In this document: positions 1 to 64,000 of the stretch, one piece after another
How positions within the stretch are numbered: the stretch's first letter is position 1
Layout: every line of letters begins with the position of its first letter
Assembly (NCBI GenBank): GCA_030248195.1
Contig: JASAND010020041.1
Location: 1 to 64,000 of the forward strand
Source: Trissonchulus latispiculum
Taxonomy: Eukaryota > Nematoda > Enoplea > Enoplida > Ironidae
DNA length: 64,000 nucleotides
Direction of reading: 5' to 3'
The notes under the pieces: generated by a model
Databases searched by the model: none
Told to the model about the DNA's origin: nothing
Seen by the model: the letters and a program-made list of their open reading frames with translations, nothing else
Position numbers and translations under genes: made by a program

Positions 1-80
1 CAACTTGTTTTTGCTTTGTACAACCTGCCTACGAAGACTCATATGTATTTTACATGCGAAGAACTTTCTGTTTTCTTTAT
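1..80 (+). repeat. Remnant arm (R type) of composite element family A
   Basis: Bases 1-60 match the right arm at 3755-3832 (CCTGCCTACGAAGACTC and the following CATATGTATTTTACATGCGA). The outer hairpin and ACAAG end are degraded. It is the inner arm of a terminal block that continues left of the window, so element A must begin outside. Confidence 0.6.
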
Positions 81-116
81 TTTATATATGTATGTCTGAA
101 GTAGAATCTTTCAACA

Positions 117-650
117 TAGCAAGCGAGCCAACCACAGCCCTAACTTTTTTGATCGCCTAAGTCCCCACCCCACCCCACCACAGCACTCTATAGCCACTTT
201 GAGCATGCGGACTATGACAAAGTTGCTCCAGCTCGCTGAGGGCGTTCATTTGATACTCAAATTTGACCACTTTTGGAAAATTTCATTTTTTTGACCGAAA
301 ATCACCGCCTAAGACCCCACCCCCACCCCACCACAGGTGACCGACTCAAGAGCCACTTTGAGCATGCAATTCGGCGCACAAAAGTTGCTCAGCCTGCTGA
401 GGGCTATCATTTGATACCAAATTTCACCACTTCTTGAAAAATTTCATTTTTGACCGGAAAATCGCTTCAAGACCCCACTCCTACCCACCATGTACCACTT
501 TTTTGCCAGGCCACTTTGAGCATGCAATTCTATGACAAAAGTTGTTCAGCTCGCTGAGGGCTTCTCGATTTGATACCAAATTTGACCACTTTGGGTAAAT
601 TTCATTTTTGACCCCGATGACCTCCCACTTTCTGACCAATCTCCAGATGG
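117..650 (-). repeat. Diverged inverted copies of the 147-bp satellite (family A)
   Basis: About three and a half degenerate units lie in the opposite orientation to the array at 1879-2590. They are recognisable by TTTGATACCAAATTT, GCTCGCTGAGGGC and CACCCCACCACAG. Together with the other array they make the family A body an imperfect palindrome centred near 1.2 kb. Confidence 0.7.
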
Positions 651-900
651 CAAAAGGAACCAGCACAGCAAAATGTTTGAGGCAGCTAGCAAACCGACAT
701 GCTAGGAAATGAGCTTAAAAATCTAGAAAAACCAATTAGACAATGTTTTGGAGAGGCTATGTTGATGCCCCATATGGTGTTCCTGGAAGTCAGTACTGAA
801 TCGGGACCCCCAGACGGCAGAGTGGAACCAGCACAGCAAGAGGGGTAATGTGTGGGACTGCAAAACTGACACTGGGAATACGAGAGCTATGAGCACCAGA
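640..900 (-). repeat. Inverted copies of the 162-bp repeat (family A)
   Basis: Two degraded units carry AACCAGCACAGCAA and CCCAGACGGCAGAGTGG. They are the reverse complement of the units at 1490-1870. From 901 to about 1470 I see no gene, only a short (AT)n tract near 1077-1094 and diverged repeat sequence at the centre of the palindrome. Confidence 0.6.
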
Positions 901-1489
901 AAACTTTATAGACAAAGTTTCCATCCTCTGCACCACTTTCCTAAAAGTTATACTAAAAACGCTTACGAGGATGCTTTTTTTCCGAGCTGTCTCTTTTGAT
1001 GTCTCATAAGGGGTTTTTTTCTAGCATTTTAGAATCCACAGTTAGAAAAAGTTTAAAGCTTTCATAGATTCACCTCATATATATATATATATATTCTTGT
1101 AGTACTAAACAAAAATAAGAATGTAAGCTAGGTTTTATGCCTCCCGGAGCTGGAAAAAATTTTTGGCTGCGGGCCAAAGTCTGCCCAAACGCTAAAATGG
1201 CCAAAAAAGTATGCTTCAAAGGCGCCTTAATAAGTCAGATTGGGCTATATATGGGGTAATACTGACTATATGGTTAAACAGTACACATATCGGGGTCGTT
1301 CAAATGCTATATGATTTTCCGTCTCTGTGCGTAATTTTTCGGTACTGGCCGGCCAAAGTTGGTGAATTTTGGGTCGAACTTTGAACTTAATTTTTTCGCT
1401 TATTTTGCTACATGGGTGGCTCAAATTTTGCATACAAAGGTTTTTTTGAGACGGAGAATCGATTCCCGCTATCAATTTTGCTGCCCGAG

Positions 1490-1870
1490 TAGCCCAATTT
1501 GCTGGGCTGGTTCCACTTGACCGTCTGAGGGGTCAGTTCGGTAACCGCTTCCTGGAGGTCCATAGTAGGCTTTACTTTGCCTCTCCAAACTTTGTCTATA
1601 GGGGTTTTCTGGTGCGCACAGCTCATTCCCGGTGTTTGTTTTGCCGTCTGACCCACCCATCTTGCTGTGCTGGTTCCACTTTGCCGTCTGGAGGGTCCGG
1701 TCGGTACCGACTTCCGGGAACACCATATAGGGCTGTACATAGCCTCTCAAAACATTGTCTATAGGGGTTTTCTGGTGCGCCCAGCTCATTCCTGGCATCC
1801 GTTTTGCCGTCTGACCCACTCATCTTGCTGTGCTGGTTCCACTTTGCCATCTGGAGGGTCATGTCGGTCG
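1490..1870 (+). repeat. Tandem repeat, about 162-bp period, 2-3 units
   Basis: The phrase TGGTTCCACTT recurs at about 1508, 1671 and 1833 (spacings 163 and 162). Each unit also contains CTATAGGGGTTTTCTGGTGCG. The long shadow ORFs here come from the repeat. The array abuts the 147-bp array and is mirrored at 640-900. Confidence 0.75.
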
Positions 1871-1878
1871 GATGTCAT

Positions 1879-2590
1879 GGGGTCAAAAATGAAATTTTTC
1901 AAAAGTGGTCAAATTTGGTATCAAATGAAAGCCCTCAGCGAGCTGAGCAACTTTTGTCATAGAACTGCATGCTCAAAGTGGCTATAGAGTGCTGTGGTGG
2001 GGTGGGGTGGGGACTTAGGCGATTTTCGGTCAAAAATGAAATTTTCCAAAAGTGGTCACATTTTGTATCAAATGAAAGCTCTCAGCGAGCTGAGCAACTT
2101 TTGTCATAGAACTACATGCTCAAAGTGGCTATAGAGTGCTGTGGTGGGGTGGGGTGGGGACTTAGGCGATTTTCGGTCAAAAATGAAATTTTCCAAAAGT
2201 GGTCAAATTTGGTATCAAGTGAACGCCCTCAGCGAGCTGAGCAACTTTTGTCATAGAACTGCATGCTCAAAGTGGCTATAGAGTGCTGTGGTGGGGTGGG
2301 GTGGGGACTTAGGCGATTTTGGGTCAAAAATGAAATTTTTCAAAGGTGGTCAAATTTGGTATCAAGTGAAAGCCCTCAGCGAGCTGAGCAACTTTTGTCA
2401 TAGAACTGCATGCTCAAAGTGTCTATAGAGTGCTGTGGTGGGGTGGGGTGGGGACTTAGGCGATTTTCGGTCAAAAATGAAATTTTTCAAAAATGGTCAA
2501 ATTTGGTACCAAATGAAAGCCCTGAGCGAGCTGAGCAACATTTGTCATAGAACTGCATGCTCAAAGTGGTTGTGCAGGGCTGTGGTTGGC
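1879..2590 (+). repeat. 147-bp tandem satellite, about five units (family A)
   Basis: GGTCAAAAATGAAATTTT starts at 1881, 2028, 2175, 2322 and 2469, a spacing of exactly 147 bp each time. Every unit contains GGTATCAAATGAAAGC, CAGCGAGCTGAGCAAC and a G-rich GGTGGGGTGGGGTGGGGA stretch. The units are highly similar, so the array is recent or homogenised. A relative with 148-149-bp spacing sits in family C at 6521-6990. Confidence 0.9.
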
Positions 2591-2657
2591 TCGCTTGCTA
2601 CTGTTGAAAGATATCTATACATACCTTCAGGAGCATACATATATAAAATAATAGAAA

Positions 2658-3193
2658 ACAAGAACAAAAAGTGCTCCTTCGTCGCATGTAAAATACATAT
2701 GAGTCTTCGTAGGCAGGTTGTACATAAGCAAAAACTAGCCTGTAAAATACATATGAGTTCCGTAGGGAGGTTGTAAATTAAGGAAAACAAGTTGGATCCG
2801 CTTAACATATGAGCCTGTCCTATAACGAGGCTCATATTGGCGTCACAGTACATTCCACATTAAAGCCTCATTAAAGAACCTCCGCTTCATCCTCATTACG
2901 GAGAAATGAATAGACGTGGCCCAGAAGAAATGGACTGAAGTGAACTACGACTGCTCAAGCTGAACTGTACATGCAACCTGATGTTTTCTGAAACACTATG
3001 GCACACCTCTCTAATGCATTCTCGAAACACTTTCACATTATACACACGCAGAATGTGTTCCCACTTGGCTGTGAGTCAGAGCGCCTCATGGCGTACCGTA
3101 TTGAGCATATGCACACTATAATGACTGATCAACATTATGAAGGATAATTTGTAATGAAAAGCTTTATGCAGTATATATGTATTTATATAAAAG

Positions 3194-3231
<38 letters not shown>

Positions 3232-3832
3232 GCAAATTATTCGTATTATGACATACGCCAATATGAGCCTCGTTGTAGGACAGGCTCATATGTTAAGCGG
3301 ATCCAACTTGTTTTCCATAATTTACAACCTCCCTACGGAACTCATATGTATTTTACAGGCTGGCTTTTTCCTAGGCAAAAATTTCTGGGGGGGAAGTCTG
3401 GGGGGGGTCCCCCCCCCCAGGTCTGGGGGGGGCTCGGATTTCTGGGGGGGAAGAAAAATGTCTAAAAATAGCTATTTTTTGCTGCTGAGCTAAAAAATTC
3501 ACTATTTTTAACTTAAATTTAAGCTTAAAATAGCTAAAAAATGCTTAAAAATGGGTAAAAATCCGGCGAAGCCGGAAAAAATTTTCAAAATTTGCCCTAA
3601 AAACCCTATTTTTCCGGGCACTTTAGGGTAGGGGGTGGGTTCTGGGGGGGGAAGGCCCGAATCCTGGGGGGGGGGCGAGCCAAGTCTGGGGGGGGGGCCG
3701 GATTTCTGGGGGGGGGCCCCCACCCCCCCCTGTAGGAAAAAGCCAGACAGGCTAGTTTTTGCTTATGTACAACCTGCCTACGAAGACTCATATGTATTTT
3801 ACATGCGACGAAGGAGCACTTTTTGTTCTTGT
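2658..3832. mobile_element. Terminal block of composite element family A (L arm, spacer, R arm)
   Basis: The left arm runs 2658-2846 and begins ACAAGAACAAAAAGTGCTCC. Its inverted copy runs 3255-3832 and ends in TTGTTCTTGT, interrupted by a 387-bp MITE. Within the arm a module (CATATGAG, then AGGTTGTA, then a CTAG/CAAG-like end) occurs twice and closes with an inner hairpin CATATGAGCC...GGCTCATAT. The spacer of about 400 bp holds a (TA)n tract at about 3195-3230 and no gene. The layout matches families B and C although the sequences are strongly diverged. Confidence 0.75.
3360..3746. mobile_element. 387-bp MITE with CTGGCTTTTTCCTA termini and 5-bp TSD
   Basis: The ends CTGGCTTTTTCCTA and TAGGAAAAAGCCAG are perfect 14-bp inverted repeats. 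They are flanked by ACAGG at 3355-3359 and 3747-3751, read as a 5-bp target-site duplication in the R arm of family A. The unfilled site is visible in the L arm near 2735. The interior has long poly-G/poly-C runs and a CCGGCGAAGCCGG hairpin at 3563-3575. A larger relative lies at 22828-26461. Confidence 0.85.
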
Positions 3833-3937
3833 GGGAAAATTCTTGTAGTTTGAAGAATGGCAACCCCTACGGATTATTTTCATGTATTTATGACTTCTCT
3901 GGACTGTAGCAATGGAGAGTATATATACTTTGTGATT

Positions 3938-4840
3938 AATTTACTGGGGAAAAAGCCAAGTTCGGGAAAAAAGCCACTTTGGTCGAAGCATATCCTGAAG
4001 GCCTAGACCAATTCTGAGTGTTCCATCATATTCAGCGTCGCTTATTTATATACCCTAGGTTAGTTGCATACCGAGGCAAATTTTCTTCGTAAAGCATTAA
4101 AAACAACTTTTGAGTTTGCAGCATATATAAACTGGCTAGGTTTCATCGAATATAACGTAAACATACAATTTTTTAAAAAACTTGCTAAAGCGATGGCTAA
4201 CTACAAAATAGTGTTTTCCTATGAATTCGTAATGCTCTTTTTGGCCAAATGTGTCCGTTTCGGGATGAAATGTGGTGTGTAGCGGTCAAAATGACTGACG
4301 TGACATATTAGCCCAAAAGTTGCTCATTTCAGGAACTAAGTACATACAAACGGTGTTGCTTTGTAAAACTTGAATTGCTGATTATTTTCAAAACAGTTAT
4401 AATCTCAAAAATCTAGGAAAACTGCTTAATATGGGTCTAGCAAGCGACTGGCTTTTTTCCGGTAGGTCAAAATCATCGTGAAAAAGCCACACCTGCGTAG
4501 ATACCACGTGACGTCGTAAATTGTTTACATTTGTATGAAAACAAAGCCAGACATGTTCCCACTTGATTGCAGTAGAAATTATTCAGATAGCGCTATTGAC
4601 ACTAAAGTTATGAATTTTTGAAACATTACCGTTTTCCCGCCTTTTCAGGAACAAAGTTTACCAAAAAATGTCGACCCTGCTGTTGACTGTAGAGGAGAGC
4701 CAGAGAGCTAAAAATCATCGTGTGGGCTTATATTGAGGTCGTCATTCAACTTACCAAATATTACTGCAATAGGTTCACCCGTTAGGTCACGGCGGTCGTG
4801 GTTTTTCCCCCGAAATTTTGACGTGGCTTTTTTCCCGATT
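3938..4840. repeat. Probable transposon remnant with GGGAAAAAAGCCAC ends
   Basis: GGGGAAAAAGCCA and GGGAAAAAAGCCAC near 3952-3982 are matched in inverse by GTGGTTTTTCCCCCG and GTGGCTTTTTTCCCG near 4798-4836, with internal copies near 4449 and 4475. No coding region is convincing and no TSD was found. From 4841 to 4967 I see nothing further. Confidence 0.4.
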
Positions 4841-4967
4841 GACTATATACGGAGTAAACACATCCGTCCTCTACTAAGGCTCTTTAAGACATCGGAGTTG
4901 CTGACAGGAACTTAATTTTTATCATACGTAATTAATTAAGTGGAAATGTCTACGCAAGGCTAAAATT

Positions 4968-5515
4968 TTGGGAAGTTTATGCAGAGCTCCGACAAAGGTG
5001 CGGAAGTTTCAAAATCGTGCTGAAATTTGCATGTTTTTCGCAAAAAGCACGGGATTGGTGTCTTCTTCATCTTCGTCATCTTCATTGCTTCGCTGTTGTA
5101 CGTATACACGCATCATAGGGGTCGCGGTAGCCAGCGGGTGCGAAACGGTGGCCCCTACTCTTCCCTTCCCAGAGAAGGCATCTCCTGTACCCTCCCAAAG
5201 AGAGACCCAGGCCTCCCCCTATCCGAGCGACTATCCGATCGCCTTTTTTGTTGCCGGTCCAGGTAGACCCGCCTTCTGGAACCGGCTGCTTCTCATGGCG
5301 GAGGATGCTGAACCAAACCTAGGGCCTACCCAATGGCCTTGTGGTATCTGCTCCCTAAATGTTAACAGAAGAGACTACTCAATTCAGTGCGCTCAGTGTG
5401 CTATCTGGCACCATCGAAAGTGTACTTTCGGTCAGTACACTGGAAGTCGAAAGTGTACTTTGGCTGGACGGTCAGTCGTATACGGTCACTCGTGAATGTT
5501 TCCTGGTCTTGCCCA
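4968..5515 (+). pseudogene. Broken LINE ORF fragment: 2A-like motif followed by a PHD finger
   Basis: The reading frame 4968-5495 encodes a segment ending in a hydrophobic stretch and DAEPNLGPT, very like the D-x-E-x-N-P-G-P core of 2A ribosome-skipping peptides, with Leu in place of the second-last Pro. Directly after it comes a PHD-type zinc finger (CGICS, then CAQCAIWHHRKC). The closing WSCPRC lies in a different frame near 5500, so a frameshift separates the two halves. Arrangements of 2A plus a PHD finger are known from the N-termini of CR1-like non-LTR retrotransposon proteins. No endonuclease or RT follows, so this is a truncated 5' fragment. A microsatellite of TATT units at about 5664-5694 follows. 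Confidence 0.55.
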
Positions 5516-5709
5516 AGGTGCCCAATGACCCAGCATCCCCAACCCGCGGCGCACCCCTCCCGCGACTGCCTTTGCTGCTACTGCTGCGGCTGCCAACCAA
5601 CCGCAGCCTCCAGCACCGCCCCCCAGACCCCCACTGTAGTGCAAAAACAGAATCTTCAAAGCAAGTATATATATATTTATTTATTTATTTAACGTTGCGC
5701 ATACTGCAA

Positions 5710-5772
5710 TATCGTTTATAAAGACCAAGTAAACGATATATTATGTAGGGGCGCGATAGCGCCCCTACATAA
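5710..5772. repeat. Paired hairpins at the end of composite element C
   Basis: There are two adjacent perfect palindromes. ATATCGTTTA pairs with TAAACGATAT (5710-5739). TTATGTAGGGGCGC pairs with GCGCCCCTACATAA around a GATA loop (5741-5772). The second has a counterpart with changed stem sequence at 25849-25883, next to homologous flanks. I read it as the end opposite the ACAAG arm. Confidence 0.7.
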
Positions 5773-6460
5773 TATGGGTATAAAGGCGTCTGCGCGGCCC
5801 CCTGGAGACAGTGTTGGCCTGGTGCCAGCTAATTAGAGGTCCGGGAGGGGTAAAAAGGTTACCATCGTAAAGTACTCGAGCAGTACTACAAGTATCACCA
5901 TACTTTTGGTTAAAATTCCAGACTTCGAAATTTTGCACTAGGCGGGAGTTACCGTGCGTTTGTTTTTTTTTCTCGGTTAATAACGCTTTTCGGAAGTGCA
6001 TATGTCAGGCAGTGTTGGAACGATATGGGCATTTTGGCCCAATACTACTATTATATGTTGGTAGGCAGGGTCCTCCCATGCAACCTTTTTTTGGTCATTT
6101 TGGCACCTGGCCAATTTTGGCTCTGTGCCAAGGCCTCAAAGTCGGACTTTCGCTATTTTGGCACTTCGGTTGTGATCGACTTTTTTTCACAGGTTAGCAG
6201 CTAGATCGGTTTGGTTTGTTTTATTTGAATATTTCGGACTATGCGCGGAATGTAACGAGGGGGATTTTTTAATTTCGCTCTGGACCTTTCAGGAGATGGG
6301 CCCAAAATTTGCATTTTTTCACCTGTTTTGGCGAAAATTTTCTAAGTCCCACTTTTACTAGAAATGGCCTAAAAGTCACTAAAAATGGCGTTTTTCGGCC
6401 TTGGGGTAGTAGTACCCATATATAGTAAATTGGGGTCGCTGAAAACGATGAGCATACTGC
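5773..6460 (+). repeat. D unit of composite element C
   Basis: This roughly 700-bp segment is homologous in inverse to 25150-25849. Shared landmarks are AATATGGGT-TAAA-GGC beside the hairpin, GTGCCAGCTAA, AGTACTACAAGT, CGTTTGTTTTTTTT and, at the far side, GGGGTCGCTGAAAACGATGAG. It has no convincing ORF. In both copies it lies between the GC hairpin and the satellite array. Confidence 0.7.
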
Positions 6461-6520
6461 TGAGGTCGGTGGATGTGACCCCTGACCCACAGCGCCCACC
6501 CACAGTGGGTCCGGTGTGGG

Positions 6521-6990
6521 TCAAAAATGAAAGTCTTCAAAAGTGGTCAAATTTGGTATCAAATGAAAGCCCTTGACGAGGCGATCAACTTTTGTCATTA
6601 TGCCACCCACAAAAAGTGGCCCACCGACCTGTGGGTGGGTGCCCCACCCACTGTGGGTCCAGTGTGGGTCAAAAATGAAAGTCAGCAAAAGTGGTCAAGT
6701 TTGGTATCAAATGAAAGCCCTTGGCGAGGCGATCAACTTTTGTCATTATGCCACCCACAAAAAGTGGCCCCACCGACCTGTGGGTGGGTGCCCCACCCAC
6801 TGTGGGTCCGGTGTGGGTCAAAAATGAAAGTCTTCAAAAGTGGCCAAGTTTGGTATCAAATGAAAGCCCTTGGCGAGGCGATCAACTTTTGTCATTATAC
6901 CACCCACAAAAAGTGGCTCCACCGACCGGTGGGTGGGTGGCCGGCGTGGGTCAAAGATTAAAATCTTCAAAAGTGGTCATGTTTGGTATC
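6521..6990 (+). repeat. About 148-bp satellite of element C, 3-4 units
   Basis: TCAAAAATGAAAGTC starts at 6521, 6669 and 6818, with a weaker start at 6951 (spacings 148, 149 and 133). The core TTTGGTATCAAATGAAAGCC is shared with the 147-bp satellite of family A, so the satellites are homologous across subfamilies. A single diverged unit recurs at about 14400-14520. Confidence 0.85.
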
Positions 6991-7276
6991 AAATGAAAGC
7001 CCATTTGCTCACATTTGCCCTGCCTATTGCATTGTTCAAGCTCCTTATCTGCGTTAGCTCACTGCTGGAAAGGGAACCTTTAAAATGACAGAAGGACAAG
7101 TAATAAAAATGCTCCTCCGGAGCATGAAAAAGTAATATGGGTAGTGGTGAGGTTGTAAAATCAAGAGAGGACTAGTCTTAAAAATGCTTAATATGGGGCT
7201 AGGTTCAAAAAAGAAGAGGACTAGGTTGTGGGCGAATTAATATGGGCACAGCTTCGCCGAGCAACCCATATTCGCG

Positions 7277-8190
7277 GGCTTTCACGCTTCGCCATGGCGA
7301 TTGCCATATATATACAAAGCAATTAATGTCAGTCAATAATTACAATTCCAGCAGTTATATATACGTAAACTATATAGCGCGGCGGGAAAAAAACCCAATC
7401 CGATATGCGGGAAAAAACCCCATCGCCAGTGTGAGTCACCCATATGAGCTAGATCGGATTTTAATAGCCTATCTTAAAGAGCGTCCAAAACTACCCTAGA
7501 GGATGTATTATTGTAGCTCCCGCTGCCTCCCAGCAAATTTTTTGGGACTTTGAAAATTTTGGAATTTTTGGTCCCAACATGGGGGTCAGACAGGGTCAAC
7601 TTTGGGGGGTCACCCTGAACTACTGGAAAGACCTAGCCCAAAACGGATAACAGTTTCACAGAGGATATGTCTCGAACTTCACGACGGTGTATGCAATTTG
7701 GCTCTAGTACCTGTGGTGCGACCTGGGGGTGACCTAGACTCGGCGGGAAAAAAAACCCATGTGCGGGGAAAAAACCCAAATTTCAAAATGAAATTTTTTT
7801 CTAACCATTAGCAGCAAAGGAAAAATTCATGCATTCCCTAGCTCAGTAGAGCCTCCTGTTTAATTTAGTATAGATTTTACCTAGGTTCGACCTTCTATGT
7901 GTGGTCCAGGTGGCCAAAATCTGAGATGGTGCCATTTTCAAGCCAAATTTTCAAATTTCGCCAAAAATCGCTAATTTTTCACTAAAATAGGTCGGGTTTG
8001 GCTTTAAATGCAATAAAAACACGTTTTCTATGCGATAGGATGCTTAAACTGCAGAAATTAAGCAAATTTCAAAAATTTCCAAAATTTGCCTATGTTTACG
8101 TGTTAAACATACGAAATTTTTAAAAAAATCGGAGAATTTTTGAAAAAAATATTATTTTTGTTTTGGGGAAAAAAACCCTTTTGATGGGAG
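7277..8190. repeat. Left half of the element C spacer, no gene
   Basis: AT-rich sequence with five GGG-A(6-8)-CCC motifs, a GCTTCGC mini-hairpin site near 7285 and tracts homologous to 12400-13500 in inverse. Short ORFs here show no recognisable domain. Confidence 0.55.
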
Positions 8191-8191
8191 A

Positions 8192-8216
8192 CAAGACAAG
8201 ACAAGACAAGACAAGA
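8192..8216 (-). repeat. 3' terminal microsatellite (TTGTC)n of the LINE
   Basis: Four to five tandem ACAAG units on the + strand, directly downstream of the LINE 3' UTR. They mark its 3' terminus and orientation. Confidence 0.8.
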
Positions 8217-8346
8217 GTTTACTTGAAAGAAATTGAAAATTTATTAGTACAAATACAGGTTACACACAAAGAAAATATTATATTCGCACTATAATTAACA
8301 AATTTTACAAATCAATCAAGAAGGACGGGAAAAAGACCGGCGCCGG

Positions 8347-11199
8347 TCACCTTAGCCCCCGCCCTCTTAAAAATTTACTAAGATCAACTGTAGCAAGTTT
8401 CAACTTAAGAGTACTCACTGAATTAGAATTTACAACATCGGCTGGTAATTCATTCCACACGTTAACCACACGCCAACTAAAAAAGTTTTTGGTTATCGAA
8501 AGTTTAGCCCTAGATACTGGTCTAATTCGCAAATTATGCCCTCTAGTCCCACTATCTTGACAATATTCAAAATAATCGGAAAAATCAAGATCTATCAGGT
8601 TCTTAACAATTCTAAAACATAATACAATATCATTTATAATTCTACGGTATTCCAAGCTTTCTAAGTTCAATACAGACAACCTTTCTGGATAAGTACAATT
8701 ATTGCATCCACGTAAACGCTTCGTAAACGACCTTTGGACCCTCTCCACTTTATCTATATCTTTCAATAAGTAAGGAGACCAAATCGGTGTAATATATTCT
8801 AGCAGCGGCCTAACAAAGGTTTTAAACAGATCTATAAGGAATTCAGGTTTTGTTGTTTCAAATACTCTTAAAATTCTAGAGGAGAGTATATGAGCGTTTC
8901 TACAAATCTTATTACAATAATCAGCCACTTTCTGATCCCCAGACAACAACAACCCTAAATCAGAGACGCTATTGACTTGGTCGAGTGCTTTTCCCATCAA
9001 ATTTAGGTTTAAAAACTCTGTGCTACCGATAGTTAGGGCCAAACATTTATGTGTAGCTAGGTTTAACTGCCATTTTTGCGCCCACTCCCCAACTTTGTTT
9101 AGATCTAACTGTAAATTATTACACTGGCAAGACTTCGTACAAACAGTATACACTTTGGCATCATCAGCAAATAACTCTACGGAACTATACTGTACAACTT
9201 CAGGCAAGTCATTTATGTACAACAAAAAAAGAACTGGACCCAAGACCGATCCTTGTGGTATGCCACTTGTAACTGGCAAGCTTTCAGAATACTCCCCGTT
9301 TACAATTACTTTATGGGATCGATCTCTTAAAAAGCATCTTATCCAGTCTAGTACCAAACCCGAAATTCCATATCTTTCAAGTTTAAAAATTAGCTTTTCG
9401 TGAGGTACAGAGTCAAAAGCACGAGCAAAATCTAAGTAAACACAATCAACTCGTTTACCCTGATCCCTAGCTATACACCACGAATGCATGCACGACAGCA
9501 AGTTTGTCAGCGTTGACTTGCTTTTACGGAAACCATGCTGATTCTTATTAATTAGTTTATATTTTATAAAGAAATTCCAGAGATCTTCCACTATAATGGT
9601 TTCCAGTATCTTGCAAACCACTACTGTCAAACTAACTGGTCTATAGTTAGCAGGATCAGTACTACGTCCTTTCCTTTTATAAATAGGCACAACTGTTGCA
9701 GTTTTCCACTGGTCAGGCAGAGTACCGGTTTGCAGAGATGCACTAAATAACATGCACAACACATCACATACAGACGGCAAAATTTTCTTTAGTACATAAC
9801 AAGATAAACCATCAGGTCCACAAGATTTTTTATTGTTCATTTTCTTTAAAGCTTTCTCAATTCGAGGTGGTGTAATATCAATATTTTCTAATTTATGTAC
9901 TGTGCGGTAAGGAAATTCCGGTAATTCTCCGTTATCCAACTGGTACACAGAGGCAAATACAGAGTTCAACATATTTGCTTTTTCAACATCTGTTACAGCT
10001 GACACATTCTCCCTTGTAAGTACACCAATTCCATCAATTCCTTTTAATTTTGAGTTGACGTAAGTATATAATCGCTTTTTATCCCCAGAACGTACAATGG
10101 ATTCCTCTTTTCGTCGAACAGTCATTCTTATTGCGTTTCGAGCATTTTTTGCTGCTTGCCTATAACAATTTCTGTTTTCAAAATTTGGGTTTTCTCTAAA
10201 TCTGTGCCATGCACGACGTTTTTTAACCAAGGCTTTGTTGACTTCCCGTGGCCACTTTGACTTGTGCTTATTTACAGAAACAGTAGGTACATAACAATGC
10301 ATTGCATAATTGACAATTTGCACAAAAGAAGACCAATCACTGTTTAAGTCTCCAGACAAAATAGTTTCCCAATCAACACTGAACAAAAATTCATTCATAC
10401 CATCGAAATTCCCATTTTTTACATCGAATTTTTCGGATCTAGGCACACTTTTATTAATTTTATTGATTAAAATTTCAAAATCAACCGTATTATGATCGCT
10501 AGTGGAGAAGGGTAACGATATGTCAACATTATTGATAATATCTTCATTATTTGATAAAACTAAATCTAATATATTGCTCTCCCTGGTTGGTGAATTCACA
10601 TGTTGAAATAAACCAATTTCATTGAAAAGATTCAGAAATTCCGTTTCAATTCCGCTTGAACTTCTATATTCCTCCCAGTTTACGCCAGGAAGGTTAAAGT
10701 CCCCCACTAACAAAGTATTACTTAATTGACATTGAGTACGTAAGCATTCAATCAATTCGTTATCAGCCTGCATAGAAGAAGTAGGTGATCGATATACCAC
10801 AACACAATGTAATTTTAACCTTCCCAAGTAAACTTTAACAATCAATATTTCACAAAAACCCATAAAACTACAAGCAAAAACTGGCTCAGTAGGTAAGTTA
10901 TGGCGCACTAGCATACAACATCCTCCGTGACCCCTTTCTGCTCTATCACTTCTATAAATTTTGTAATTGGGAAGTCCACATAATTCTGAGTCTACAATTT
11001 CCTCCTTTGCCCATGTTTCAGTAATAAAGACAATATCTGGATTTTTTGAGTTAATTTCCAGTTCCAATTCACTCCTTTTGTTCGTCAAGCACTGTGCGTT
11101 CAGCAGCGTGCAGTTTAAAATCTCTATACTATTAACTTGGCTTTGTGGGGGGCGAGGACCAGCGCGCCTTAGTTTACCTGTACAACATGACCAGTCACC
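8347..11199 (-). CDS. LINE ORF2: endonuclease and reverse transcriptase
   Basis: The frame is open from 11199 to the stop at 8347, about 950 codons. An N-terminal APE endonuclease shows LNCTLLNAQCL, ITETW, VGDFNLPGVNW and the catalytic SDHNTVDF. The central reverse transcriptase shows YRPVSL, VYLDFARAFDSVPH, SGIPQGSVLGPVLFLLYIN and the active-site FADDAK. A C-terminal extension follows. The protein nicks the target and primes reverse transcription of the element RNA. There is no ATG between the upstream in-frame TAA (11200-11202) and the endonuclease start, and the frame overlaps ORF1 by 31 nt. This suggests re-initiation, frameshifting or a non-AUG start. Clade assignment between CR1, Rex and Jockey is not resolved. 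Confidence 0.9.
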   Translation of the reverse strand, partial: GDWSCCTGKLRRAGPRPPQSQVNSIEILNCTLLNAQCLTNKRSELELEINSKNPDIVFITETWAKEEIVDSELCGLPNYKIYRSDRAERGHGGCCMLVRHNLPTEPVFACSFMGFCEILIVKVYLGRLKLHCVVVYRSPTSSMQADNELIECLRTQCQLSNTLLVGDFNLPGVNWEEYRSSSGIETEFLNLFNEIGLFQHVNSPTRESNILDLVLSNNEDIINNVDISLPFSTSDHNTVDFEILINKINKSVPRSEKFDVKNGNFDGMNEFLFSVDWETILSGDLNSDWSSFVQIVNYAMHCYVPTVSVNKHKSKWPREVNKALVKKRRAWHRFRENPNFENRNCYRQAAKNARNAIRMTVRRKEESIVRSGDKKRLYTYVNSKLKGIDGIGVLTRENVSAVTDVEKANMLNSVFASVYQLDNGELPEFPYRTVHKLENIDITPPRIEKALKKMNNKKSCGPDGLSCYVLKKILPSVCDVLCMLFSASLQTGTLPDQWKTATVVPIYKRKGRSTDPANYRPVSLTVVVCKILETIIVEDLWNFFIKYKLINKNQHGFRKSKSTLTNLLSCMHSWCIARDQGKRVDCVYLDFARAFDSVPHEKLIFKLERYGISGLVLDWIRCFLRDRSHKVIVNGEYSESLPVTSGIPQGSVLGPVLFLLYINDLPEVVQYSSVELFADDAKVYTVCTKSCQCNNLQLDLNKVGEWAQKWQLNLATHKCLALTIGSTEFLNLNLMGKALDQVNSVSDLGLLLSGDQKVADYCNKICRNAHILSSRILRVFETTKPEFLIDLFKTFVRPLLEYITPIWSPYLLKDIDKVERVQRSFTKRLRGCNNCTYPERLSVLNLESLEYRRIINDIVLCFRIVKNLIDLDFSDYFEYCQDSGTRGHNLRIRPVSRAKLSITKNFFSWRVVNVWNELPADVVNSNSVSTLKLKLATVDLSKFLRGRGLR

Positions 11200-12005
11200 T
11201 TATCAATAATACATCCATTCCTAATCACTGCATTTCCATTTGATTCTCTGGCTTTCTCCAACATCTGACGAAGCTTCCGGTCATCCTCCCGTTGTCTAAA
11301 TGTCAAGTCGGCCCGGGACCAGATTTTGTCCCAGTGATCCTTTTCAGTCCGGAGATTCTTCACATTGGCAATGAAAGTCGATCTGGCTTCGTTATGGCTG
11401 AATTTGAGCTTCATAATTCTGGGTTTGCCATCTTTCCTCTTGGAACCGTCACGGTACACGTCCAGGAGACAGGAATCGTCTATATCTAAACACTGAAGAA
11501 TATCTTTCACTTCGGACAGATCAGCCTCCCGGGCTTCCGCCATCGTCAATACCTTACCCTCAGCACCTACTTGCTCAGGCAAGCCGAACAGAACCGCTTT
11601 ATCCTTTTTCTCTTGCTGTTCCATAACATCACACATCTCAGCCCGAACCTGAGAAGTAGTTATGGAGGGAGGCTGGGCCTCCAGCTTGGCAATTCGACTG
11701 ATCACATCCGACATTTGGGTTTCCAGGGCTACAACCCGGTCAGATGTCAGGCTCGGCTCAGAATTCCGTGCTAAAGTTTGCCCAGCCAACAAGTTCGTAA
11801 GCTTGGAAACACATTCATCACAGTTATAAGTTAAAACGGCCAAAACTCCCTGATCAATCTTTTTGAAAACATTGTCCGAAATACCGACACAGGCCGGATG
11901 AAAATCGGATGCACAAAATTTGCAGGTGATTCGGTGGTCCATGGACCCGATCTTGGCGGTTTTATTGCGGCAAATTGCAGCAGCACATAACAAATCGGTA
12001 GCCAT
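11169..12005 (-). CDS. LINE ORF1: PHD-finger RNA-binding-type protein
   Basis: I chose ATG at 12005 (278 aa); the frame is open a little further upstream without another ATG. Residues 1-60 hold a C4HC3-like PHD finger (CAAAIC, CKFCASDFHPAC, YNCDEC). A predicted coiled-coil region with VVALETQMSDVISRIAKLEA follows. A C-terminal half with AVLFGLPE, CLDIDDSCLLDVYR and a basic helix resembles the RRM-like and CTD part of type II LINE ORF1 proteins. ORF1 proteins bind element RNA and help form the retrotransposition particle. It ends inside ORF2. Confidence 0.8.
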   Translation of the reverse strand: MATDLLCAAAICRNKTAKIGSMDHRITCKFCASDFHPACVGISDNVFKKIDQGVLAVLTYNCDECVSKLTNLLAGQTLARNSEPSLTSDRVVALETQMSDVISRIAKLEAQPPSITTSQVRAEMCDVMEQQEKKDKAVLFGLPEQVGAEGKVLTMAEAREADLSEVKDILQCLDIDDSCLLDVYRDGSKRKDGKPRIMKLKFSHNEARSTFIANVKNLRTEKDHWDKIWSRADLTFRQREDDRKLRQMLEKARESNGNAVIRNGCIIDKVTGHVVQVN

Positions 12006-12170
12006 AGCACAAAAAGGGCCAATCTCCAATAAATATATTCAACCAGTAAGTACTCCTGTAACAATAACGCGATTCAGGCTATCCGTGAGTTCTGAGCAAA
12101 TTTGGAATGTTGATCTCCAGATCGATTGCCGATTTTGCTGATAAGAATGGCGCGGCGTTACTCACGAATA

Positions 12171-13889
12171 ACCTGAATCAAATGGGTTAAAACCAATCAA
12201 AACCGTTCTAACATGCTTGCAGCAAAAAATTCGGCTGGGTTTTTTTCCCGCCCATGGGTTTTTTTTCCCGCATTGGGTTTTTTTTCCCATCGGTTTGGTC
12301 GAAAATTTCTCACCAACCGTAAGTGCTAGAGAGACGTTTTATGGCTCATTTTGAAGCTCTTCGCAAGGCCTCATGGTAGTTATCGTTAGATTTTCGATTT
12401 GTCGCTTAATAAAAAAGTTACAGCCAAAATTCGAAAATTTGGGTTTTTTTCCCGCCGCGCTATATAGTATATAATTTGGTTGTGCTGGACTACGACAAGC
12501 ATCGAGAAAAAACCAAGGCTATGATTGTAACGCTAACGGTTGAATAGAAATAGAAGATCGTCGGAGAGAGTCCTAATCCTGAAGTTAGTGTTGAAATATA
12601 TACTTTTCTAATAAATGGTTAAAACGCTCAGTAGATAAACATTAAGAGTTTACCGAAAGAAATGTTTGCTTCCACTAAAACTAGTTTATCATAGTCGTAT
12701 ATTATTTACGTACCGTAACTAAATCTGAACACTGGTACGTATATATACATATGTATAGCCATGGGGGGAAAAACCCACTTTTTCGGATTTTGGCTGGAAC
12801 TTTTTTGTTATAAGGGCTAGCTGAGAACTCTATATACCATCGTACTTGGCGTACTTAGAACTTTCTTTTAAGGCCATTTGCACTTCTCTAGGTTGTACCG
12901 TTAGGCCGGTATAATGCAAAAAGTAGCGGGGGAAAAAAACCCAATGGGGGGAAAAAACCCAAATGGGGGGAAAATAAACCCACCCCTCACAGGTCCTAAA
13001 AATTGTCGTAGCGCGATTCTGACACTTCCTGTGTAAAATTCAACTCTTTTTTAGTTAGTATGAGTCAAAAAACCCGACCTAGGTAGCTTTTTTTGAGATC
13101 TCATGTGCCATTGAAAATGCAGCATCAAATGGACAGGTTTCATAAAGTTTAACACATAAACATAGGGCAATTTTTGAAAAATGCTAAAAACGATGTAATT
13201 TGATAAAACTTATTATTCTAACGTGTAGAGAATGGTTTTTTACGTACAATTGGCTATTAAAAGTCACAATTAGACCTCTGCTGCGTCATCCAGCAGCAAA
13301 ATTGCACTTTTAGGGTTTTATGCCTCTAGCTACCCAAGTATTCAAAATTGTCCAAATCTGACAGCATAGGGTGACGCAGCGTCCTCGATAATATCGTACT
13401 ACAGTCCCGAATTGTTTCCCAGTTGAGCTGGTAAAAATTTTTTCAAAAAAAAATTTGGGTGGGTTTTTTCCCCCCAAAGTGGGTTTTTTTCCCCGCCACG
13501 TTTGGCAATGTGCCAGTCTAACGGTGCATCGGATCGGTCTAATTTTTGCTGTGTGCAAAGAGGAAGACTTGCCATCATTGCAGATATTTGCAAAACTTTT
13601 CTAGCCCAATCCAGTCAAAAGTTACATTGGTCCAAACTTCTGCCAAATTTTTGGAAGGTTGGACCAAAAAGTAGGTATCATTTTCAAAATGTCATAAAAT
13701 GAGCAAGAGTGAACCAAATGACCTGATCTTTGCACACATAGGTTAGAAAGAGTCGCGCTTTCTGCTGGTATGTTTTGGAGCTCCTAGCTCCAACCCCTGA
13801 CCCAGGAGGCGGGTGGGTTTTTCCCCCCAATAAGGGGGTGGGTTTCTTTCACCCCATGGCTATAATATATATACATAACTTTTTCAGTC
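12171..13889. repeat. Right half of the element C spacer, no gene
   Basis: The tract near 12440-12480 (GGGTTTTTTTCCCGCC then GCGCTATATAG) is the inverse of 7370-7400. At least nine further GGG-A(n)-CCC motifs occur. ORFs are short and lack domains. Confidence 0.55.
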
Positions 13890-14071
13890 CGCGAATATGG
13901 GTTGCTCGGCGAAGCTGTGCCCATATTAATTCGCCCACAACCTAGTCCTCTTCTTTTTTTGAACCTAGCCCCATATTAAGCATTTTTAAGACTAGTCCTC
14001 TCTTGATTTTACAACCTCACCACTACCCATATTACTTTTTCATGCTCCGGAGGAGCATTTTTATTACTTGT

Positions 14072-15450
14072 TATGTTTTCTTTTTCTTCTGTAACACGCG
14101 AAAAATGCTAAAATATATATAGTTATGTTGTAGAAACCGTTAAAAACCGTCTGTATACTGCGAAAAGTGAATTTCAGGAAAAAACACAGATTTTAAAAAC
14201 CACATTTTCTTAAAAAACACTAAAAAGCACAGGTAAATTTCGAAAAAACCCTGCTTAAAAGTCACTAAAAATGGCGCTTTTCGGCCTTGTGGTGGTATCC
14301 ATATATCGTAAATTGGGGTCGGTCAACACGATGGGGATACTGTCGGAACCGGTGGAGGTGACCCCTGATCCCCATGGGCCTGGGGTAAGGTGCACGGTAG
14401 GGGTCAATAATGAAAGTCTTCAAAACTTGTCAAGTTTGGTATCAGACGAACGAACGGCGAGACGAACAACTTCTGTGATTGTACCACCCACAAAAAATTG
14501 ACCCATCGCTTTGTGGGTTAGAGGTCCATCCCCAGGGGTTATATAGTCAATCGGGAAAAAACCCACTTTTCAGATTTTTAGCCAGAACTTTTTACTGGTT
14601 TGAGATACTGAAATAGTGTAAGGCACCTAGTCCTAGTCGTAAGCTTTCTTATGAAGCGCAGCGCTTTCTTACGCTTTCCCGCTGACAAAGCGGGGAAAAC
14701 CCACCCCGAAAATTTTTTGGGAAGTTGCCTGGAGCATTTCTAACCGTTCCAAATGAAAAGGAAGAGAGGGTTGTTTTTAGTATAACTGCATCAAAAGTTT
14801 TTGTTGAAAAATTGAGGTCATAGTGACTTTTGAAAATTTTGTATCTTTAATACATAAACATATTCAAATTTTCGGCAGTTTAAGCATCCTATTGTTAGAA
14901 AAGAGTTTTTCTTGTATGTAGAGTCAAACTAGGCCCATTTTAGGGCAAAAATAAGTATTTTTGGCAAAAATTGAAATTTTAGCTTGAAATGGCACCACGT
15001 CCGATTTTGACACCCTGGAGCACCCACAAGAGAACAAACCCAGGTAAAACCTGTACCGGTTTAATCTGTAGGCTCTATTAAACAAATGTATGCATTAGGT
15101 TGACTTTTCCTCCCAATGCTTAGAAACGTATTCAATTTTGAAAAGTGGGTTTTCCTGCATGTGGGCTTTTTCTCGCCAAACTCCAGGTCGCACCGGGGGG
15201 GGGGGTAGATCAGTCTGGCATAAATCGTCGTGAAGCACAACAGATGCCCTTACATACAATCCGCTTTGGTTCGTCGTCGGCGAAGCTGTGCCCATATTAA
15301 TTAATCCACAACCTAGTCCTCTTCTTTTTGACCCTAGCCCCTATATTAAGCAATTTTAATACTTTAATATTTTAATACTAGTCCTCTCTTGATTTTACAA
15401 CCTTACCACATTACGTTTGCATGCTCCGGAGGAGCATTTTTATTACTTGT
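14072..15450 (+). mobile_element. Truncated second copy of composite element C
   Basis: 14260-14350 repeats 6375-6450 (CACTAAAAATGGCG..TTTTCGGCCTT) and 14400-14520 is one satellite unit. 14540-15261 resembles 12765-13889 (GGGAAAAAACCCACTTTTC, GCCAGAACTTTTT). 15262-15450 is a full R arm ending GGAGCATTTTTATTACTTGT. Its ACTTGT end lies immediately before the COQ10 first exon. Confidence 0.7.
15262..15450 (+). promoter_or_regulatory. Transposon R arm occupying the proximal COQ10 promoter position
   Basis: The arm ends at 15450 and the COQ10 ATG is at 15484. Unless the start codon or transcription start is elsewhere, core promoter DNA must be transposon-derived. Features in the arm that could matter are the CTCCGGAGGAGC hairpin and ATATTAAG/AATATT tracts. 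The promoter role is inferred only from position. Confidence 0.35.
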
Positions 15451-15483
15451 GTTAGTTGTTTCAGTCTATATTCAACTTGTGGT

Positions 15484-15650
15484 ATGATATCCTGTCGGTC
15501 TTTAAAAGCCAGAGATCTGTGTCTGACGACTGTGAAATCTACTTTACAATTACAGTTTGGGAAGCGGTGGCTGTTTGAATTTCCTAAATCTCCCTCCTGG
15601 TCTTCCCTTGGTTCGACAAGAAAGCAGTATGCGGAGAGACGATTGTTGGG
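15484..15650 (+). CDS. COQ10: COQ10 exon 1: mitochondrial presequence and START-domain entry
   Basis: COQ10 is a START/polyketide-cyclase-like protein of the mitochondrial inner membrane matrix side. It binds coenzyme Q and is needed for efficient respiration and Q biosynthesis. This exon gives residues 1-55 and two bases of codon 56. An Arg/Lys/Ser-rich amphipathic start (MISCRSLKARDL) looks like a mitochondrial targeting signal. It is followed by TRKQYAERRLLG, matching the family's R-K-x-Y-x-E-R-R-x-x-G entry motif. The donor is GG|GTTTGT; the split Gly codon GG|C joins exon 2 in frame. The four exons total 633 nt, 210 aa plus stop, close to vertebrate COQ10A/B. An in-frame TTG-initiated extension exists upstream but lies in the transposon arm. 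Confidence 0.9.
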
Positions 15651-16001
15651 GTTTGTACGTCATCGCTTTAATTGCCTGTCTCTTTTTGAAGCTAGATGCT
15701 GTTATTTATTCTTGAACTGGAACTGCTAACATTCTTATGATGATCTGAATTTTGAGGCTTTTTCGTAGGCTTTTCGCCATGTAGAACCGGATTACGGTAT
15801 TTGGTTTTTCTCCGTACATAAGTATTCCGGCAAATGTCCAACATTTTTTGTAGTGTTCGGGTAATGTTATGTGAATACGACCTCTTCACCCATCCGTCCG
15901 TGAATATAACTGAACTGTAATGTTTGGGTATTCTATAGCCATTTTCCAAACTTCCTGAAACAAAATTCTGTACTTTGTCTTGTAAACATTGCTATTGCAG
16001 C

Positions 16002-16179
16002 CAGGGGCGTATCCAGGATTTTGAAAAGGAGGGGGTCCAACTCGAAAAGGGGGGGTCCGGACCTAATTTTTTGACAAAAAAATGGCCAAATTTGGGCCAA
16101 AAATCGCCGGAATTTTCAAAAATCTTCCGAAAAAGGGTGGGTCCGGACCCCCTGGACCACCCACATGGATACGCCCCTG
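16002..16179. mobile_element. 178-bp hAT-type MITE at a duplicated splice acceptor
   Basis: The termini are CAGGGGCGTATCC and GGATACGCCCCTG. They are flanked by ATTGCAGC (15994-16001) and GTTGCAGC (16180-16187), an 8-bp TSD with one mismatch, typical of hAT. The insertion is in the polypyrimidine/AG region of the first acceptor copy and is absent from the second. The TSD regenerates GTTGCAG, so an acceptor sequence still precedes the exon copy. A degraded relative begins near 30503. Confidence 0.9.
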
Positions 16180-16186
16180 GTTGCAG

Positions 16187-16252
16187 CTATTCCATGGAAC
16201 AGATGTATGACGTGATAGCAGATGTTAGCAAATACAAAGAATTCGTTCCTTG
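16187..16252 (+). pseudogene. Partial duplicate of COQ10 exon 2
   Basis: This repeats codons YSMEQMYDVIADVSKYKEFV and P, then runs into TTG ATA ACT GAA CTG TAA. Splicing to this copy would therefore terminate the protein early. It differs from the functional exon at few sites (for example Val to Ile). Confidence 0.85.
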
Positions 16253-16347
16253 ATAACTGAACTGTAATGTTTGGGCATTCTGTAGCCATTTTCCAAACTT
16301 CCTGAAACAAAATTCTGTACTTTGTCTTGTAAACATTGCTGTTGCAG

Positions 16348-16540
16348 CTATTCCATGGAACAGATGTATGACGTGGTAGCAGATGTTAGCAAATACAAAG
16401 AATTCGTTCCTTGGTGTTCTGGCTCCAGTGTTTCCAGAACTGATGAAAACTTTTGCAGATGTCAAATGGAAATTGGGTTCCCGCCCCTAGTTGAACGATA
16501 CGGCTGTGATGTAACCCTTCATAAGCCAACATTAGTTAAA
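16348..16540 (+). CDS. COQ10: COQ10 exon 2: START-domain core
   Basis: Residues 57-120. It follows the acceptor GCTGTTGCAG. It encodes YSMEQMYDVVADV, EFVPWC, MEIGFPPLVERY and VTLHKPTLVK, which align without gaps to human COQ10A/B. The first base completes the Gly codon of exon 1, and the exon ends in phase 0 at a GTTTGT donor. Reading on gives an unrelated tail to a stop at 16663, so splicing here is required. The next 13.6 kb is intron packed with transposons. Confidence 0.93.
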
Positions 16541-16594
16541 GTTTGTCGCTTTAATGATATGACTTTGTGTAGATTTTCTAGAAGGTCCACTTTA

Positions 16595-17600
16595 TATATG
16601 TTACGTGCAAATTGTGTTCCCGTGCAAATTGTAATTTGCACGGGAAAATCATGCAAATTGTAATTTGCATGGAAAGTGCCGAGCACATTGTAAAATGATA
16701 TCTTAGGTTAGACTTTATAATTTTAAAAACTTTGTAAACTTTTTTGTAATTTCAAAAAATGGTATCTTATAAGTTAGTGATTACGATAAATAAAATGTAA
16801 ATCATTTAAGGCAGTAACATTGACAACTGTACAATTGACATTAGTACAGCTAAAAACTTTTTTCGAAGTTCGTATTATTGGCGAACTTCGCAAATTTCGT
16901 GAAAGTGTTGTTGGTTAGCTAGGCTTTACTCCAAAAATGAGAACCTCACAAAAATATAATCTTAAGCTGTATATACTGTAGCATTCAAAGAATTTTATTC
17001 CGCCGGAGGCGGGATCTTTGTAATGGGTCAAGTATATACTATCTAGCTGCGAAAACTTTTTTGGAAAGGGGGTGTACTATTAGACGGCTACTTTGAATCA
17101 GCTGGCTGAGTGATGAGAAAATTTTATGCTGTTTGTGGTCGACTCCCACTTTATTTTCGTCAGCTTATTTTTATGTTTTTTCAAAATCTTTTTAAAATCT
17201 TTAAATCTTCGTCTTTTTAAAATCTAAAATCTTTTAAATCTTAAAATTTAAAATCTTTAAAATAGAAAATTGGGTTTCAAAAGTTTTTCCTAAGCTAGGA
17301 GTGCTATCTACCACTCCTAACTTTTCTCCTAAGTTGGCTTAATTTAGGAGCAGCGCCAGCTAAACTTAGAACTGGCACTGGCCGCCTTGAAACGTGTAAG
17401 AGAGCAGTGTGGAGAGAGGACCGGGAGGTGGTTGGGAAGTTTGCAAAGTTAAAGGTTTTTAATTAAATATTAATAAATTATTAAAAACATAAAACACAAA
17501 TTTAATTAAGCAAAGTCTTTAAAATTATTTTAATTTGCACGATTGCATCATCATCATATTTTGTTTATCTTAGTCACTAACTTATAAGAAACCATTTTTA
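16595..17600. repeat. Diverged copy of the TGCAAATT-palindrome element
   Basis: TATATGTTACGTGCAAATTG and palindromes such as CGTGCAAATTGTAATTTGCA start 55 bp after the COQ10 exon 2 donor. TAAGTTAGTGA/TCACTAACTTA inverted tracts near 16770 and 17572, and AATTTGCACGATTGCATC near 17532, mark the far side. It is related to the 4.7-kb element at 55795-60535. No gene is seen. Confidence 0.5.
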
Positions 17601-17686
17601 GCTATCAACCGAGAACTCCTAAACTCATTTGTAATCATAATTTGAAGATTTTTATCTCTTAACTTTTCGTCAGATAAGTTAGTTAG

Positions 17687-18430
17687 TAGGGATCGACCGG
17701 AACTCCGAAAAACCGGAACCGGAACCGGAACTGGCTTTAAAAAACCGGAACCGGAACCAGCTCTTTAACACTACAAAAATCGAAAAACTTTTCTGGCGTT
17801 TTGGACAATTTTTGTGCAATTTTTCGCTTTTTTGTAGCTACTAGAACATTGTAATAACGTTTTTATAAAATTTGCACGTTAATATGAGAATTTTGTCTTA
17901 TCATATAGTTAAAACTTTACTGTACCTTTAAAACTTTAATGAAACACGGTACGAATGCATTATTGAGCATATTTTCAATACAATAAAAGGCGTATACATT
18001 GACTTGCGGCGCTTTTCTATATCGGTTTTTTAACTTTTTCTCGCCACCGGCGATTTTCTATTTCGCTTTTTAAAATTTTTCGGGCCTGCGGCGCTATTAT
18101 GTATTAACTCTTACAACTTTTACAGCTTTTTATTCAAATCTTTTCAAGCTTTCCAATACAAATTTTGCATTTATGTCAAAGATTTTCTCAATTGTTATTG
18201 AAATCTTTTAAATATTTGCATTACAGCTTTTTCTCAAAATTTCAAGAATTTTCTCAACTTCTGGGGGGGCTCCGCCCCACAGACCCCCGTGTCGGCTAGC
18301 GAATAGTCCTAAATCTCGTCATTTTTGCTGCTCCCAAAATGAAATTAACTCTGTTAAAAACTTTGACGTCGCCAGCCCCCCCACCAGCGTAAACGTGTCA
18401 GACGAAAGCAAAAACTTTTTTCCGGCTCGA
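17687..18430 (+). repeat. hAT-like terminal fragment with ACCGGAACCGG repeats
   Basis: It starts TAGGGATCGACCGGAAC and contains iterated ACCGGAACCGG. An inverse end (CCGGTCGATCCCTA) occurs at 29987, and a related end TCCGATCCCTA near 42884. No matching TSD supports joining these ends into one element. CTCGCCACCGGCGA-type GC hairpins and TTCTGGGGGGGCTCCGCCCC (near 18262) follow. Confidence 0.45.
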
Positions 18431-18598
18431 CCCCCGTGTTTTCAGAACCCTGGCGGGTGCGCCCCTGCTTGCAGATGGATGTAGGATAATTGCAGAATTT
18501 GAACTTTAAAGATTTTTGTCTTGCGAAAGTTTAATGTACTTGTTCATCAAATTGAATTTACTTCTCCTGTATTTAAATGAATTCCTCTGTCTGTATGT

Positions 18599-19200
18599 CA
18601 GACCCGGGAAAAAACACCCCCAAATACGGGTAAAAAACGGGGCCGCCCTGGAAGCCTGGTAGATCCGGCGAATCCCACTAATGTGTGATAATATAGCGCC
18701 ACCATAGATGACCTCAAACTATAAGTATGAGACCCCTGGACCAAATAGAAAGTTTTCAGTGTAATTTCGAATTTGACCTCCCAAAACCACCGCCAAAAGC
18801 TAAGGGTCATATCGGAATTTCTAAACTTCTCTTGGTAGCGCGGAGAGACTCCGGGCTCCAATACTGTGCATGTGGGTTTGTATTGGCCCCAAGTATTAAC
18901 ACACAAGGCACCATATCCCCTACTGCATTGTGGCTCCACCAGCTGCCCATTTTTTTACCCCCAAAATTTCGCCACTTTTCGGGTAAAAAAATGGTCAGAA
19001 CCCAGGAAAAAATTTTTTATGAAGCAGTATGGGGGTTTTAATGCGTTTAGAACGCTTAAAAAGCATCGATTACAGTGCTCGGACAGTTCCTACTTTTCCT
19101 ACTTTTTTCCTACTTTTTCGTATGTTCCTACTTTTTTCCTACTTTAGGACAAAAATTCCTACTTTTTCCTACTTTTTTCCTGTGAAAGACGAAATCGGCC
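18599..19200. repeat. Repeat with GTCAGACCCGGGAAAAAA end and CCTACTTTTT tracts
   Basis: A matching inverse end, TTTTTTCCCGGGCCTGAC, lies near 27568-27586, with similar CCTACTTTTTTCC tracts at 27035-27105. The two may bound one older element later filled by insertions. 19201-19746 shows only an 11-12-base poly-T and no gene. Confidence 0.4.
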
Positions 19201-19746
19201 TGATTAGACAGAAAATTGTCCAAAACAATCGCTGACTTTTTAATAATTTGGAAATAATCTGCAGTTTTTGCTATTCCTTACGATAAGGGAGATAATCAAA
19301 CATAAAAATTTACAGCATCAATCCCAATCGACAAAGTTTCTTCGGTTTTGCCAGTTTCTACGGTAAAACTCCGATTTCTTTTTTTTTTTTTAATCCCGAG
19401 TAAATCACGCCTTGTTAGTACTATGTCTTTTATTACATAGACGTGATTTGCCCCGCGGCCGCCCAACCCCAATGCCGCGTCCACATACAACAGGTATTAC
19501 ATCTGCCACGGCGATGCTGATGCATGCAAGCGGCTACGTCGTGACAGGATTAGTAGACAATTATATATAAACTCATACAAAAGCATGAGCGTATATATAC
19601 ACACAGTGACGCAAGGTTGGCAGCCCGGGTTTGTACGCTATTAGATGTTTAAATAAAATGCGACTGAGAAAAACAAATTTGAGGTTATTTAGTTTATGAA
19701 AGTACATACATTGCGTGAAACGAAATAAAATATGGCATGCAAAGGA

Positions 19747-22048
19747 CTACTGTCCTTGTAATGCACGCCCCCGCATAAACTTGTGCAGCTGAGCTTCATG
19801 CTTTAACAATTTTGACTTAAATGTGCTCAGAGAGGAACAGGTAACAATACTGTCCGGTAAACAGTTCCAAACATTGCAAATTCTATAGATAAAGAAATGG
19901 CTAGCTCTAGACTTTTTATATCGCTTAGGTCTAATAGACAAACTATTATGGCCCCTTGTCCCTGCGTCAGGCGAATATGTAAAATAATCATCAAAAGAAC
20001 AATCAAAGGCATTATACACTATACTATGCATCAAATATAAATCATACATTAACCTTCTCATTTCCAATAATTGTAGGTTGCAACGTTTAAGTCTTTCCTT
20101 GTAAGTAAAATTTTCAAGGCCATACAGTCGTTTTGTAAATGCACGCTGTACTCCCTCCACAGCGTCAATGTCTTTAAGCAAACTAGGTGACCATATCTGG
20201 GTACAGTACTCCAAAATTGGTCCAACATACGTCACAAAAAGCTTAGTTAAGAGGACTGCATCTCTACTAGAGAAACTGCTAAAAATAATTCCTACTCTCT
20301 GATTGGCCTTAGCTCTAATTTGACTTATATGTTTAGAGAAAGTTAAATCATTACTCATCATTATACCCAGGTCCCGCATAAACTCAGTATCGGACAGAGA
20401 TTCACCACCCAAAGTATAAACTTGATTATCGTTACGATAACCCAAATGCATTACCAGACACTTATTAGCTGCTACAGTCATTTGCCAATCACTAGTCCAT
20501 GCATCAATTTGAAAAAGATCATTTTGAAGCACATTTGCCCCATATGACTTATTGACAGTAGAAAAAATTTTCGCATCATCTGCAAACAATCGAATTTCTG
20601 ACAACAAATTTTCCGGTAAGTCATTAATATAAATCAAAAACAATATAGGACCCAGTACAGAACCTTGTGGTACTCCACTTGAGACTGGAGCCCAATCTGA
20701 TTTGGAGGAACCCAATTTTACTCTTTGAAATCTCCCCGTAAGAAAGGCCCTAATCCATGCCAGCATCTTTCCCCTAATCCCAAGTGCTTCTAGTTTTCGT
20801 AAAAGCTTTGAATGACAAACTGTATCAAAAGCTCGCATCAAATCAATATATACAATATCAACACAGTCACCAGCATCCCATGCGTCTATCCAACATTGAG
20901 TACATTCAAGCAATTGTGTATGGGTAGACTCTTACAAACAAAACCATGCTGGTGTTTGCTAATAAGGTGGTGCTTATTAAAGTGGTCAACCATGAAAGGT
21001 TTTACAACTCTTTCCATTGCCCTGCAACAACCAACAGTCAAACTAACAGGTCTATAATTTTTAGGATCTTTGGAATTACCCTTTTAAATAAGGACATACG
21101 TCAGCTCTCAACCAGTAGGAATTCCGCCAGAATTTAGAAATTCTCTGGAAACCTTCGTAAGCGGTATTTTAAGAGAATGAGCCAATTTCTTTTAAAAAGA
21201 CATTTGGTATGCCATCTGGACCAGCAGACAATTTTGGTGATAAATCTTTTAACACTTTGAAAACATCGTTTTCACTGAACAAACAGTCAACCAAAGAGTC
21301 CGCTTCAGATACAATATTCGCAAATTGAGGCATATTTCCATCGTCCGCCGTAAAAACAGATACAAATGTTTCATTTAACACTGAGCATTTATCTGCATTA
21401 TCATATACTACATCACCGTTACTGTTAGTAAGTGGCAACAATGCTGGAGTCTTTACTTAAACGTTTCCTCGCATAAGAATAAAAATTGTTGACTGCCAAT
21501 TTTTATTTGCTAATCGATTTTCGAAAGCTAACCGATCAAAATAAACAGCAGTTTTGACCTGTTGACATTTTTTGCCTGTGAGCTCTTTGTTGTAATTTGA
21601 TTTAGCCTTCTTAAAACGCCTCCATGCAATTTTCTTTTCTTTGATCCAGTTTCAGAGTTCTACACGACAAGGGAATTCGATACCTTTTCCCAAAGGGCTT
21701 TATCATAGGGACAAAGTTTTCGATTGCAAAATTAACGCAGTTTTTAAACTCAATCCAGTATTGTTCAATGTTAGTGCATTCCATAAATATTATATTCCAG
21801 TCTAACGAATCAAAGAAAATAGACATATCAACATAGTTAGCATTTGAAAAATCCTTCCGACGCAAATTGGGAGAATTTCCAAAACGTAAATTAGGATAAA
21901 AAAGCACAACTCCATGTTTGCTTAAACCTATTGGTTCGTCAACTGTAATACCACTTATACTAAATTCAGAAGGTCCAAATATTAAGTCTAACGTATTATA
22001 AGGTTGAACGAAATGTGTAGGTTCCTTTACAAATTGTGTAAATTTCAT
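19747..22048 (-). pseudogene. Degenerate CR1/Jockey-like LINE ORF2
   Basis: Three reading-frame blocks in order on the minus strand encode a decayed ORF2. 21611-22048 holds the endonuclease end (EPTHFVQPYNTLDLIF; LSKHGVVLF where functional enzymes have S-D-H). 21169-21441 holds the RT start (LSAGPDGIPNVFLKEIG). 19747-20913 holds the RT core (VYIDLMRAFDTV, SGVPQGSVLGPILF, FADDAK) and C-terminal region. Frameshifts near 20930 and between blocks, and the lost catalytic Asp, show it is dead. The 5' part is cut off near 22090 by a palindromic MITE. It sits antisense in COQ10 intron 2. Confidence 0.85.
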
Positions 22049-22114
22049 AAATCTTACGGCAGAGTGCTTTTTGGCTTGGGCACTTTAGCTTAGCTGAAAA
22101 GTGGGATTTTATTA

Positions 22115-22645
22115 AAACAACGTACCCCCCCAGGTCCAGATTCCGCATAACTTGACAAAATTAGCTGGAATTTGGTATGGGTGATTTTTCGACCGGGCTG
22201 CGTTCAAGCATCGCACAGTTTTTCGGTTTCGCGAAATTAAATCTTTTTCAGATTCGCAGGACCAGTGGAACCAATAATTTCTAGCTTCAGATTGATTTTG
22301 CTGTAAAGTTGAGGTGTTTTTCGCGTTCATAGAACACGGTTGCTGATTAAGCTATTTGTTAGCTTTGTATAGGCTAAGGTTTTAAGTTTAGTATGCAAGC
22401 TTATACTGAGCTGTCGAAATGCATGATCAGAAAGGGGTTTCCAATTCATGTTCTGCGACCTCGAAAACTCCTATACAACTTTACAGTAAAATTCGGTTCC
22501 CCTTGGTGTGCTCTTGCGAATCCAAAAATTTAGATTTAGTGAAACCGAAAAGTTTTGTTTGTATTCAGCTTTGTCGAAAGCATACCCAAACCAAATTTAA
22601 GGTCATTTAGTCAAGTTTTGCGGAATCTGGGCCTGGGCGAATCTT
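22115..22645. mobile_element. Diverged palindromic MITE (same family as 39832-40426)
   Basis: The whole segment is an inverted repeat. CAGGTCCAGATTCCGC near 22130 mirrors GCGGAATCTGGGCCTGGG near 22620; GGTTCCCCTTGGT and GTTCTGCGACCTCGAAAAC recur in both copies of the family. It abuts and truncates the dead LINE. No TSD could be fixed. Confidence 0.7.
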
Positions 22646-24249
22646 ATCAAGACCCAAAGGTTTTATTCCACTAAACTTATCAAGAACCAAATATTCCACT
22701 AAACTCAGGTTTTGTCAAGAAACGAATTGCCAATTCAATTTTGAGCTGTTCACTTGACAAAGCGCAGAAAAAAAGTCATGTATATGCCACCGAAATCTGA
22801 AGAATTCGGACCTCCGGTGGGACTCGGCTGACTTTTTCCTAGGCTGAAATTTCTGGGGGGCGTTAAGTTTTTTGAAAAATGCTGAAGACAGTAGCGTAGG
22901 TACAAAAACTTTTGAGGGGGGGGGGGCGGTTTTGACCGAGGACTTCTGAGGGGGGGGGGGGAATTTTCTCTTTTTTGCGTAATAATTACATGCACATTGC
23001 GTATTATGCTGTAAGTTGTCATATTAATTTAAAAGTCTCCCATGGACCACATTTTCGACTAGTTACAACTGAAAGCGATGCTTGGTCTGCGATACTCGGT
23101 TGCGGGTCTGGGGGGCGGAGCCCCCCAGAAGTTGAGAAAATTTTTAAATTTCGCCATTAAGCGCTATTGAAACATTTAATTCTTTACAATGATTTATCAA
23201 TTGTCTAACAACATTTTGTACCTTTATTTGCTATTTTCTATGTTTACTGTCTTGTCTGAAAACTCAGGCTATTAAGATGCTCACACAAGAATAAAAATGC
23301 TCCGGTGGAGCATGAAAAATGCAATATGGGTGACATTAGGTTGTGAATGGACAGAGGACTAGGTTTTAAAACGTTAATATGGGAGGGGCAGGTTGTAAAT
23401 GCCAGGAGGACTAGGTTAAAAGCGCACTAATATGGACCAGCTTCGCTGAACAACCCACATTCGCGAAAACTGTCCAGAGTTTCTATCGGCTGCTGCTTGC
23501 TGTTGCTATTGGCAGTTCTTCGGAAAATTGTACGATTTTTGTCAGCATGGCCTGCAAGTATATATTGTGGTCGTGCTCCTTATTATACAACTTAATAATA
23601 CACGTACATAATGTCAACTGCTTTTCGCATCAACTTAATACAAGATTCTGCGCTGACACTGCAGAAAACACACCTTGAACACTTTTCTACCAGAACTGCA
23701 TTGTTTTTGGAATAAGCTTTAATATTTCAAAATCGTCCCGCTTGCTTTGAAAGTTGACGAATGCAGGATCTTACTCGTATGTCATGTGGAGTGGAGCATG
23801 AGTGACCGCGAATATGGGTTGTTCAGCGAAGCTGGTCCATATTAGTGCGCTTTTAACCTAGTCCTCCTGGCATTTACAACCTGCCCCTCCCATATTAACG
23901 TTTTAAAACCTAGTCCTCTGTCCATTCACAACCTAATGTCACCCGTATTGCATTTTTCATGCTCCACCGGAGCATTTTTATTCTTGTCCTATTTCATTCT
24001 TAAGGCTCTCAGTAAAAAGCAAAAACGTTAAAGCTATGTGAAAGAAACTTTAAAAATTCCGCCAATCATTAATCGTCAACCGAAAGTACAGAACAAAGAA
24101 GCTTGAAAAGTTCCCATTTCTTCCTTTTTCTCTATTTTGACAGAAATCCAACATCCAGTACCCATGGCTGCAATAGTTTTAGTTACTGTATATAGCATAT
24201 AGCACTCTACTGCAGCGAAACCAAATGCAAACTTTAATGTCTGTGATGG

Positions 24250-24870
24250 AAACTCATAAGACACGATTTGCAATGCTCTTCCGTACTTGTATACAAAGTT
24301 TCAGGCGATTGCTCTTTGTCTCTTGCTAGTGATAAGCCGTGCTGCACTTCAGTCTTCAGCAGCACTCTACTGCAACGCAACCATACGCAAACGTCAATGC
24401 CAAAGAAGCAGACTTACACGGCACAATTTCTAATGCTTTTCCGCAGTTGCCTGCAGAATTTCAGGCGATTGCTGTTTGTCTGTTGCTAGTTATAGGCCGT
24501 GCTGTGCTTCAGCAGCACTCTACTGCAGCGCAACCAGACGCAAGCGTTAATGCCAAAGAAGGAGACTTACACGGCACAATTTCTAATGCTATTCCGCTGT
24601 TGCCTGCAGAATTTCAGGCGATTGCAAGTTATATATAGTTAGTTATAGGCCGTGCTGTACTTCAGCAGCACTCTACTGCAGCGCAACCACATGCAAACTT
24701 TACTGTCGGTGAAGGAAACTCATACGGCACGATTTGCAATGCTCTGCCGCACTTGTGTGCAAAATTTCGGGCGATTGCAACTTAACTGTAGTTAGTTACA
24801 GGCCGTGCTGTACTTCTGCAGCACTCCACTACAGCGCAACCACATAGTAACATCGTAATAAGTATACAAA
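24250..24870 (+). repeat. About 153-bp satellite of B1, four units
   Basis: CGGCAC followed by AATTTCTAATGC or GATTTGCAATGC recurs at 24419, 24572 and 24725, a spacing of 153. A weaker unit starts near 24259. Units share GGCCGTGCTG and AGCAGCACTCTACTGCA. Similar ORFs in several frames are repeat shadows. Confidence 0.85.
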
Positions 24871-25149
24871 ACGTATCTATAATAGTTTGTCATGTCCTAA
24901 ACAATCTGTATGTTGAATTTCAAATACCAGTGACGAAAGAATAACTTGTTATCGACTGTGCTGTGTTTGGGGCAGCACATACAGCACGGTGGAAGCTACA
25001 GAGTGAACTAACTAACATAGCTACAGTTCCTCCTTACTACAGACATACTTTTCACCAAGTTTCATATGTTTAGCCGTTTACAGTAAGTCTACAGACAGCG
25101 TGCTATGGTTGCTGCATAACAGTACCGCACGATAGCAGCACCGCACAGC

Positions 25150-25885
25150 GCTGCGACTATGCTCATCGTTTTCAGCGACCCCGATAACCCTTATATGCGT
25201 CCCACTATATGGCCCAAAACAGCATATTTAGGCCAATTTTTGACTATTTCCTGTAGAGTTGGGACTTTGAAATTTTCCGAAAATGGCTATTTGGCCGGAC
25301 CAACTTCGGGCCGGCCGCCAGAACGATCCTGGCCAGATATCCAAAATCGCCCTCGTTAGGACATATAAACCCTTCCGTAGATCCTTATGCAACAAACCAC
25401 GTCTCTCTAGCGTCTTCCCTGAGTTCTGTAGCTTTGACAAAAAATTGGCCATTTTTGGCCATTTTAGCGCCAAGTCCACATTTGGCCGGCCGTACAGGTG
25501 GCCGGCCGGGCCGGGCAGCGAAAAAATATCAAAAAGGTTCACTTTCGGGATATATACGTTCAGAAAAACCAAAGTTCACCTGCTGAAAATGCCCAGATCG
25601 TTCTAACACTGCGACAGAAAATTGCATTTTTCCAAGCGTGACTTACACGGAAAAAAAAACAAACGGACCTAACTTTCCCGGAAGCGAAAATTTTCAAAGT
25701 TGGAAATTTTGACCAAAACTTTTTTGCGACTTGTAGTACTCGTCGTGTAGATTCCAACGATACCAAAATTGTCCAGTTTCGTTGAGTATTTAGCTGGCAC
25801 GAAGCTCGAACGGGTCTCCAAGGGCCGCACTGAGCCTTTTACACCCATATTATAGGGGAGCGCTCTCGCGCTCCCCTATAATTAA
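25150..25885 (-). repeat. D unit and terminal GC palindrome of B1
   Basis: Homologous in inverse to 5741-6460. It ends with TATAGGGGAGCGC TCTC GCGCTCCCCTATA at 25849-25883. The stem differs from the C copy (GGGGAGCGC against GGGGCGC) while pairing is kept. Confidence 0.7.
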
Positions 25886-26929
25886 GAACTGTGTATTAAT
25901 TATGCCAAGGCTGATGATGTTGGGAATATCGCGGATATCAGCAAAACTGCAAAGCAACTAATTTATACAAACATTTTGTTAGCATGCTTAATGAAAAATT
26001 ATAATTTTGATAAACCAAATAGCCAAAACTTGCGCCGAAGGCGCGAAAATTTTTTATGGCATATATCAATGTTGAGCTAATTTGAAGCATTACTGTACAA
26101 TTTGTTGAAAATTTTTTACCCGATTTTATCAGGGGGCAAAGTCATTATTTCGGGGAGTGCGGCCGCCCCCCCCCGCCCCCCGTATCTACGCTAGTGGCTG
26201 AAGACTAGCTATTTTTTGCTGTTGAGCTAAAAATTATGTAACTTTTAACCTAATTAAAATAGGAAGCTAATAGCTAAAATAGCTAAGGAAGGTTTTAAAA
26301 TACCTGAAAATCCGGCGAAGCCGGAAAATTTTTGAAGTTACTATCAAAACCCTAGTTTTCTCGGCACGGTTGGGTTCTGGGAGGAGGGAAAGGCCCGAAT
26401 CTTGGGAGGGCGATTCTGAAGGAACCGGTTCCTGGGGACCAATCCTGTAGGAAAAGGCCAGTTCGGGCCCACGAGGCTTCGTTGTTAAAAACACCGAAAA
26501 CGTTTTGCTAAGAAATCGCAGTTTTTTTTGTTAAAAGCTGCATGAATTCTAAATTTATGTATATACATGACTTTAGGTTAGTTCGCTAAAACAAAAATAG
26601 CTTCATGTCAGTGGTCAGTGAAATTTGACGTCCCGTTCAGATGGACGTTACGTTCATTCTCATAGAATATAGCAGGTTGCTAAACGCTATCGAAATGTTT
26701 CTTACAACTCTTCAAATATAAGGTTTTTAATTTTGTAGAAGAAGGTATTAATGCAATGCACAAAATTCGCTCGATAGCTCAAATCTTGTATCGTGGACCG
26801 GTGGGGTATATACATGGACTCTGCCGACTTATATTGAAAATTTCAGGCCGCTAGCTCATCTCTATTGCCCAAACTGGGAATCACGACTTCAACTTGTGAC
26901 ACTTACATGATCGTTTTTGAAATCTTCAG

Positions 26930-27592
26930 GACTAATGAATAATTGATTGGGCCGTGCGGAAAATCTGCATAATGACGTTCTGTTGGAGACAAAATTAGAT
27001 AACTTGCCTGCAAAATCGATTATGAAGCCTGAAAATTCCTACTTTTTGTTCCTACTTTTTCCTACTTTTTTGAAAAATTGTTCCTACTTTTTTCCTACTT
27101 TTCCAAAATCGCCATGTCCGAGGGCTGCGATTAAGCATAGAAACTTTTTAAATTAGTCAAAACCGACCATTTTTGAATATTTTTCAAAAATGGCTATTTT
27201 GCTTATGAAACCTGACTGGTTGATGCTGCACAATTTTTGAACTTTTCAAATCGATAAAAATTGTTACAAATTCATTATAACTTTGGTTTCTTTGGCCAAA
27301 TATACTGAATTTGATGCGCTCTTTCACCTGGAAGCATCAAAACTACTCCAGCGCCAATATTTTTGGGTGATTTTTTTATACCACAAGCCATTTTTTCTTT
27401 ACCATTTTGTCGGGTAAAAAATCACCAATTTTTTAATTAATCTGAGAAGATGTGGTGTTTGGAAAGATTTTAATACCTGAATCGATAGAGGGCAGTGCCG
27501 TGCGCTTACACGCAAAACCGCTTCCAGATTGGCCAACATTTGCGAAAGTTAGAGGCTTAAGTCGAAAACCCTTTTTTCCCGGGCCTGACTAT
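26930..27592. repeat. CCTACTTTTT repeat and GGGCCTGAC end
   Basis: Counterpart of 18599-19200 in inverse. It is followed by an AATTAA/AAATAA microsatellite at about 27595-27645. No gene was recognised between 26467 and 27780. Confidence 0.4.
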
Positions 27593-27779
27593 AATAATTA
27601 AATTAAATTAATTAAATTAATTAAACAATAAATAAATAAATAACAAATTCTGCGTGTGTGCGCGTACCCATATAAAAATGGGAATACCCCAAATTTTCAG
27701 GGAAAGCACCCCCCCCCCACCAAACGTTAAAGGACCCACGCACGACAAAAATCCGGTGTAAGCTAACCCATTTGACCTT

Positions 27780-29237
27780 GCCCATGTATGTTGCAAATGG
27801 TGCCGTATGAGTTTGCTTCACCGACAGTAAAGTTTGTATCTAGTTGCGCTGCAGTACAGTGCTGCTGAAGTACAGCACGGCCTATAACTCGCTACAGGTT
27901 AGTTGCAATCGTCCGAAATTTTGTATAAAAGTGCGTAAGAGCATTGCAAATCGTGCCGTATGAGTTTCTTCGCTGGTAGTACAGCTTGCATCTGGTTGCG
28001 CTGCAGTAGAGTGCTGCTGAAGTACAGCACGGCCTAGAACTAGTTACAGATAAGTTGCAATCTTCCGAAAGTTTGCATGCAAGTGCGGCAGAGTATTGCA
28101 AATGGTGCCGTATGAGTTTGCTTCACCGACAGTAAAGTTTGTATCTATATAGTTGCGCTGCAGTACAGTGCTGCTGAAGTACAGCACGGCCTATAACTCG
28201 CTACAGGTTAGTTGCAATCGTCCGAAATTTTGTATAAAAGTGCGGAAGAGCATTGCAAATCGTGCCGTATGAGTTTCTTCGCTGGTAGTACAGCTTGCAT
28301 CTGGTTGCGCTGCAGTAGAGTGCTGCTGAAGTACAGCATGGCCTAGAACTAGTTACAGAAAAGTTGCAATCTTCCGAAAGTTTGCATGCAAGTAAAGCAG
28401 AGTATTGCAAATGGTGCCGTATGAGTTTGCTTCACCGACAGCAAAGTTTGTATCTAGTTGCGCTGCAGTACAGTGCTGCTGAAGTACAGCACGGCCTATA
28501 ACTCGCTACAGGTAAGTTGCAATCGTCTGAAATTTTGTATAAAAGTGCGGAAGAGCATTGCAAATCGTGCTGTATGAGTTTCTGGTTATCTGGTTATCTG
28601 GTTGTGCTGCAGTAGAGTGCTATGCTATATAAAGTATATAACTAAAACTATTGCAGCCATGGGTATATATATACTGGATGTTGGATTTCTGTCAAAAGAG
28701 AAAAGGGAAGAAATTGGAACTTTTCAAGCTTCTTTGTTCTGTACTTTCGGTTGACGATTAATGATTGGCGGAATTTTTAAAGTTTCTTTCACACAGCCTT
28801 AACGTTTTTGCTTTTACTGAGAACCTTAAAAATGAAATAGGACAAGAATAAAAATGCTCCGATGGAGCGTGAAAAATGCAATGTGGGTGACATTCGGTTG
28901 TAAATGGACAGAGGACTAGGTTTTAAAACGTTAATATGGGAGGGGCAGGTTGTAAATGCCAGGAGGACTAGGTTAAAAGCGCACTAATATGGACCAGCTT
29001 CGCTGAACAACCCATATTCGCGGTCACTCATGCTCCACTCCACATGACATGCGTACTAGTAAGATCTACATTCTTCAGCTTTCAAAGCGAGGGGGACGAT
29101 TTTGACATATTAAAGCTGATTTCAAATAAACGATGCAGTTCTGGTAGAAAGGTGTTCAAAGTATTTCTTCTGCACTGTCAGCGCAGAATCTTGTATGTAT
29201 TAAGTTGATGCGAAAAGCAGTTGACATAATGTAAGTG

Positions 29238-29335
<98 letters not shown>

Positions 29336-29644
29336 GTTGTATAGTTGTATAATAAGGAGAACCACTACATTACACTTGCAGGCCATGCTGACAAATCGTA
29401 CCATTTTCCGAAGAACTGCCGATAGCAACAGCAAGCAGCAGCCGATAGAAACTGGGCAATTTTCGCGAATATGGGTTGTTCAGCGAAGCTGGTCCATATT
29501 ACTGCGCTTTTAACCTAGTCCTCCTGGCATTTACAACCTGCCCCTCCCATATTAGCGTTTTAAAACCTAGTCCTCTGTCCATTTACAACCGAATGTCACC
29601 CATATTGCATTTTTCATGCTCCATCGGAGCATTTTTATTCTTGT
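27780..29644 (-). mobile_element. Composite element B2, inverted relative to B1, 5' truncated
   Basis: Satellites of about 150 bp run 27790-28620 (GTGCCGTATGAGTTT recurring near 27955, 28105 and so on, with a two-unit higher-order pattern). A shared stretch with CAGCCATGG and GATGTTGGATTTCTGTC follows, then a terminal block: L arm 28842-29022, spacer, R arm 29464-29644 ending ATTTTTATTCTTGT. Spacer landmarks (CGGCTGCTGCTTGC in B1) appear in inverse. The D unit and GC palindrome are missing on the left. With B1 it forms a 6.3-kb inverted arrangement. Confidence 0.75.
29243..29332. repeat. (TA)n microsatellite inside the B2 spacer
   Basis: About 90 bp of near-pure TA; it is absent or shorter in B1, so it expanded after the copies diverged. 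Confidence 0.9.
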
Positions 29645-29789
29645 CTTCTATCAGTACTTAAATTTAATAAGGGAATCGGCGGGCTTGTGCTATACCTATT
29701 CTGATTTTCTGAATTATATTTTTAAGTATTTTTTCTGTATGTTAATATTTAACAATGAATTACCGATTATACGTTAAAAATTTTGAGTA

Positions 29790-29987
29790 AGGAAATAGCG
29801 CCGCAGGCGAAAATTTTTGAGAAAATAATATTCTGGCTGAAGTAATGGCAATGTTTCAAAAAGTTTAAAGACATTTTGCGAAAATTTTCAAAATTGTAAT
29901 AAAATTTTACTTTTTATTATAGGCCAAAATTGGTTCCGGTTCCGGTACGTTTTCAAAAACCGGAACCGGAAATCCGGTCGATCCCTA
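29790..29987 (-). repeat. hAT-like terminal fragment, inverse of 17687
   Basis: Contains CGCCGCAGGCG followed by AAAATTTTT, CGGAACCGGAAATCCGG and the end GGTCGATCCCTA at 29987. It lies 159 bp before COQ10 exon 3. Confidence 0.45.
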
Positions 29988-30146
29988 TGTCGACGGAACC
30001 CTTTGCACGCACGTATTTACCCGTTGCAGCGTTCTGAATCTAGGTTGCTCGTTTAATGTTTCCTCTCCTAATTCTTCTGTTTTCATGTAAGTAGGTTTGT
30101 ACATAGAACTTCGTTTTCTCATTAGTTGTTTCTTTTTTGTTTGCAG

Positions 30147-30248
30147 TCAGTCAGCACCGAAGGACGGCTCTTTAAACACTTAGTAACCACATGGAATTTC
30201 TCTCCCAGTACAACGAAGATTGATCCTAGCTGTGTACTCAACTTTTCG
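30147..30248 (+). CDS. COQ10: COQ10 exon 3: START-domain middle strands
   Basis: Residues 121-154, phase 0 at both ends. Acceptor is TTTTTTGTTTGCAG and donor is TCG|GTATGT. It reads SVSTEGRLFKHLVTTWNFSP and continues to SCVLNFS. This aligns residue for residue with the COQ10 stretch x-V-C-T-D-G-x-L-F-N-H-L-x-T-x-W-x-F-S-P that follows L-V-K. The 13.6-kb distance from exon 2 reflects transposon load. Confidence 0.92.
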
Positions 30249-30304
30249 GTATGTTATTAAAACATCTTCTCGGTTAACTAGTTTTATAACATTGTGTGGG
30301 CAGT

Positions 30305-30460
30305 ACTACGCAGAAAGAAATTGTTTCGGCGAGGAGCATGTATGGACTCAATCACAAGTTTGTGATAGAGAATGGCTTTATAATGGCCAGACTTGTGAAA
30401 AAGGCATGTTTTGTGGTGGGCGAATCTGCGGTCGAAGGCTGCCGGATTCTGCGAGAAGAT
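30305..30460 (+). other. Unassigned ORF in the last COQ10 intron, possible exon fragment
   Basis: After an acceptor-like GTGTGGGCAG the frame reads TTQKEIVSARSMYGLNHKFV and on through ENGFIMARLVKKACF to CRILRED, then a good donor (GAT|GTGAGC). The amino-acid texture looks coding, but I recognise no family, and it does not align to COQ10. It may be a processed fragment or part of a transposon protein. From 30503 a degraded CAGGGGCGTATCC-type MITE begins. Confidence 0.25.
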
Positions 30461-30744
30461 GTGAGCGACCCCTCTGTTTGTGGGTGGGTTTAACCTATAT
30501 GCCCAGGAGCATGTCCGGGATTTTGAAAAGGGAGGTCTAACGCAAAAGGGGGAGGGCCCAAGCGAGACTTAAATTTTTACTCAACGTGGCACTCCCCAAA
30601 CACGTCTGATTATGGTTTCGTGGTATGAACTCTGCAAACAGATTTGCCAATGTCAAATTTGAAAGAGCTATAGTTAAAACAGCTACCAGTCCACGGATCC
30701 CAGAGGTAAAATGAAATTGAAATAGGATGATATTCATCAATACG

Positions 30745-31530
30745 TAGACATCCATATTCAAACCAACCTTATTCCACTACCCCGGTTTCGAGGCTCCATG
30801 GTGGGCCTCTACTTCGGCGCGATCCTTCACACGCTGCAATCATTTTTGAGAGTCAAGTTCCGGGTAACCTAGTCCGCGAAAATAGGCAAATTGGAAAATT
30901 GGGATCTTGGAGCACACCTCTGTCACTCCTGTCCAGCAATCAAAAGCGGGACCAGTATCATGAGTTTGGTCTCTGGTTTGGATGCCGGCAGAGGTAATTT
31001 TGATTGCACAAGCGAGTGTCGTTTTTGGCAAAAATCAAGGGGTGTCCTTCCCAGTACCATAAAACCATAAGTTACATGATCTGCTGCTGACCTTAATTAA
31101 TTCTGCGGACAACGAAGCCACATGAGAGGAGAAGGAATAGTGGTAGATTAGTCAACTCTTTTCGGACTCCATGGATTTTGGATTCAATTCGACTCACTTT
31201 TTGGATTCAATTGGGAAACCGTTCTTCGCAAAAATAAATCTCCACCTCTTGGGGCATTTGCTACTTACTAGCATCCATTCTGCAATGGTCGAAACAACAG
31301 TAACATCCCCAATTTTAGCCCCGCAAGCCCCAGCTCTCCCAGCCTCCCCCTCATCCTCCGGATTTCTACCCTCTCCAAGGCCCCAGTTTCTAATATGCCT
31401 ATTTTTGCGGATTTGAGTTCCCCGGAACTTAACCGCCAGGAACGATTGCAGCGTGTGAAGGATCGCCTGAAGAAGAGGCCCACCGTGGGGCCTCGAAACT
31501 GGTAGTGGACTAAGGTTGGTTTGACTCTGG
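30745..31530. repeat. Inverted pair of a former coding repeat
   Basis: 30745-30910 and the reverse complement of 31375-31530 share CGATCCTTCACACGCTGCAAT and GTGGGCCTCT. In the + frame at 31390-31505 the second copy reads NMPIFADLSSPELNRQERLQ and ends RLKKRPTVGPRNW-stop, which looks like the end of a protein. The family is unknown, probably transposon-borne. Confidence 0.35.
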
Positions 31531-31592
31531 GCGTCTACGTTTAAATTATCATCTTGTTCAGATTTGACAAGGTGTTCGATTTTTAAGTCTTG

Positions 31593-31949
31593 CCAAGAGT
31601 ACTTACTATAGGAGTGTGCCACTAGGCACACTCTATGCTATCAGAGCAAAAACTTTGCTCTGCTCGCTAGCGACCCCCCCCAAATCAGACCCTAGCGACC
31701 CCCCCCCCCGCAAATCAGTACCTAGTCGAAACGGGGGTACGCTCACTCACTCTATGTTTATGTGCTTAAGCAGAGTGTTAGCGAATTTTGTGCCTGCTTC
31801 GAGTTTTAGAACACAAACATAGCGCACGAAATTCTTTGAAATGATGGGTCTAATTTGTGGGAGGGGAGTCGTTGCGAACAGAGCATAGTTTTTGCTCTGA
31901 TAACATTGAGCTTACCTAGTGGCGTACTCTTATCATTATGTACTCTTGG
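31593..31949. mobile_element. CCAAGAGTAC MITE, copy 1
   Basis: Starts CCAAGAGTACTTACTATAGG and ends TTATGTACTCTTGG. Flanks TCTTG (31588-31592) and TCTTA (31950-31954) fit a 5-bp TSD with one mismatch. The interior has inverted ATCAGAGCAAAAACT and C/G-run segments. Copies 2 and 3 are at 41376 and 62869; a fragment lies near 34739. Confidence 0.75.
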
Positions 31950-32121
31950 TCTTACTGACCATGAAGTAATCTCAAACCTATTGAAGTAATCATTTTAGTG
32001 ACATTTAGCTTATATAATGCTTCTTTTATGCCCACTGAGTATGCGTTCAAACACTAATTTTCTTTGCTGGATACCAATGAATGGAGTAGGATATAAGTAA
32101 ATTAGGCACAGCCAAAATTAC

Positions 32122-32680
32122 GGGATGGCCTAGTGGTCTAAGGCGCTGGTCAAAACTTCTGATCTTACAGTCGGTGGTTCGATCCCCGGAGGCCACAAAG
32201 CTTTCTCGACTCTACCCAACCCAGCTATCCATCCTTATTAACTGGTCGGTAAATGGGTACACTAAAGTAAGAATGGAGCAAGAGTCTTTGTAAAAGGGCC
32301 GGCCCCCCTTCCACGGATGCAGTCATCATTTGAGGTGACATTCCTGACTCTACGGCTGAGAATCCGGGGATAGCACCGGCACCCCATGTCCTGTGGCAGG
32401 ACGGAGATATCTCCTGGGGTAAACCTTTTTACCTTACCAAAATTCCGGGACAGTTTTCAAAAAACAGCCTTTGGCTCTACAAAGCTTGATTTCTTCGTTG
32501 TCGTCTTCGATACTCTACCAGTCGACTCCTTTAATAGGCGGACACCGAGGTTCAGGAAGATGAAAAGGAAAAAGAGGATAGGGCCATGGGAAGAAGAAGA
32601 AGAAGAAAGATTTACTCCAGAAATTATCAACATATTATATTAACAACAACAACAACAACAAATTAACAACAACAAACAAC
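32122..32680 (+). repeat. tRNA-derived SINE
   Basis: A box TGGCCTAGTGGTCTAAGGCG (about 32126) and B box GGTTCGATCCCC (about 32176) are spaced as in a tRNA promoter. The acceptor pairing is poor and a non-tRNA body follows, so it is not a tRNA gene. An (AAC)n tract at 32641-32680 may be its tail, although the 3' limit is uncertain. From 32681 to 33350 only MITE-like fragments are seen. Confidence 0.65.
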
Positions 32681-33350
32681 AGCTTATCCAACATTTTGAA
32701 AAGGTGGAATTTCGGTCCTAATTTTTTGCAACAAATATCCAAATTGCACTAAAAACAGCTAAAAATTTCAAGGGGTCAAATGTGGAAACGTGGTTTTTGG
32801 TGGAGGCTGGGTACTCGCGCAGGAGGTGTTCCACGTCCACAGTTTCAAGATAACCAGATTGTCAATATGTACAGTTTAGAAAAGGGCTGCACCGGGACCC
32901 ACGGCGCGCGTGGGTGCCATCATCCAGGCTTTCCCTTGACGAATTTGGTTGATGCGAACCCGGCCTGCCCAAACTTTGTGCATTTTGTTTTCGAGTGCGT
33001 AAATTTAAAAAAATCGCTTTAAAAAGGCGCTATGAACACAACACTTAACCTCAAATTCATGCGTTTTTACGAGTTTTTAACAAGATTAAAAGTCGTAGCG
33101 TCATTTTACGTTGAGTGTTCATTGAATTGGAGAGCAAACAAGTGAAAATTGCAAACGAAAACGTCTGGGGGCATTCCCAGAAATATGGCGGAGTAAGTTT
33201 GCTCTTAGAACTTTGTATTCTTTTCCTTGGACAGTTAAGAAGTTTAATAGTTAAGTGAACAGTTTGTCAGAGGAATAAAGTTAATGTTTCCTTGAACAAT
33301 TAAGAAGATCACGTATAGTTCGCTGTGTCAAATCAAAATAGAACCAAAAA

Positions 33351-33443
33351 CGACATTGGTCGTTCCGTCTGCAGTTGCTTATATAATACCTTACGTCTGC
33401 AAAGGTATTATATAAGCAACTGCAGACGGAACGACCAATGTCG
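33351..33443. repeat. Perfect 42-bp-arm hairpin
   Basis: Bases 33351-33392 and 33402-33443 are exact reverse complements, separated by the 9-nt loop ACGTCTGCA. The arms include TTCCGTCTGCAGTTGC. No mismatch was found. It lies 30 bp left of the self-complementary element at 33474, within the last COQ10 intron. Confidence 0.9.
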
Positions 33444-33473
33444 AATCGACGAGGTAAGCGGGCAGCCCCCAAG

Positions 33474-34059
33474 GGCCGGTCCTATCAATATTGTTAACCC
33501 GGGTTAACTCACTAACCCGGGTTAAAACTGGGTTACTAACCCGAATCCCGTCCAATCAAAAATTTGCTTAACCCGGGTTTGCTTAACCAGGGTTTCATAT
33601 CGGGGTTAGCAGGCTATTTTAGGGTTAGTGCTAACCCCGATCCAATCATTAAACCCGGGTTTAGAATTCAGGGTTAAAACGGGGTTAAGTAGGCCAAAAC
33701 TTAACCCTCCTCACCTAGAAGGGTTAAGTCCTTAACCCGGCTTAGCGTAGGCAATTTTCTACACGCAAACGTAATTTAACACTTTAAGCAGCCTGCAACT
33801 GAAAATGGGTTAACCCCATTTTGTTCACTTGAAGCAGCCTTCGCCTGAATACGGGTTAACCCCGTTTTGCTCATTTCGAACTGCCTAGCTTGAAAACGGG
33901 TTAACCCCGTTTAAACCCGGGTTAGCGTAACCCAACCCCAAAAATGTGTGATTGGACTGGGGTTAACCCCGGGGTTAACCTAACCCAGAAATTTTGGGGT
34001 TAACTCCAAAATGATGCCTAACCCGGGTTAAGTGTAACCCTGTTTTGATAGGACTGGCC
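33474..34059. mobile_element. Self-complementary GGCC-ended element (AACCCGGGTTAA motif)
   Basis: Starts GGCCGGTCCTATCAA and ends TTGATAGGACTGGCC. The interior consists largely of AACCCGGGTTAA-like palindromes and their AACGGGGTTAA variants. Flanks CCAAG and CGAAG fit a 5-bp TSD with one mismatch. No coding capacity. Confidence 0.7.
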
Positions 34060-34272
34060 CGAAGAACCCAGAGCCAAAACTACGGTAAATTGTCTCAAGA
34101 CATTAATTTAGAGCACTCTTGATATTCCAACTACGGAATTTTTCAGCTGCGTATTTTGTACTAGTTTTTGTTTTTGACTACTTATTTTTAAACTCGACTG
34201 CGTAAATACGCAGTATTTAATGCAAAAATCCGTTTTATACATAGTGATTATTGATTTCTGTACTTTTTTCAG

Positions 34273-34443
34273 GTTTCCTTTGAATTTCGCTCCCTTCTTC
34301 ATTCTCATGTGTCCCATTTATTTTTTGACGAAGTAGTTCGGACTATGGTTTCCGCCTTCTTGAAGCGAGCCCATCGTCTTTATGGCCCGCCTTCTATTCC
34401 TGCGTCTCAGTCAAAACCCGTGGTACTCTCTTATAAACGTTGA
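34273..34443 (+). CDS. COQ10: COQ10 exon 4: C-terminal helix and stop
   Basis: Residues 155-210. It follows the acceptor CTTTTTTCAG in phase 0. It reads [20 protein letters not shown], then [20 protein letters not shown] and a short tail [16 protein letters not shown] (TGA 34441-34443). The FEFxSLxHxxxxxxFFDEVV signature and the long C-terminal helix are hallmarks of COQ10. With this exon the protein is complete at 210 aa. No clear polyadenylation signal was found close by. Confidence 0.94.
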
Positions 34444-36248
34444 CATATTTTGTTGTAGACTTTCCTGTAATTATGTGATCAATCAGATGTTATGTTTGTA
34501 TTGTGTTGTGTATTGTTGTGTTGTGTGTAGTTGTAAATGTATTCATTTGGCCATGTATTACCTTTCCTATTTATTATTCTGGTTAAAGGTGCTTTTTAAT
34601 CCCCGGTTTAGGTTCGTTGTCCTTTATATTCTTTGTTGTATCATGAGCATGACTCAGTGTTTTTGAGTTATGCTATAAAATTGCTATACTGCCTCTGCTC
34701 TCTGTACAAAACTAGGATTCAGTTTACAGTGTTAGTACAAATCAAGAGTACATGGTAGTTACATAGGAGTGTAGGTGCATACATGCCCTTAACGGTAAGG
34801 GTTGAACCCCTTAACTGACTGAGCTATTCAAGGATTTCTTCCTCCGTATATAGTTTTCTAGAAAGAGGATAAACTACTTGATGGTGGGATCGTAATTCGT
34901 AGCAGTTTGAAAACAGGATACTTTCATAAACAGCATTTTGCTCAGTTTGCTAATGAATGGCATTGTCTTGTAATATCGTCGAATGTAACTGCTTTTTACC
35001 ATGGTCTCTGTTTGCGTAGACACTTCCGGGTTTTTATCAGAGAAGGGGGCGGGAAGCCATTTTGCTCTGAAGAAAACCCTACCAAAATTTGCTTGTGTCT
35101 GTCAAACACGGTGGTAAGACTAATCACTCTTATGCAGATACAAATTCCTAATAAAATCACTCAGTTCTTGGGCCCTGTCTGTAGGCTAACCTTCTGAATG
35201 TAGAAATTGTGATTCGGTCTCATTCAACTTTAGCTACCACTAAAATCCTTCCGCTAATAATTTAATGTGAATTCGATACCGTGTGCTTTAACATAAGATT
35301 CTGAAATATTTCCGTACTTTGTCTGTACAATTGCACAGCCAAAAACCTTGTATATACAGATTAAATGGTTGTGGGCTTTTGTGGTTCGAATTGTTTGCTT
35401 TGCTTGCTTGATTATAAGGGTCGCAACATGTGCAAAGTAAATAATTGTGGTGGTTCTGCTTATGCAGACTTCTTCTATCTTCTGTTTTGTGATCCTTTTT
35501 GGTTTTTTGCAGCTGGCTATTTATGTTTTAAGTTTTGTGATTTTACATAACGAAAACATGCCTATCTCTGACTGCTGATTTAGTAAACTAGTAAAAATCT
35601 TTGTTGTCAGTGATTCTTAAGGCGTTTGATAGGTTATTGAATTCTTGAAATAGTGCTTATCTTTGGGAAACTGGTTTGAGCATAGGATGCGGGCACTAAT
35701 TTTTGACAGCAGCCGGACAAGCAAAAGCAAAGTCAAAATAGGCTGGCGGCATTGCCCGTCTTGGGTCTGCAGATCGTTTTAAGCCATAGCCGGGGCAACG
35801 TTAGGTTCTGTTTCTGGGAAATGGAACATTTTCGGCTGTGTGGAACCTAAGGAGTTTTGCTGTTGCTCGGTGGGTGACAGACAACACTAATATAATAAAA
35901 ATTTCCGTCGCTCAGACACCGGCTTGGTATGGCTGAAAATGGGACACAAACGCGACAGAATAAAGGATTCCGTTGCTTATGTGCTGCTTAACAAAATGCC
36001 ATAAATGTCCGCTAGCTTTGTGTTTAAGATAGGGATTCAGGGCTTCGTCAGTCTGCTAAACGAATTGTTAAACCGCTTTGTTTCATGGATTCCTGCTCCA
36101 TCCGGAAGAAATTTTTACTTGGCAGTATTTTTACATACCTTAAACCTTTTTCCCAATTCCAATACTGTTTAGACTTGTTGTCCCTTAATGCCAAGTCTTG
36201 GGTTTTCACGCCGCATTCGTATTCAGATAGATACTTCGTGCTATCAAG
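34444..36248. other. Intergenic stretch between COQ10 and a TIR element
   Basis: Mostly unique AT-rich sequence. 34739-34775 is a CAAGAGTACAT MITE fragment. 34785-34840 on the minus strand looks like a decayed tRNA head (TAGCTCAGTCAGTTAAGG, GGTTCAACCC). The missing 5' exon of COA8 could lie here or further right; I could not identify it. Confidence 0.4.
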
Positions 36249-36445
36249 AGTTTATAATACCAAGAGTAAGACACTCAGGCTATTCCCAGTAGCATAAGCT
36301 TGCAAGATGCTCTAAACATTAAGGCCGAAATCTCAGGGGGGCTTCTCAGCGTGTAAGCATACAACGCTGACATTTTTTAAAAACGGTCGTTTTCGACAAA
36401 TTACTATAACTTGAGCTAGGAAAGTCGTACAGCAATAATTTTTAT

Positions 36446-36680
36446 ATCATTATGTTGCGTAGAACGAGATCTTTTTAACGCTATAAAAATTATATAGTTC
36501 GGTTTAGGCAATCCCTAATAAATCCAGCAACAACGTAAGGCATTTCTAAGAAATGATGAAATTATCAGAATTTTCGTAGCAAGGATGCTTTATTGCCGAT
36601 TTTGTAAGAGATTACCTAAACCGAACTGTATAATTTTTATATCGTTAAAAATATCTCGTTCTACGCAACATAATGATATA
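36446..36680. repeat. Palindromic repeat with about 70-bp arms
   Basis: ATCATTATGTTGCGTAGAAC near 36447 mirrors GTTCTACGCAACATAATGAT near 36660, and CGGTTTAGG mirrors CCTAAACCG. It is a short fold-back/MITE-like structure inside the left arm region of the 4.3-kb element. Confidence 0.7.
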
Positions 36681-37268
36681 AAAACAAGTTGGCTCCTAAA
36701 AGGAGCAATATCTCGACGCCGTGTTTGGTCTTCGACATACCAAAGACTAAATCAGTTAGTTTTTAAAAAGCAATATATTCACAGATATGTACAACCTCAA
36801 CCTCGGTTATGTGGCGAGAACTAAAATTCTTACAGCAAACGAACGAGATACTAATGCTGATTACTTGATGTAGGGATACGGCATTCATAAAATATATATT
36901 TTTGCAATTAGACTTTGGCTGACGTGAGTTGGGAGGCAACTAATCCTGCCTCTCTGCCGGATTGGGATACTCTGGTTTCGAGAATTGTGTTATAAAAACA
37001 TATGGATACAGAGTCACCTTCTCGCAATGCTGTAATTTACTTAGTTGACCAGCCTTTTGCAAGTAAATAATTTAAAATTACTGCAGGCTAGTAGACACCT
37101 ATTATAGGGTTGATGCTTACGCAAAGATCTACCGCTCTGGCGAAAAATATCAGTATCTTATACATTTGCGCAATGGTAATTGACATTCAAATTAAAGTAT
37201 TGCCAAAGTTGGAGGAACTTTTGGCTAATGAAAGAGAATATTTAATCCTTGTAGAGCTGACTATGAGG

Positions 37269-38892
37269 GGAGATGACTAAAACCAGGATCAGGATCAGGA
37301 TCCATTTCAGGATCGGGTGACTAAAAACAGGATCCATTTCAGGATCGGCTAAAGCTTCAGGATCGCGGTAGTAGTGGTAGTGGATCCTGATTTCAGGATC
37401 GGGTGTCTATAAACAGGATCCATTTCAGGATCGACTTGTAACTTCAGGATCAGCTTCAGAATCGGCATAGAACTTCAGGATCCGACACAGGGGTGGATCC
37501 TGAGTTCAGGATCGGGTGTCTAAAAACAGGATCCATTTCAGGATCGGCTTGTAACTTCAGGATCACCTTCAGGATTGGATAAAACTTCAGGATCGGGTTA
37601 GTAGTGGATCCTGATTTCAGGATCGGGTGTCTAAAAGCAGGATCCATTTCAGGATCGGCTTGTAACTTCAGGATCAGCTTCAGGATCGGCTTATAAGTTC
37701 AGGATTCGACTTGAGGCGGATCCTGAGTTCAGGATCGGGTGTCTAAAAACAGGATCCATTTCAGGATCGGCTTGTAACTTCAGGATCAGCTTCAGGATCG
37801 GCCTATAACTTCAGGATTCGACTAAAGGGTGGATCCTGAGTTCAGGATCGGGTGTCTAAAAACAGGATCCATTTCAGGATCGGCTTGTAACTTTAGGATC
37901 AGCGGGGGTGGGGGGTGACAAAACTAGAAGGAAGTTTACCTTTCCAGGATGTGAAGGATTTATGATCCTGAAGTTACAAGCCGATCCTGAAATGGATCCT
38001 GTTTTTAGACACCCGATCCTGAACTCAGGATCCGCCCTCAAGTCGAATCCTGAACTTATAAGCCGATCCTGAAGCTGATCCTGAAGTTACAAGCCGATTC
38101 TGAAATGGATCCTGTTTTTAGACACCCGATCCTGAACTCAGGATCCACCCCTGTGTCGGATCCTGAAGTTCTATTTCGATCCTGAAACTGATCCTGAAGT
38201 TACAAGCCGATCCTGAAATGGATCCTGCTTTTAGACACCCGATCCTAAAATCGGAATCCACTACTAACACGATCCTGAAGTTTTTAGCCGATCCTGAAAT
38301 GGATCCTGTTTTTAGACACCCGATCTTGAACTCAGGATCCGCCCTCAAGTCGAATCCTGAACTTATAAGCCGATCCTGAAGCTGATCCTGAAGTTACAAG
38401 CCGATCCTGAAATGGACCCTGTTTTTAGACAACGGATCCTGAACTCAGGATCCGCCCTCAAGTCGAATCCTGAACTTATAAGCCGATCCTGAAGCTGATT
38501 CTGAAGTTACAAGCCGATCCTGAAATGGATCCTGTTTTTAGACACCCGATCCTGAAGTTTTTAGCCGATCCTCAAGCTGATCCTGAAGTTACAAGCCGAT
38601 CCTGAAATGGATCCTGTTTTTAGACACCCGATCCTGAACTCAGGATCCGCCCTCAAGTCGAATCCTGAACTTATAAGCCGATCCTGAAGCTGATCCTGAA
38701 GTTACAAGCCGATCCTGAATTGGATCCTGCTTTTAGACACCCGATCCTGAAATCAGGATCCACTACTAACGCGATCCTGAAGCTTTAGCCGATCCTGAAA
38801 TGGATCCTGTTTTTAGTCACCCGATCCTGATCCTGATCCTGAAATGGATCCTGATCCTGATCCTGATCCCGATCCTGGTTTTAGTCACCTCC
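37269..38892. mobile_element. Fold-back transposon built of CAGGATC repeats, 9-bp TSD
   Basis: The left arm (to about 37900) consists of CAGGATC words in roughly 120-140-bp higher-order units (GGATCGGGTGTCTAAAAACA, GGATCCATTTCAGGATCGG). The right arm is its inverse with GATCCTG. The ends GGAGATGACTAAAACC and GGTTTTAGTCACCTCC are inverted, flanked by ACTATGAGG at 37260-37268 and 38893-38901. The central unpaired part is only about 65 bp and codes for nothing. Satellite-like inverted arms and a 9-bp TSD are as in classical fold-back elements. Confidence 0.92.
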
Positions 38893-39831
38893 ACTATGAG
38901 GCAGCCACTTGTCACACACAGATAATACGTACTTTGCAAGGTGGAAAACATTCACCATATCAAATTTCAGTTTGATTGTTGCTGAAACTTGTTGCTGCTT
39001 GCTATTAATTACGTATCTTTCTTCCCTAAGCCTAAGTTTTCGCAAAACCTTAACTTCCTTTATCTGTAGATGCGATATGTATATACAGCTGTCTGGTGTT
39101 GTTTCGTACAATGAGTACAATTAGCTTAATCATCGTGCCAAAAAGTAATTGTGATGACTGAGCATTTTTAATTAATTGTGGTGGTACTTGCAAAAAGGGA
39201 ACTAAAACTCAAATCAACGACAGTACTTCGGAAGGCTGCTAGCTAAGACATCTGTGTCCGATATTTGTTACTATACCCATCCTTCATAGGCCAGAAAAGT
39301 AGCCCAATCATAGCAGGCCCCTTACTTTTCTGGCTACTTGTCTGTTTGATCTGTTTTTGCTACATCATTTGAGCATCGCTGACTGCACAACTATGTAACA
39401 TCCTATTGCAGAAGTTAATTTGCATATTACGTGAAAATGAAAGTAGAAACTTTCATTGCAACCAAGGGGGGGCCTTGGAAGAGGAGTACTTTGAAAAGAA
39501 CTATGACACGAAAATAAAGCCGCCCCCTTCATTTTAAATATCAACAAAACTATGCGAAAATTAGTTTAATAAGTTAAAAATAAAGTTTTGACAAAATCGT
39601 ACTTCTTACTGATGATTTCTCAACAAGCCCCCTCCGTACAAAAACTTGTCCTGAAGTAGGAGCAAGTGTTAAGCATAGGGTGAAATTTCAACGGTTAAGA
39701 TACTCATTTCATTTTGCTCTAGAACCGATAACAGCTATCTCGCCTTTAGGCGAGATAATTATTGCTGTACGATTTCCTAGCTCAAGTTATACTATTTAAT
39801 TTGTCGAAAACGCCCGTTTTTAAAAAATGTC

Positions 39832-40426
39832 GGATCTTTTCAGGATAACCCACCCCAGGCCCAGATTCCGCAAAGCTTGATCAAATGAGCTGAAATTTGG
39901 TATGGGTATGTTTTCGACCACGCTGAGTTCAAATATTGCAAAATTTTTCGATTTCGCAAAATTCGATTTTTTTGATTCGTAAGGGGGGACCAAGGGGAAC
40001 CCAAAAATTTTTTGTCTTCGATTTTGCTGAAAAGTTGTATTCAGGAGCTTTCGAGGTCGCAGAACACGAATCTGAAATCCATTTTTCGATTCAGCTTTTC
40101 GTTAGCTCAATTTAAGCTAAGTTCTAAGCTTAATATATAAGCTTATACTGAGCTAACGAAAAGCTGAATTAAAAAACTAACTTCAGATTCGTGTTCTGCG
40201 ACCTCGAAAACCTTTAAATACAACTTTCCAGCAAAATCGAAGACAAAAAATTTTTCGGTTCCCCTTGGTCCCCCCTTACGAATCGAAAAAATCGAATTTT
40301 GCGAAATCGAAAAATTTTGCAATATTTGAACTCAGCGTGGTCGAAAACATACCCATACCAAATTTCAGCTCATTTGATCAAGTTTTGCGGAATCTATGCC
40401 TGGAGTGGGTTATCCTGAAAAGATCC
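39832..40426. mobile_element. 595-bp palindromic MITE with 8-bp TSD
   Basis: Ends GGATCTTTTCAGGATAACCC and GGGTTATCCTGAAAAGATCC. Flanks AAAATGTC (39824-39831) and AAAATGTC (40427-40434). Nearly all of it is one inverted repeat centred near 40130 (AAGCTTAATATATAAGCTT). The inverted partner arm at about 36361-36390 shows the uninterrupted target, confirming the insertion. Confidence 0.9.
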
Positions 40427-40541
40427 AAAATGTCAGCGTTGTATGTTTACATACTGAGATGCCCCCCCGAGATTTCGGCCTTAATGTTTCGACCATCTCA
40501 TTAGGAAGAGCTGAGTGTCTTACTCTGGTATTATAAACTTT

Positions 40542-41083
40542 TGGTGATATTAATCAGCTGAGTGCATATTTTGTTATCACAACGATTGGTTTTGTTATGT
40601 AGGTACCGTCCATTTGTTGTATGACTTTATTCATTGCTGGCACTACAGGCTTACTATATCATCCATTTATAATAAACAGAAAATGCGACTCACTCACCAT
40701 CAATTTTAACTACTTGCATACCGGGGCACATTCCAGTTTAATTGCATTGTTAATTGTTTAAAGTACCTTTTATGTTGGTTCATATGGCAACTCGTGAGAA
40801 ATTGAGGTCATTGAGGATTAGATTAGCAACTTCAATTCTTCATCACCTTCGGGTGATGATCATCACATTGTGATGTCTAATGCAGCAAACAACGACAACA
40901 ACAACAACTTCAATTCATTTTATGCGTTGTCCGTGATGTGATGCGGTTTAGATTTCCATCTTTCGCGAACTGTAGCAACCCAACCAACAGTTGAGATTGT
41001 CACAGTGTTAAGCCACTCCTTTCCAGAAAAATGTTAGTGTTTGCATTTAAAGATTCGGTCCGAAAGGATGCATAACGTTTCAG
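40542..41083. other. Region upstream of COA8, no exon recognised
   Basis: Contains TCACCTTCGGGTGATGATCA-type inverted repeats and an (AAC)n run near 40885-40910 that looks like a SINE tail. An ATG near 40788 gives MATREKLRSLRIRLATSILH, presequence-like, but its possible donor is out of phase with the next COA8 exon. Confidence 0.35.
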
Positions 41084-41274
41084 GTGAAATGGGCAAATTA
41101 AGGACACATTATGATCTCGTTGGTCCTCCTGATGCAGAATCTAAGCTTCGTCCTGTAAAGCGACGGGTTTTGACCGACGAAACGCCGTTGGAACGAGACA
41201 CAAGACTTCGATACGAAGCTGTGCATGTATGGAATCATAAGTTTTGGGCTGCTCATAATAAAGCCTTTTCTCAG
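41084..41274 (+). CDS. COA8: COA8 exon (5' end of gene missing)
   Basis: COA8 (formerly APOPT1) is a mitochondrial protein needed for cytochrome c oxidase assembly and its protection from oxidative stress. After the acceptor ACGTTTCAG this exon reads GKLRTHYDLVGPPDAESKLR, TPLERDTRLRYEAVHVWNHK and FWAAHNKAFSQ. This matches the family core D-x-x-G-P-P-D-x-x-S-x-L-R-P and W-N-x-x-F-W-x-x-x-N-x-x-F. It ends in phase 0 at CAG|GTAATT. The mitochondrial presequence exon was not found; an alternative is initiation at ATG 41068 or 41089. Confidence 0.88.
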
Positions 41275-41375
41275 GTAATTAATATGGATCATAATTATAA
41301 TATATATGCATACTGTATTAACATATAATTTCCACGAAAGAGAAAGAAGATAATTAGAATGTACATTATATACTA

Positions 41376-43462
41376 CCAAGAGTACATAATATAAGAGTGT
41401 GCCACTAGACACAATCTATGTTACATATCAGAGCAAAAGCTCACTAACGGCCCACCCCCCGCAAATAGAACCCATCACTTCGAAGAAATTTACACGCTAT
41501 GTCTGTGTTATAACGCTCGAAGCAGGCACAAAATTCGATAACATATTGCTTTTATTTTCGAGCTTAAGCACATAAACATAGAGCGAGTGAGCGTAGAGTT
41601 GGGGCCGGTTCCAGTTTTCAAAACCGGTTCCCGGTTCCAAGTACAAAATTTGTACATTTCAACATTATTTTACATTGATGCAGGCCCCTACAAGGTTTAT
41701 ACAATCAAAATGACAAAGCAATATGCAAAGCAATTTGAATAAAGCGATAATAAACAATTGGATTAAACTTTTTGTTTACTTTGAATTCTAAAGTTTTTTG
41801 GCTTACCTTGAATTTGCTTCGTTATAAATGCTGTTCTTATATGCACAACATACATTAGAACTTGTCTTTAGTGTGGTCGAGCAAACTGTTTTGATAATCA
41901 GCGGTGCGATTATACCAGGAATCTATTAAGTACAGGTAGCGCGTTTTGAACAGAATCTTGAAAACAGCAAAACTTTCAGTAGGACGTTCTGAGAATTGAG
42001 ATATGCTGGAGATAAAATTTTATTTCTTTGTCAAGACCACAGTGCCGTAAAGAAGCAAATAGTTTCCAAAAAGCTTGCAAGACTTGGTTAGTTAAAGTTA
42101 AAATATTTAAAAGTTGAAAGCCAAATTTGAAAGATGAACATATGTATTAAAGTTATATTTAACGAGGAAATATACAGCTGCTTTATTACATAAAAATAGC
42201 TAACAGATTTCTTCTACAGACAGTTCTTACTTGAACGTTGATCGACTTTCGTCTCAGATGCCGAAGAAGTATATATCTTAAAATTAAGAAATAAGTACTC
42301 AACCTTCAAAGTTTTCTACTCCTCTTAAATTTAGTATATTCTATAAAAAATGTTGCTTCCATGTTGCTTCCATAATGAAACTATACGTCTATAAGAATGT
42401 AAAGTGTACTGTTAGTTTCTTACTTACTTCTGTTAAGCTGCCGTATGTTTCAGTTTCAGTTCTTTTATTAAAACTTAAAAGGGTTGAGGGTTGAACTACA
42501 TAAATGTTAATGTTGAAATATTCGACATAAAATATAAAATGTTTGGCTTAATTGTTTCTTCTTACGCTGAATCTGTACAACTATTCTCTGAAGCGCTTCG
42601 AGCAAAAAGACCTTACTGAAGTCGAAGTGTAAGCAGAATTTTACTTGCAAAAGACAATTTCAATGAACAAAATTATTCATATATTAGAATATATTAAAAT
42701 TGACAATTTTTCGTTTTGTATATGGCCGATAACTGAAAATGAGAACACGGCCAAAAAAAGCAAAAATTAAATACAGAATTCCACAAACTGTTTTTTAAAA
42801 ATTTCGTGTTATTTTTAGTCTACCTCCGGCTCCGTCTTCGGCTCCGGCCGGAGGCAAAATTCCGCCTCCGTCCGATCCCTAGTCACGGCTGAAGAAAATG
42901 CCCGCCTTCGTTCAATCATCAATTAGAATTTTAGAATACTAAATTTCAAAAAATCGTTAAATTAATTTAAACATTTACAAAAGTGCATTTTGTAACACAC
43001 GCAGAATAGCTTATAAAAATTTCACTTTCTTTTCATACTTTAAGTTTGAGCTCTTAATTGTTTCTCATCCTCCATATTTCGCTTTCAGGTCTAAATTGTT
43101 CAGTTTCAGGTCAAACTAGATTTTTAGTTTCAATTCCAGTCACTATATTGGAAAAGACAATACGAATCGTAACTCTGTAAATTGCAACTACAAAATCCAG
43201 CTTTTGCAAATTTTAAACTTACAAAAATTAGTCCAAGTCCAATTTTTAAGCGTAGAACCGGCCTGTTCCAAATCCTACCGATTCCGGTTCCGGTTCCGGT
43301 TCCGGTTCCAACCGGTTCTAGTGGAACCGGCCTCACCTCTAAGTGAGCGTACCCCCGTTTCGACTAGGTACTGATTTGCGGGGCTCACTAGGGTCTGATT
43401 TGCGGGGAGTGGGCCGTTAGTGAGCAGACCATAGTTTTTACTCTGATAACATAGAATGTGGC
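41376..43462. mobile_element. CCAAGAGTAC MITE, copy 2, split by a hAT
   Basis: Begins CCAAGAGTACATAATATAAG in the COA8 intron. The right half resumes at 43344 (GTGAGCGTACCCCCGTTTCG) and fades near 43462. Its interior matches copy 1 at 31593-31949 in inverse orientation. Confidence 0.65.
41596..43343. mobile_element. 1.75-kb hAT-type element with GGCCGGTTCC ends, 8-bp TSD
   Basis: GGGGCCGGTTCC at the left and GGAACCGGCCTCACC at the right are inverted ends. TGAGCGTA flanks both (41588-41595, 43344-43351) and the site is continuous in copy 1 of the MITE. A second, different end (CCTCCGTCCGATCCCTA, near 42884) lies within, hinting at a further nested remnant. No transposase ORF. Confidence 0.75.
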
Positions 43463-43739
43463 AAATGAACTACATAGCTTAGCATCTTTGCATCTTAGCA
43501 TCTTAGCTCTTTAAGAAATCGTGCTCTTTTGCTGCCTTTTTATTCTTATGTTAGTAGTAGTTCCAGTAGTCTTATGTTACTCTGCCTATATATTCTTCCT
43601 TGCACGGATGGCTGTTTGTTTGGTGCAATGCAGTTTTTATGGATGTCAAATTTGGTATGCTGTGCTAATTTTGTATGGTCTGGTCAAATTTGAGAAAATT
43701 TAGTATCAAATTTGGCTTCATTTGTGTAACTTTGTTTAG

Positions 43740-43876
43740 GAAAAAGAAAAGTTTGTTGCCAAGCTGATGTCGCCGAAAAATTTCACAAGTCGATCTGACG
43801 TAACGGCTGAGGATATGTCCTTGTTTTATAAACGCTTTTTACAAAGTCGGAGCAGCCTTCATGCTACTTACAACAA
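43740..43876 (+). CDS. COA8: COA8 exon, central helical region
   Basis: Follows the acceptor CTTTGTTTAG in phase 0. It reads EKEKFVAKLMSPKNFTSR, then SDVTAEDMSLFYKRFLQSR, ending ATYN plus two bases. This fits human K-E-K-E-E-F and L-N-A-E-E-M-A-D-F-Y-K-x-F-L. The donor AACAA|GTAAGT is strong. Phase 2 at the end requires a next exon beginning with one base to complete Lys/Asn. Confidence 0.9.
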
Positions 43877-44359
43877 GTAAGTATATTTTAGATACATCTG
43901 GTGTATATATGTATGCATTAGTGCATCGTTTCCATTTTTATTAAAGCTATTACATTGCTTGGCTCAAAGAAATAAAGAAGGCAGTCGGAGTACCCATGTC
44001 ATCAGGAATCCAAATATTCTTCTGGTGTGATCTGATTGTTGAAAATAACTTGATTATTTGAGCATTTGCGAGAAGCTTCGGTCTTGTATTGGTATAAAAC
44101 CCTTTTTTAGTTTGTCAAGACGTACCAGTAGAAAAAAGGGATTTAGCGCTAGCCAACCAAAAAGATTTTTGTATATAATAGAATCCAAAATACTTCATAT
44201 TTTTGCAATATTATGTACTGACTCTTATTTGCATTTAAGGGGCATCAGAACCAAACTGTATAACGTTGTACTTTTGCCGTGTAAGCAAGAATGGACAAGA
44301 GTAATAACTCTAAGTGCCACACCGCTAGTATATAATGATAGAACTGAAAGAAATAATTG

Positions 44360-44475
44360 ACACTGCAGCACCTCCGACCCGAAAAATTCGGGCCTGAGGT
44401 GGGGATCGAACCCACAACCTTTGGCGATCTAGGCCGACGCTCTACCGATTGAGCCACCCAGCTTTCATTCAAGAA
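44360..44475 (-). repeat. tRNA-derived SINE in the last COA8 intron
   Basis: On the minus strand: A box TGGCTCAATCGGTAGAGCGT and B box GGTTCGATCCC, followed by GGCCCGAATTTTTCGGG and GTGCTGCAGTGTCA. The acceptor stem is mispaired, so it is not a functional tRNA gene. A second copy with the same body is at 62690-62760. Confidence 0.7.
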
Positions 44476-44556
44476 ATCAAGAGTCAAGACACCTTTCGAT
44501 ATACGTGAAACTTCAGGCTAATCGACAAATATATATATATATACTGCTTGCTGTAG

Positions 44557-44644
44557 AACGTGGTACAAGCACAATGTCAGTCTGTTGTGGCCTTCCTTCC
44601 AGACGAATCTTCTTCGAGTGTTCCGGCGGCTGCTACGACGATGA
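44557..44644 (+). CDS. COA8: COA8 terminal exon
   Basis: After the acceptor TGCTTGCTGTAG the first base A completes the codon (AA|A) and the frame reads TWYKHNVSLLWPSFQTNLLR then VFRRLLRR-stop (TGA 44642-44644). This matches the family's Y-N-x-x-W-Y-K-x-N-F ending and basic tail. An earlier read-through candidate at 43947 was rejected in favour of this exon. A possible ATTAAA polyadenylation signal lies near 44836, inside the direct repeat starting at 44730. Confidence 0.88.
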
Positions 44645-44729
44645 AACTTTTTCCATTTCAAAAGAGACTATTGATAGCGAACTACAATCTTGTTGTTAAG
44701 TCTGAACTCTGAACGCCAGTTTTGATTTA

Positions 44730-45388
44730 TGTGTTGAGTGATGGCTGTTCATTTGACAGGAATTCTAGAGATAGAGAGATAGTCACTGGTTGCTTACTGT
44801 TATAAATACATGATTTGTACAGTGCACTGTGTATATTAAATATAGGTTTGTGCGGTTTAGTGTAGTTTTAAAGACTGGTTCACTCTGATGCCTTTCGTTT
44901 TGTCTTTTTTGTCGTTATATCCGTTATGATGCCTAATTACAGAATCGTAACATTAAGTTACAAAACAAGACACCAGGGTGAACCAGATCTAATTAATGAT
45001 TCTCCTATGAAATTGAAATCCAACACGTAGATTCTCTAGATCTGAGGTTTCGATATCTGCACTCTGCAGAGTACTCTCCTCTTTATCAACGTGAGTCTCA
45101 GTACATATTATAGAGTATACACTCTTAAATTCCAAGTTAATGATAATACGCTGATACTTGCGCATTAATATTAAAAAAGTTGGCATTTCGCAAGCATCGG
45201 CGCTTAGGTTTTAAATTCTGGAACCTATCTCCAGTTTTCAGTCTGGTTGCAAAGTGCTCGGTGTCATCTGTTTTCGAGGTATTCATACGGCATTAAGATT
45301 AGTTGGTGGACATTTGAGCGCTAAAACTACTTCGGCATAGCCAGCTAGACGTTCACAATCGCTATGCATTCTTACGTTGTGATCTGAG
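44730..45388. repeat. 659-bp direct repeat, copy 1 (3' flank of COA8)
   Basis: Collinear without indels with 49415-50073 (offset 4685). I saw only two substitutions on reading: near 44839 (AAATATAGG against AAGTATAGG) and near 45361 (AATCGCTATG against AATCTCTATG). It starts TGTGTTGAG and ends GATCTGAG, with no CA end. Because copy 1 directly follows COA8 it is probably the original. Confidence 0.9.
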
Positions 45389-47055
45389 TTCTTTGTTTAC
45401 TTTCTCATCAAGTATAGCAGACAGTTGCAATTTAACAATAACAGACGAGAAAGCATTAGTACAAAACCAGCATTCAAAGCAATTGATACATTATATAACA
45501 AAGCTCACAGTCATGAATACATATATTGTAGTTAAACTAGAAGTCAAATTACACAATTGTGCAAAGGCAAAATCTTAAATAATCGAAAAATGCAAATTTT
45601 TATTTAGTTTTAGTTTTATTTTCTTCGGCTTTGTTCGTTCAGGAAATCATCAATACTGAAACAGAGAACATCAATAAATAATCACATTAACTAAGCAACT
45701 ATTATTAAATCAAATCAAATACTGAATATTTCATCTAAATCACAAATTCTTAATCACAGGTCAACAAATTAAACAAATCAAGATAAAGGAAAGAAGGAAA
45801 GAAAAACTTTTGCCTATCCAGGGATTTGATCCCCAGACCGTTATCGTGAGAGGCGGATGTCACTACCCCTCGGCCACTGCCTTTTCAAAAGCACCGAAGA
45901 TTCGCTCTATTTTAAGTTTTTATGTGAAAAAAGCTTTGCATATATTCACCAAATTTCAATATTTTCAACAAGGACCTCACTTTTTTGTGAAAATCCAATT
46001 TTTAGCAGTGTAATTTGATACCCACATGGGTCTAAAAAGGCTTTGCTTCAAAATTTCGACTTGCCTTTTGCCGTGGGCTGCTGTATTAAAAAACTGCCTA
46101 CGATTTTTCAAGTTGAAAGACATGCTGGATTAAATCTTGCTTGCTATTTTCTTTGCAATTGCCGGCGTATAAATAGTTTAAATTTTTGAGATAGATGTTG
46201 ACATTTAATCCTGCGCTTGTTTTTGACTAAATCAATTAAATCAGTTGAGAACGTTTTATTCTATTTCTATGGTGCCGTTTAAGACTGCGAAAATTGAAAG
46301 ATTTAATTTTGATGAGTGTCCTGAATGCTCCAAGTTTTTCTTTTCTTCTATACCGTTGATTTTTCTAAAACAGATGAGAACAAATTACCGACCATACAGA
46401 TCACCAAAACACAGAAAACCAGCGTGTTATTTCACATTTATGAAAACTAAAACTCAGATTGTTCTAAAAACAATATAATGTCTACTTTCGAATTGTTTTG
46501 ATACTCTCTTGAAAATTACTCGTAGAAACTTAAGTAAAGAATTTCAAATCTACTTAAACAAACTACCGTAGACTAAATCCTGACACAGCTGAAACATACA
46601 AAAATAAATGCATTTACAGAACAGTAAAAAAGAAAAGAAATTCAGCAGAACTCGTTTCAAATTTCTGTAATTTTATTGCATTCCTCTAGATTATTGCTTT
46701 TGCTTCCAGGGAGAAGCATTTTGTAGTTTTAAAATTTAAGCCTCCTTGAGATTAGATCCACGGCTTGCCCGGCTCAAACTTGTTTATCTAAGCAATATTT
46801 TTTCAGAAACTGTTTACTTCCTTAGTATTCTAATGTTGGTTAAGTTTGTTAAAAGTCAATTCTTTGTGATGTAATTTATTAAATTCTTAGAAGAATTCCA
46901 AAGTTGTAAAGGTTTTTCTAACTAGTTCAGTACAATTTCCTTCCGGCCTGCTGCCAGCCAATCGAAAGAGCTATTTTGCATACTGCCAAAAATTCTCTTG
47001 CTCGCTCACTAGTTAAGTCTAGCCTTTATTTGTTACAAACGTTTGCACTAATGGA
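45389..47055. other. AT-rich segment inside the direct-repeat pair
   Basis: No gene recognised. 45810-45890 on the minus strand resembles a tRNA/SINE head (GTGGCCGAGGGGTAGTG, GGGGATCAAATCCC). 45389-45400 read on the minus strand is A-rich (AAAGTAAACAAAGAA), which could be the 3' tail of a minus-strand LINE insertion. Confidence 0.4.
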
Positions 47056-47399
47056 GGCTGCTGGCCTACTTTTCTATTTTTTGGTCAGCAGCCAAAAAAA
47101 AATTTTATTCACTTTAGCCGCCCGTTTTTGACGGGCGGCTTTTTATTTCTGTTTACTTTCCGGCTTTTGCCGGTTTTCTTCGTGCCAGCGACTTACCCGG
47201 CGGCAAGCCTTATACCAGCTTGACCGCCGGATGACCTCGATTTGTGACATACCCGGCGGCAAGCCTTATATCAGCTTGGCCGCCGGATGACAATTATTCT
47301 GGAAACTTACCTGGCGGCAGGCCTTATATCAGCCTGGCCGCCAGAAGACATCTATTCTGTGGCTTACCTGGCGGCAGAACTTTACGGTTCTGTCGCCAG
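47056..47399. repeat. Row of seven GC-rich hairpins with compensatory changes
   Basis: Hairpins at 47056-47093 (GGCTGCTGGCC/GGTCAGCAGCC), 47116-47140 (AGCCGCCCG/CGGGCGGCT), 47160-47173 (CCGGC/GCCGG), then four tandem ones at 47197, 47253, 47311 and 47368 (period about 57). Stems: CCGGCGGCAAGC with GCTTGACCGCCGG or GCTTGGCCGCCGG; CTGGCGGCAGGC with GCCTGGCCGCCAG; CTGGCGGCAGAAC with GTTCTGTCGCCAG. Changes on one side are matched on the other. Spacers share ATGAC, ATTCTG and CTTAC. Confidence 0.85.
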
Positions 47400-47968
47400 A
47401 TGACAACTGATTTGCCATTTGCCAGCCCATGGAAACTTGCGGGATTGGGCCCCCAGCATTGCCGAATGGAGCGCGACCTTGTCGCAAATTTAAAAGTTTC
47501 AATTACTATGAAATCTAGGACCCCTGTTAATATTACGTTAAATAGGTGACGAGAATGAACTGAGCTTAGGGGGAGGGACCTTTCCTGAGGGGCCCGGTTC
47601 TGCAAAAATAACTTTGAATTTGGAATTGAACGCGAAATTTGTCAAAATTCTGGCTGATTTTTCCCAAAATTGGTTCCTTGAGCCTTAAACGCAAACAAAG
47701 CACAACATTAAAACCAAAATTAACAAATTCAACAAAAATTAACGAACAGTCTCAAGACATATTCAAAGTTAAAGGCCATGGATCAAATCTCAGTTTCCTC
47801 TTAAGTTTTTATTTTTAGTCTTCAGAAAAATTGATAGCGCAAAATTAAACCGAAATCTTTCTTCTTTGAGCTGAGAGGAAAAAGTGTTGGGATTCTATTC
47901 AAAATTCGAACTTCCTGAAAATATACAACATCAAATTATATAAGATTACACATACGCAAAAACCGTAA

Positions 47969-49414
47969 CTACACTTCCTTCATAACCAACATGCCGTCCG
48001 CAAAATTGAATAAGCCATAATTTCCACCCAAATAATTCATAATACCCAATTCTCCTTCTAGGGCGCTCGCATTTGAGCCAATTCTCCCCAGCGATTTCTT
48101 AAAAATGTCCCATGGATCTTTTAGATTTTTCGACTTTTTGAAAATATCCCGAGTAAACCAAATTGCCAACTGCGCCTCCTGAATGGCCAGATTTGCACTA
48201 ATTTGTAATTTTCGATTTTTCCGCGCTACAAATCCCAAAATTTTCTCTTGCATAATCAAATTTCTATAAGCCAATTGGCTTAAACCTCCCACCCATATAC
48301 CCTCCGGGGTAGCTACCTTTTTCAGAAGTTGGCAAACTTTTTGCCACAAACTCGAGACTCGGGGACATAATACAAAGACATGGATCACATCTTCAGTAAC
48401 TCGAACATTATTTTGAAGACAGAAATCACAAAATTCACTGTTTCTTTTATCGATTTGATTCTTTCGCTTGTTAGTCATCAAAACATTATGCACCAATTTT
48501 AAATGAACATCTAAGGCTATACTTTGAACAAATTTTGTTTTCATCGCAGACCAGATATATTCCCAGTCATTTGGGTTTATAGCTGGAAATTTTTCAAGCC
48601 ATTTTTCTTGAATTTTCTCTCGCTTTTTTGAGAACTTTTTGCACACTAAAAATTCGTAAATTTTCTTCAATTTTGCATCCTTGAACCTGTAAGCTTTGTT
48701 ACCAAAGCTTACAGAATCAGGACTAAAGTGAGGTTCAAGCTGAATTTCAGCCTGTCGTAATTCTTTATAGAATTTCGGAGCTTGAGTGCGATTGGCCGCG
48801 GCTTGGGATTTACCCTTGACCATTTCGTAGAAATAGTCAAAGGTCAAATGCTAAGCCTGATTGCTGCCCAAACGCCTTCTAATTAAGATTGCAAATCGTT
48901 GTGCTAATATTTTTAGCTCGATTTTAGGAAGTCCGATTCCTCCTTGTGTTTTCGGTAGAACAGCACAATCCGTGCTAATTAAATTTTGAGGAATCGGATG
49001 CCAGATATATTTCGCCATTAATTCCATCATTCTATTAATTTTTCCACTTTCTGGTGATACGAACCATGTCGTATACCAGAGAGTGGACAAAAAGTAAGTC
49101 ATTAATGCAGTGACTTTCCCATAAGCCGAAATTCTTTCCGGAGGAGTACTTTCTTGCAAATTCGATATAACTTTGTTAAAAATTTCTTCAGTTTTTGGGT
49201 TTTTTAGTCCATTTGAGCTAACGAAAACTCCAAAAACTTTGACTTCTTTTGCGAGAAATTTCTGGTATTCTGCGGGAACATTGTCCTCAGAGTAGCCATT
49301 ATACAAAAGAATTTGTGTCTTTTCGACTTTAAGTTTGCCTCCTGATACCTTTTCGAAAGTTTCATACAATTTGAAAATTTCGTTAACTGAGTTAAAATCC
49401 CTCACTGTAAAATG
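47969..49414 (-). pseudogene. 5'-truncated L1/Tx1-like reverse transcriptase fragment
   Basis: The minus-strand frame from 49414 to the stop near 47969 is open except for one in-frame TAG at 48851-48853. It starts just after the expected ADD motif (FTVRDFNSVNEIFKLYETFE, SGGKLKVEKT). It continues with the L1-type thumb (AEYQKFL..VFGVFVS, ALMTYFLSTLWYTTW, GGIGLPKIELK). It ends with a zf-RVT-like C-terminus (CDFCLQNNVRVTEDVIHVF then LCPRVSSLWQ). The catalytic core is missing. The truncation point coincides with the edge of direct repeat copy 2. 47400-47968 would be its 3' UTR. Confidence 0.8.
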
Positions 49415-50073
49415 TGTGTTGAGTGATGGCTGTTCATTTGACAGGAATTCTAGAGATAGAGAGATAGTCACTGGTTGCTTACTGTTATAAATACATGATT
49501 TGTACAGTGCACTGTGTATATTAAGTATAGGTTTGTGCGGTTTAGTGTAGTTTTAAAGACTGGTTCACTCTGATGCCTTTCGTTTTGTCTTTTTTGTCGT
49601 TATATCCGTTATGATGCCTAATTACAGAATCGTAACATTAAGTTACAAAACAAGACACCAGGGTGAACCAGATCTAATTAATGATTCTCCTATGAAATTG
49701 AAATCCAACACGTAGATTCTCTAGATCTGAGGTTTCGATATCTGCACTCTGCAGAGTACTCTCCTCTTTATCAACGTGAGTCTCAGTACATATTATAGAG
49801 TATACACTCTTAAATTCCAAGTTAATGATAATACGCTGATACTTGCGCATTAATATTAAAAAAGTTGGCATTTCGCAAGCATCGGCGCTTAGGTTTTAAA
49901 TTCTGGAACCTATCTCCAGTTTTCAGTCTGGTTGCAAAGTGCTCGGTGTCATCTGTTTTCGAGGTATTCATACGGCATTAAGATTAGTTGGTGGACATTT
50001 GAGCGCTAAAACTACTTCGGCATAGCCAGCTAGACGTTCACAATCTCTATGCATTCTTACGTTGTGATCTGAG
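49415..50073. repeat. 659-bp direct repeat, copy 2
   Basis: See copy 1. One of the two differences I saw changes ATTAAATATAGG to ATTAAGTATAGG, removing the potential polyadenylation signal. The junction with the RT fragment is at 49414/49415. Confidence 0.9.
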
Positions 50074-50175
50074 CCATACGGCAATTTTTGGCATGGCAAA
50101 ATTAAAACTGTGGCAAGTTTTTGGTAGACAATCCATGCGATGGTGACACGAAATGAATACACACACTCACACACA

Positions 50176-50186
50176 CATATATATAT

Positions 50187-50235
<49 letters not shown>

Positions 50236-50254
50236 TATGTATATATATATCAGC

Positions 50255-50285
<31 letters not shown>

Positions 50286-50287
50286 AA
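50176..50287. repeat. (TA)n microsatellite
   Basis: Interrupted TA tract with ACATATATGT and CAGCATATA interruptions. All long ORFs here are artefacts of the repeat. Confidence 0.9.
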
Positions 50288-50289
50288 TG

Positions 50290-51075
50290 TATCACACATA
50301 CACATACCCCTACACATACATGGGTACCCCCCATGACATCGTTCGTGACATTGTTCAGCATACACACACATACCCCTACACATACATGGGTACCCCCATG
50401 ACATCGTTCGTGACATCGTTCAGCATACACACACACACACATACCCCTACACATACATGGGTACCCCATGACATCGTTCGTGACATTGTTCAGCATACAC
50501 ACATACACATACCCCTACACATACATGGGTACCCCCCATGACATCGTTCGTGACATCGTTCAGCATACACAGACATACCCCTACACATACATGGGGACCC
50601 CCATGACATCGTTCGTGCCATTGTTCAGCATACACACACATACCCCTACACATACATGGGTACCCCCATGACATCGTTCGTGACATCGTTCAGCATACAC
50701 ACACATACCCCTACACATACATGGGTACCCCATGACATCGTTCGTGACATCGTTCAGCATACACACATACGCATACCCCTACACATACATGGGTACCCCC
50801 CATGACATCGTTCGTGACATCGTTCAGCATACACAGACACACCCCTACACATACATGGGGACCCCCATGACATCGTTCGTGACATTGTTCAGCATACACA
50901 CATACACATACCCCTACACATACAAGGGGACCCCCATGACATCGTTCGTGACATCGTTCAGCATACACACATACACATACCCCTACACATACATGGGTAC
51001 CCCATGACATCGTTCGTGACATCGTTCAGCATACACACATACACATACCCCTAGCCCCATGACATCGTTCGTGAC
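50290..51075 (+). repeat. About 65-bp minisatellite, about 12 units
   Basis: Units contain CATGACATCGTTCGTGACAT, GTTCAGCATACACACA and ACCCCTACACATACATGGG. Length varies through the CA stretch (unit spacing about 55 to 75). A last partial unit lies near 51121. Confidence 0.9.
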
Positions 51076-51154
51076 ATCGTTCACTTAACATGTATGTACA
51101 CATAATATATACACACAAACATGACATCGTTCGCTGAACACAAATATATACACA

Positions 51155-51330
51155 CAAACAAAGACAAAAACAAACAAAGAAACAAACAAACAAGCAAACA
51201 AACAAAGAAACAAACAAACAAAGAAACAAACAAAGAAACAAACAAACAAACAAACAAAGAAACAAAGAAACAAACAAAGAAACAGACAAACAAACAAAGA
51301 AGCAAACAAACAAACAAACACACAAAACCT
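51155..51330 (+). repeat. (AAAC/AAAG)n microsatellite
   Basis: About 170 bp of AAAC and AAAG tetramers on the + strand. 51331-51735 has no recognised feature apart from a poly-G run near 51347. Confidence 0.9.
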
Positions 51331-51735
51331 TCGAATGTGAAAAACTGGGGGGGGGGTGAACGCATGCCACATGCTCTTCTAGCACACATCACATTAACAT
51401 GCACATACACGCTACAGATTAGGATGACACACCTACCCCACTAATGTACATACCCTCTCACTCCAACTGACATCACCCACCTCCCTGCCATCGCATACCA
51501 TCGCATGGAAGGGTGACCAAAAGTTTTTTGAGCTAATCACTGACGATAGAAAATTGGACATCTCACAGATACATGCATAGAGTGGAACACTGCAATTTCT
51601 GTAGCTTTCGCCAATCATTCAGAAGAGGCCAACATGTTTTGTATGTCATGTTTTTCATGATTCAAAAAGCATCGAATGAATTTAATTTTAAAGTCACCAA
51701 ATATCCGTCACTCAACGTCAACACAGTTATCCTAG

Positions 51736-52914
51736 GGCCTTTTCAAGAAAGGGTAGAGTAGAGTTAAAATTAAGTCGATCCTTTTCGTTAAAAGAGTTAA
51801 TTTTAACTCTGCGAGTTAGAGAGAGTTAAAAATTTTAACCTTTTTAATCCTCTGCGTTAGTGAAAAGAGTTAAAATTAACTCGCTTTAACTCTGCCCTTT
51901 TCAGGAATCGCGTGCAGAGTTAAAAACCTGTGGAGCTAAATTTAACTCTACTCTTTTCACGAAAGGGTTAAATTTAACTCGGTTTAACTCTTTCTGAGCA
52001 TTTTCTATTGAAATTTAACCCCAGGCAAAACACGCAGGTTAAGCAGAGTTAAAATTAACTCTATTCATGAAACCATTGGGTTAATTTTAACTGTCATTTT
52101 TAACTCCTTAACTCTACAGCTTTCAACCCTGCAGGGTTAAAGAGAGTTAAAACATGTAGAGTTAAAATTAACTCTGTGCTTTCATTAACTTTCATTAATT
52201 TCAAATTAACTCGCTCTAACTCTGCCCTTTTCGGGATCGGGGGGCGGGGTTAAAAACCTTGTGGGGTAAATTTAAATTTCTTCTTTCTTGTCGGGAGGGT
52301 TATATTTTTTTCTGTTTACTCTCTGAGCATTTTCTATTGAAATTTAACCCCAGGCAAAACACGCAGGTTAAGCAGAGTTAAAATTAACTCTATTCATGAA
52401 ACCATTGGGTTAATTTTAACTGTCATTTTTAACTCCTTAACTCTACAGCTTTCAACCCTGCAGGGTTAAAGAGAGTTAAAACATGTAGAGTTAAAATTAA
52501 TCTGCGCTTTCATTAACTTTCATTAATTTCAAATTAACTCGCTCTAACTCTGCCCTTTTCAGGAATCGCGTGCAGAGTTAAAAACTTGTGGAGTTAAATT
52601 TAACTCTACCCTTTTCACGAAAGGGTTAAATTTAACTCGATTTAACTCTTTCTGAGCATTTTCTATTGAAATTTAACACCAGGCAAAACACGCAGGTTAA
52701 GCAGAGCTAAAATTAACTCTATTCATGAAACCATTGGGTTAATTTTAACTGTCATTTTTAACTCCTTAACTCTACAGCTTTCAACCCTGCAGGGTTAAAG
52801 AGAGTTAAAACATGTAGAGTTAAAATTAACTCTGTGCTTTCATGAAAAGAGTTAATTTTAACTCTACCCAACTCCACTCTACCCTAATCTACTCTACCCT
52901 TTCTTGAAAAGGCC
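51736..52914. mobile_element. Self-complementary GGCC-ended element (AGAGTTAAAATTAACTCT motif)
   Basis: Starts GGCCTTTTCAAGAAAGGGT and ends ACCCTTTCTTGAAAAGGCC, flanked by CCTAG at 51731-51735 and 52915-52919 (5-bp TSD). The interior is filled with AGAGTTAAAATTAACTCT-type palindromes and contains a 328-329-bp segment present three times (GAGCATTTTCTATTG at 51996, 52325 and 52653). Confidence 0.85.
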
Positions 52915-52919
52915 CCTAG

Positions 52920-55476
52920 AAAGTTATTTGCACTCTACATTATATCCTGAACATGTACGCTAAGTTATAGCACTGCATCTTTTATATAGCGAAACATTTT
53001 TCTCATTTTTCTTCCTTATTTTAGCTTTTTTATATTCCTATGCTTAATACATGTAAAGGTCACATTTAAAGGGCTCAACACTTCAACAGTGTGATTATTA
53101 CGCAAACCGCCTGATTACAAAATGTGAAAATGAACAAAGTCTGGTAACTCCCACCCGTCTTTAAGGTGCTGGTATCCCTCTTCGTGAATTTGGCCTTACA
53201 AGCTGCAATTCTTTATGAAAGTGAATGAAACTTTCCAAATACAAATGAAATTTTTTGCCACTATTCTCTAAGTATATACAATACGTAGACATGGGACTGG
53301 TTGTTCTGGCTGGAAAGAGGGCAAGAGGGCTTCTACAACCTTTGAGATATCTCTAGTGGTTAAGTCGGTATACGCCAAAAACGATTTTGGGGTCAACAAC
53401 GCGACTTCCAGGAAATCAGGTTTTTCGAACTGCCAAATCTTACGGATTATACTCAATCGATGCACGGTATAATTGCACATTTTATCAATGCATATTAGCT
53501 GGAATTCGAATTTGCTGCTTTAAGCCAGAGATTTGGCCAAAAAGCGATTTGAACATCGATTTCGGTGTTGTCAGGAGGAGAAGTCATGGAAGTCATGGAA
53601 GGCAGAAGTCTGAGGTGGGTCTCCAAGAGCTTCTCGATAAAGAGAAAGCTTAGCCCTCGTCGCCAGTTGTAGTGTCGAGGCGGACAGTACACTTCGAGTA
53701 TATAAGAAGATACTCGGTTATGTGTAATGAGGCGGCGTGACGTCGGTCCTCAGAAAATATTATTATGCGTGTGTTTTTGAAATTATGTTAGGAATAGTAT
53801 TTTTATGAGTGAATTGTAAGGTGTATAAATTATGTTGAAAGTGTATTTTGAAATAAGTTTGAAATTATCGTGTGAAATTCATGTGAGAGTTTTTATGCTG
53901 AGAGTTTTAACGTGTCTATGTGTAAATTACGTATATGTGTGTCAGCCAGCCTAGTCAATAGGTGGCGCTGTTTGTTCTGTCTGTCTTGTTGGAAGCGCAT
54001 ATACGGCTCCGCTAAAGGGTCTCAAAATTCAACCAATCCCGTTCCGCCACATTTCAAAACTGGTCTTGTCTAGACATCTCAAAATTTATTCAGTCTAGTG
54101 TTTTCTTTCAAACTGTGTGGTCGTGTTTTTCTTTAACGTGCCTCCCCAAGTCCTGTTATTTGCTGTGCTTATTTTAATGACAATCCAGCTTAAAGTGGTT
54201 ACGGCTTTAGGCTTTAGTGAGCTCCAGGGTGACCCTGTAGAGCCACATTACTAGTGTTATTTATTCTTGTATTAGATGATAATTCCGTTTTCTTATCTTT
54301 AGAAGTTCTTCTCTTTTTAGTCCTTTTTCTAAGTTTTCTACGAAGTCTCTTAAAATTTCTCTAAAAGTTTAGGTCTCTTTCTACTTGGTTAGTCCTCTTA
54401 CATTTCGTTTGTTGTAGTATCCTTGTTTGGTAGAAATTATTGTGTATTTTGTATTTTATTCTCTACTGTTGCTTCACTATTTAGTTAGGCTATTTCATAC
54501 ACTGCAGTTTATTCTAAATTTTGTACGCATTTCGGGGTTCGCCCCTTTGTCAAGCATATTTTTAAAGTAAATGTGGTCTCATTTTTGGGCCATTTTAGGG
54601 TGTCTCTTGTAGTTAGGTTTTTGTATTAGAATTGCATAGTCGGTAAGTAGGACTTTTTCTGAGATTTATTGGGTAGGTAGTTAGTTGTTTTAAGTATGTA
54701 TTTTTCAGCAAATTTGGGGTAGGTCATTTATTATTTGAGTCTTTGCTCTTCATCGGCGGTTAAACTCCGTTCGGTAGGATACACTTAGGAATTTTGGCGA
54801 GGTTAGTTAGGTCGACTGGAACTACATCTCCTCCAGGTTCGACGTTCTCCTTGTGCACAGTTTCCCACTCGTAAAGTTTGGTTAGTTCGTACACTTCCAA
54901 CTTTACATATGCAAGCGTAGACTGAAGTCAACGGTTTTATTACAGAGAAACAACAAGAATGATTAACAGTAACAATACATGAGCTTATATAGCAATGTCA
55001 ACAACAATGTCATGGAATAATATGCAAATGAACTTGGCTGATGCAATTATGCAAATTAGGCAATCAGCACAATTGTCAGACACAACAGTATGTTTCTTCC
55101 AACATAATATTTATAAGAATTGATGTAACAAGTACATAGTGCCCACAACGGGCAGGATTCCTCGACCGACAACTGTCTGCATCCAATTTTTGCTTCAATA
55201 TTGTTTGAATCTTCAGAGTGCCTGTGACTATAACAAAATTTCTTTTGCAAAGGTCCTAATAGATGGTAAAGTGTAGGATAACTAACATTTTTTCTGTTGA
55301 TATGGCACGGTAGCGCCAAGTCCTCGGTTAAGTATGTGTCGATGTGCCTTCGTTCCTAAGCTGAAAACTCATTGTGCACCAATCCGAGTTAGAGAATTTT
55401 CGACCTGACACCCACCGAATGTTTTTAGAGAGAGAAAGAAGGACTTCAAAATGCCACCAAATTATAGTAATCTAAA
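52920..55476. other. Largely unique stretch, no gene recognised
   Basis: An ORF at 53387-53653 (88 codons) has no recognised domain. Near 53690-53715 CGAGTATATAAGAAGATACTCG forms a small hairpin around a TATA-like core and could belong to an LTR or promoter, but no partner repeat was found. 54240-54900 is T-rich without features. Confidence 0.4.
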
Positions 55477-55766
55477 GGCCTATTTCTTTAAAGATTAAAA
55501 TAGTCGAATTAAACGGATTAAAAGCTGGATTAAAATGTGAACGGCTGTTTCTTTAATGCAGGATTAAACGGATTACATTACATTACATTACATTAAACTT
55601 TTAGTCCTAGGTGCATTAAAGGAAATAGGATTAAATCTAATCCGTTTAACTAGCTGGATTAAATTTTAATCCGTGTATCAAATTTAATCCGTTTAATCCG
55701 AGGTGCTGTTTCTTTAATGCAGATTAATTTTAATCTAATCCGTTTAATCTTTAAAGAAATAGGGCC
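55477..55766. mobile_element. Self-complementary GGCC-ended element (GGATTAAATTTAATCC motif)
   Basis: Starts GGCCTATTTCTTTAAAGATT and ends AATCTTTAAAGAAATAGGGCC in inverse. The interior is made of GGATTAAA/TTTAATCC words and an ACATT microsatellite. Flanks (CTAAA, ATAGT) do not give a TSD. Confidence 0.7.
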
Positions 55767-56784
55767 ATAGTTTCTCCTTTTCATACTGTATGCTATATGT
55801 GTTACGTGCAAATTGCGTTCTCGTGCAGATTGTAATTTGCACGGGAAAATCGTAAATTGTAATTTACATGATGAAATCGTGCAAATTATAATTTGCACGG
55901 TTGTTTTCGGTGCAAATTACAGTTTGCATGGAAAGTACCGTGCAAATTGTAAACTTACGTCTCAGGTTGGACCTTATCGTTTTAAAAACGTTGTTTACTT
56001 AAAAACTTTGTATATATATAAACTTTTTATAATTTCAAAAATGGTATCCTATTTTGATTTTTGAATTGAATTTTGATTTTCCAATAAACATTTACTGTAT
56101 TTTAGAAGGAGCGTAATTTTCCAGATTTTCTGCATGTCGAATTAAATATTTGCTGGAAACATTGGTGACATCATTCGATACCTCTATCAAATAATTGGGG
56201 AGCCATTTTTTATGTATTTTGGATTTTGAAACTTTGTATATGTGGTAGACAGATAGCGAAGTTAGACACTTCTAGAAGTGTCTTCTCATTTTAGACACTT
56301 CGCAAAGTGCCTAAACACAGTGCGAAAATTGTCGAGTGACGTTTTTGTGCAGTGTGCATTACAGTGAATTAGAAACATGCAGAAAATTTCATTTGTCATG
56401 AACTATTCGACTCTAATCAAGTTATTTATAGAAACAAGTTAGTTTACGTACCACTATTTTTCCTTTTTCGGAATTTATTTCTGGGATGAAGTGGACAAAA
56501 ACAGAAGCCCGTCCAATATTAAAGAAATAAATAAAATACACTCTCGTGCTAATTCCAACATTTTCCAGTTATCATATGTACACGTAAAAAGACATTAAAT
56601 TCCTATATTAGTAGTGCATGCGACCTCTGCCAGACTTGGTTCAAACACTTGCGGCTCATCAGTGGAGAAGTGTAGAACTAAGTTCTTTAGGATGCTTTGG
56701 AAAAATCTTTTAGAAAATAAGTGAAAGATAGTTTCGCCGCCAGTCGCCTCATAAAGTGTCATTAGTGTGGTGAACAAACATATA

Positions 56785-57835
56785 TTACATCCAAAATATG
56801 AAAAATTTTCTCATTTTGAAAACTGTTAACAATGGGTAGGTTAAGAAATTGGACAATTCCTTAATATTTCGATAATTAAAATATTTAAAACATGAAACAT
56901 GAAATTCTAACAGAATGAAATTAATAAATTTCATCACCGTTTCCTTAAATTATATATATTTTTCATAAGTATATACTCAGAAAGGAGGAACTCGATAGAT
57001 TCTGAAGACAAGACAAAAACTATTCTCGTTCCAAAATATGAAACATTTCTCATTTTGAAAACTGTTAACAATGGGTAGGGTAAGAAATTGGACAATTCCC
57101 TAATATTTCGATAATTAAAATATTTAAAACATGAAACATGAAATTCTAACAGAATGAAATTAATAAATTTCATCACCGTTTCCTTAAATTATATATATTT
57201 TTGATAAGTATATACTCAGAAAGGAGGAACTCGATAGATTCTGAAGACAAGACAAAAACTATTCTCGTTCCAAAATATGAAACATTTCTCATTTTGAAAA
57301 CTGTTAACAAAGGGTAAGAAATTGGACAATTCCCTAATATTTCGTTAATTAAAACATTTCAAAACATGAGACATAAAATTCTAAAAGAATGAAATATTTC
57401 GTTAATTAAAACATTTCAAAACATGAGACATGAAATTCTAAGAGAATGAAATTAATAAATTTCATCACCGTTTCCTTAAATTATATATATATATATATAT
57501 ATTTTTTTTTTTGATAAGTACTCAGAAAGCAGGAACTCGATAGATTTCTGAGGACAAGACAAAAACTATTCTCATTCCAAAATATGAAAAATTTCTCATA
57601 TTGAAAACTGTTAACAATGGGTAGGGTAAGAAATTGGACAATTCCCTAATATTTCGATAATAAAAACATTGAAAACATGAAACATGAAATTTTAACAGAA
57701 TGAGATTAACAAATTTCACTGCTGCTTCCTTAAATAATATTTTTGAAACGTTCTCAGAAAGCAGGAACTCGATAGATTCTGCAGACATGACAAAGCTATT
57801 CTCATTCAAAATATAATACATTTATTTATTCAATG
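56785..57835. repeat. About 239-bp tandem repeat, four units
   Basis: GAAAACTGTTAACAA recurs near 56818, 57057, 57296 and 57603 (spacing 239, 239, then 307 owing to an internal duplication and a TA expansion near 57480). Similar minus-strand ORFs are repeat shadows. 57836-58860 shows no recognised gene. Confidence 0.85.
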
Positions 57836-59252
57836 TTAGTTCAATGCTAATACATAGATAATTCCCAAAATATATGCTTTAGGCTAGAGTAAGGATTAGT
57901 AAGTATTAGTATAGTACGTAGATATACTTTAGTACGACATAGGTCGTAAAGACTTTAGTACGACGACAGTCGTAAAATACTTTAATTTGTTTACACAACT
58001 ATGGTTCAGGGTTCAGCTTTCGGAAGTTTGAAATATTTAGTTTTTCCTGCTGCGCCTCAGCGCAGCAGGTCTTTTAAATTTGTTCAGGCTGAGCTTCAGC
58101 ACAGACTTTATTTGTGAAACATGCATTTTAACGTAAATGCATGTGTGCAATGGTTTAAGATAGGCTTTACATGATTTCTATGTGGGATTTTCTTTCGGCA
58201 GACTTCTGGTTCTAATACATTCAATTGCGCATATGTGCAAGTTAAGTGGAATCTGACTGACATAAGAATTCGAAACTGGAAATTTTCTTCTTTTCTAAAT
58301 GATGACTAATAAAGTCTTTTAACTGGCAGTTGTGAGCTTCTTATATTAAATTTCATAAATTTCCCAAGTAGAGAATACACTGGAGTATTCCGTCTCCTCA
58401 ACAGTTCGAATTATTGCTAAAATATGGAATGAATGTTAATTTTTTTCTGACACCAGCAGGCAAAGATAATTATCATTAGCAATCATCGCACAATGTCTTG
58501 CAGAACATTTTGCTGTACTATCAAAGCAACTATCATCTCTCACGTATAAAAATGTTGACTGCGCAGCAGGTTTATAATTTCGCAAAATATTTATCCATCG
58601 GAAACTTGATCTTTTGCACACAATATTGCTTGTTTACATATATATTGTACCTACTGGACACTCAACTTTTGGCTTATTTCTGTGTCTGTATATACTCTTT
58701 AATGATTGAAAATGCGGTCACCGAAAATGTAGTTTTGCAAAAACACGACCGAATTTTTTCCATCGATTGTGGAAAATTTGATTGTACGCTGGAGGACTGC
58801 CCTTTAACAGGTGTTTATTTCTTTTTAACATATAATAACAGTGAATATTGAATTCGACCTGCAAAAATCTGGAAAATTACGCTTCTTCTAAAATACAGTA
58901 AGTTTATTGGAAAATCAAAATTCAATTCAAAAATCAAAATAAGATACCATTTTTTGAAATTATAAAAAGTTATATACAAAGTTTTTAAGTAACAGGGCTG
59001 CCGTGCGACCTTTCTCAGAAAAAAGGAAATAAAAAAGGAATTTTGCACCGAAAAAAGGGAAAAAGGAATTTGTCCGACAAGATCTAGGAAATAAAAGGAA
59101 TCTTCAGAGCTAAATTAATAACGATACTGAGAAAAAATTAAATTTTTTCCATTTTGAACAGCCGCACAAGGTTTGAAACATTTAAATACGTACGTTTCTA
59201 ACTAAAGATAATTTAAGCAAAACGCTATTCAAAATGCAAATACGGACGCGTT

Positions 59253-59535
59253 CAGTGGCGGCGCCAGATTTGTGTTTCTCCCTTTGGGGTGTCGGGCCCC
59301 CCTAGAAAATTTTTTCAGCTGTTTATATGTATAGTTTGATTTTTTTAAGAAATTTTTAAAACAAATCGGCAAATTTTTGCTAAAAAGCGTAAAATTTTTG
59401 CTAAAATGTGAGAATTTTTTTGGGAAATGAAGGTAAAATTTGCTAAAATTTGGCAAAAATTTTTGATTTCCCAAAAAAGGTCGTCGGATTTTTGGGTCGG
59501 GCCTCCCCCTTCAAAAAATCCTGGCGCCGCTACTA
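59253..59535. mobile_element. 283-bp hAT MITE with perfect 8-bp TSD
   Basis: CAGTGGCGGCGCCAG at the left and CTGGCGCCGCTACTA at the right are inverted ends, flanked by GACGCGTT at 59245-59252 and 59536-59543. A GCGCCGAAGGCGC mini-hairpin follows outside at 59568-59580. Confidence 0.9.
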
Positions 59536-60023
59536 GACGCGTTAGGCTACTATGAAATAGAAAATACGCGCCGAAGGCGCGAAATTTTTTGGTTTTGTAC
59601 CCCTTTTGTATTTTTATATTTTTCCGACCCTCGACTCACAAACAGGAAGGCGACCCTGTATCTGCACTTGATCTATTTTTTTTGGAAAACGTGACTGTGA
59701 CACCTACGCATTTAGTGCATTCAGCAAATACCCCAAATCGTGCACTTTGCTCAAAAACTCTGCAGCAATCTATGCACACATTACAATATATATATTATCT
59801 TCCGTACCACGGAACTGGAAGCGTCCCAGAGAAAGAGCATTCGATACGTGGGCACGCATTGTTGTTAAGGAAATGGAGCCAGCCTTCAGGGAAGTTTCCT
59901 GGAAACGGTGGAAAGCAAATCCCTTGTCCGAAATGCTGACCCACGCGGAAGATCGAGAGCTCTGGCGAAGCAAAGTCATTATGGCAAGGGCACCCCGCAT
60001 CCGCGGGGACAGGTGAATACAAG

Positions 60024-60060
<37 letters not shown>

Positions 60061-60693
60061 GTACGTTTAATGTTTTTCAAGATTATCTAAGCGTTCTATC
60101 TAGTTCAAATTAATTTTTAACTCATGTCTTTAAGCAAGCAAAAGAAAAGTCCAACAATTTCTATAAATCTAAATTCGTACTTGCAGGTTATGCTATTAAA
60201 TATTAAGTAAAAATGTATGTAGATCTAACTATTCTATAATAAAACGGAAAAATTAAGCTAAACAATATTCCGGCGAAGCCGATTTTCAGAAAATTTTTGG
60301 AAAAAACGAACCGCGGCAGCCCTGAAGTAAACGTTTTAAAAACTGTAAGGTCCAATCTGAGACGTAAGTTTACAATTTGCACAGGACTCCTTGCAAACTG
60401 CAATTTGCACGGAAAACAACCGTGCAAATTATAATTTGCACGATTTCATCATGCAAATTACAATTTGCACGATTTTCCCGTGCAAATTACAATTTGCACG
60501 GGAACACAATTTGCACGTAACATATGCATAACTTGGTCCTATTCTACAACTTAAGCCTATTCCAAGTTAAACACTTTAATTTTTAATGCAAGACAACTAC
60601 AAACTTCACATTAAAACCAACCATACAAATTAACATGTATTTCAAGCACTGAACTCACATCCTTCAAAAACGATGTGGTAAAATAAAGAGCCG

Positions 60694-61320
60694 GGATCTT
60701 TTCCACAACCCCCCCCCTCAATACGAACTGGTTGGATTGGGGGTTATTGGGTGATCCAAATGCGGTCATATTTGGAGAAGGTGTTACCTGAGGCTCAGTA
60801 ATTTAAAAAATTTATAAAATTTTAAATTTTTTAAAATTTTAAAAATTTTTAAATTTCAAAATTTTTGAATTTTTTTTAAAATTTTCTAATAGATTCGATG
60901 ATTCTGAGCATTTTTTCTTGGACATCTGAAAATGCTTCCTGCTATCTCTACAGTGGCTCTAACTGTAAAGATCAATGAAAATTGCCGCCAACAATAGGCA
61001 CATGATTACTACTGTATACAGGCGACGTTTTCCTTTGATCGTTACAGTTAGAGCCGCTGTAGAGGTCGCAGGAACCATTTTCAGATGCTGCTGCAAGAAG
61101 GAAAAATGCTCAGCATCATAGAATCTATCAGAAAATTTTGAGAAAATTCAAAAATTTTGAAACTTAAAAAATTTTAAAATTTTAAAGAAATTAAAATTAT
61201 CGAAATTTTGAAATTACTGAGCCTCAGGTAACACCTTTACAAAATATAAACGCATTTGAATCACCCAATAACCCCCAATCCAACCAGTTCGTATTGAGGG
61301 GGGGATTGTGGAAAAGATCC
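60694..61320. mobile_element. 627-bp palindromic MITE
   Basis: Ends GGATCTTTTCCACAACCCCC and TTGTGGAAAAGATCC. The arms share CCAGTTCGTATTGAGG and TTACTGAGCCTCAGGTAACA over about 300 bp to a centre near 61005. It begins with the same GGATCTTTTC as the palindromic MITE at 39832. TSD is ambiguous. Confidence 0.8.
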
Positions 61321-62256
61321 AAATCCAAAAGCCGTCTGTTTTATAACTTCAAAATTTTTACCAGTGTTTTATAATAAGAAGAGAAGGAAACTCAAACAAG
61401 ACACATTACAACTTACAAGAAACAAATCTAGCTGAACACAAGTATGCATATGAATGATTCAGTGAATATGCTAATGCAACAAACATTGTTATACAAAGTT
61501 ACATCTGTCCTACCTACACATCAGTAAATTTTTAAATTCAGTATAAGTGAGACAGTTTCTGTTTTATTTGGTCTCCTAGACTTTTGACTAAACATGTATA
61601 TAAAGCAATCCCGCCAACGTATAAAAACATCACGACAATGAACTGAACGAACATAATATACTAATATACTATTAAAAACCATACGCACACCAACGTTGTA
61701 AGCAATATTCAAACGAAATGGCTGTTTGGATCAACAAACAAACAAACAAACAAATAAACACGGACCATTTGCCAGCCACTCTAGCAAAGACAAGTAAAGT
61801 ATGTAACAAGTACTCAACAGGAGCGTATTTAAACAAAATAACATAAAACTACACAATGCGGAAGTAAATACAATAGAACTTATGTATCAGTATAGTATTA
61901 TAGTAGTACGTACGATACGATGGGAACAACAAACACAAAGCCGTGCTGCTTTAAACCACCATACGCCAAGTACAACAACAGTAACAGACTATGTATGTAA
62001 GGTACAGAAGAAAAATATAAAAGTTCACAAAGCAGTATATATATGACAACAACGCAAAATATAACAAACACAAAACAGTTACACGAAAAGTTTTGCAAGG
62101 TCCTGCTCTCCGAAACTCAGCATCAGGTTTTTACAGAACAATCCACAATCCAATAATAATCAATAGCAAAAACTCAAAGTATTCGTCCATATCTTCTCTT
62201 ATAAAAATCTGTTCAAATGATCAACAGTCAAGTCTTTTTTAGGCAAAATCAGGCTT
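61321..62256 (-). other. Probable 3' UTR and flank of the TP53BP1-like gene
   Basis: Downstream of the TP53BP1-like stop on the minus strand. TTTATT on the + strand near 61562 would read AATAAA on the gene strand, but the actual cleavage site cannot be fixed. No other ORF of note. Confidence 0.35.
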
Positions 62257-62465
62257 TCAGGGTGCTGCAGGGGGCGGAGGTCCAGACTCCACAAAATCAT
62301 ACTGATACTTAATGTGGGCACTGGCAGCGGGTCGCTCTCCCGTGATGATGGCCTGGATGAGCCATTCTGAGGAGACGACGTCCGCTCCACGATTACGAGC
62401 CTCCTGTAGTAGATCAGGCGGACAGCTGATGTCAGTCAGAAGCAGATGAACGGGATCATCACTGT
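62257..62465 (-). CDS. TP53BP1: TP53BP1-like terminal exon: end of second BRCT domain
   Basis: 53BP1 is a chromatin-binding DNA-damage-response protein with a C-terminal tandem BRCT. On the minus strand an acceptor GGCTATTTTTAG precedes an exon reading SDDPVHLLLTDISCPPDLLQ, then EARNRGADVVSSEWLIQAII and TGERPAASAHIKYQYDFVES, then a Pro-rich tail to TGA at 62259-62257. It matches the human end (TD-x-SCP, P-VVS-EW-IQ--I-GE, H-KY--D-V). The BRCT tryptophan is present in SSEW. The upstream exons must lie to the right, beyond the window or unrecognised. A different BRCT protein cannot be fully excluded. Confidence 0.8.
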
Positions 62466-62689
62466 CTAAAAATAGCCAAAAAATAAAATAGTCTCGTTTC
62501 TGTGTTTCCTTAGATTTCAAAACATGAGAAGTGTAGCCGCAATTCTATAAGTGTTATGGAATTAGATTGACTAGACTTTTTACAGTTTGGTACAACGGAT
62601 AATCTGATGGTTATTACTGTTATTTGCAGCAATAGACTAATGAAAGAACGAACGAAACTAAGATGTGACACTACAGCACTACCACCTAC

Positions 62690-62760
62690 CCAAAAAATTC
62701 TGGCCTGACGTGGGGATCGAATCCACCTTTGGCGATCTGGGCCAACGCGTAAGCTAAAAC
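62690..62760 (-). repeat. SINE fragment, same family as 44360-44475
   Basis: Minus strand carries CCAGATCGCCAAAGGTGG, GATTCGATCCCCACGTCAGG and CCAGAATTTTTTGGG, matching the copy in the COA8 intron. The A box is degraded. Confidence 0.65.
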
Positions 62761-62791
62761 TAGTGCGCTGCGCTGCGGTGCTAACTCTAAG

Positions 62792-63928
62792 GGCCGTATT
62801 CACCAAGTAGTGGTAGCCCTACCATTGGTAGGGTTACAGACGGTAATAAAACCAGTTGGTTAGCCCAGCCAAGAGTACATAGTAACTAAGAGTGTGACAA
62901 GCGTCAAGCTCTTAGTTACCAAGCTTGGGGACATGATATGCACGATAATGGCTGACACCCCCCCCCCCCACAAATTAGACCCATTAATTCAAAGAAATTC
63001 GCACGCTATGCTTGTGTGCTGGAGCTCTCAACAGACGCACATTGAACCAACTGAGTTGTTGTGTTTTCGAGCTTTAGAACGTAGGATAGCGTGCGAATTT
63101 CTTTGAAGTGATGGGTCTAATTTGTGGGGGGGGGTCAGCCGTTATCGCGCAGATCATGTCCACAAGCCTAATAACTAAGAGCTTGACGCTTGTCACACTT
63201 TTAGTGATTATGTACTCTTGGCCCAGCGTATTCACAACCAATTGGTTAAGTTACCGGTGGCAGTAGTTATTTACAGACAGCATTGTTTAAAGCAAAAAGC
63301 AGAGTACTGATTAACGTGTTTCCCTTCTTGTTAGCACGAAAGTGTTTTAAGACTGCAACGTTTATCTTTTAATTTAAAGTTTCGTGTTTCGTAAAGTTAA
63401 TTTCATATTCGAACGTACATTTACGTATTTAATTAGTTAGTGACGATAAATCAAGTCTGATTAATTTATATTTTAAATATTCTTTATTTTCGTATGGTGG
63501 GCGTTTTCCCATTTAACATTTTCTTTCAATTATTTTGTCAATTGCATTCTTATAAGTTAGTGACTCCTGCCTGGCACATATTATTTTTGGCAAATATTAA
63601 GCTATTGTATGCGTCATAATGTCTAAGATTTTATTAGGATAATTATATTTTTCTACCTGTTTTTCGTTTGATAAATAAAACGCGTGCCATACTGTAAAGA
63701 CATTTTTGGCTCCTTTCTGACGAAAACTCTTAAGAAAACCAGCATCTATTTATGAAAATATGCACTGCAAACGACGCCCAGGGACGGTTTGCAAAACAAC
63801 TCTCGGTAAGCTACCAGTGGTATACTACCACTGGCTAGAAAATGTTGGTGAAATGAGTATCTGTAACTAACCAATATGTTAGACCACTGGTAACCTTTAA
63901 AAGCTACCAGGGCTTGGTGAATACGGCT
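62792..63928. mobile_element. Self-complementary GGCC-ended element (CTACCACTGGTAG motif)
   Basis: Starts GGCCGTATTCACCAAG and ends CTTGGTGAATACGGCT, flanked by CTAAG (62787-62791) and TTAAG (63929-63933). Palindromic words such as CCTACCATTGGTAGG and GCTACCAGTGGTA occur near both ends. A second MITE is nested within. 63300-63770 is unique AT-rich DNA with no gene. Confidence 0.7.
62869..63223. mobile_element. CCAAGAGTAC MITE, copy 3, with 5-bp TSD
   Basis: CCAAGAGTACATAGTAACTA at the left and TATGTACTCTTGG at the right are inverted. CCCAG flanks both (62864-62868, 63224-63228). The interior arms share AGAGCTTGACGCTTGTCAC and TTTGAAGTGATGGGTCTAAT-like stretches. It is intact compared with copy 2. 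Confidence 0.85.
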
Positions 63929-64000
63929 TTAAGTCACTGAAGGTTATCCAAACGACTGCTGCCATATTATTACCGACTCACTATAATTAATGTCTTGGAA

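Follow-up and report, generated by a model that had tools for sequence, protein, structure and literature searches.

The satellites and hairpin blocks of the stretch of Trissonchulus latispiculum DNA analysed here (64,000 nt, hereafter the window) most likely move together as a single mobile element, a rolling-circle relative of the Helitrons present in thousands of copies in this nematode genome. More specifically, with a probability of about 0.84, the units form a non-autonomous Helitron lineage with proto-Helentron-like ends, which is moved by the Rep/helicase of related full-length copies. Membership of the Helitron superfamily is indicated by A/T insertion, by a hairpin 11–13 nt from the 3' end, by the CTAG terminus of one subfamily and by contigs on which Rep accompanies the same 5' half. 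The original prediction of a single composite mobile element whose plan is conserved is borne out by genome-wide recurrence and by empty sites, and its suggestion of an undescribed class is probably wrong on the evidence just listed.

Four subfamilies (A, B, C and E) share the plan 5'-GC palindrome, D unit, satellites of about 150 bp, inverted arms, hairpin and CTTG or CTAG-3', that of E being composed of two halves, each read in a different locus. The 5' palindrome has a stem of 13–14 bp in B, C and E. The predicted positions of arms, satellites and D units were confirmed. The terminal hairpin pattern, with up to 3 mismatches allowed, matched 7 times in the window, every match being exact, against 0.04 expected. 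Exact genome-wide searches found 6845 arm ends (inner and outer) and 4056 B/C-type 5' ends, the reversed control pattern giving 0 in both cases. An exact outer arm follows within 5 kb (median 2.4 kb) of 21 of the 59 5' ends listed for contigs up to C310, and an arm of any kind lies no more than 5 kb upstream of 10 of them, these counts being based on an exact pattern that misses variant arms. A short motif next to the 5' palindrome recurs in the arms. It has three versions, AATATGGG (B/C-type ends), ATATGAG (A-type ends) and GAATAGGG, and a change at the 5' end is matched by one in the 3' arms. Rfam at the gathering threshold matched tRNA alone, and no match to the end and D patterns was found in the viral and bacterial contigs scanned, among which close relatives of this genome are possibly absent.

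The complete C element (plus strand, 5741–14070, 8330 bp), delimited from its read ends and joined flanks, runs from TTATGTAGGGG to CTTG. It consists of a 5' terminal palindrome (5741–5772) with a 14-bp stem and the loop GATA, a D unit (5773–6490) assigned by alignment to that of B, with the motif ATATGGG at its start beside the palindrome, a satellite array (6495–7002) with a unit of about 149 bp, an inner arm (7096–7280), taken to be an internal, inverted duplicate of the 3' end, and an outer arm on the minus strand (13886–14070) that constitutes the 3' end, where the hairpin ATGCTCC/GGAGCAT stands 12 nt before CTTG. Between the arms lie the ORFs of a LINE foreign to the element (minus strand, 8347–12029; a PHD-like ORF1 and an ORF2 with endonuclease and RT), whose protein has at least 120 listed relatives among 380 matches. 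The arms thus enclose 6.6 kb, LINE included, compared with about 0.35–0.45 kb in most of the C- and B-type blocks examined, and it is this large insert that makes the element 8330 bp long. The bounds first proposed for C (5710–14071) are accordingly trimmed, and the adjoining segment given as 14072–15450 is a second C-type copy (plus strand, 14253–15449), truncated at the 5' end and ending in CTTG.

Similar corrections apply to B. The element proposed at 23285–25885 is a complete one of 2596 bp on the minus strand (23286–25881), with its 5' end at 25881, and contains a terminal palindrome with a 14-bp stem (25850–25881), a D unit (24850–25849) assigned by alignment to that of C, a satellite array (24201–24845) with a unit of about 153 bp, and a 3' block with two arms of about 181 nt (23286–23987). 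The segment proposed at 27780–29644 is a second, oppositely oriented copy (plus strand, 27791–29643), 5'-truncated within the satellite and retaining its CTTG end. Reading 23286–29643 as one fold-back unit was considered and rejected, since complete single B units stand alone at other loci.

The A element of the window is 5' truncated (plus strand, 915–3831) and is made up of D_A (915–1497), 163-bp repeats (1499–1868), a satellite (1881–2569) and a 3' block (2658–3831), all on the plus strand; a partial inverted copy with arm, satellite and 163-bp repeats occupies 4–914 on the minus strand. Shuffle tests of the A centre against the D units were mixed. On the plus strand the score was reached by 26 of 200 shuffles against the D of C and by 0 of 200 against that of B, and on the minus strand by 0 of 200 against C and 42 of 200 against B. 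A complete A copy settled the matter: 915–1497 is 86% like the A-type D in locus L027, which starts with a GC palindrome, and the window copy lacks the first ~135 nt of D. Hence the D unit, correctly placed in B and C, is not confined to them. The outer GCTCC/GGAGC hairpin had been ascribed to A, B and C alike; in A it is not intact.

The subfamilies had also been described as sharing little overall identity. That holds for the satellite of B, which is unrelated in sequence to those of A and C, and does not hold for other parts: the D units of C and B align over about 745 nt (score 332, reached by 0 of 200 shuffles), B and C arms are about 76% identical, and A and C satellites about 70%. As the B satellite is unrelated while D and arms are related, satellites can evidently be swapped. 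The same fact could be taken to mean that block, satellite and D adjoin by chance as separate repeats, which is highly improbable given that order and orientation recur across the loci examined, that the gap between D and satellite in E is constant (on the contigs common to the matches listed), and that taking out the entire unit leaves continuous flanks at the two clear empty sites, contrary to parts moving independently.

B- and C-type units run from 5'-TTAT to CTTG-3'. In copies with a readable 5' start, 5'-truncated ones being left out, TTAT is preceded by A in 18 of 19 and by T in the other; CTTG is followed by T in all 50 matched arm ends, a count that includes inner arms and is therefore not independent. 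When 18 joined junctions were compared with the DNA of the examined loci, two (L017 and L014) gave clear and exact empty sites, in which a host A precedes the unit and a host T follows it, without duplication, in agreement with the earlier remark that no target-site duplication is visible. The L017 site (AATAA|TACA) matches over about 335 bp at 90% in the window itself (7704–7370), and its junction is matched in two further places at about 72%; the L014 site (CCATA|TTAC) lies inside an arm of another copy. The L024 junction is exact, but its match is solely to its own repeat-rich flanks. At L016 there are 4 extra nt, the flanks of the window C element join at L022 (8030–8323, 77%) 3 nt short at the junction, and the L028 match (66%) is uninformative. 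L025 is bracketed by an imperfect direct repeat of 24 nt that does not abut the 5' end; this could be either a tandem repeat of the host or a long duplication. The remaining junctions had no spanning match in the DNA examined.

Helitron_like_N matched the genome 147 times, so that the statement that no transposase is visible stands for the six window ORFs scanned and not for the genome, where Helitron Rep genes are present. The protein of locus L046, which matches Helitron_like_N at 9e-25, has the HUH-type stretch GAPHIHMKLW; a PDB search with it gave no match. Among the matches listed, the E satellite lies upstream of Rep, in sense, on contigs C5428, C14979 and C15212, and on C15212 and C14979 the E palindrome and D stand above it, at palindrome-to-Rep distances of 6.8 and 6.9 kb. 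In the 8 contigs common to the listed D and satellite matches, all 9 pairs are separated by 339–343 nt, and 32 of the 40 listed non-self matches to D_E start no more than 4 nt from where the 5' end is predicted. The E palindrome begins TTAG, and the one outer end read is CTAG. No B/C-type 5' end was listed on the two Rep contigs within the listed range (C131 and C475). The stretch upstream of Rep on C20309 (L049) has neither satellite nor palindrome; its position corresponds to a 5-kb gap in other Rep copies, and it has no bearing on the ends.

The ends most likely bring together traits that are normally assigned to different Helitron groups. As described in PMC4067079 and PMC5148889, canonical Helitrons share with these units the A/T target, the absence of duplication and, in E, the CTRR terminus, and their 3' hairpin lies 10–12 nt from the end, compared with 11 nt (B), 12 nt (C) and 13 nt (E) here. 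They differ in that B, C and E start with TT rather than TC (TC being possible in 2 of the 3 A ends read) and have a terminal 5' palindrome, and in that B and C end in CTTG, which does not match CTRR. Helitron2, as outlined in PMC3627910 and PMC5148889, likewise has hairpins at both ends, which B, C and E show, and a 5' T. However, the 5' repeat of Helitron2 is a terminal, asymmetric one, and insertion occurs at TTTT followed by T or C, whereas here insertion is at A/T and the shared motif lies inside the hairpins at both ends, on the inner side of the 5' palindrome and of the 3' hairpin; the asymmetric terminal-5'/subterminal-3' inverted repeat of Helitron2 was not found.

The closest described ends are those of proto-Helentron-Pi of Phytophthora infestans, which, by the account in PMC4067079, resembles the present elements in its 5' TT, its 3' CTAG (shared by E alone), its A/T insertion without duplication (observed here in B/C-type copies) and its long Rep frame. 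The parts of that account drawn on here mention no satellites, terminal 5' palindrome or inverted arms, all of which these elements have; in addition, most of the copies examined here are short, non-autonomous ones, and the terminus of B and C is CTTG. What is new is i) the terminal 5' palindrome combined with A/T targeting and Helitron-like 3' ends, ii) the inverted 3' arms of about 190 bp, and iii) the motif that the arms share with the flank of the 5' palindrome, with its coordinated changes.

That these are ordinary Helentron/HINE elements, with TT insertion and satellite-like repeats, is improbable. Some likeness to Helentron-related elements, as originally noted, is real: HINE, DINE-1 and Cg_HINE are described as non-autonomous, with a satellite-like tandem core, stem-loops and no clear duplication (PMC4067079, PMC7492417). 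Their TT target, short subTIRs and short 3' palindrome are unlike the present elements, which insert at A/T at the clear empty sites, have a long GC palindrome as the 5' end and in E finish in CTAG, and inverted arms of about 190 bp do not feature in what these two sources give on them. Fold-back DNA transposons of the Tetris or Galileo type, in which long inverted and tandem repeats are moved by cut-and-paste by a DDE transposase, are still less probable. Tetris does combine inverted arms with tandem repeats, and A and B in the window are arranged as large inverted pairs having satellites on either side, but the ends of Tetris are symmetric and its duplications are 8–10 bp as reported in PMC4079207, whereas complete copies among our loci are asymmetric, with palindrome and D at one end and arms at the other, and the two clear empty sites show no duplication.

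Under the Helitron reading, Rep would bind the shared motif and nick at A/T beside the 5' palindrome, displacement of the strand would proceed through D and the satellite, and transfer would end at the 3' hairpin; satellite length would vary through slippage, and the inner arm would derive from the 3' end, copied internally in inverted orientation. A bolder version, which we regard as unlikely, is that Rep recognises one motif at both ends, with a motif-Rep pair for each subfamily, and that the inverted internal copy is functional as an additional 3' signal on the opposite strand, which would allow transfer to stop early or to run from either strand; this would explain inverted pairs such as those of A and B in the window.

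If right, the finding would open a way to study how Helitrons recognise their termini and stop at them. The three motif versions, which covary between the 5' end and the 3' arms, point to a candidate Rep binding site, and with thousands of copies this could be tested by sequence alone. The ends would unite features that separate Helitron1 from Helitron2, as in the proto-Helentron of the oomycete Phytophthora, and subfamily B would represent a satellite exchanged inside a conserved transposon frame.

Tandem-repeat, inverted-arm and self-comparison analyses of the window bore out the arms, satellites and D units described in the original prediction. Three subfamilies are represented: A by a 5'-truncated right copy (915–3831) and a partial inverted copy (4–914), C by an element with a LINE between its arms (5741–14070) and a truncated C-type copy ending at 15449, and B by a complete (23286–25881) and a truncated (27791–29643) copy. 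The end pattern AATAAAAATGCTCCNNNGGAGC was matched 7 times in the window versus 0.04 expected, and its exact matches in the genome searched (733.8 Mb, 21,732 contigs) numbered 3396 + 3449, with none for the reversed control. LINE sequence lies on the minus strand at 8347–12029 (RT and endonuclease), enclosed by the arms of C, and at 19747–21068 (RT). The window also holds repeated stretches at 7370–8180, 12230–12990 and 14767–15250, with GGGAAAAAACCC-type units in several; a big inverted array of 113-bp repeats rich in GATCCTGA (37256–38905); a palindrome of about 600 bp (39827–40431, 91%) related to 22093–22637; and a 659-bp direct duplication (44730–45388 and 49415–50073, 99.7% identity, spacing about 4.7 kb). 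Judging by eye, we take stretches near 16.2–16.6 kb and 41.1 kb to be animal-like exons, COQ10-like and COA8-like, respectively.

Among 20 loci (190 kb) picked around arms, the order palindrome, D unit, satellite, arm, interior, arm recurred as a unit, mostly of 2.0–3.7 kb in complete copies, some copies being truncated or rearranged. In 5'-to-3' orientation, B and C begin with TTAT(GT)AGGGG and end with CTTG; B/C-type 5' ends had 1947 + 2109 matches genome-wide and the control none. In B and C, the stem of the 5' palindrome is 14 bp long, with a single mismatch in one variant of B; in E, a subfamily found elsewhere in the genome, it is 13 bp long. The A-type palindrome, TATAGGGGTCGC-GGTA-GCGACCCCTATA followed by ATATGAG, is present in three loci (L020, L025 and L027), the D unit of L027 matching window 915–1497 at 86%. 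The 3' hairpin stands 11 (B), 12 (C) or 13 nt (E) from the element end; the outer hairpin of A differs from it in form. Just inside the 5' palindrome is the motif AATATGGG (B/C), ATATGAG (A) or GAATAGGG (E), which in each subfamily reappears in its own arms and makes up the stem of the inner hairpin (CCCATATT, CTCATATT, CCCTATTC). A single protein might bind the two element ends via this motif.

In B and C, the flanks of the inner arms are conserved and those of the outer arms unrelated. Of the 19 B/C-type copies whose 5' start could be read, 18 have an A immediately before it, and CTTG was followed by T in all 50 matched arm ends, inner arms included. Empty sites were sought by joining the 200-nt flanks of 18 copies and querying them against the window and fetched loci. 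Two were clear and exact: 1) AATAA|TACA for L017, at 90% over about 335 bp (window 7704–7370), the junction being matched also at about 72% in L017 and L016; and 2) CCATA|TTAC for L014, an insertion within the arm of another copy, the match differing in length by 4 nt just to the left of the junction, where arms vary anyway. More weakly, TTCTA|TTA was read through for L024, matching only its own repeat-rich flanks with gaps nearby. The L016 junction was inexact (4 additional nt within a TA run), the flanks of the window C element joined at L022 8030–8323 (77%) 3 nt short, and the L028 junction (66%) was uninformative; for the remaining junctions, no spanning match was found in the window and fetched loci. 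The L025 copy stands between imperfect direct repeats of 24 nt, which do not directly abut its 5' end and are due either to tandem repetition in the host or to a duplication, which would then be long. By these results, it is entire units of B and C type that insert into A/T, and neither of the two clear empty sites has a duplication.

The D units of C (5740–6490) and B (25882–24850) align over about 745 nt, starting at ATTAT of their end, with a score reached by 0 of 200 dinucleotide shuffles; B and C arms are about 76% identical. Against mononucleotide shuffles, the D unit of A is related to those of B (z 15.8) and C (z 8.9), also without its first 45 nt (z 6.1 and 4.3), and that of E, past its end, shows marginal likeness (z 4.6, 1.4 and -0.3 against C, B and A, respectively). 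By the same measure the satellites of A, C and E are mutually related (z 55–68; A and C about 70% identical), whereas the B satellite is unrelated to those of A and C (z 0.2 and -0.4). Thus the frame and ends are conserved and the satellite is different in B. In a C-like subtype (L016, L018, L023 and L024), a satellite of about 145 bp is similar to the inner end of D, which suggests that it was derived from D.

Helitron_like_N, the domain profile of the Helitron replication initiator (Rep), had 147 genome matches, many within long open frames. Several Rep families are present; about 40 matches of near-equal score (profile 3–190, E-values between 1e-17 and 1e-15) lie in open frames of 731–1852 aa and may represent recently active copies. 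At C20309:4300–6500, a coding-looking stretch followed by a 227-nt inverted repeat (99%) lies upstream of a Rep match. On contig C5428, a 950-aa frame with Helitron_like_N, DUF6570 and the HUH-type stretch GAPHIHMKLW adjoins, in sense, 149-bp satellites related to those of A and C. This E satellite had at least 155 matches (40 of 1119 candidates scored); among those listed, arrays lie upstream, in sense, of Rep matches on C5428, C14979 and C15212, and satellite and Rep match are both present, far apart, on C7792, C12984 and C9345. From matched range and score, we judge the Rep matches on C14979 and C15212 to be of the C5428 family. Upstream of the array on C15212, a stretch of 1361 nt contains TTAGGGGGAGCGC-GTTA-GCGCTCCCCCTA and then GAATAGGG. 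This palindrome and D, used as query, matched at least 40 other places (of 1702 candidates, 40 were scored); in 32 of these 40 the match starts at query 7–11, with TTAG at 11, and two lie above the two arrays of C14979. The distance from palindrome to Rep measures 6.8 kb on C15212 and 6.9 kb on C14979. Eight contigs occur among the listed matches of both the satellite and the palindrome-and-D query, and the 9 pairs of D and satellite on them all have gaps of 339–343 nt. An E arm lies downstream of the satellite on C12714, and the arm pattern had 429 + 460 exact matches genome-wide (control 0). Among the E satellites listed, an arm followed within 2 kb on the same strand in 6 of 7 contigs up to C2577; on C900, the exact pattern was not found within 2 kb downstream. 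For E, a single outer end was read, that of L018: TGCCCGTCGAGGGCATTTTCCCCCCTAG|T.

Inverted 3' arms of about 190 bp were not found described for a Helitron in the portions of open-licence literature consulted. In these sources, HINEs, non-autonomous Helentron-related elements, share the satellite core but target TT, unlike the A/T here (PMC7492417, PMC4067079); Helitron2 likewise has hairpins at two ends but differs in repeat layout and target (PMC3627910, PMC5148889); and the nearest described ends are those of proto-Helentron-Pi (PMC4067079). Given that it inserts at A/T, has a hairpin near its 3' end, ends in CTAG in subfamily E and has Rep-bearing relatives that share the 5' half of E, the element is most likely a Helitron relative.
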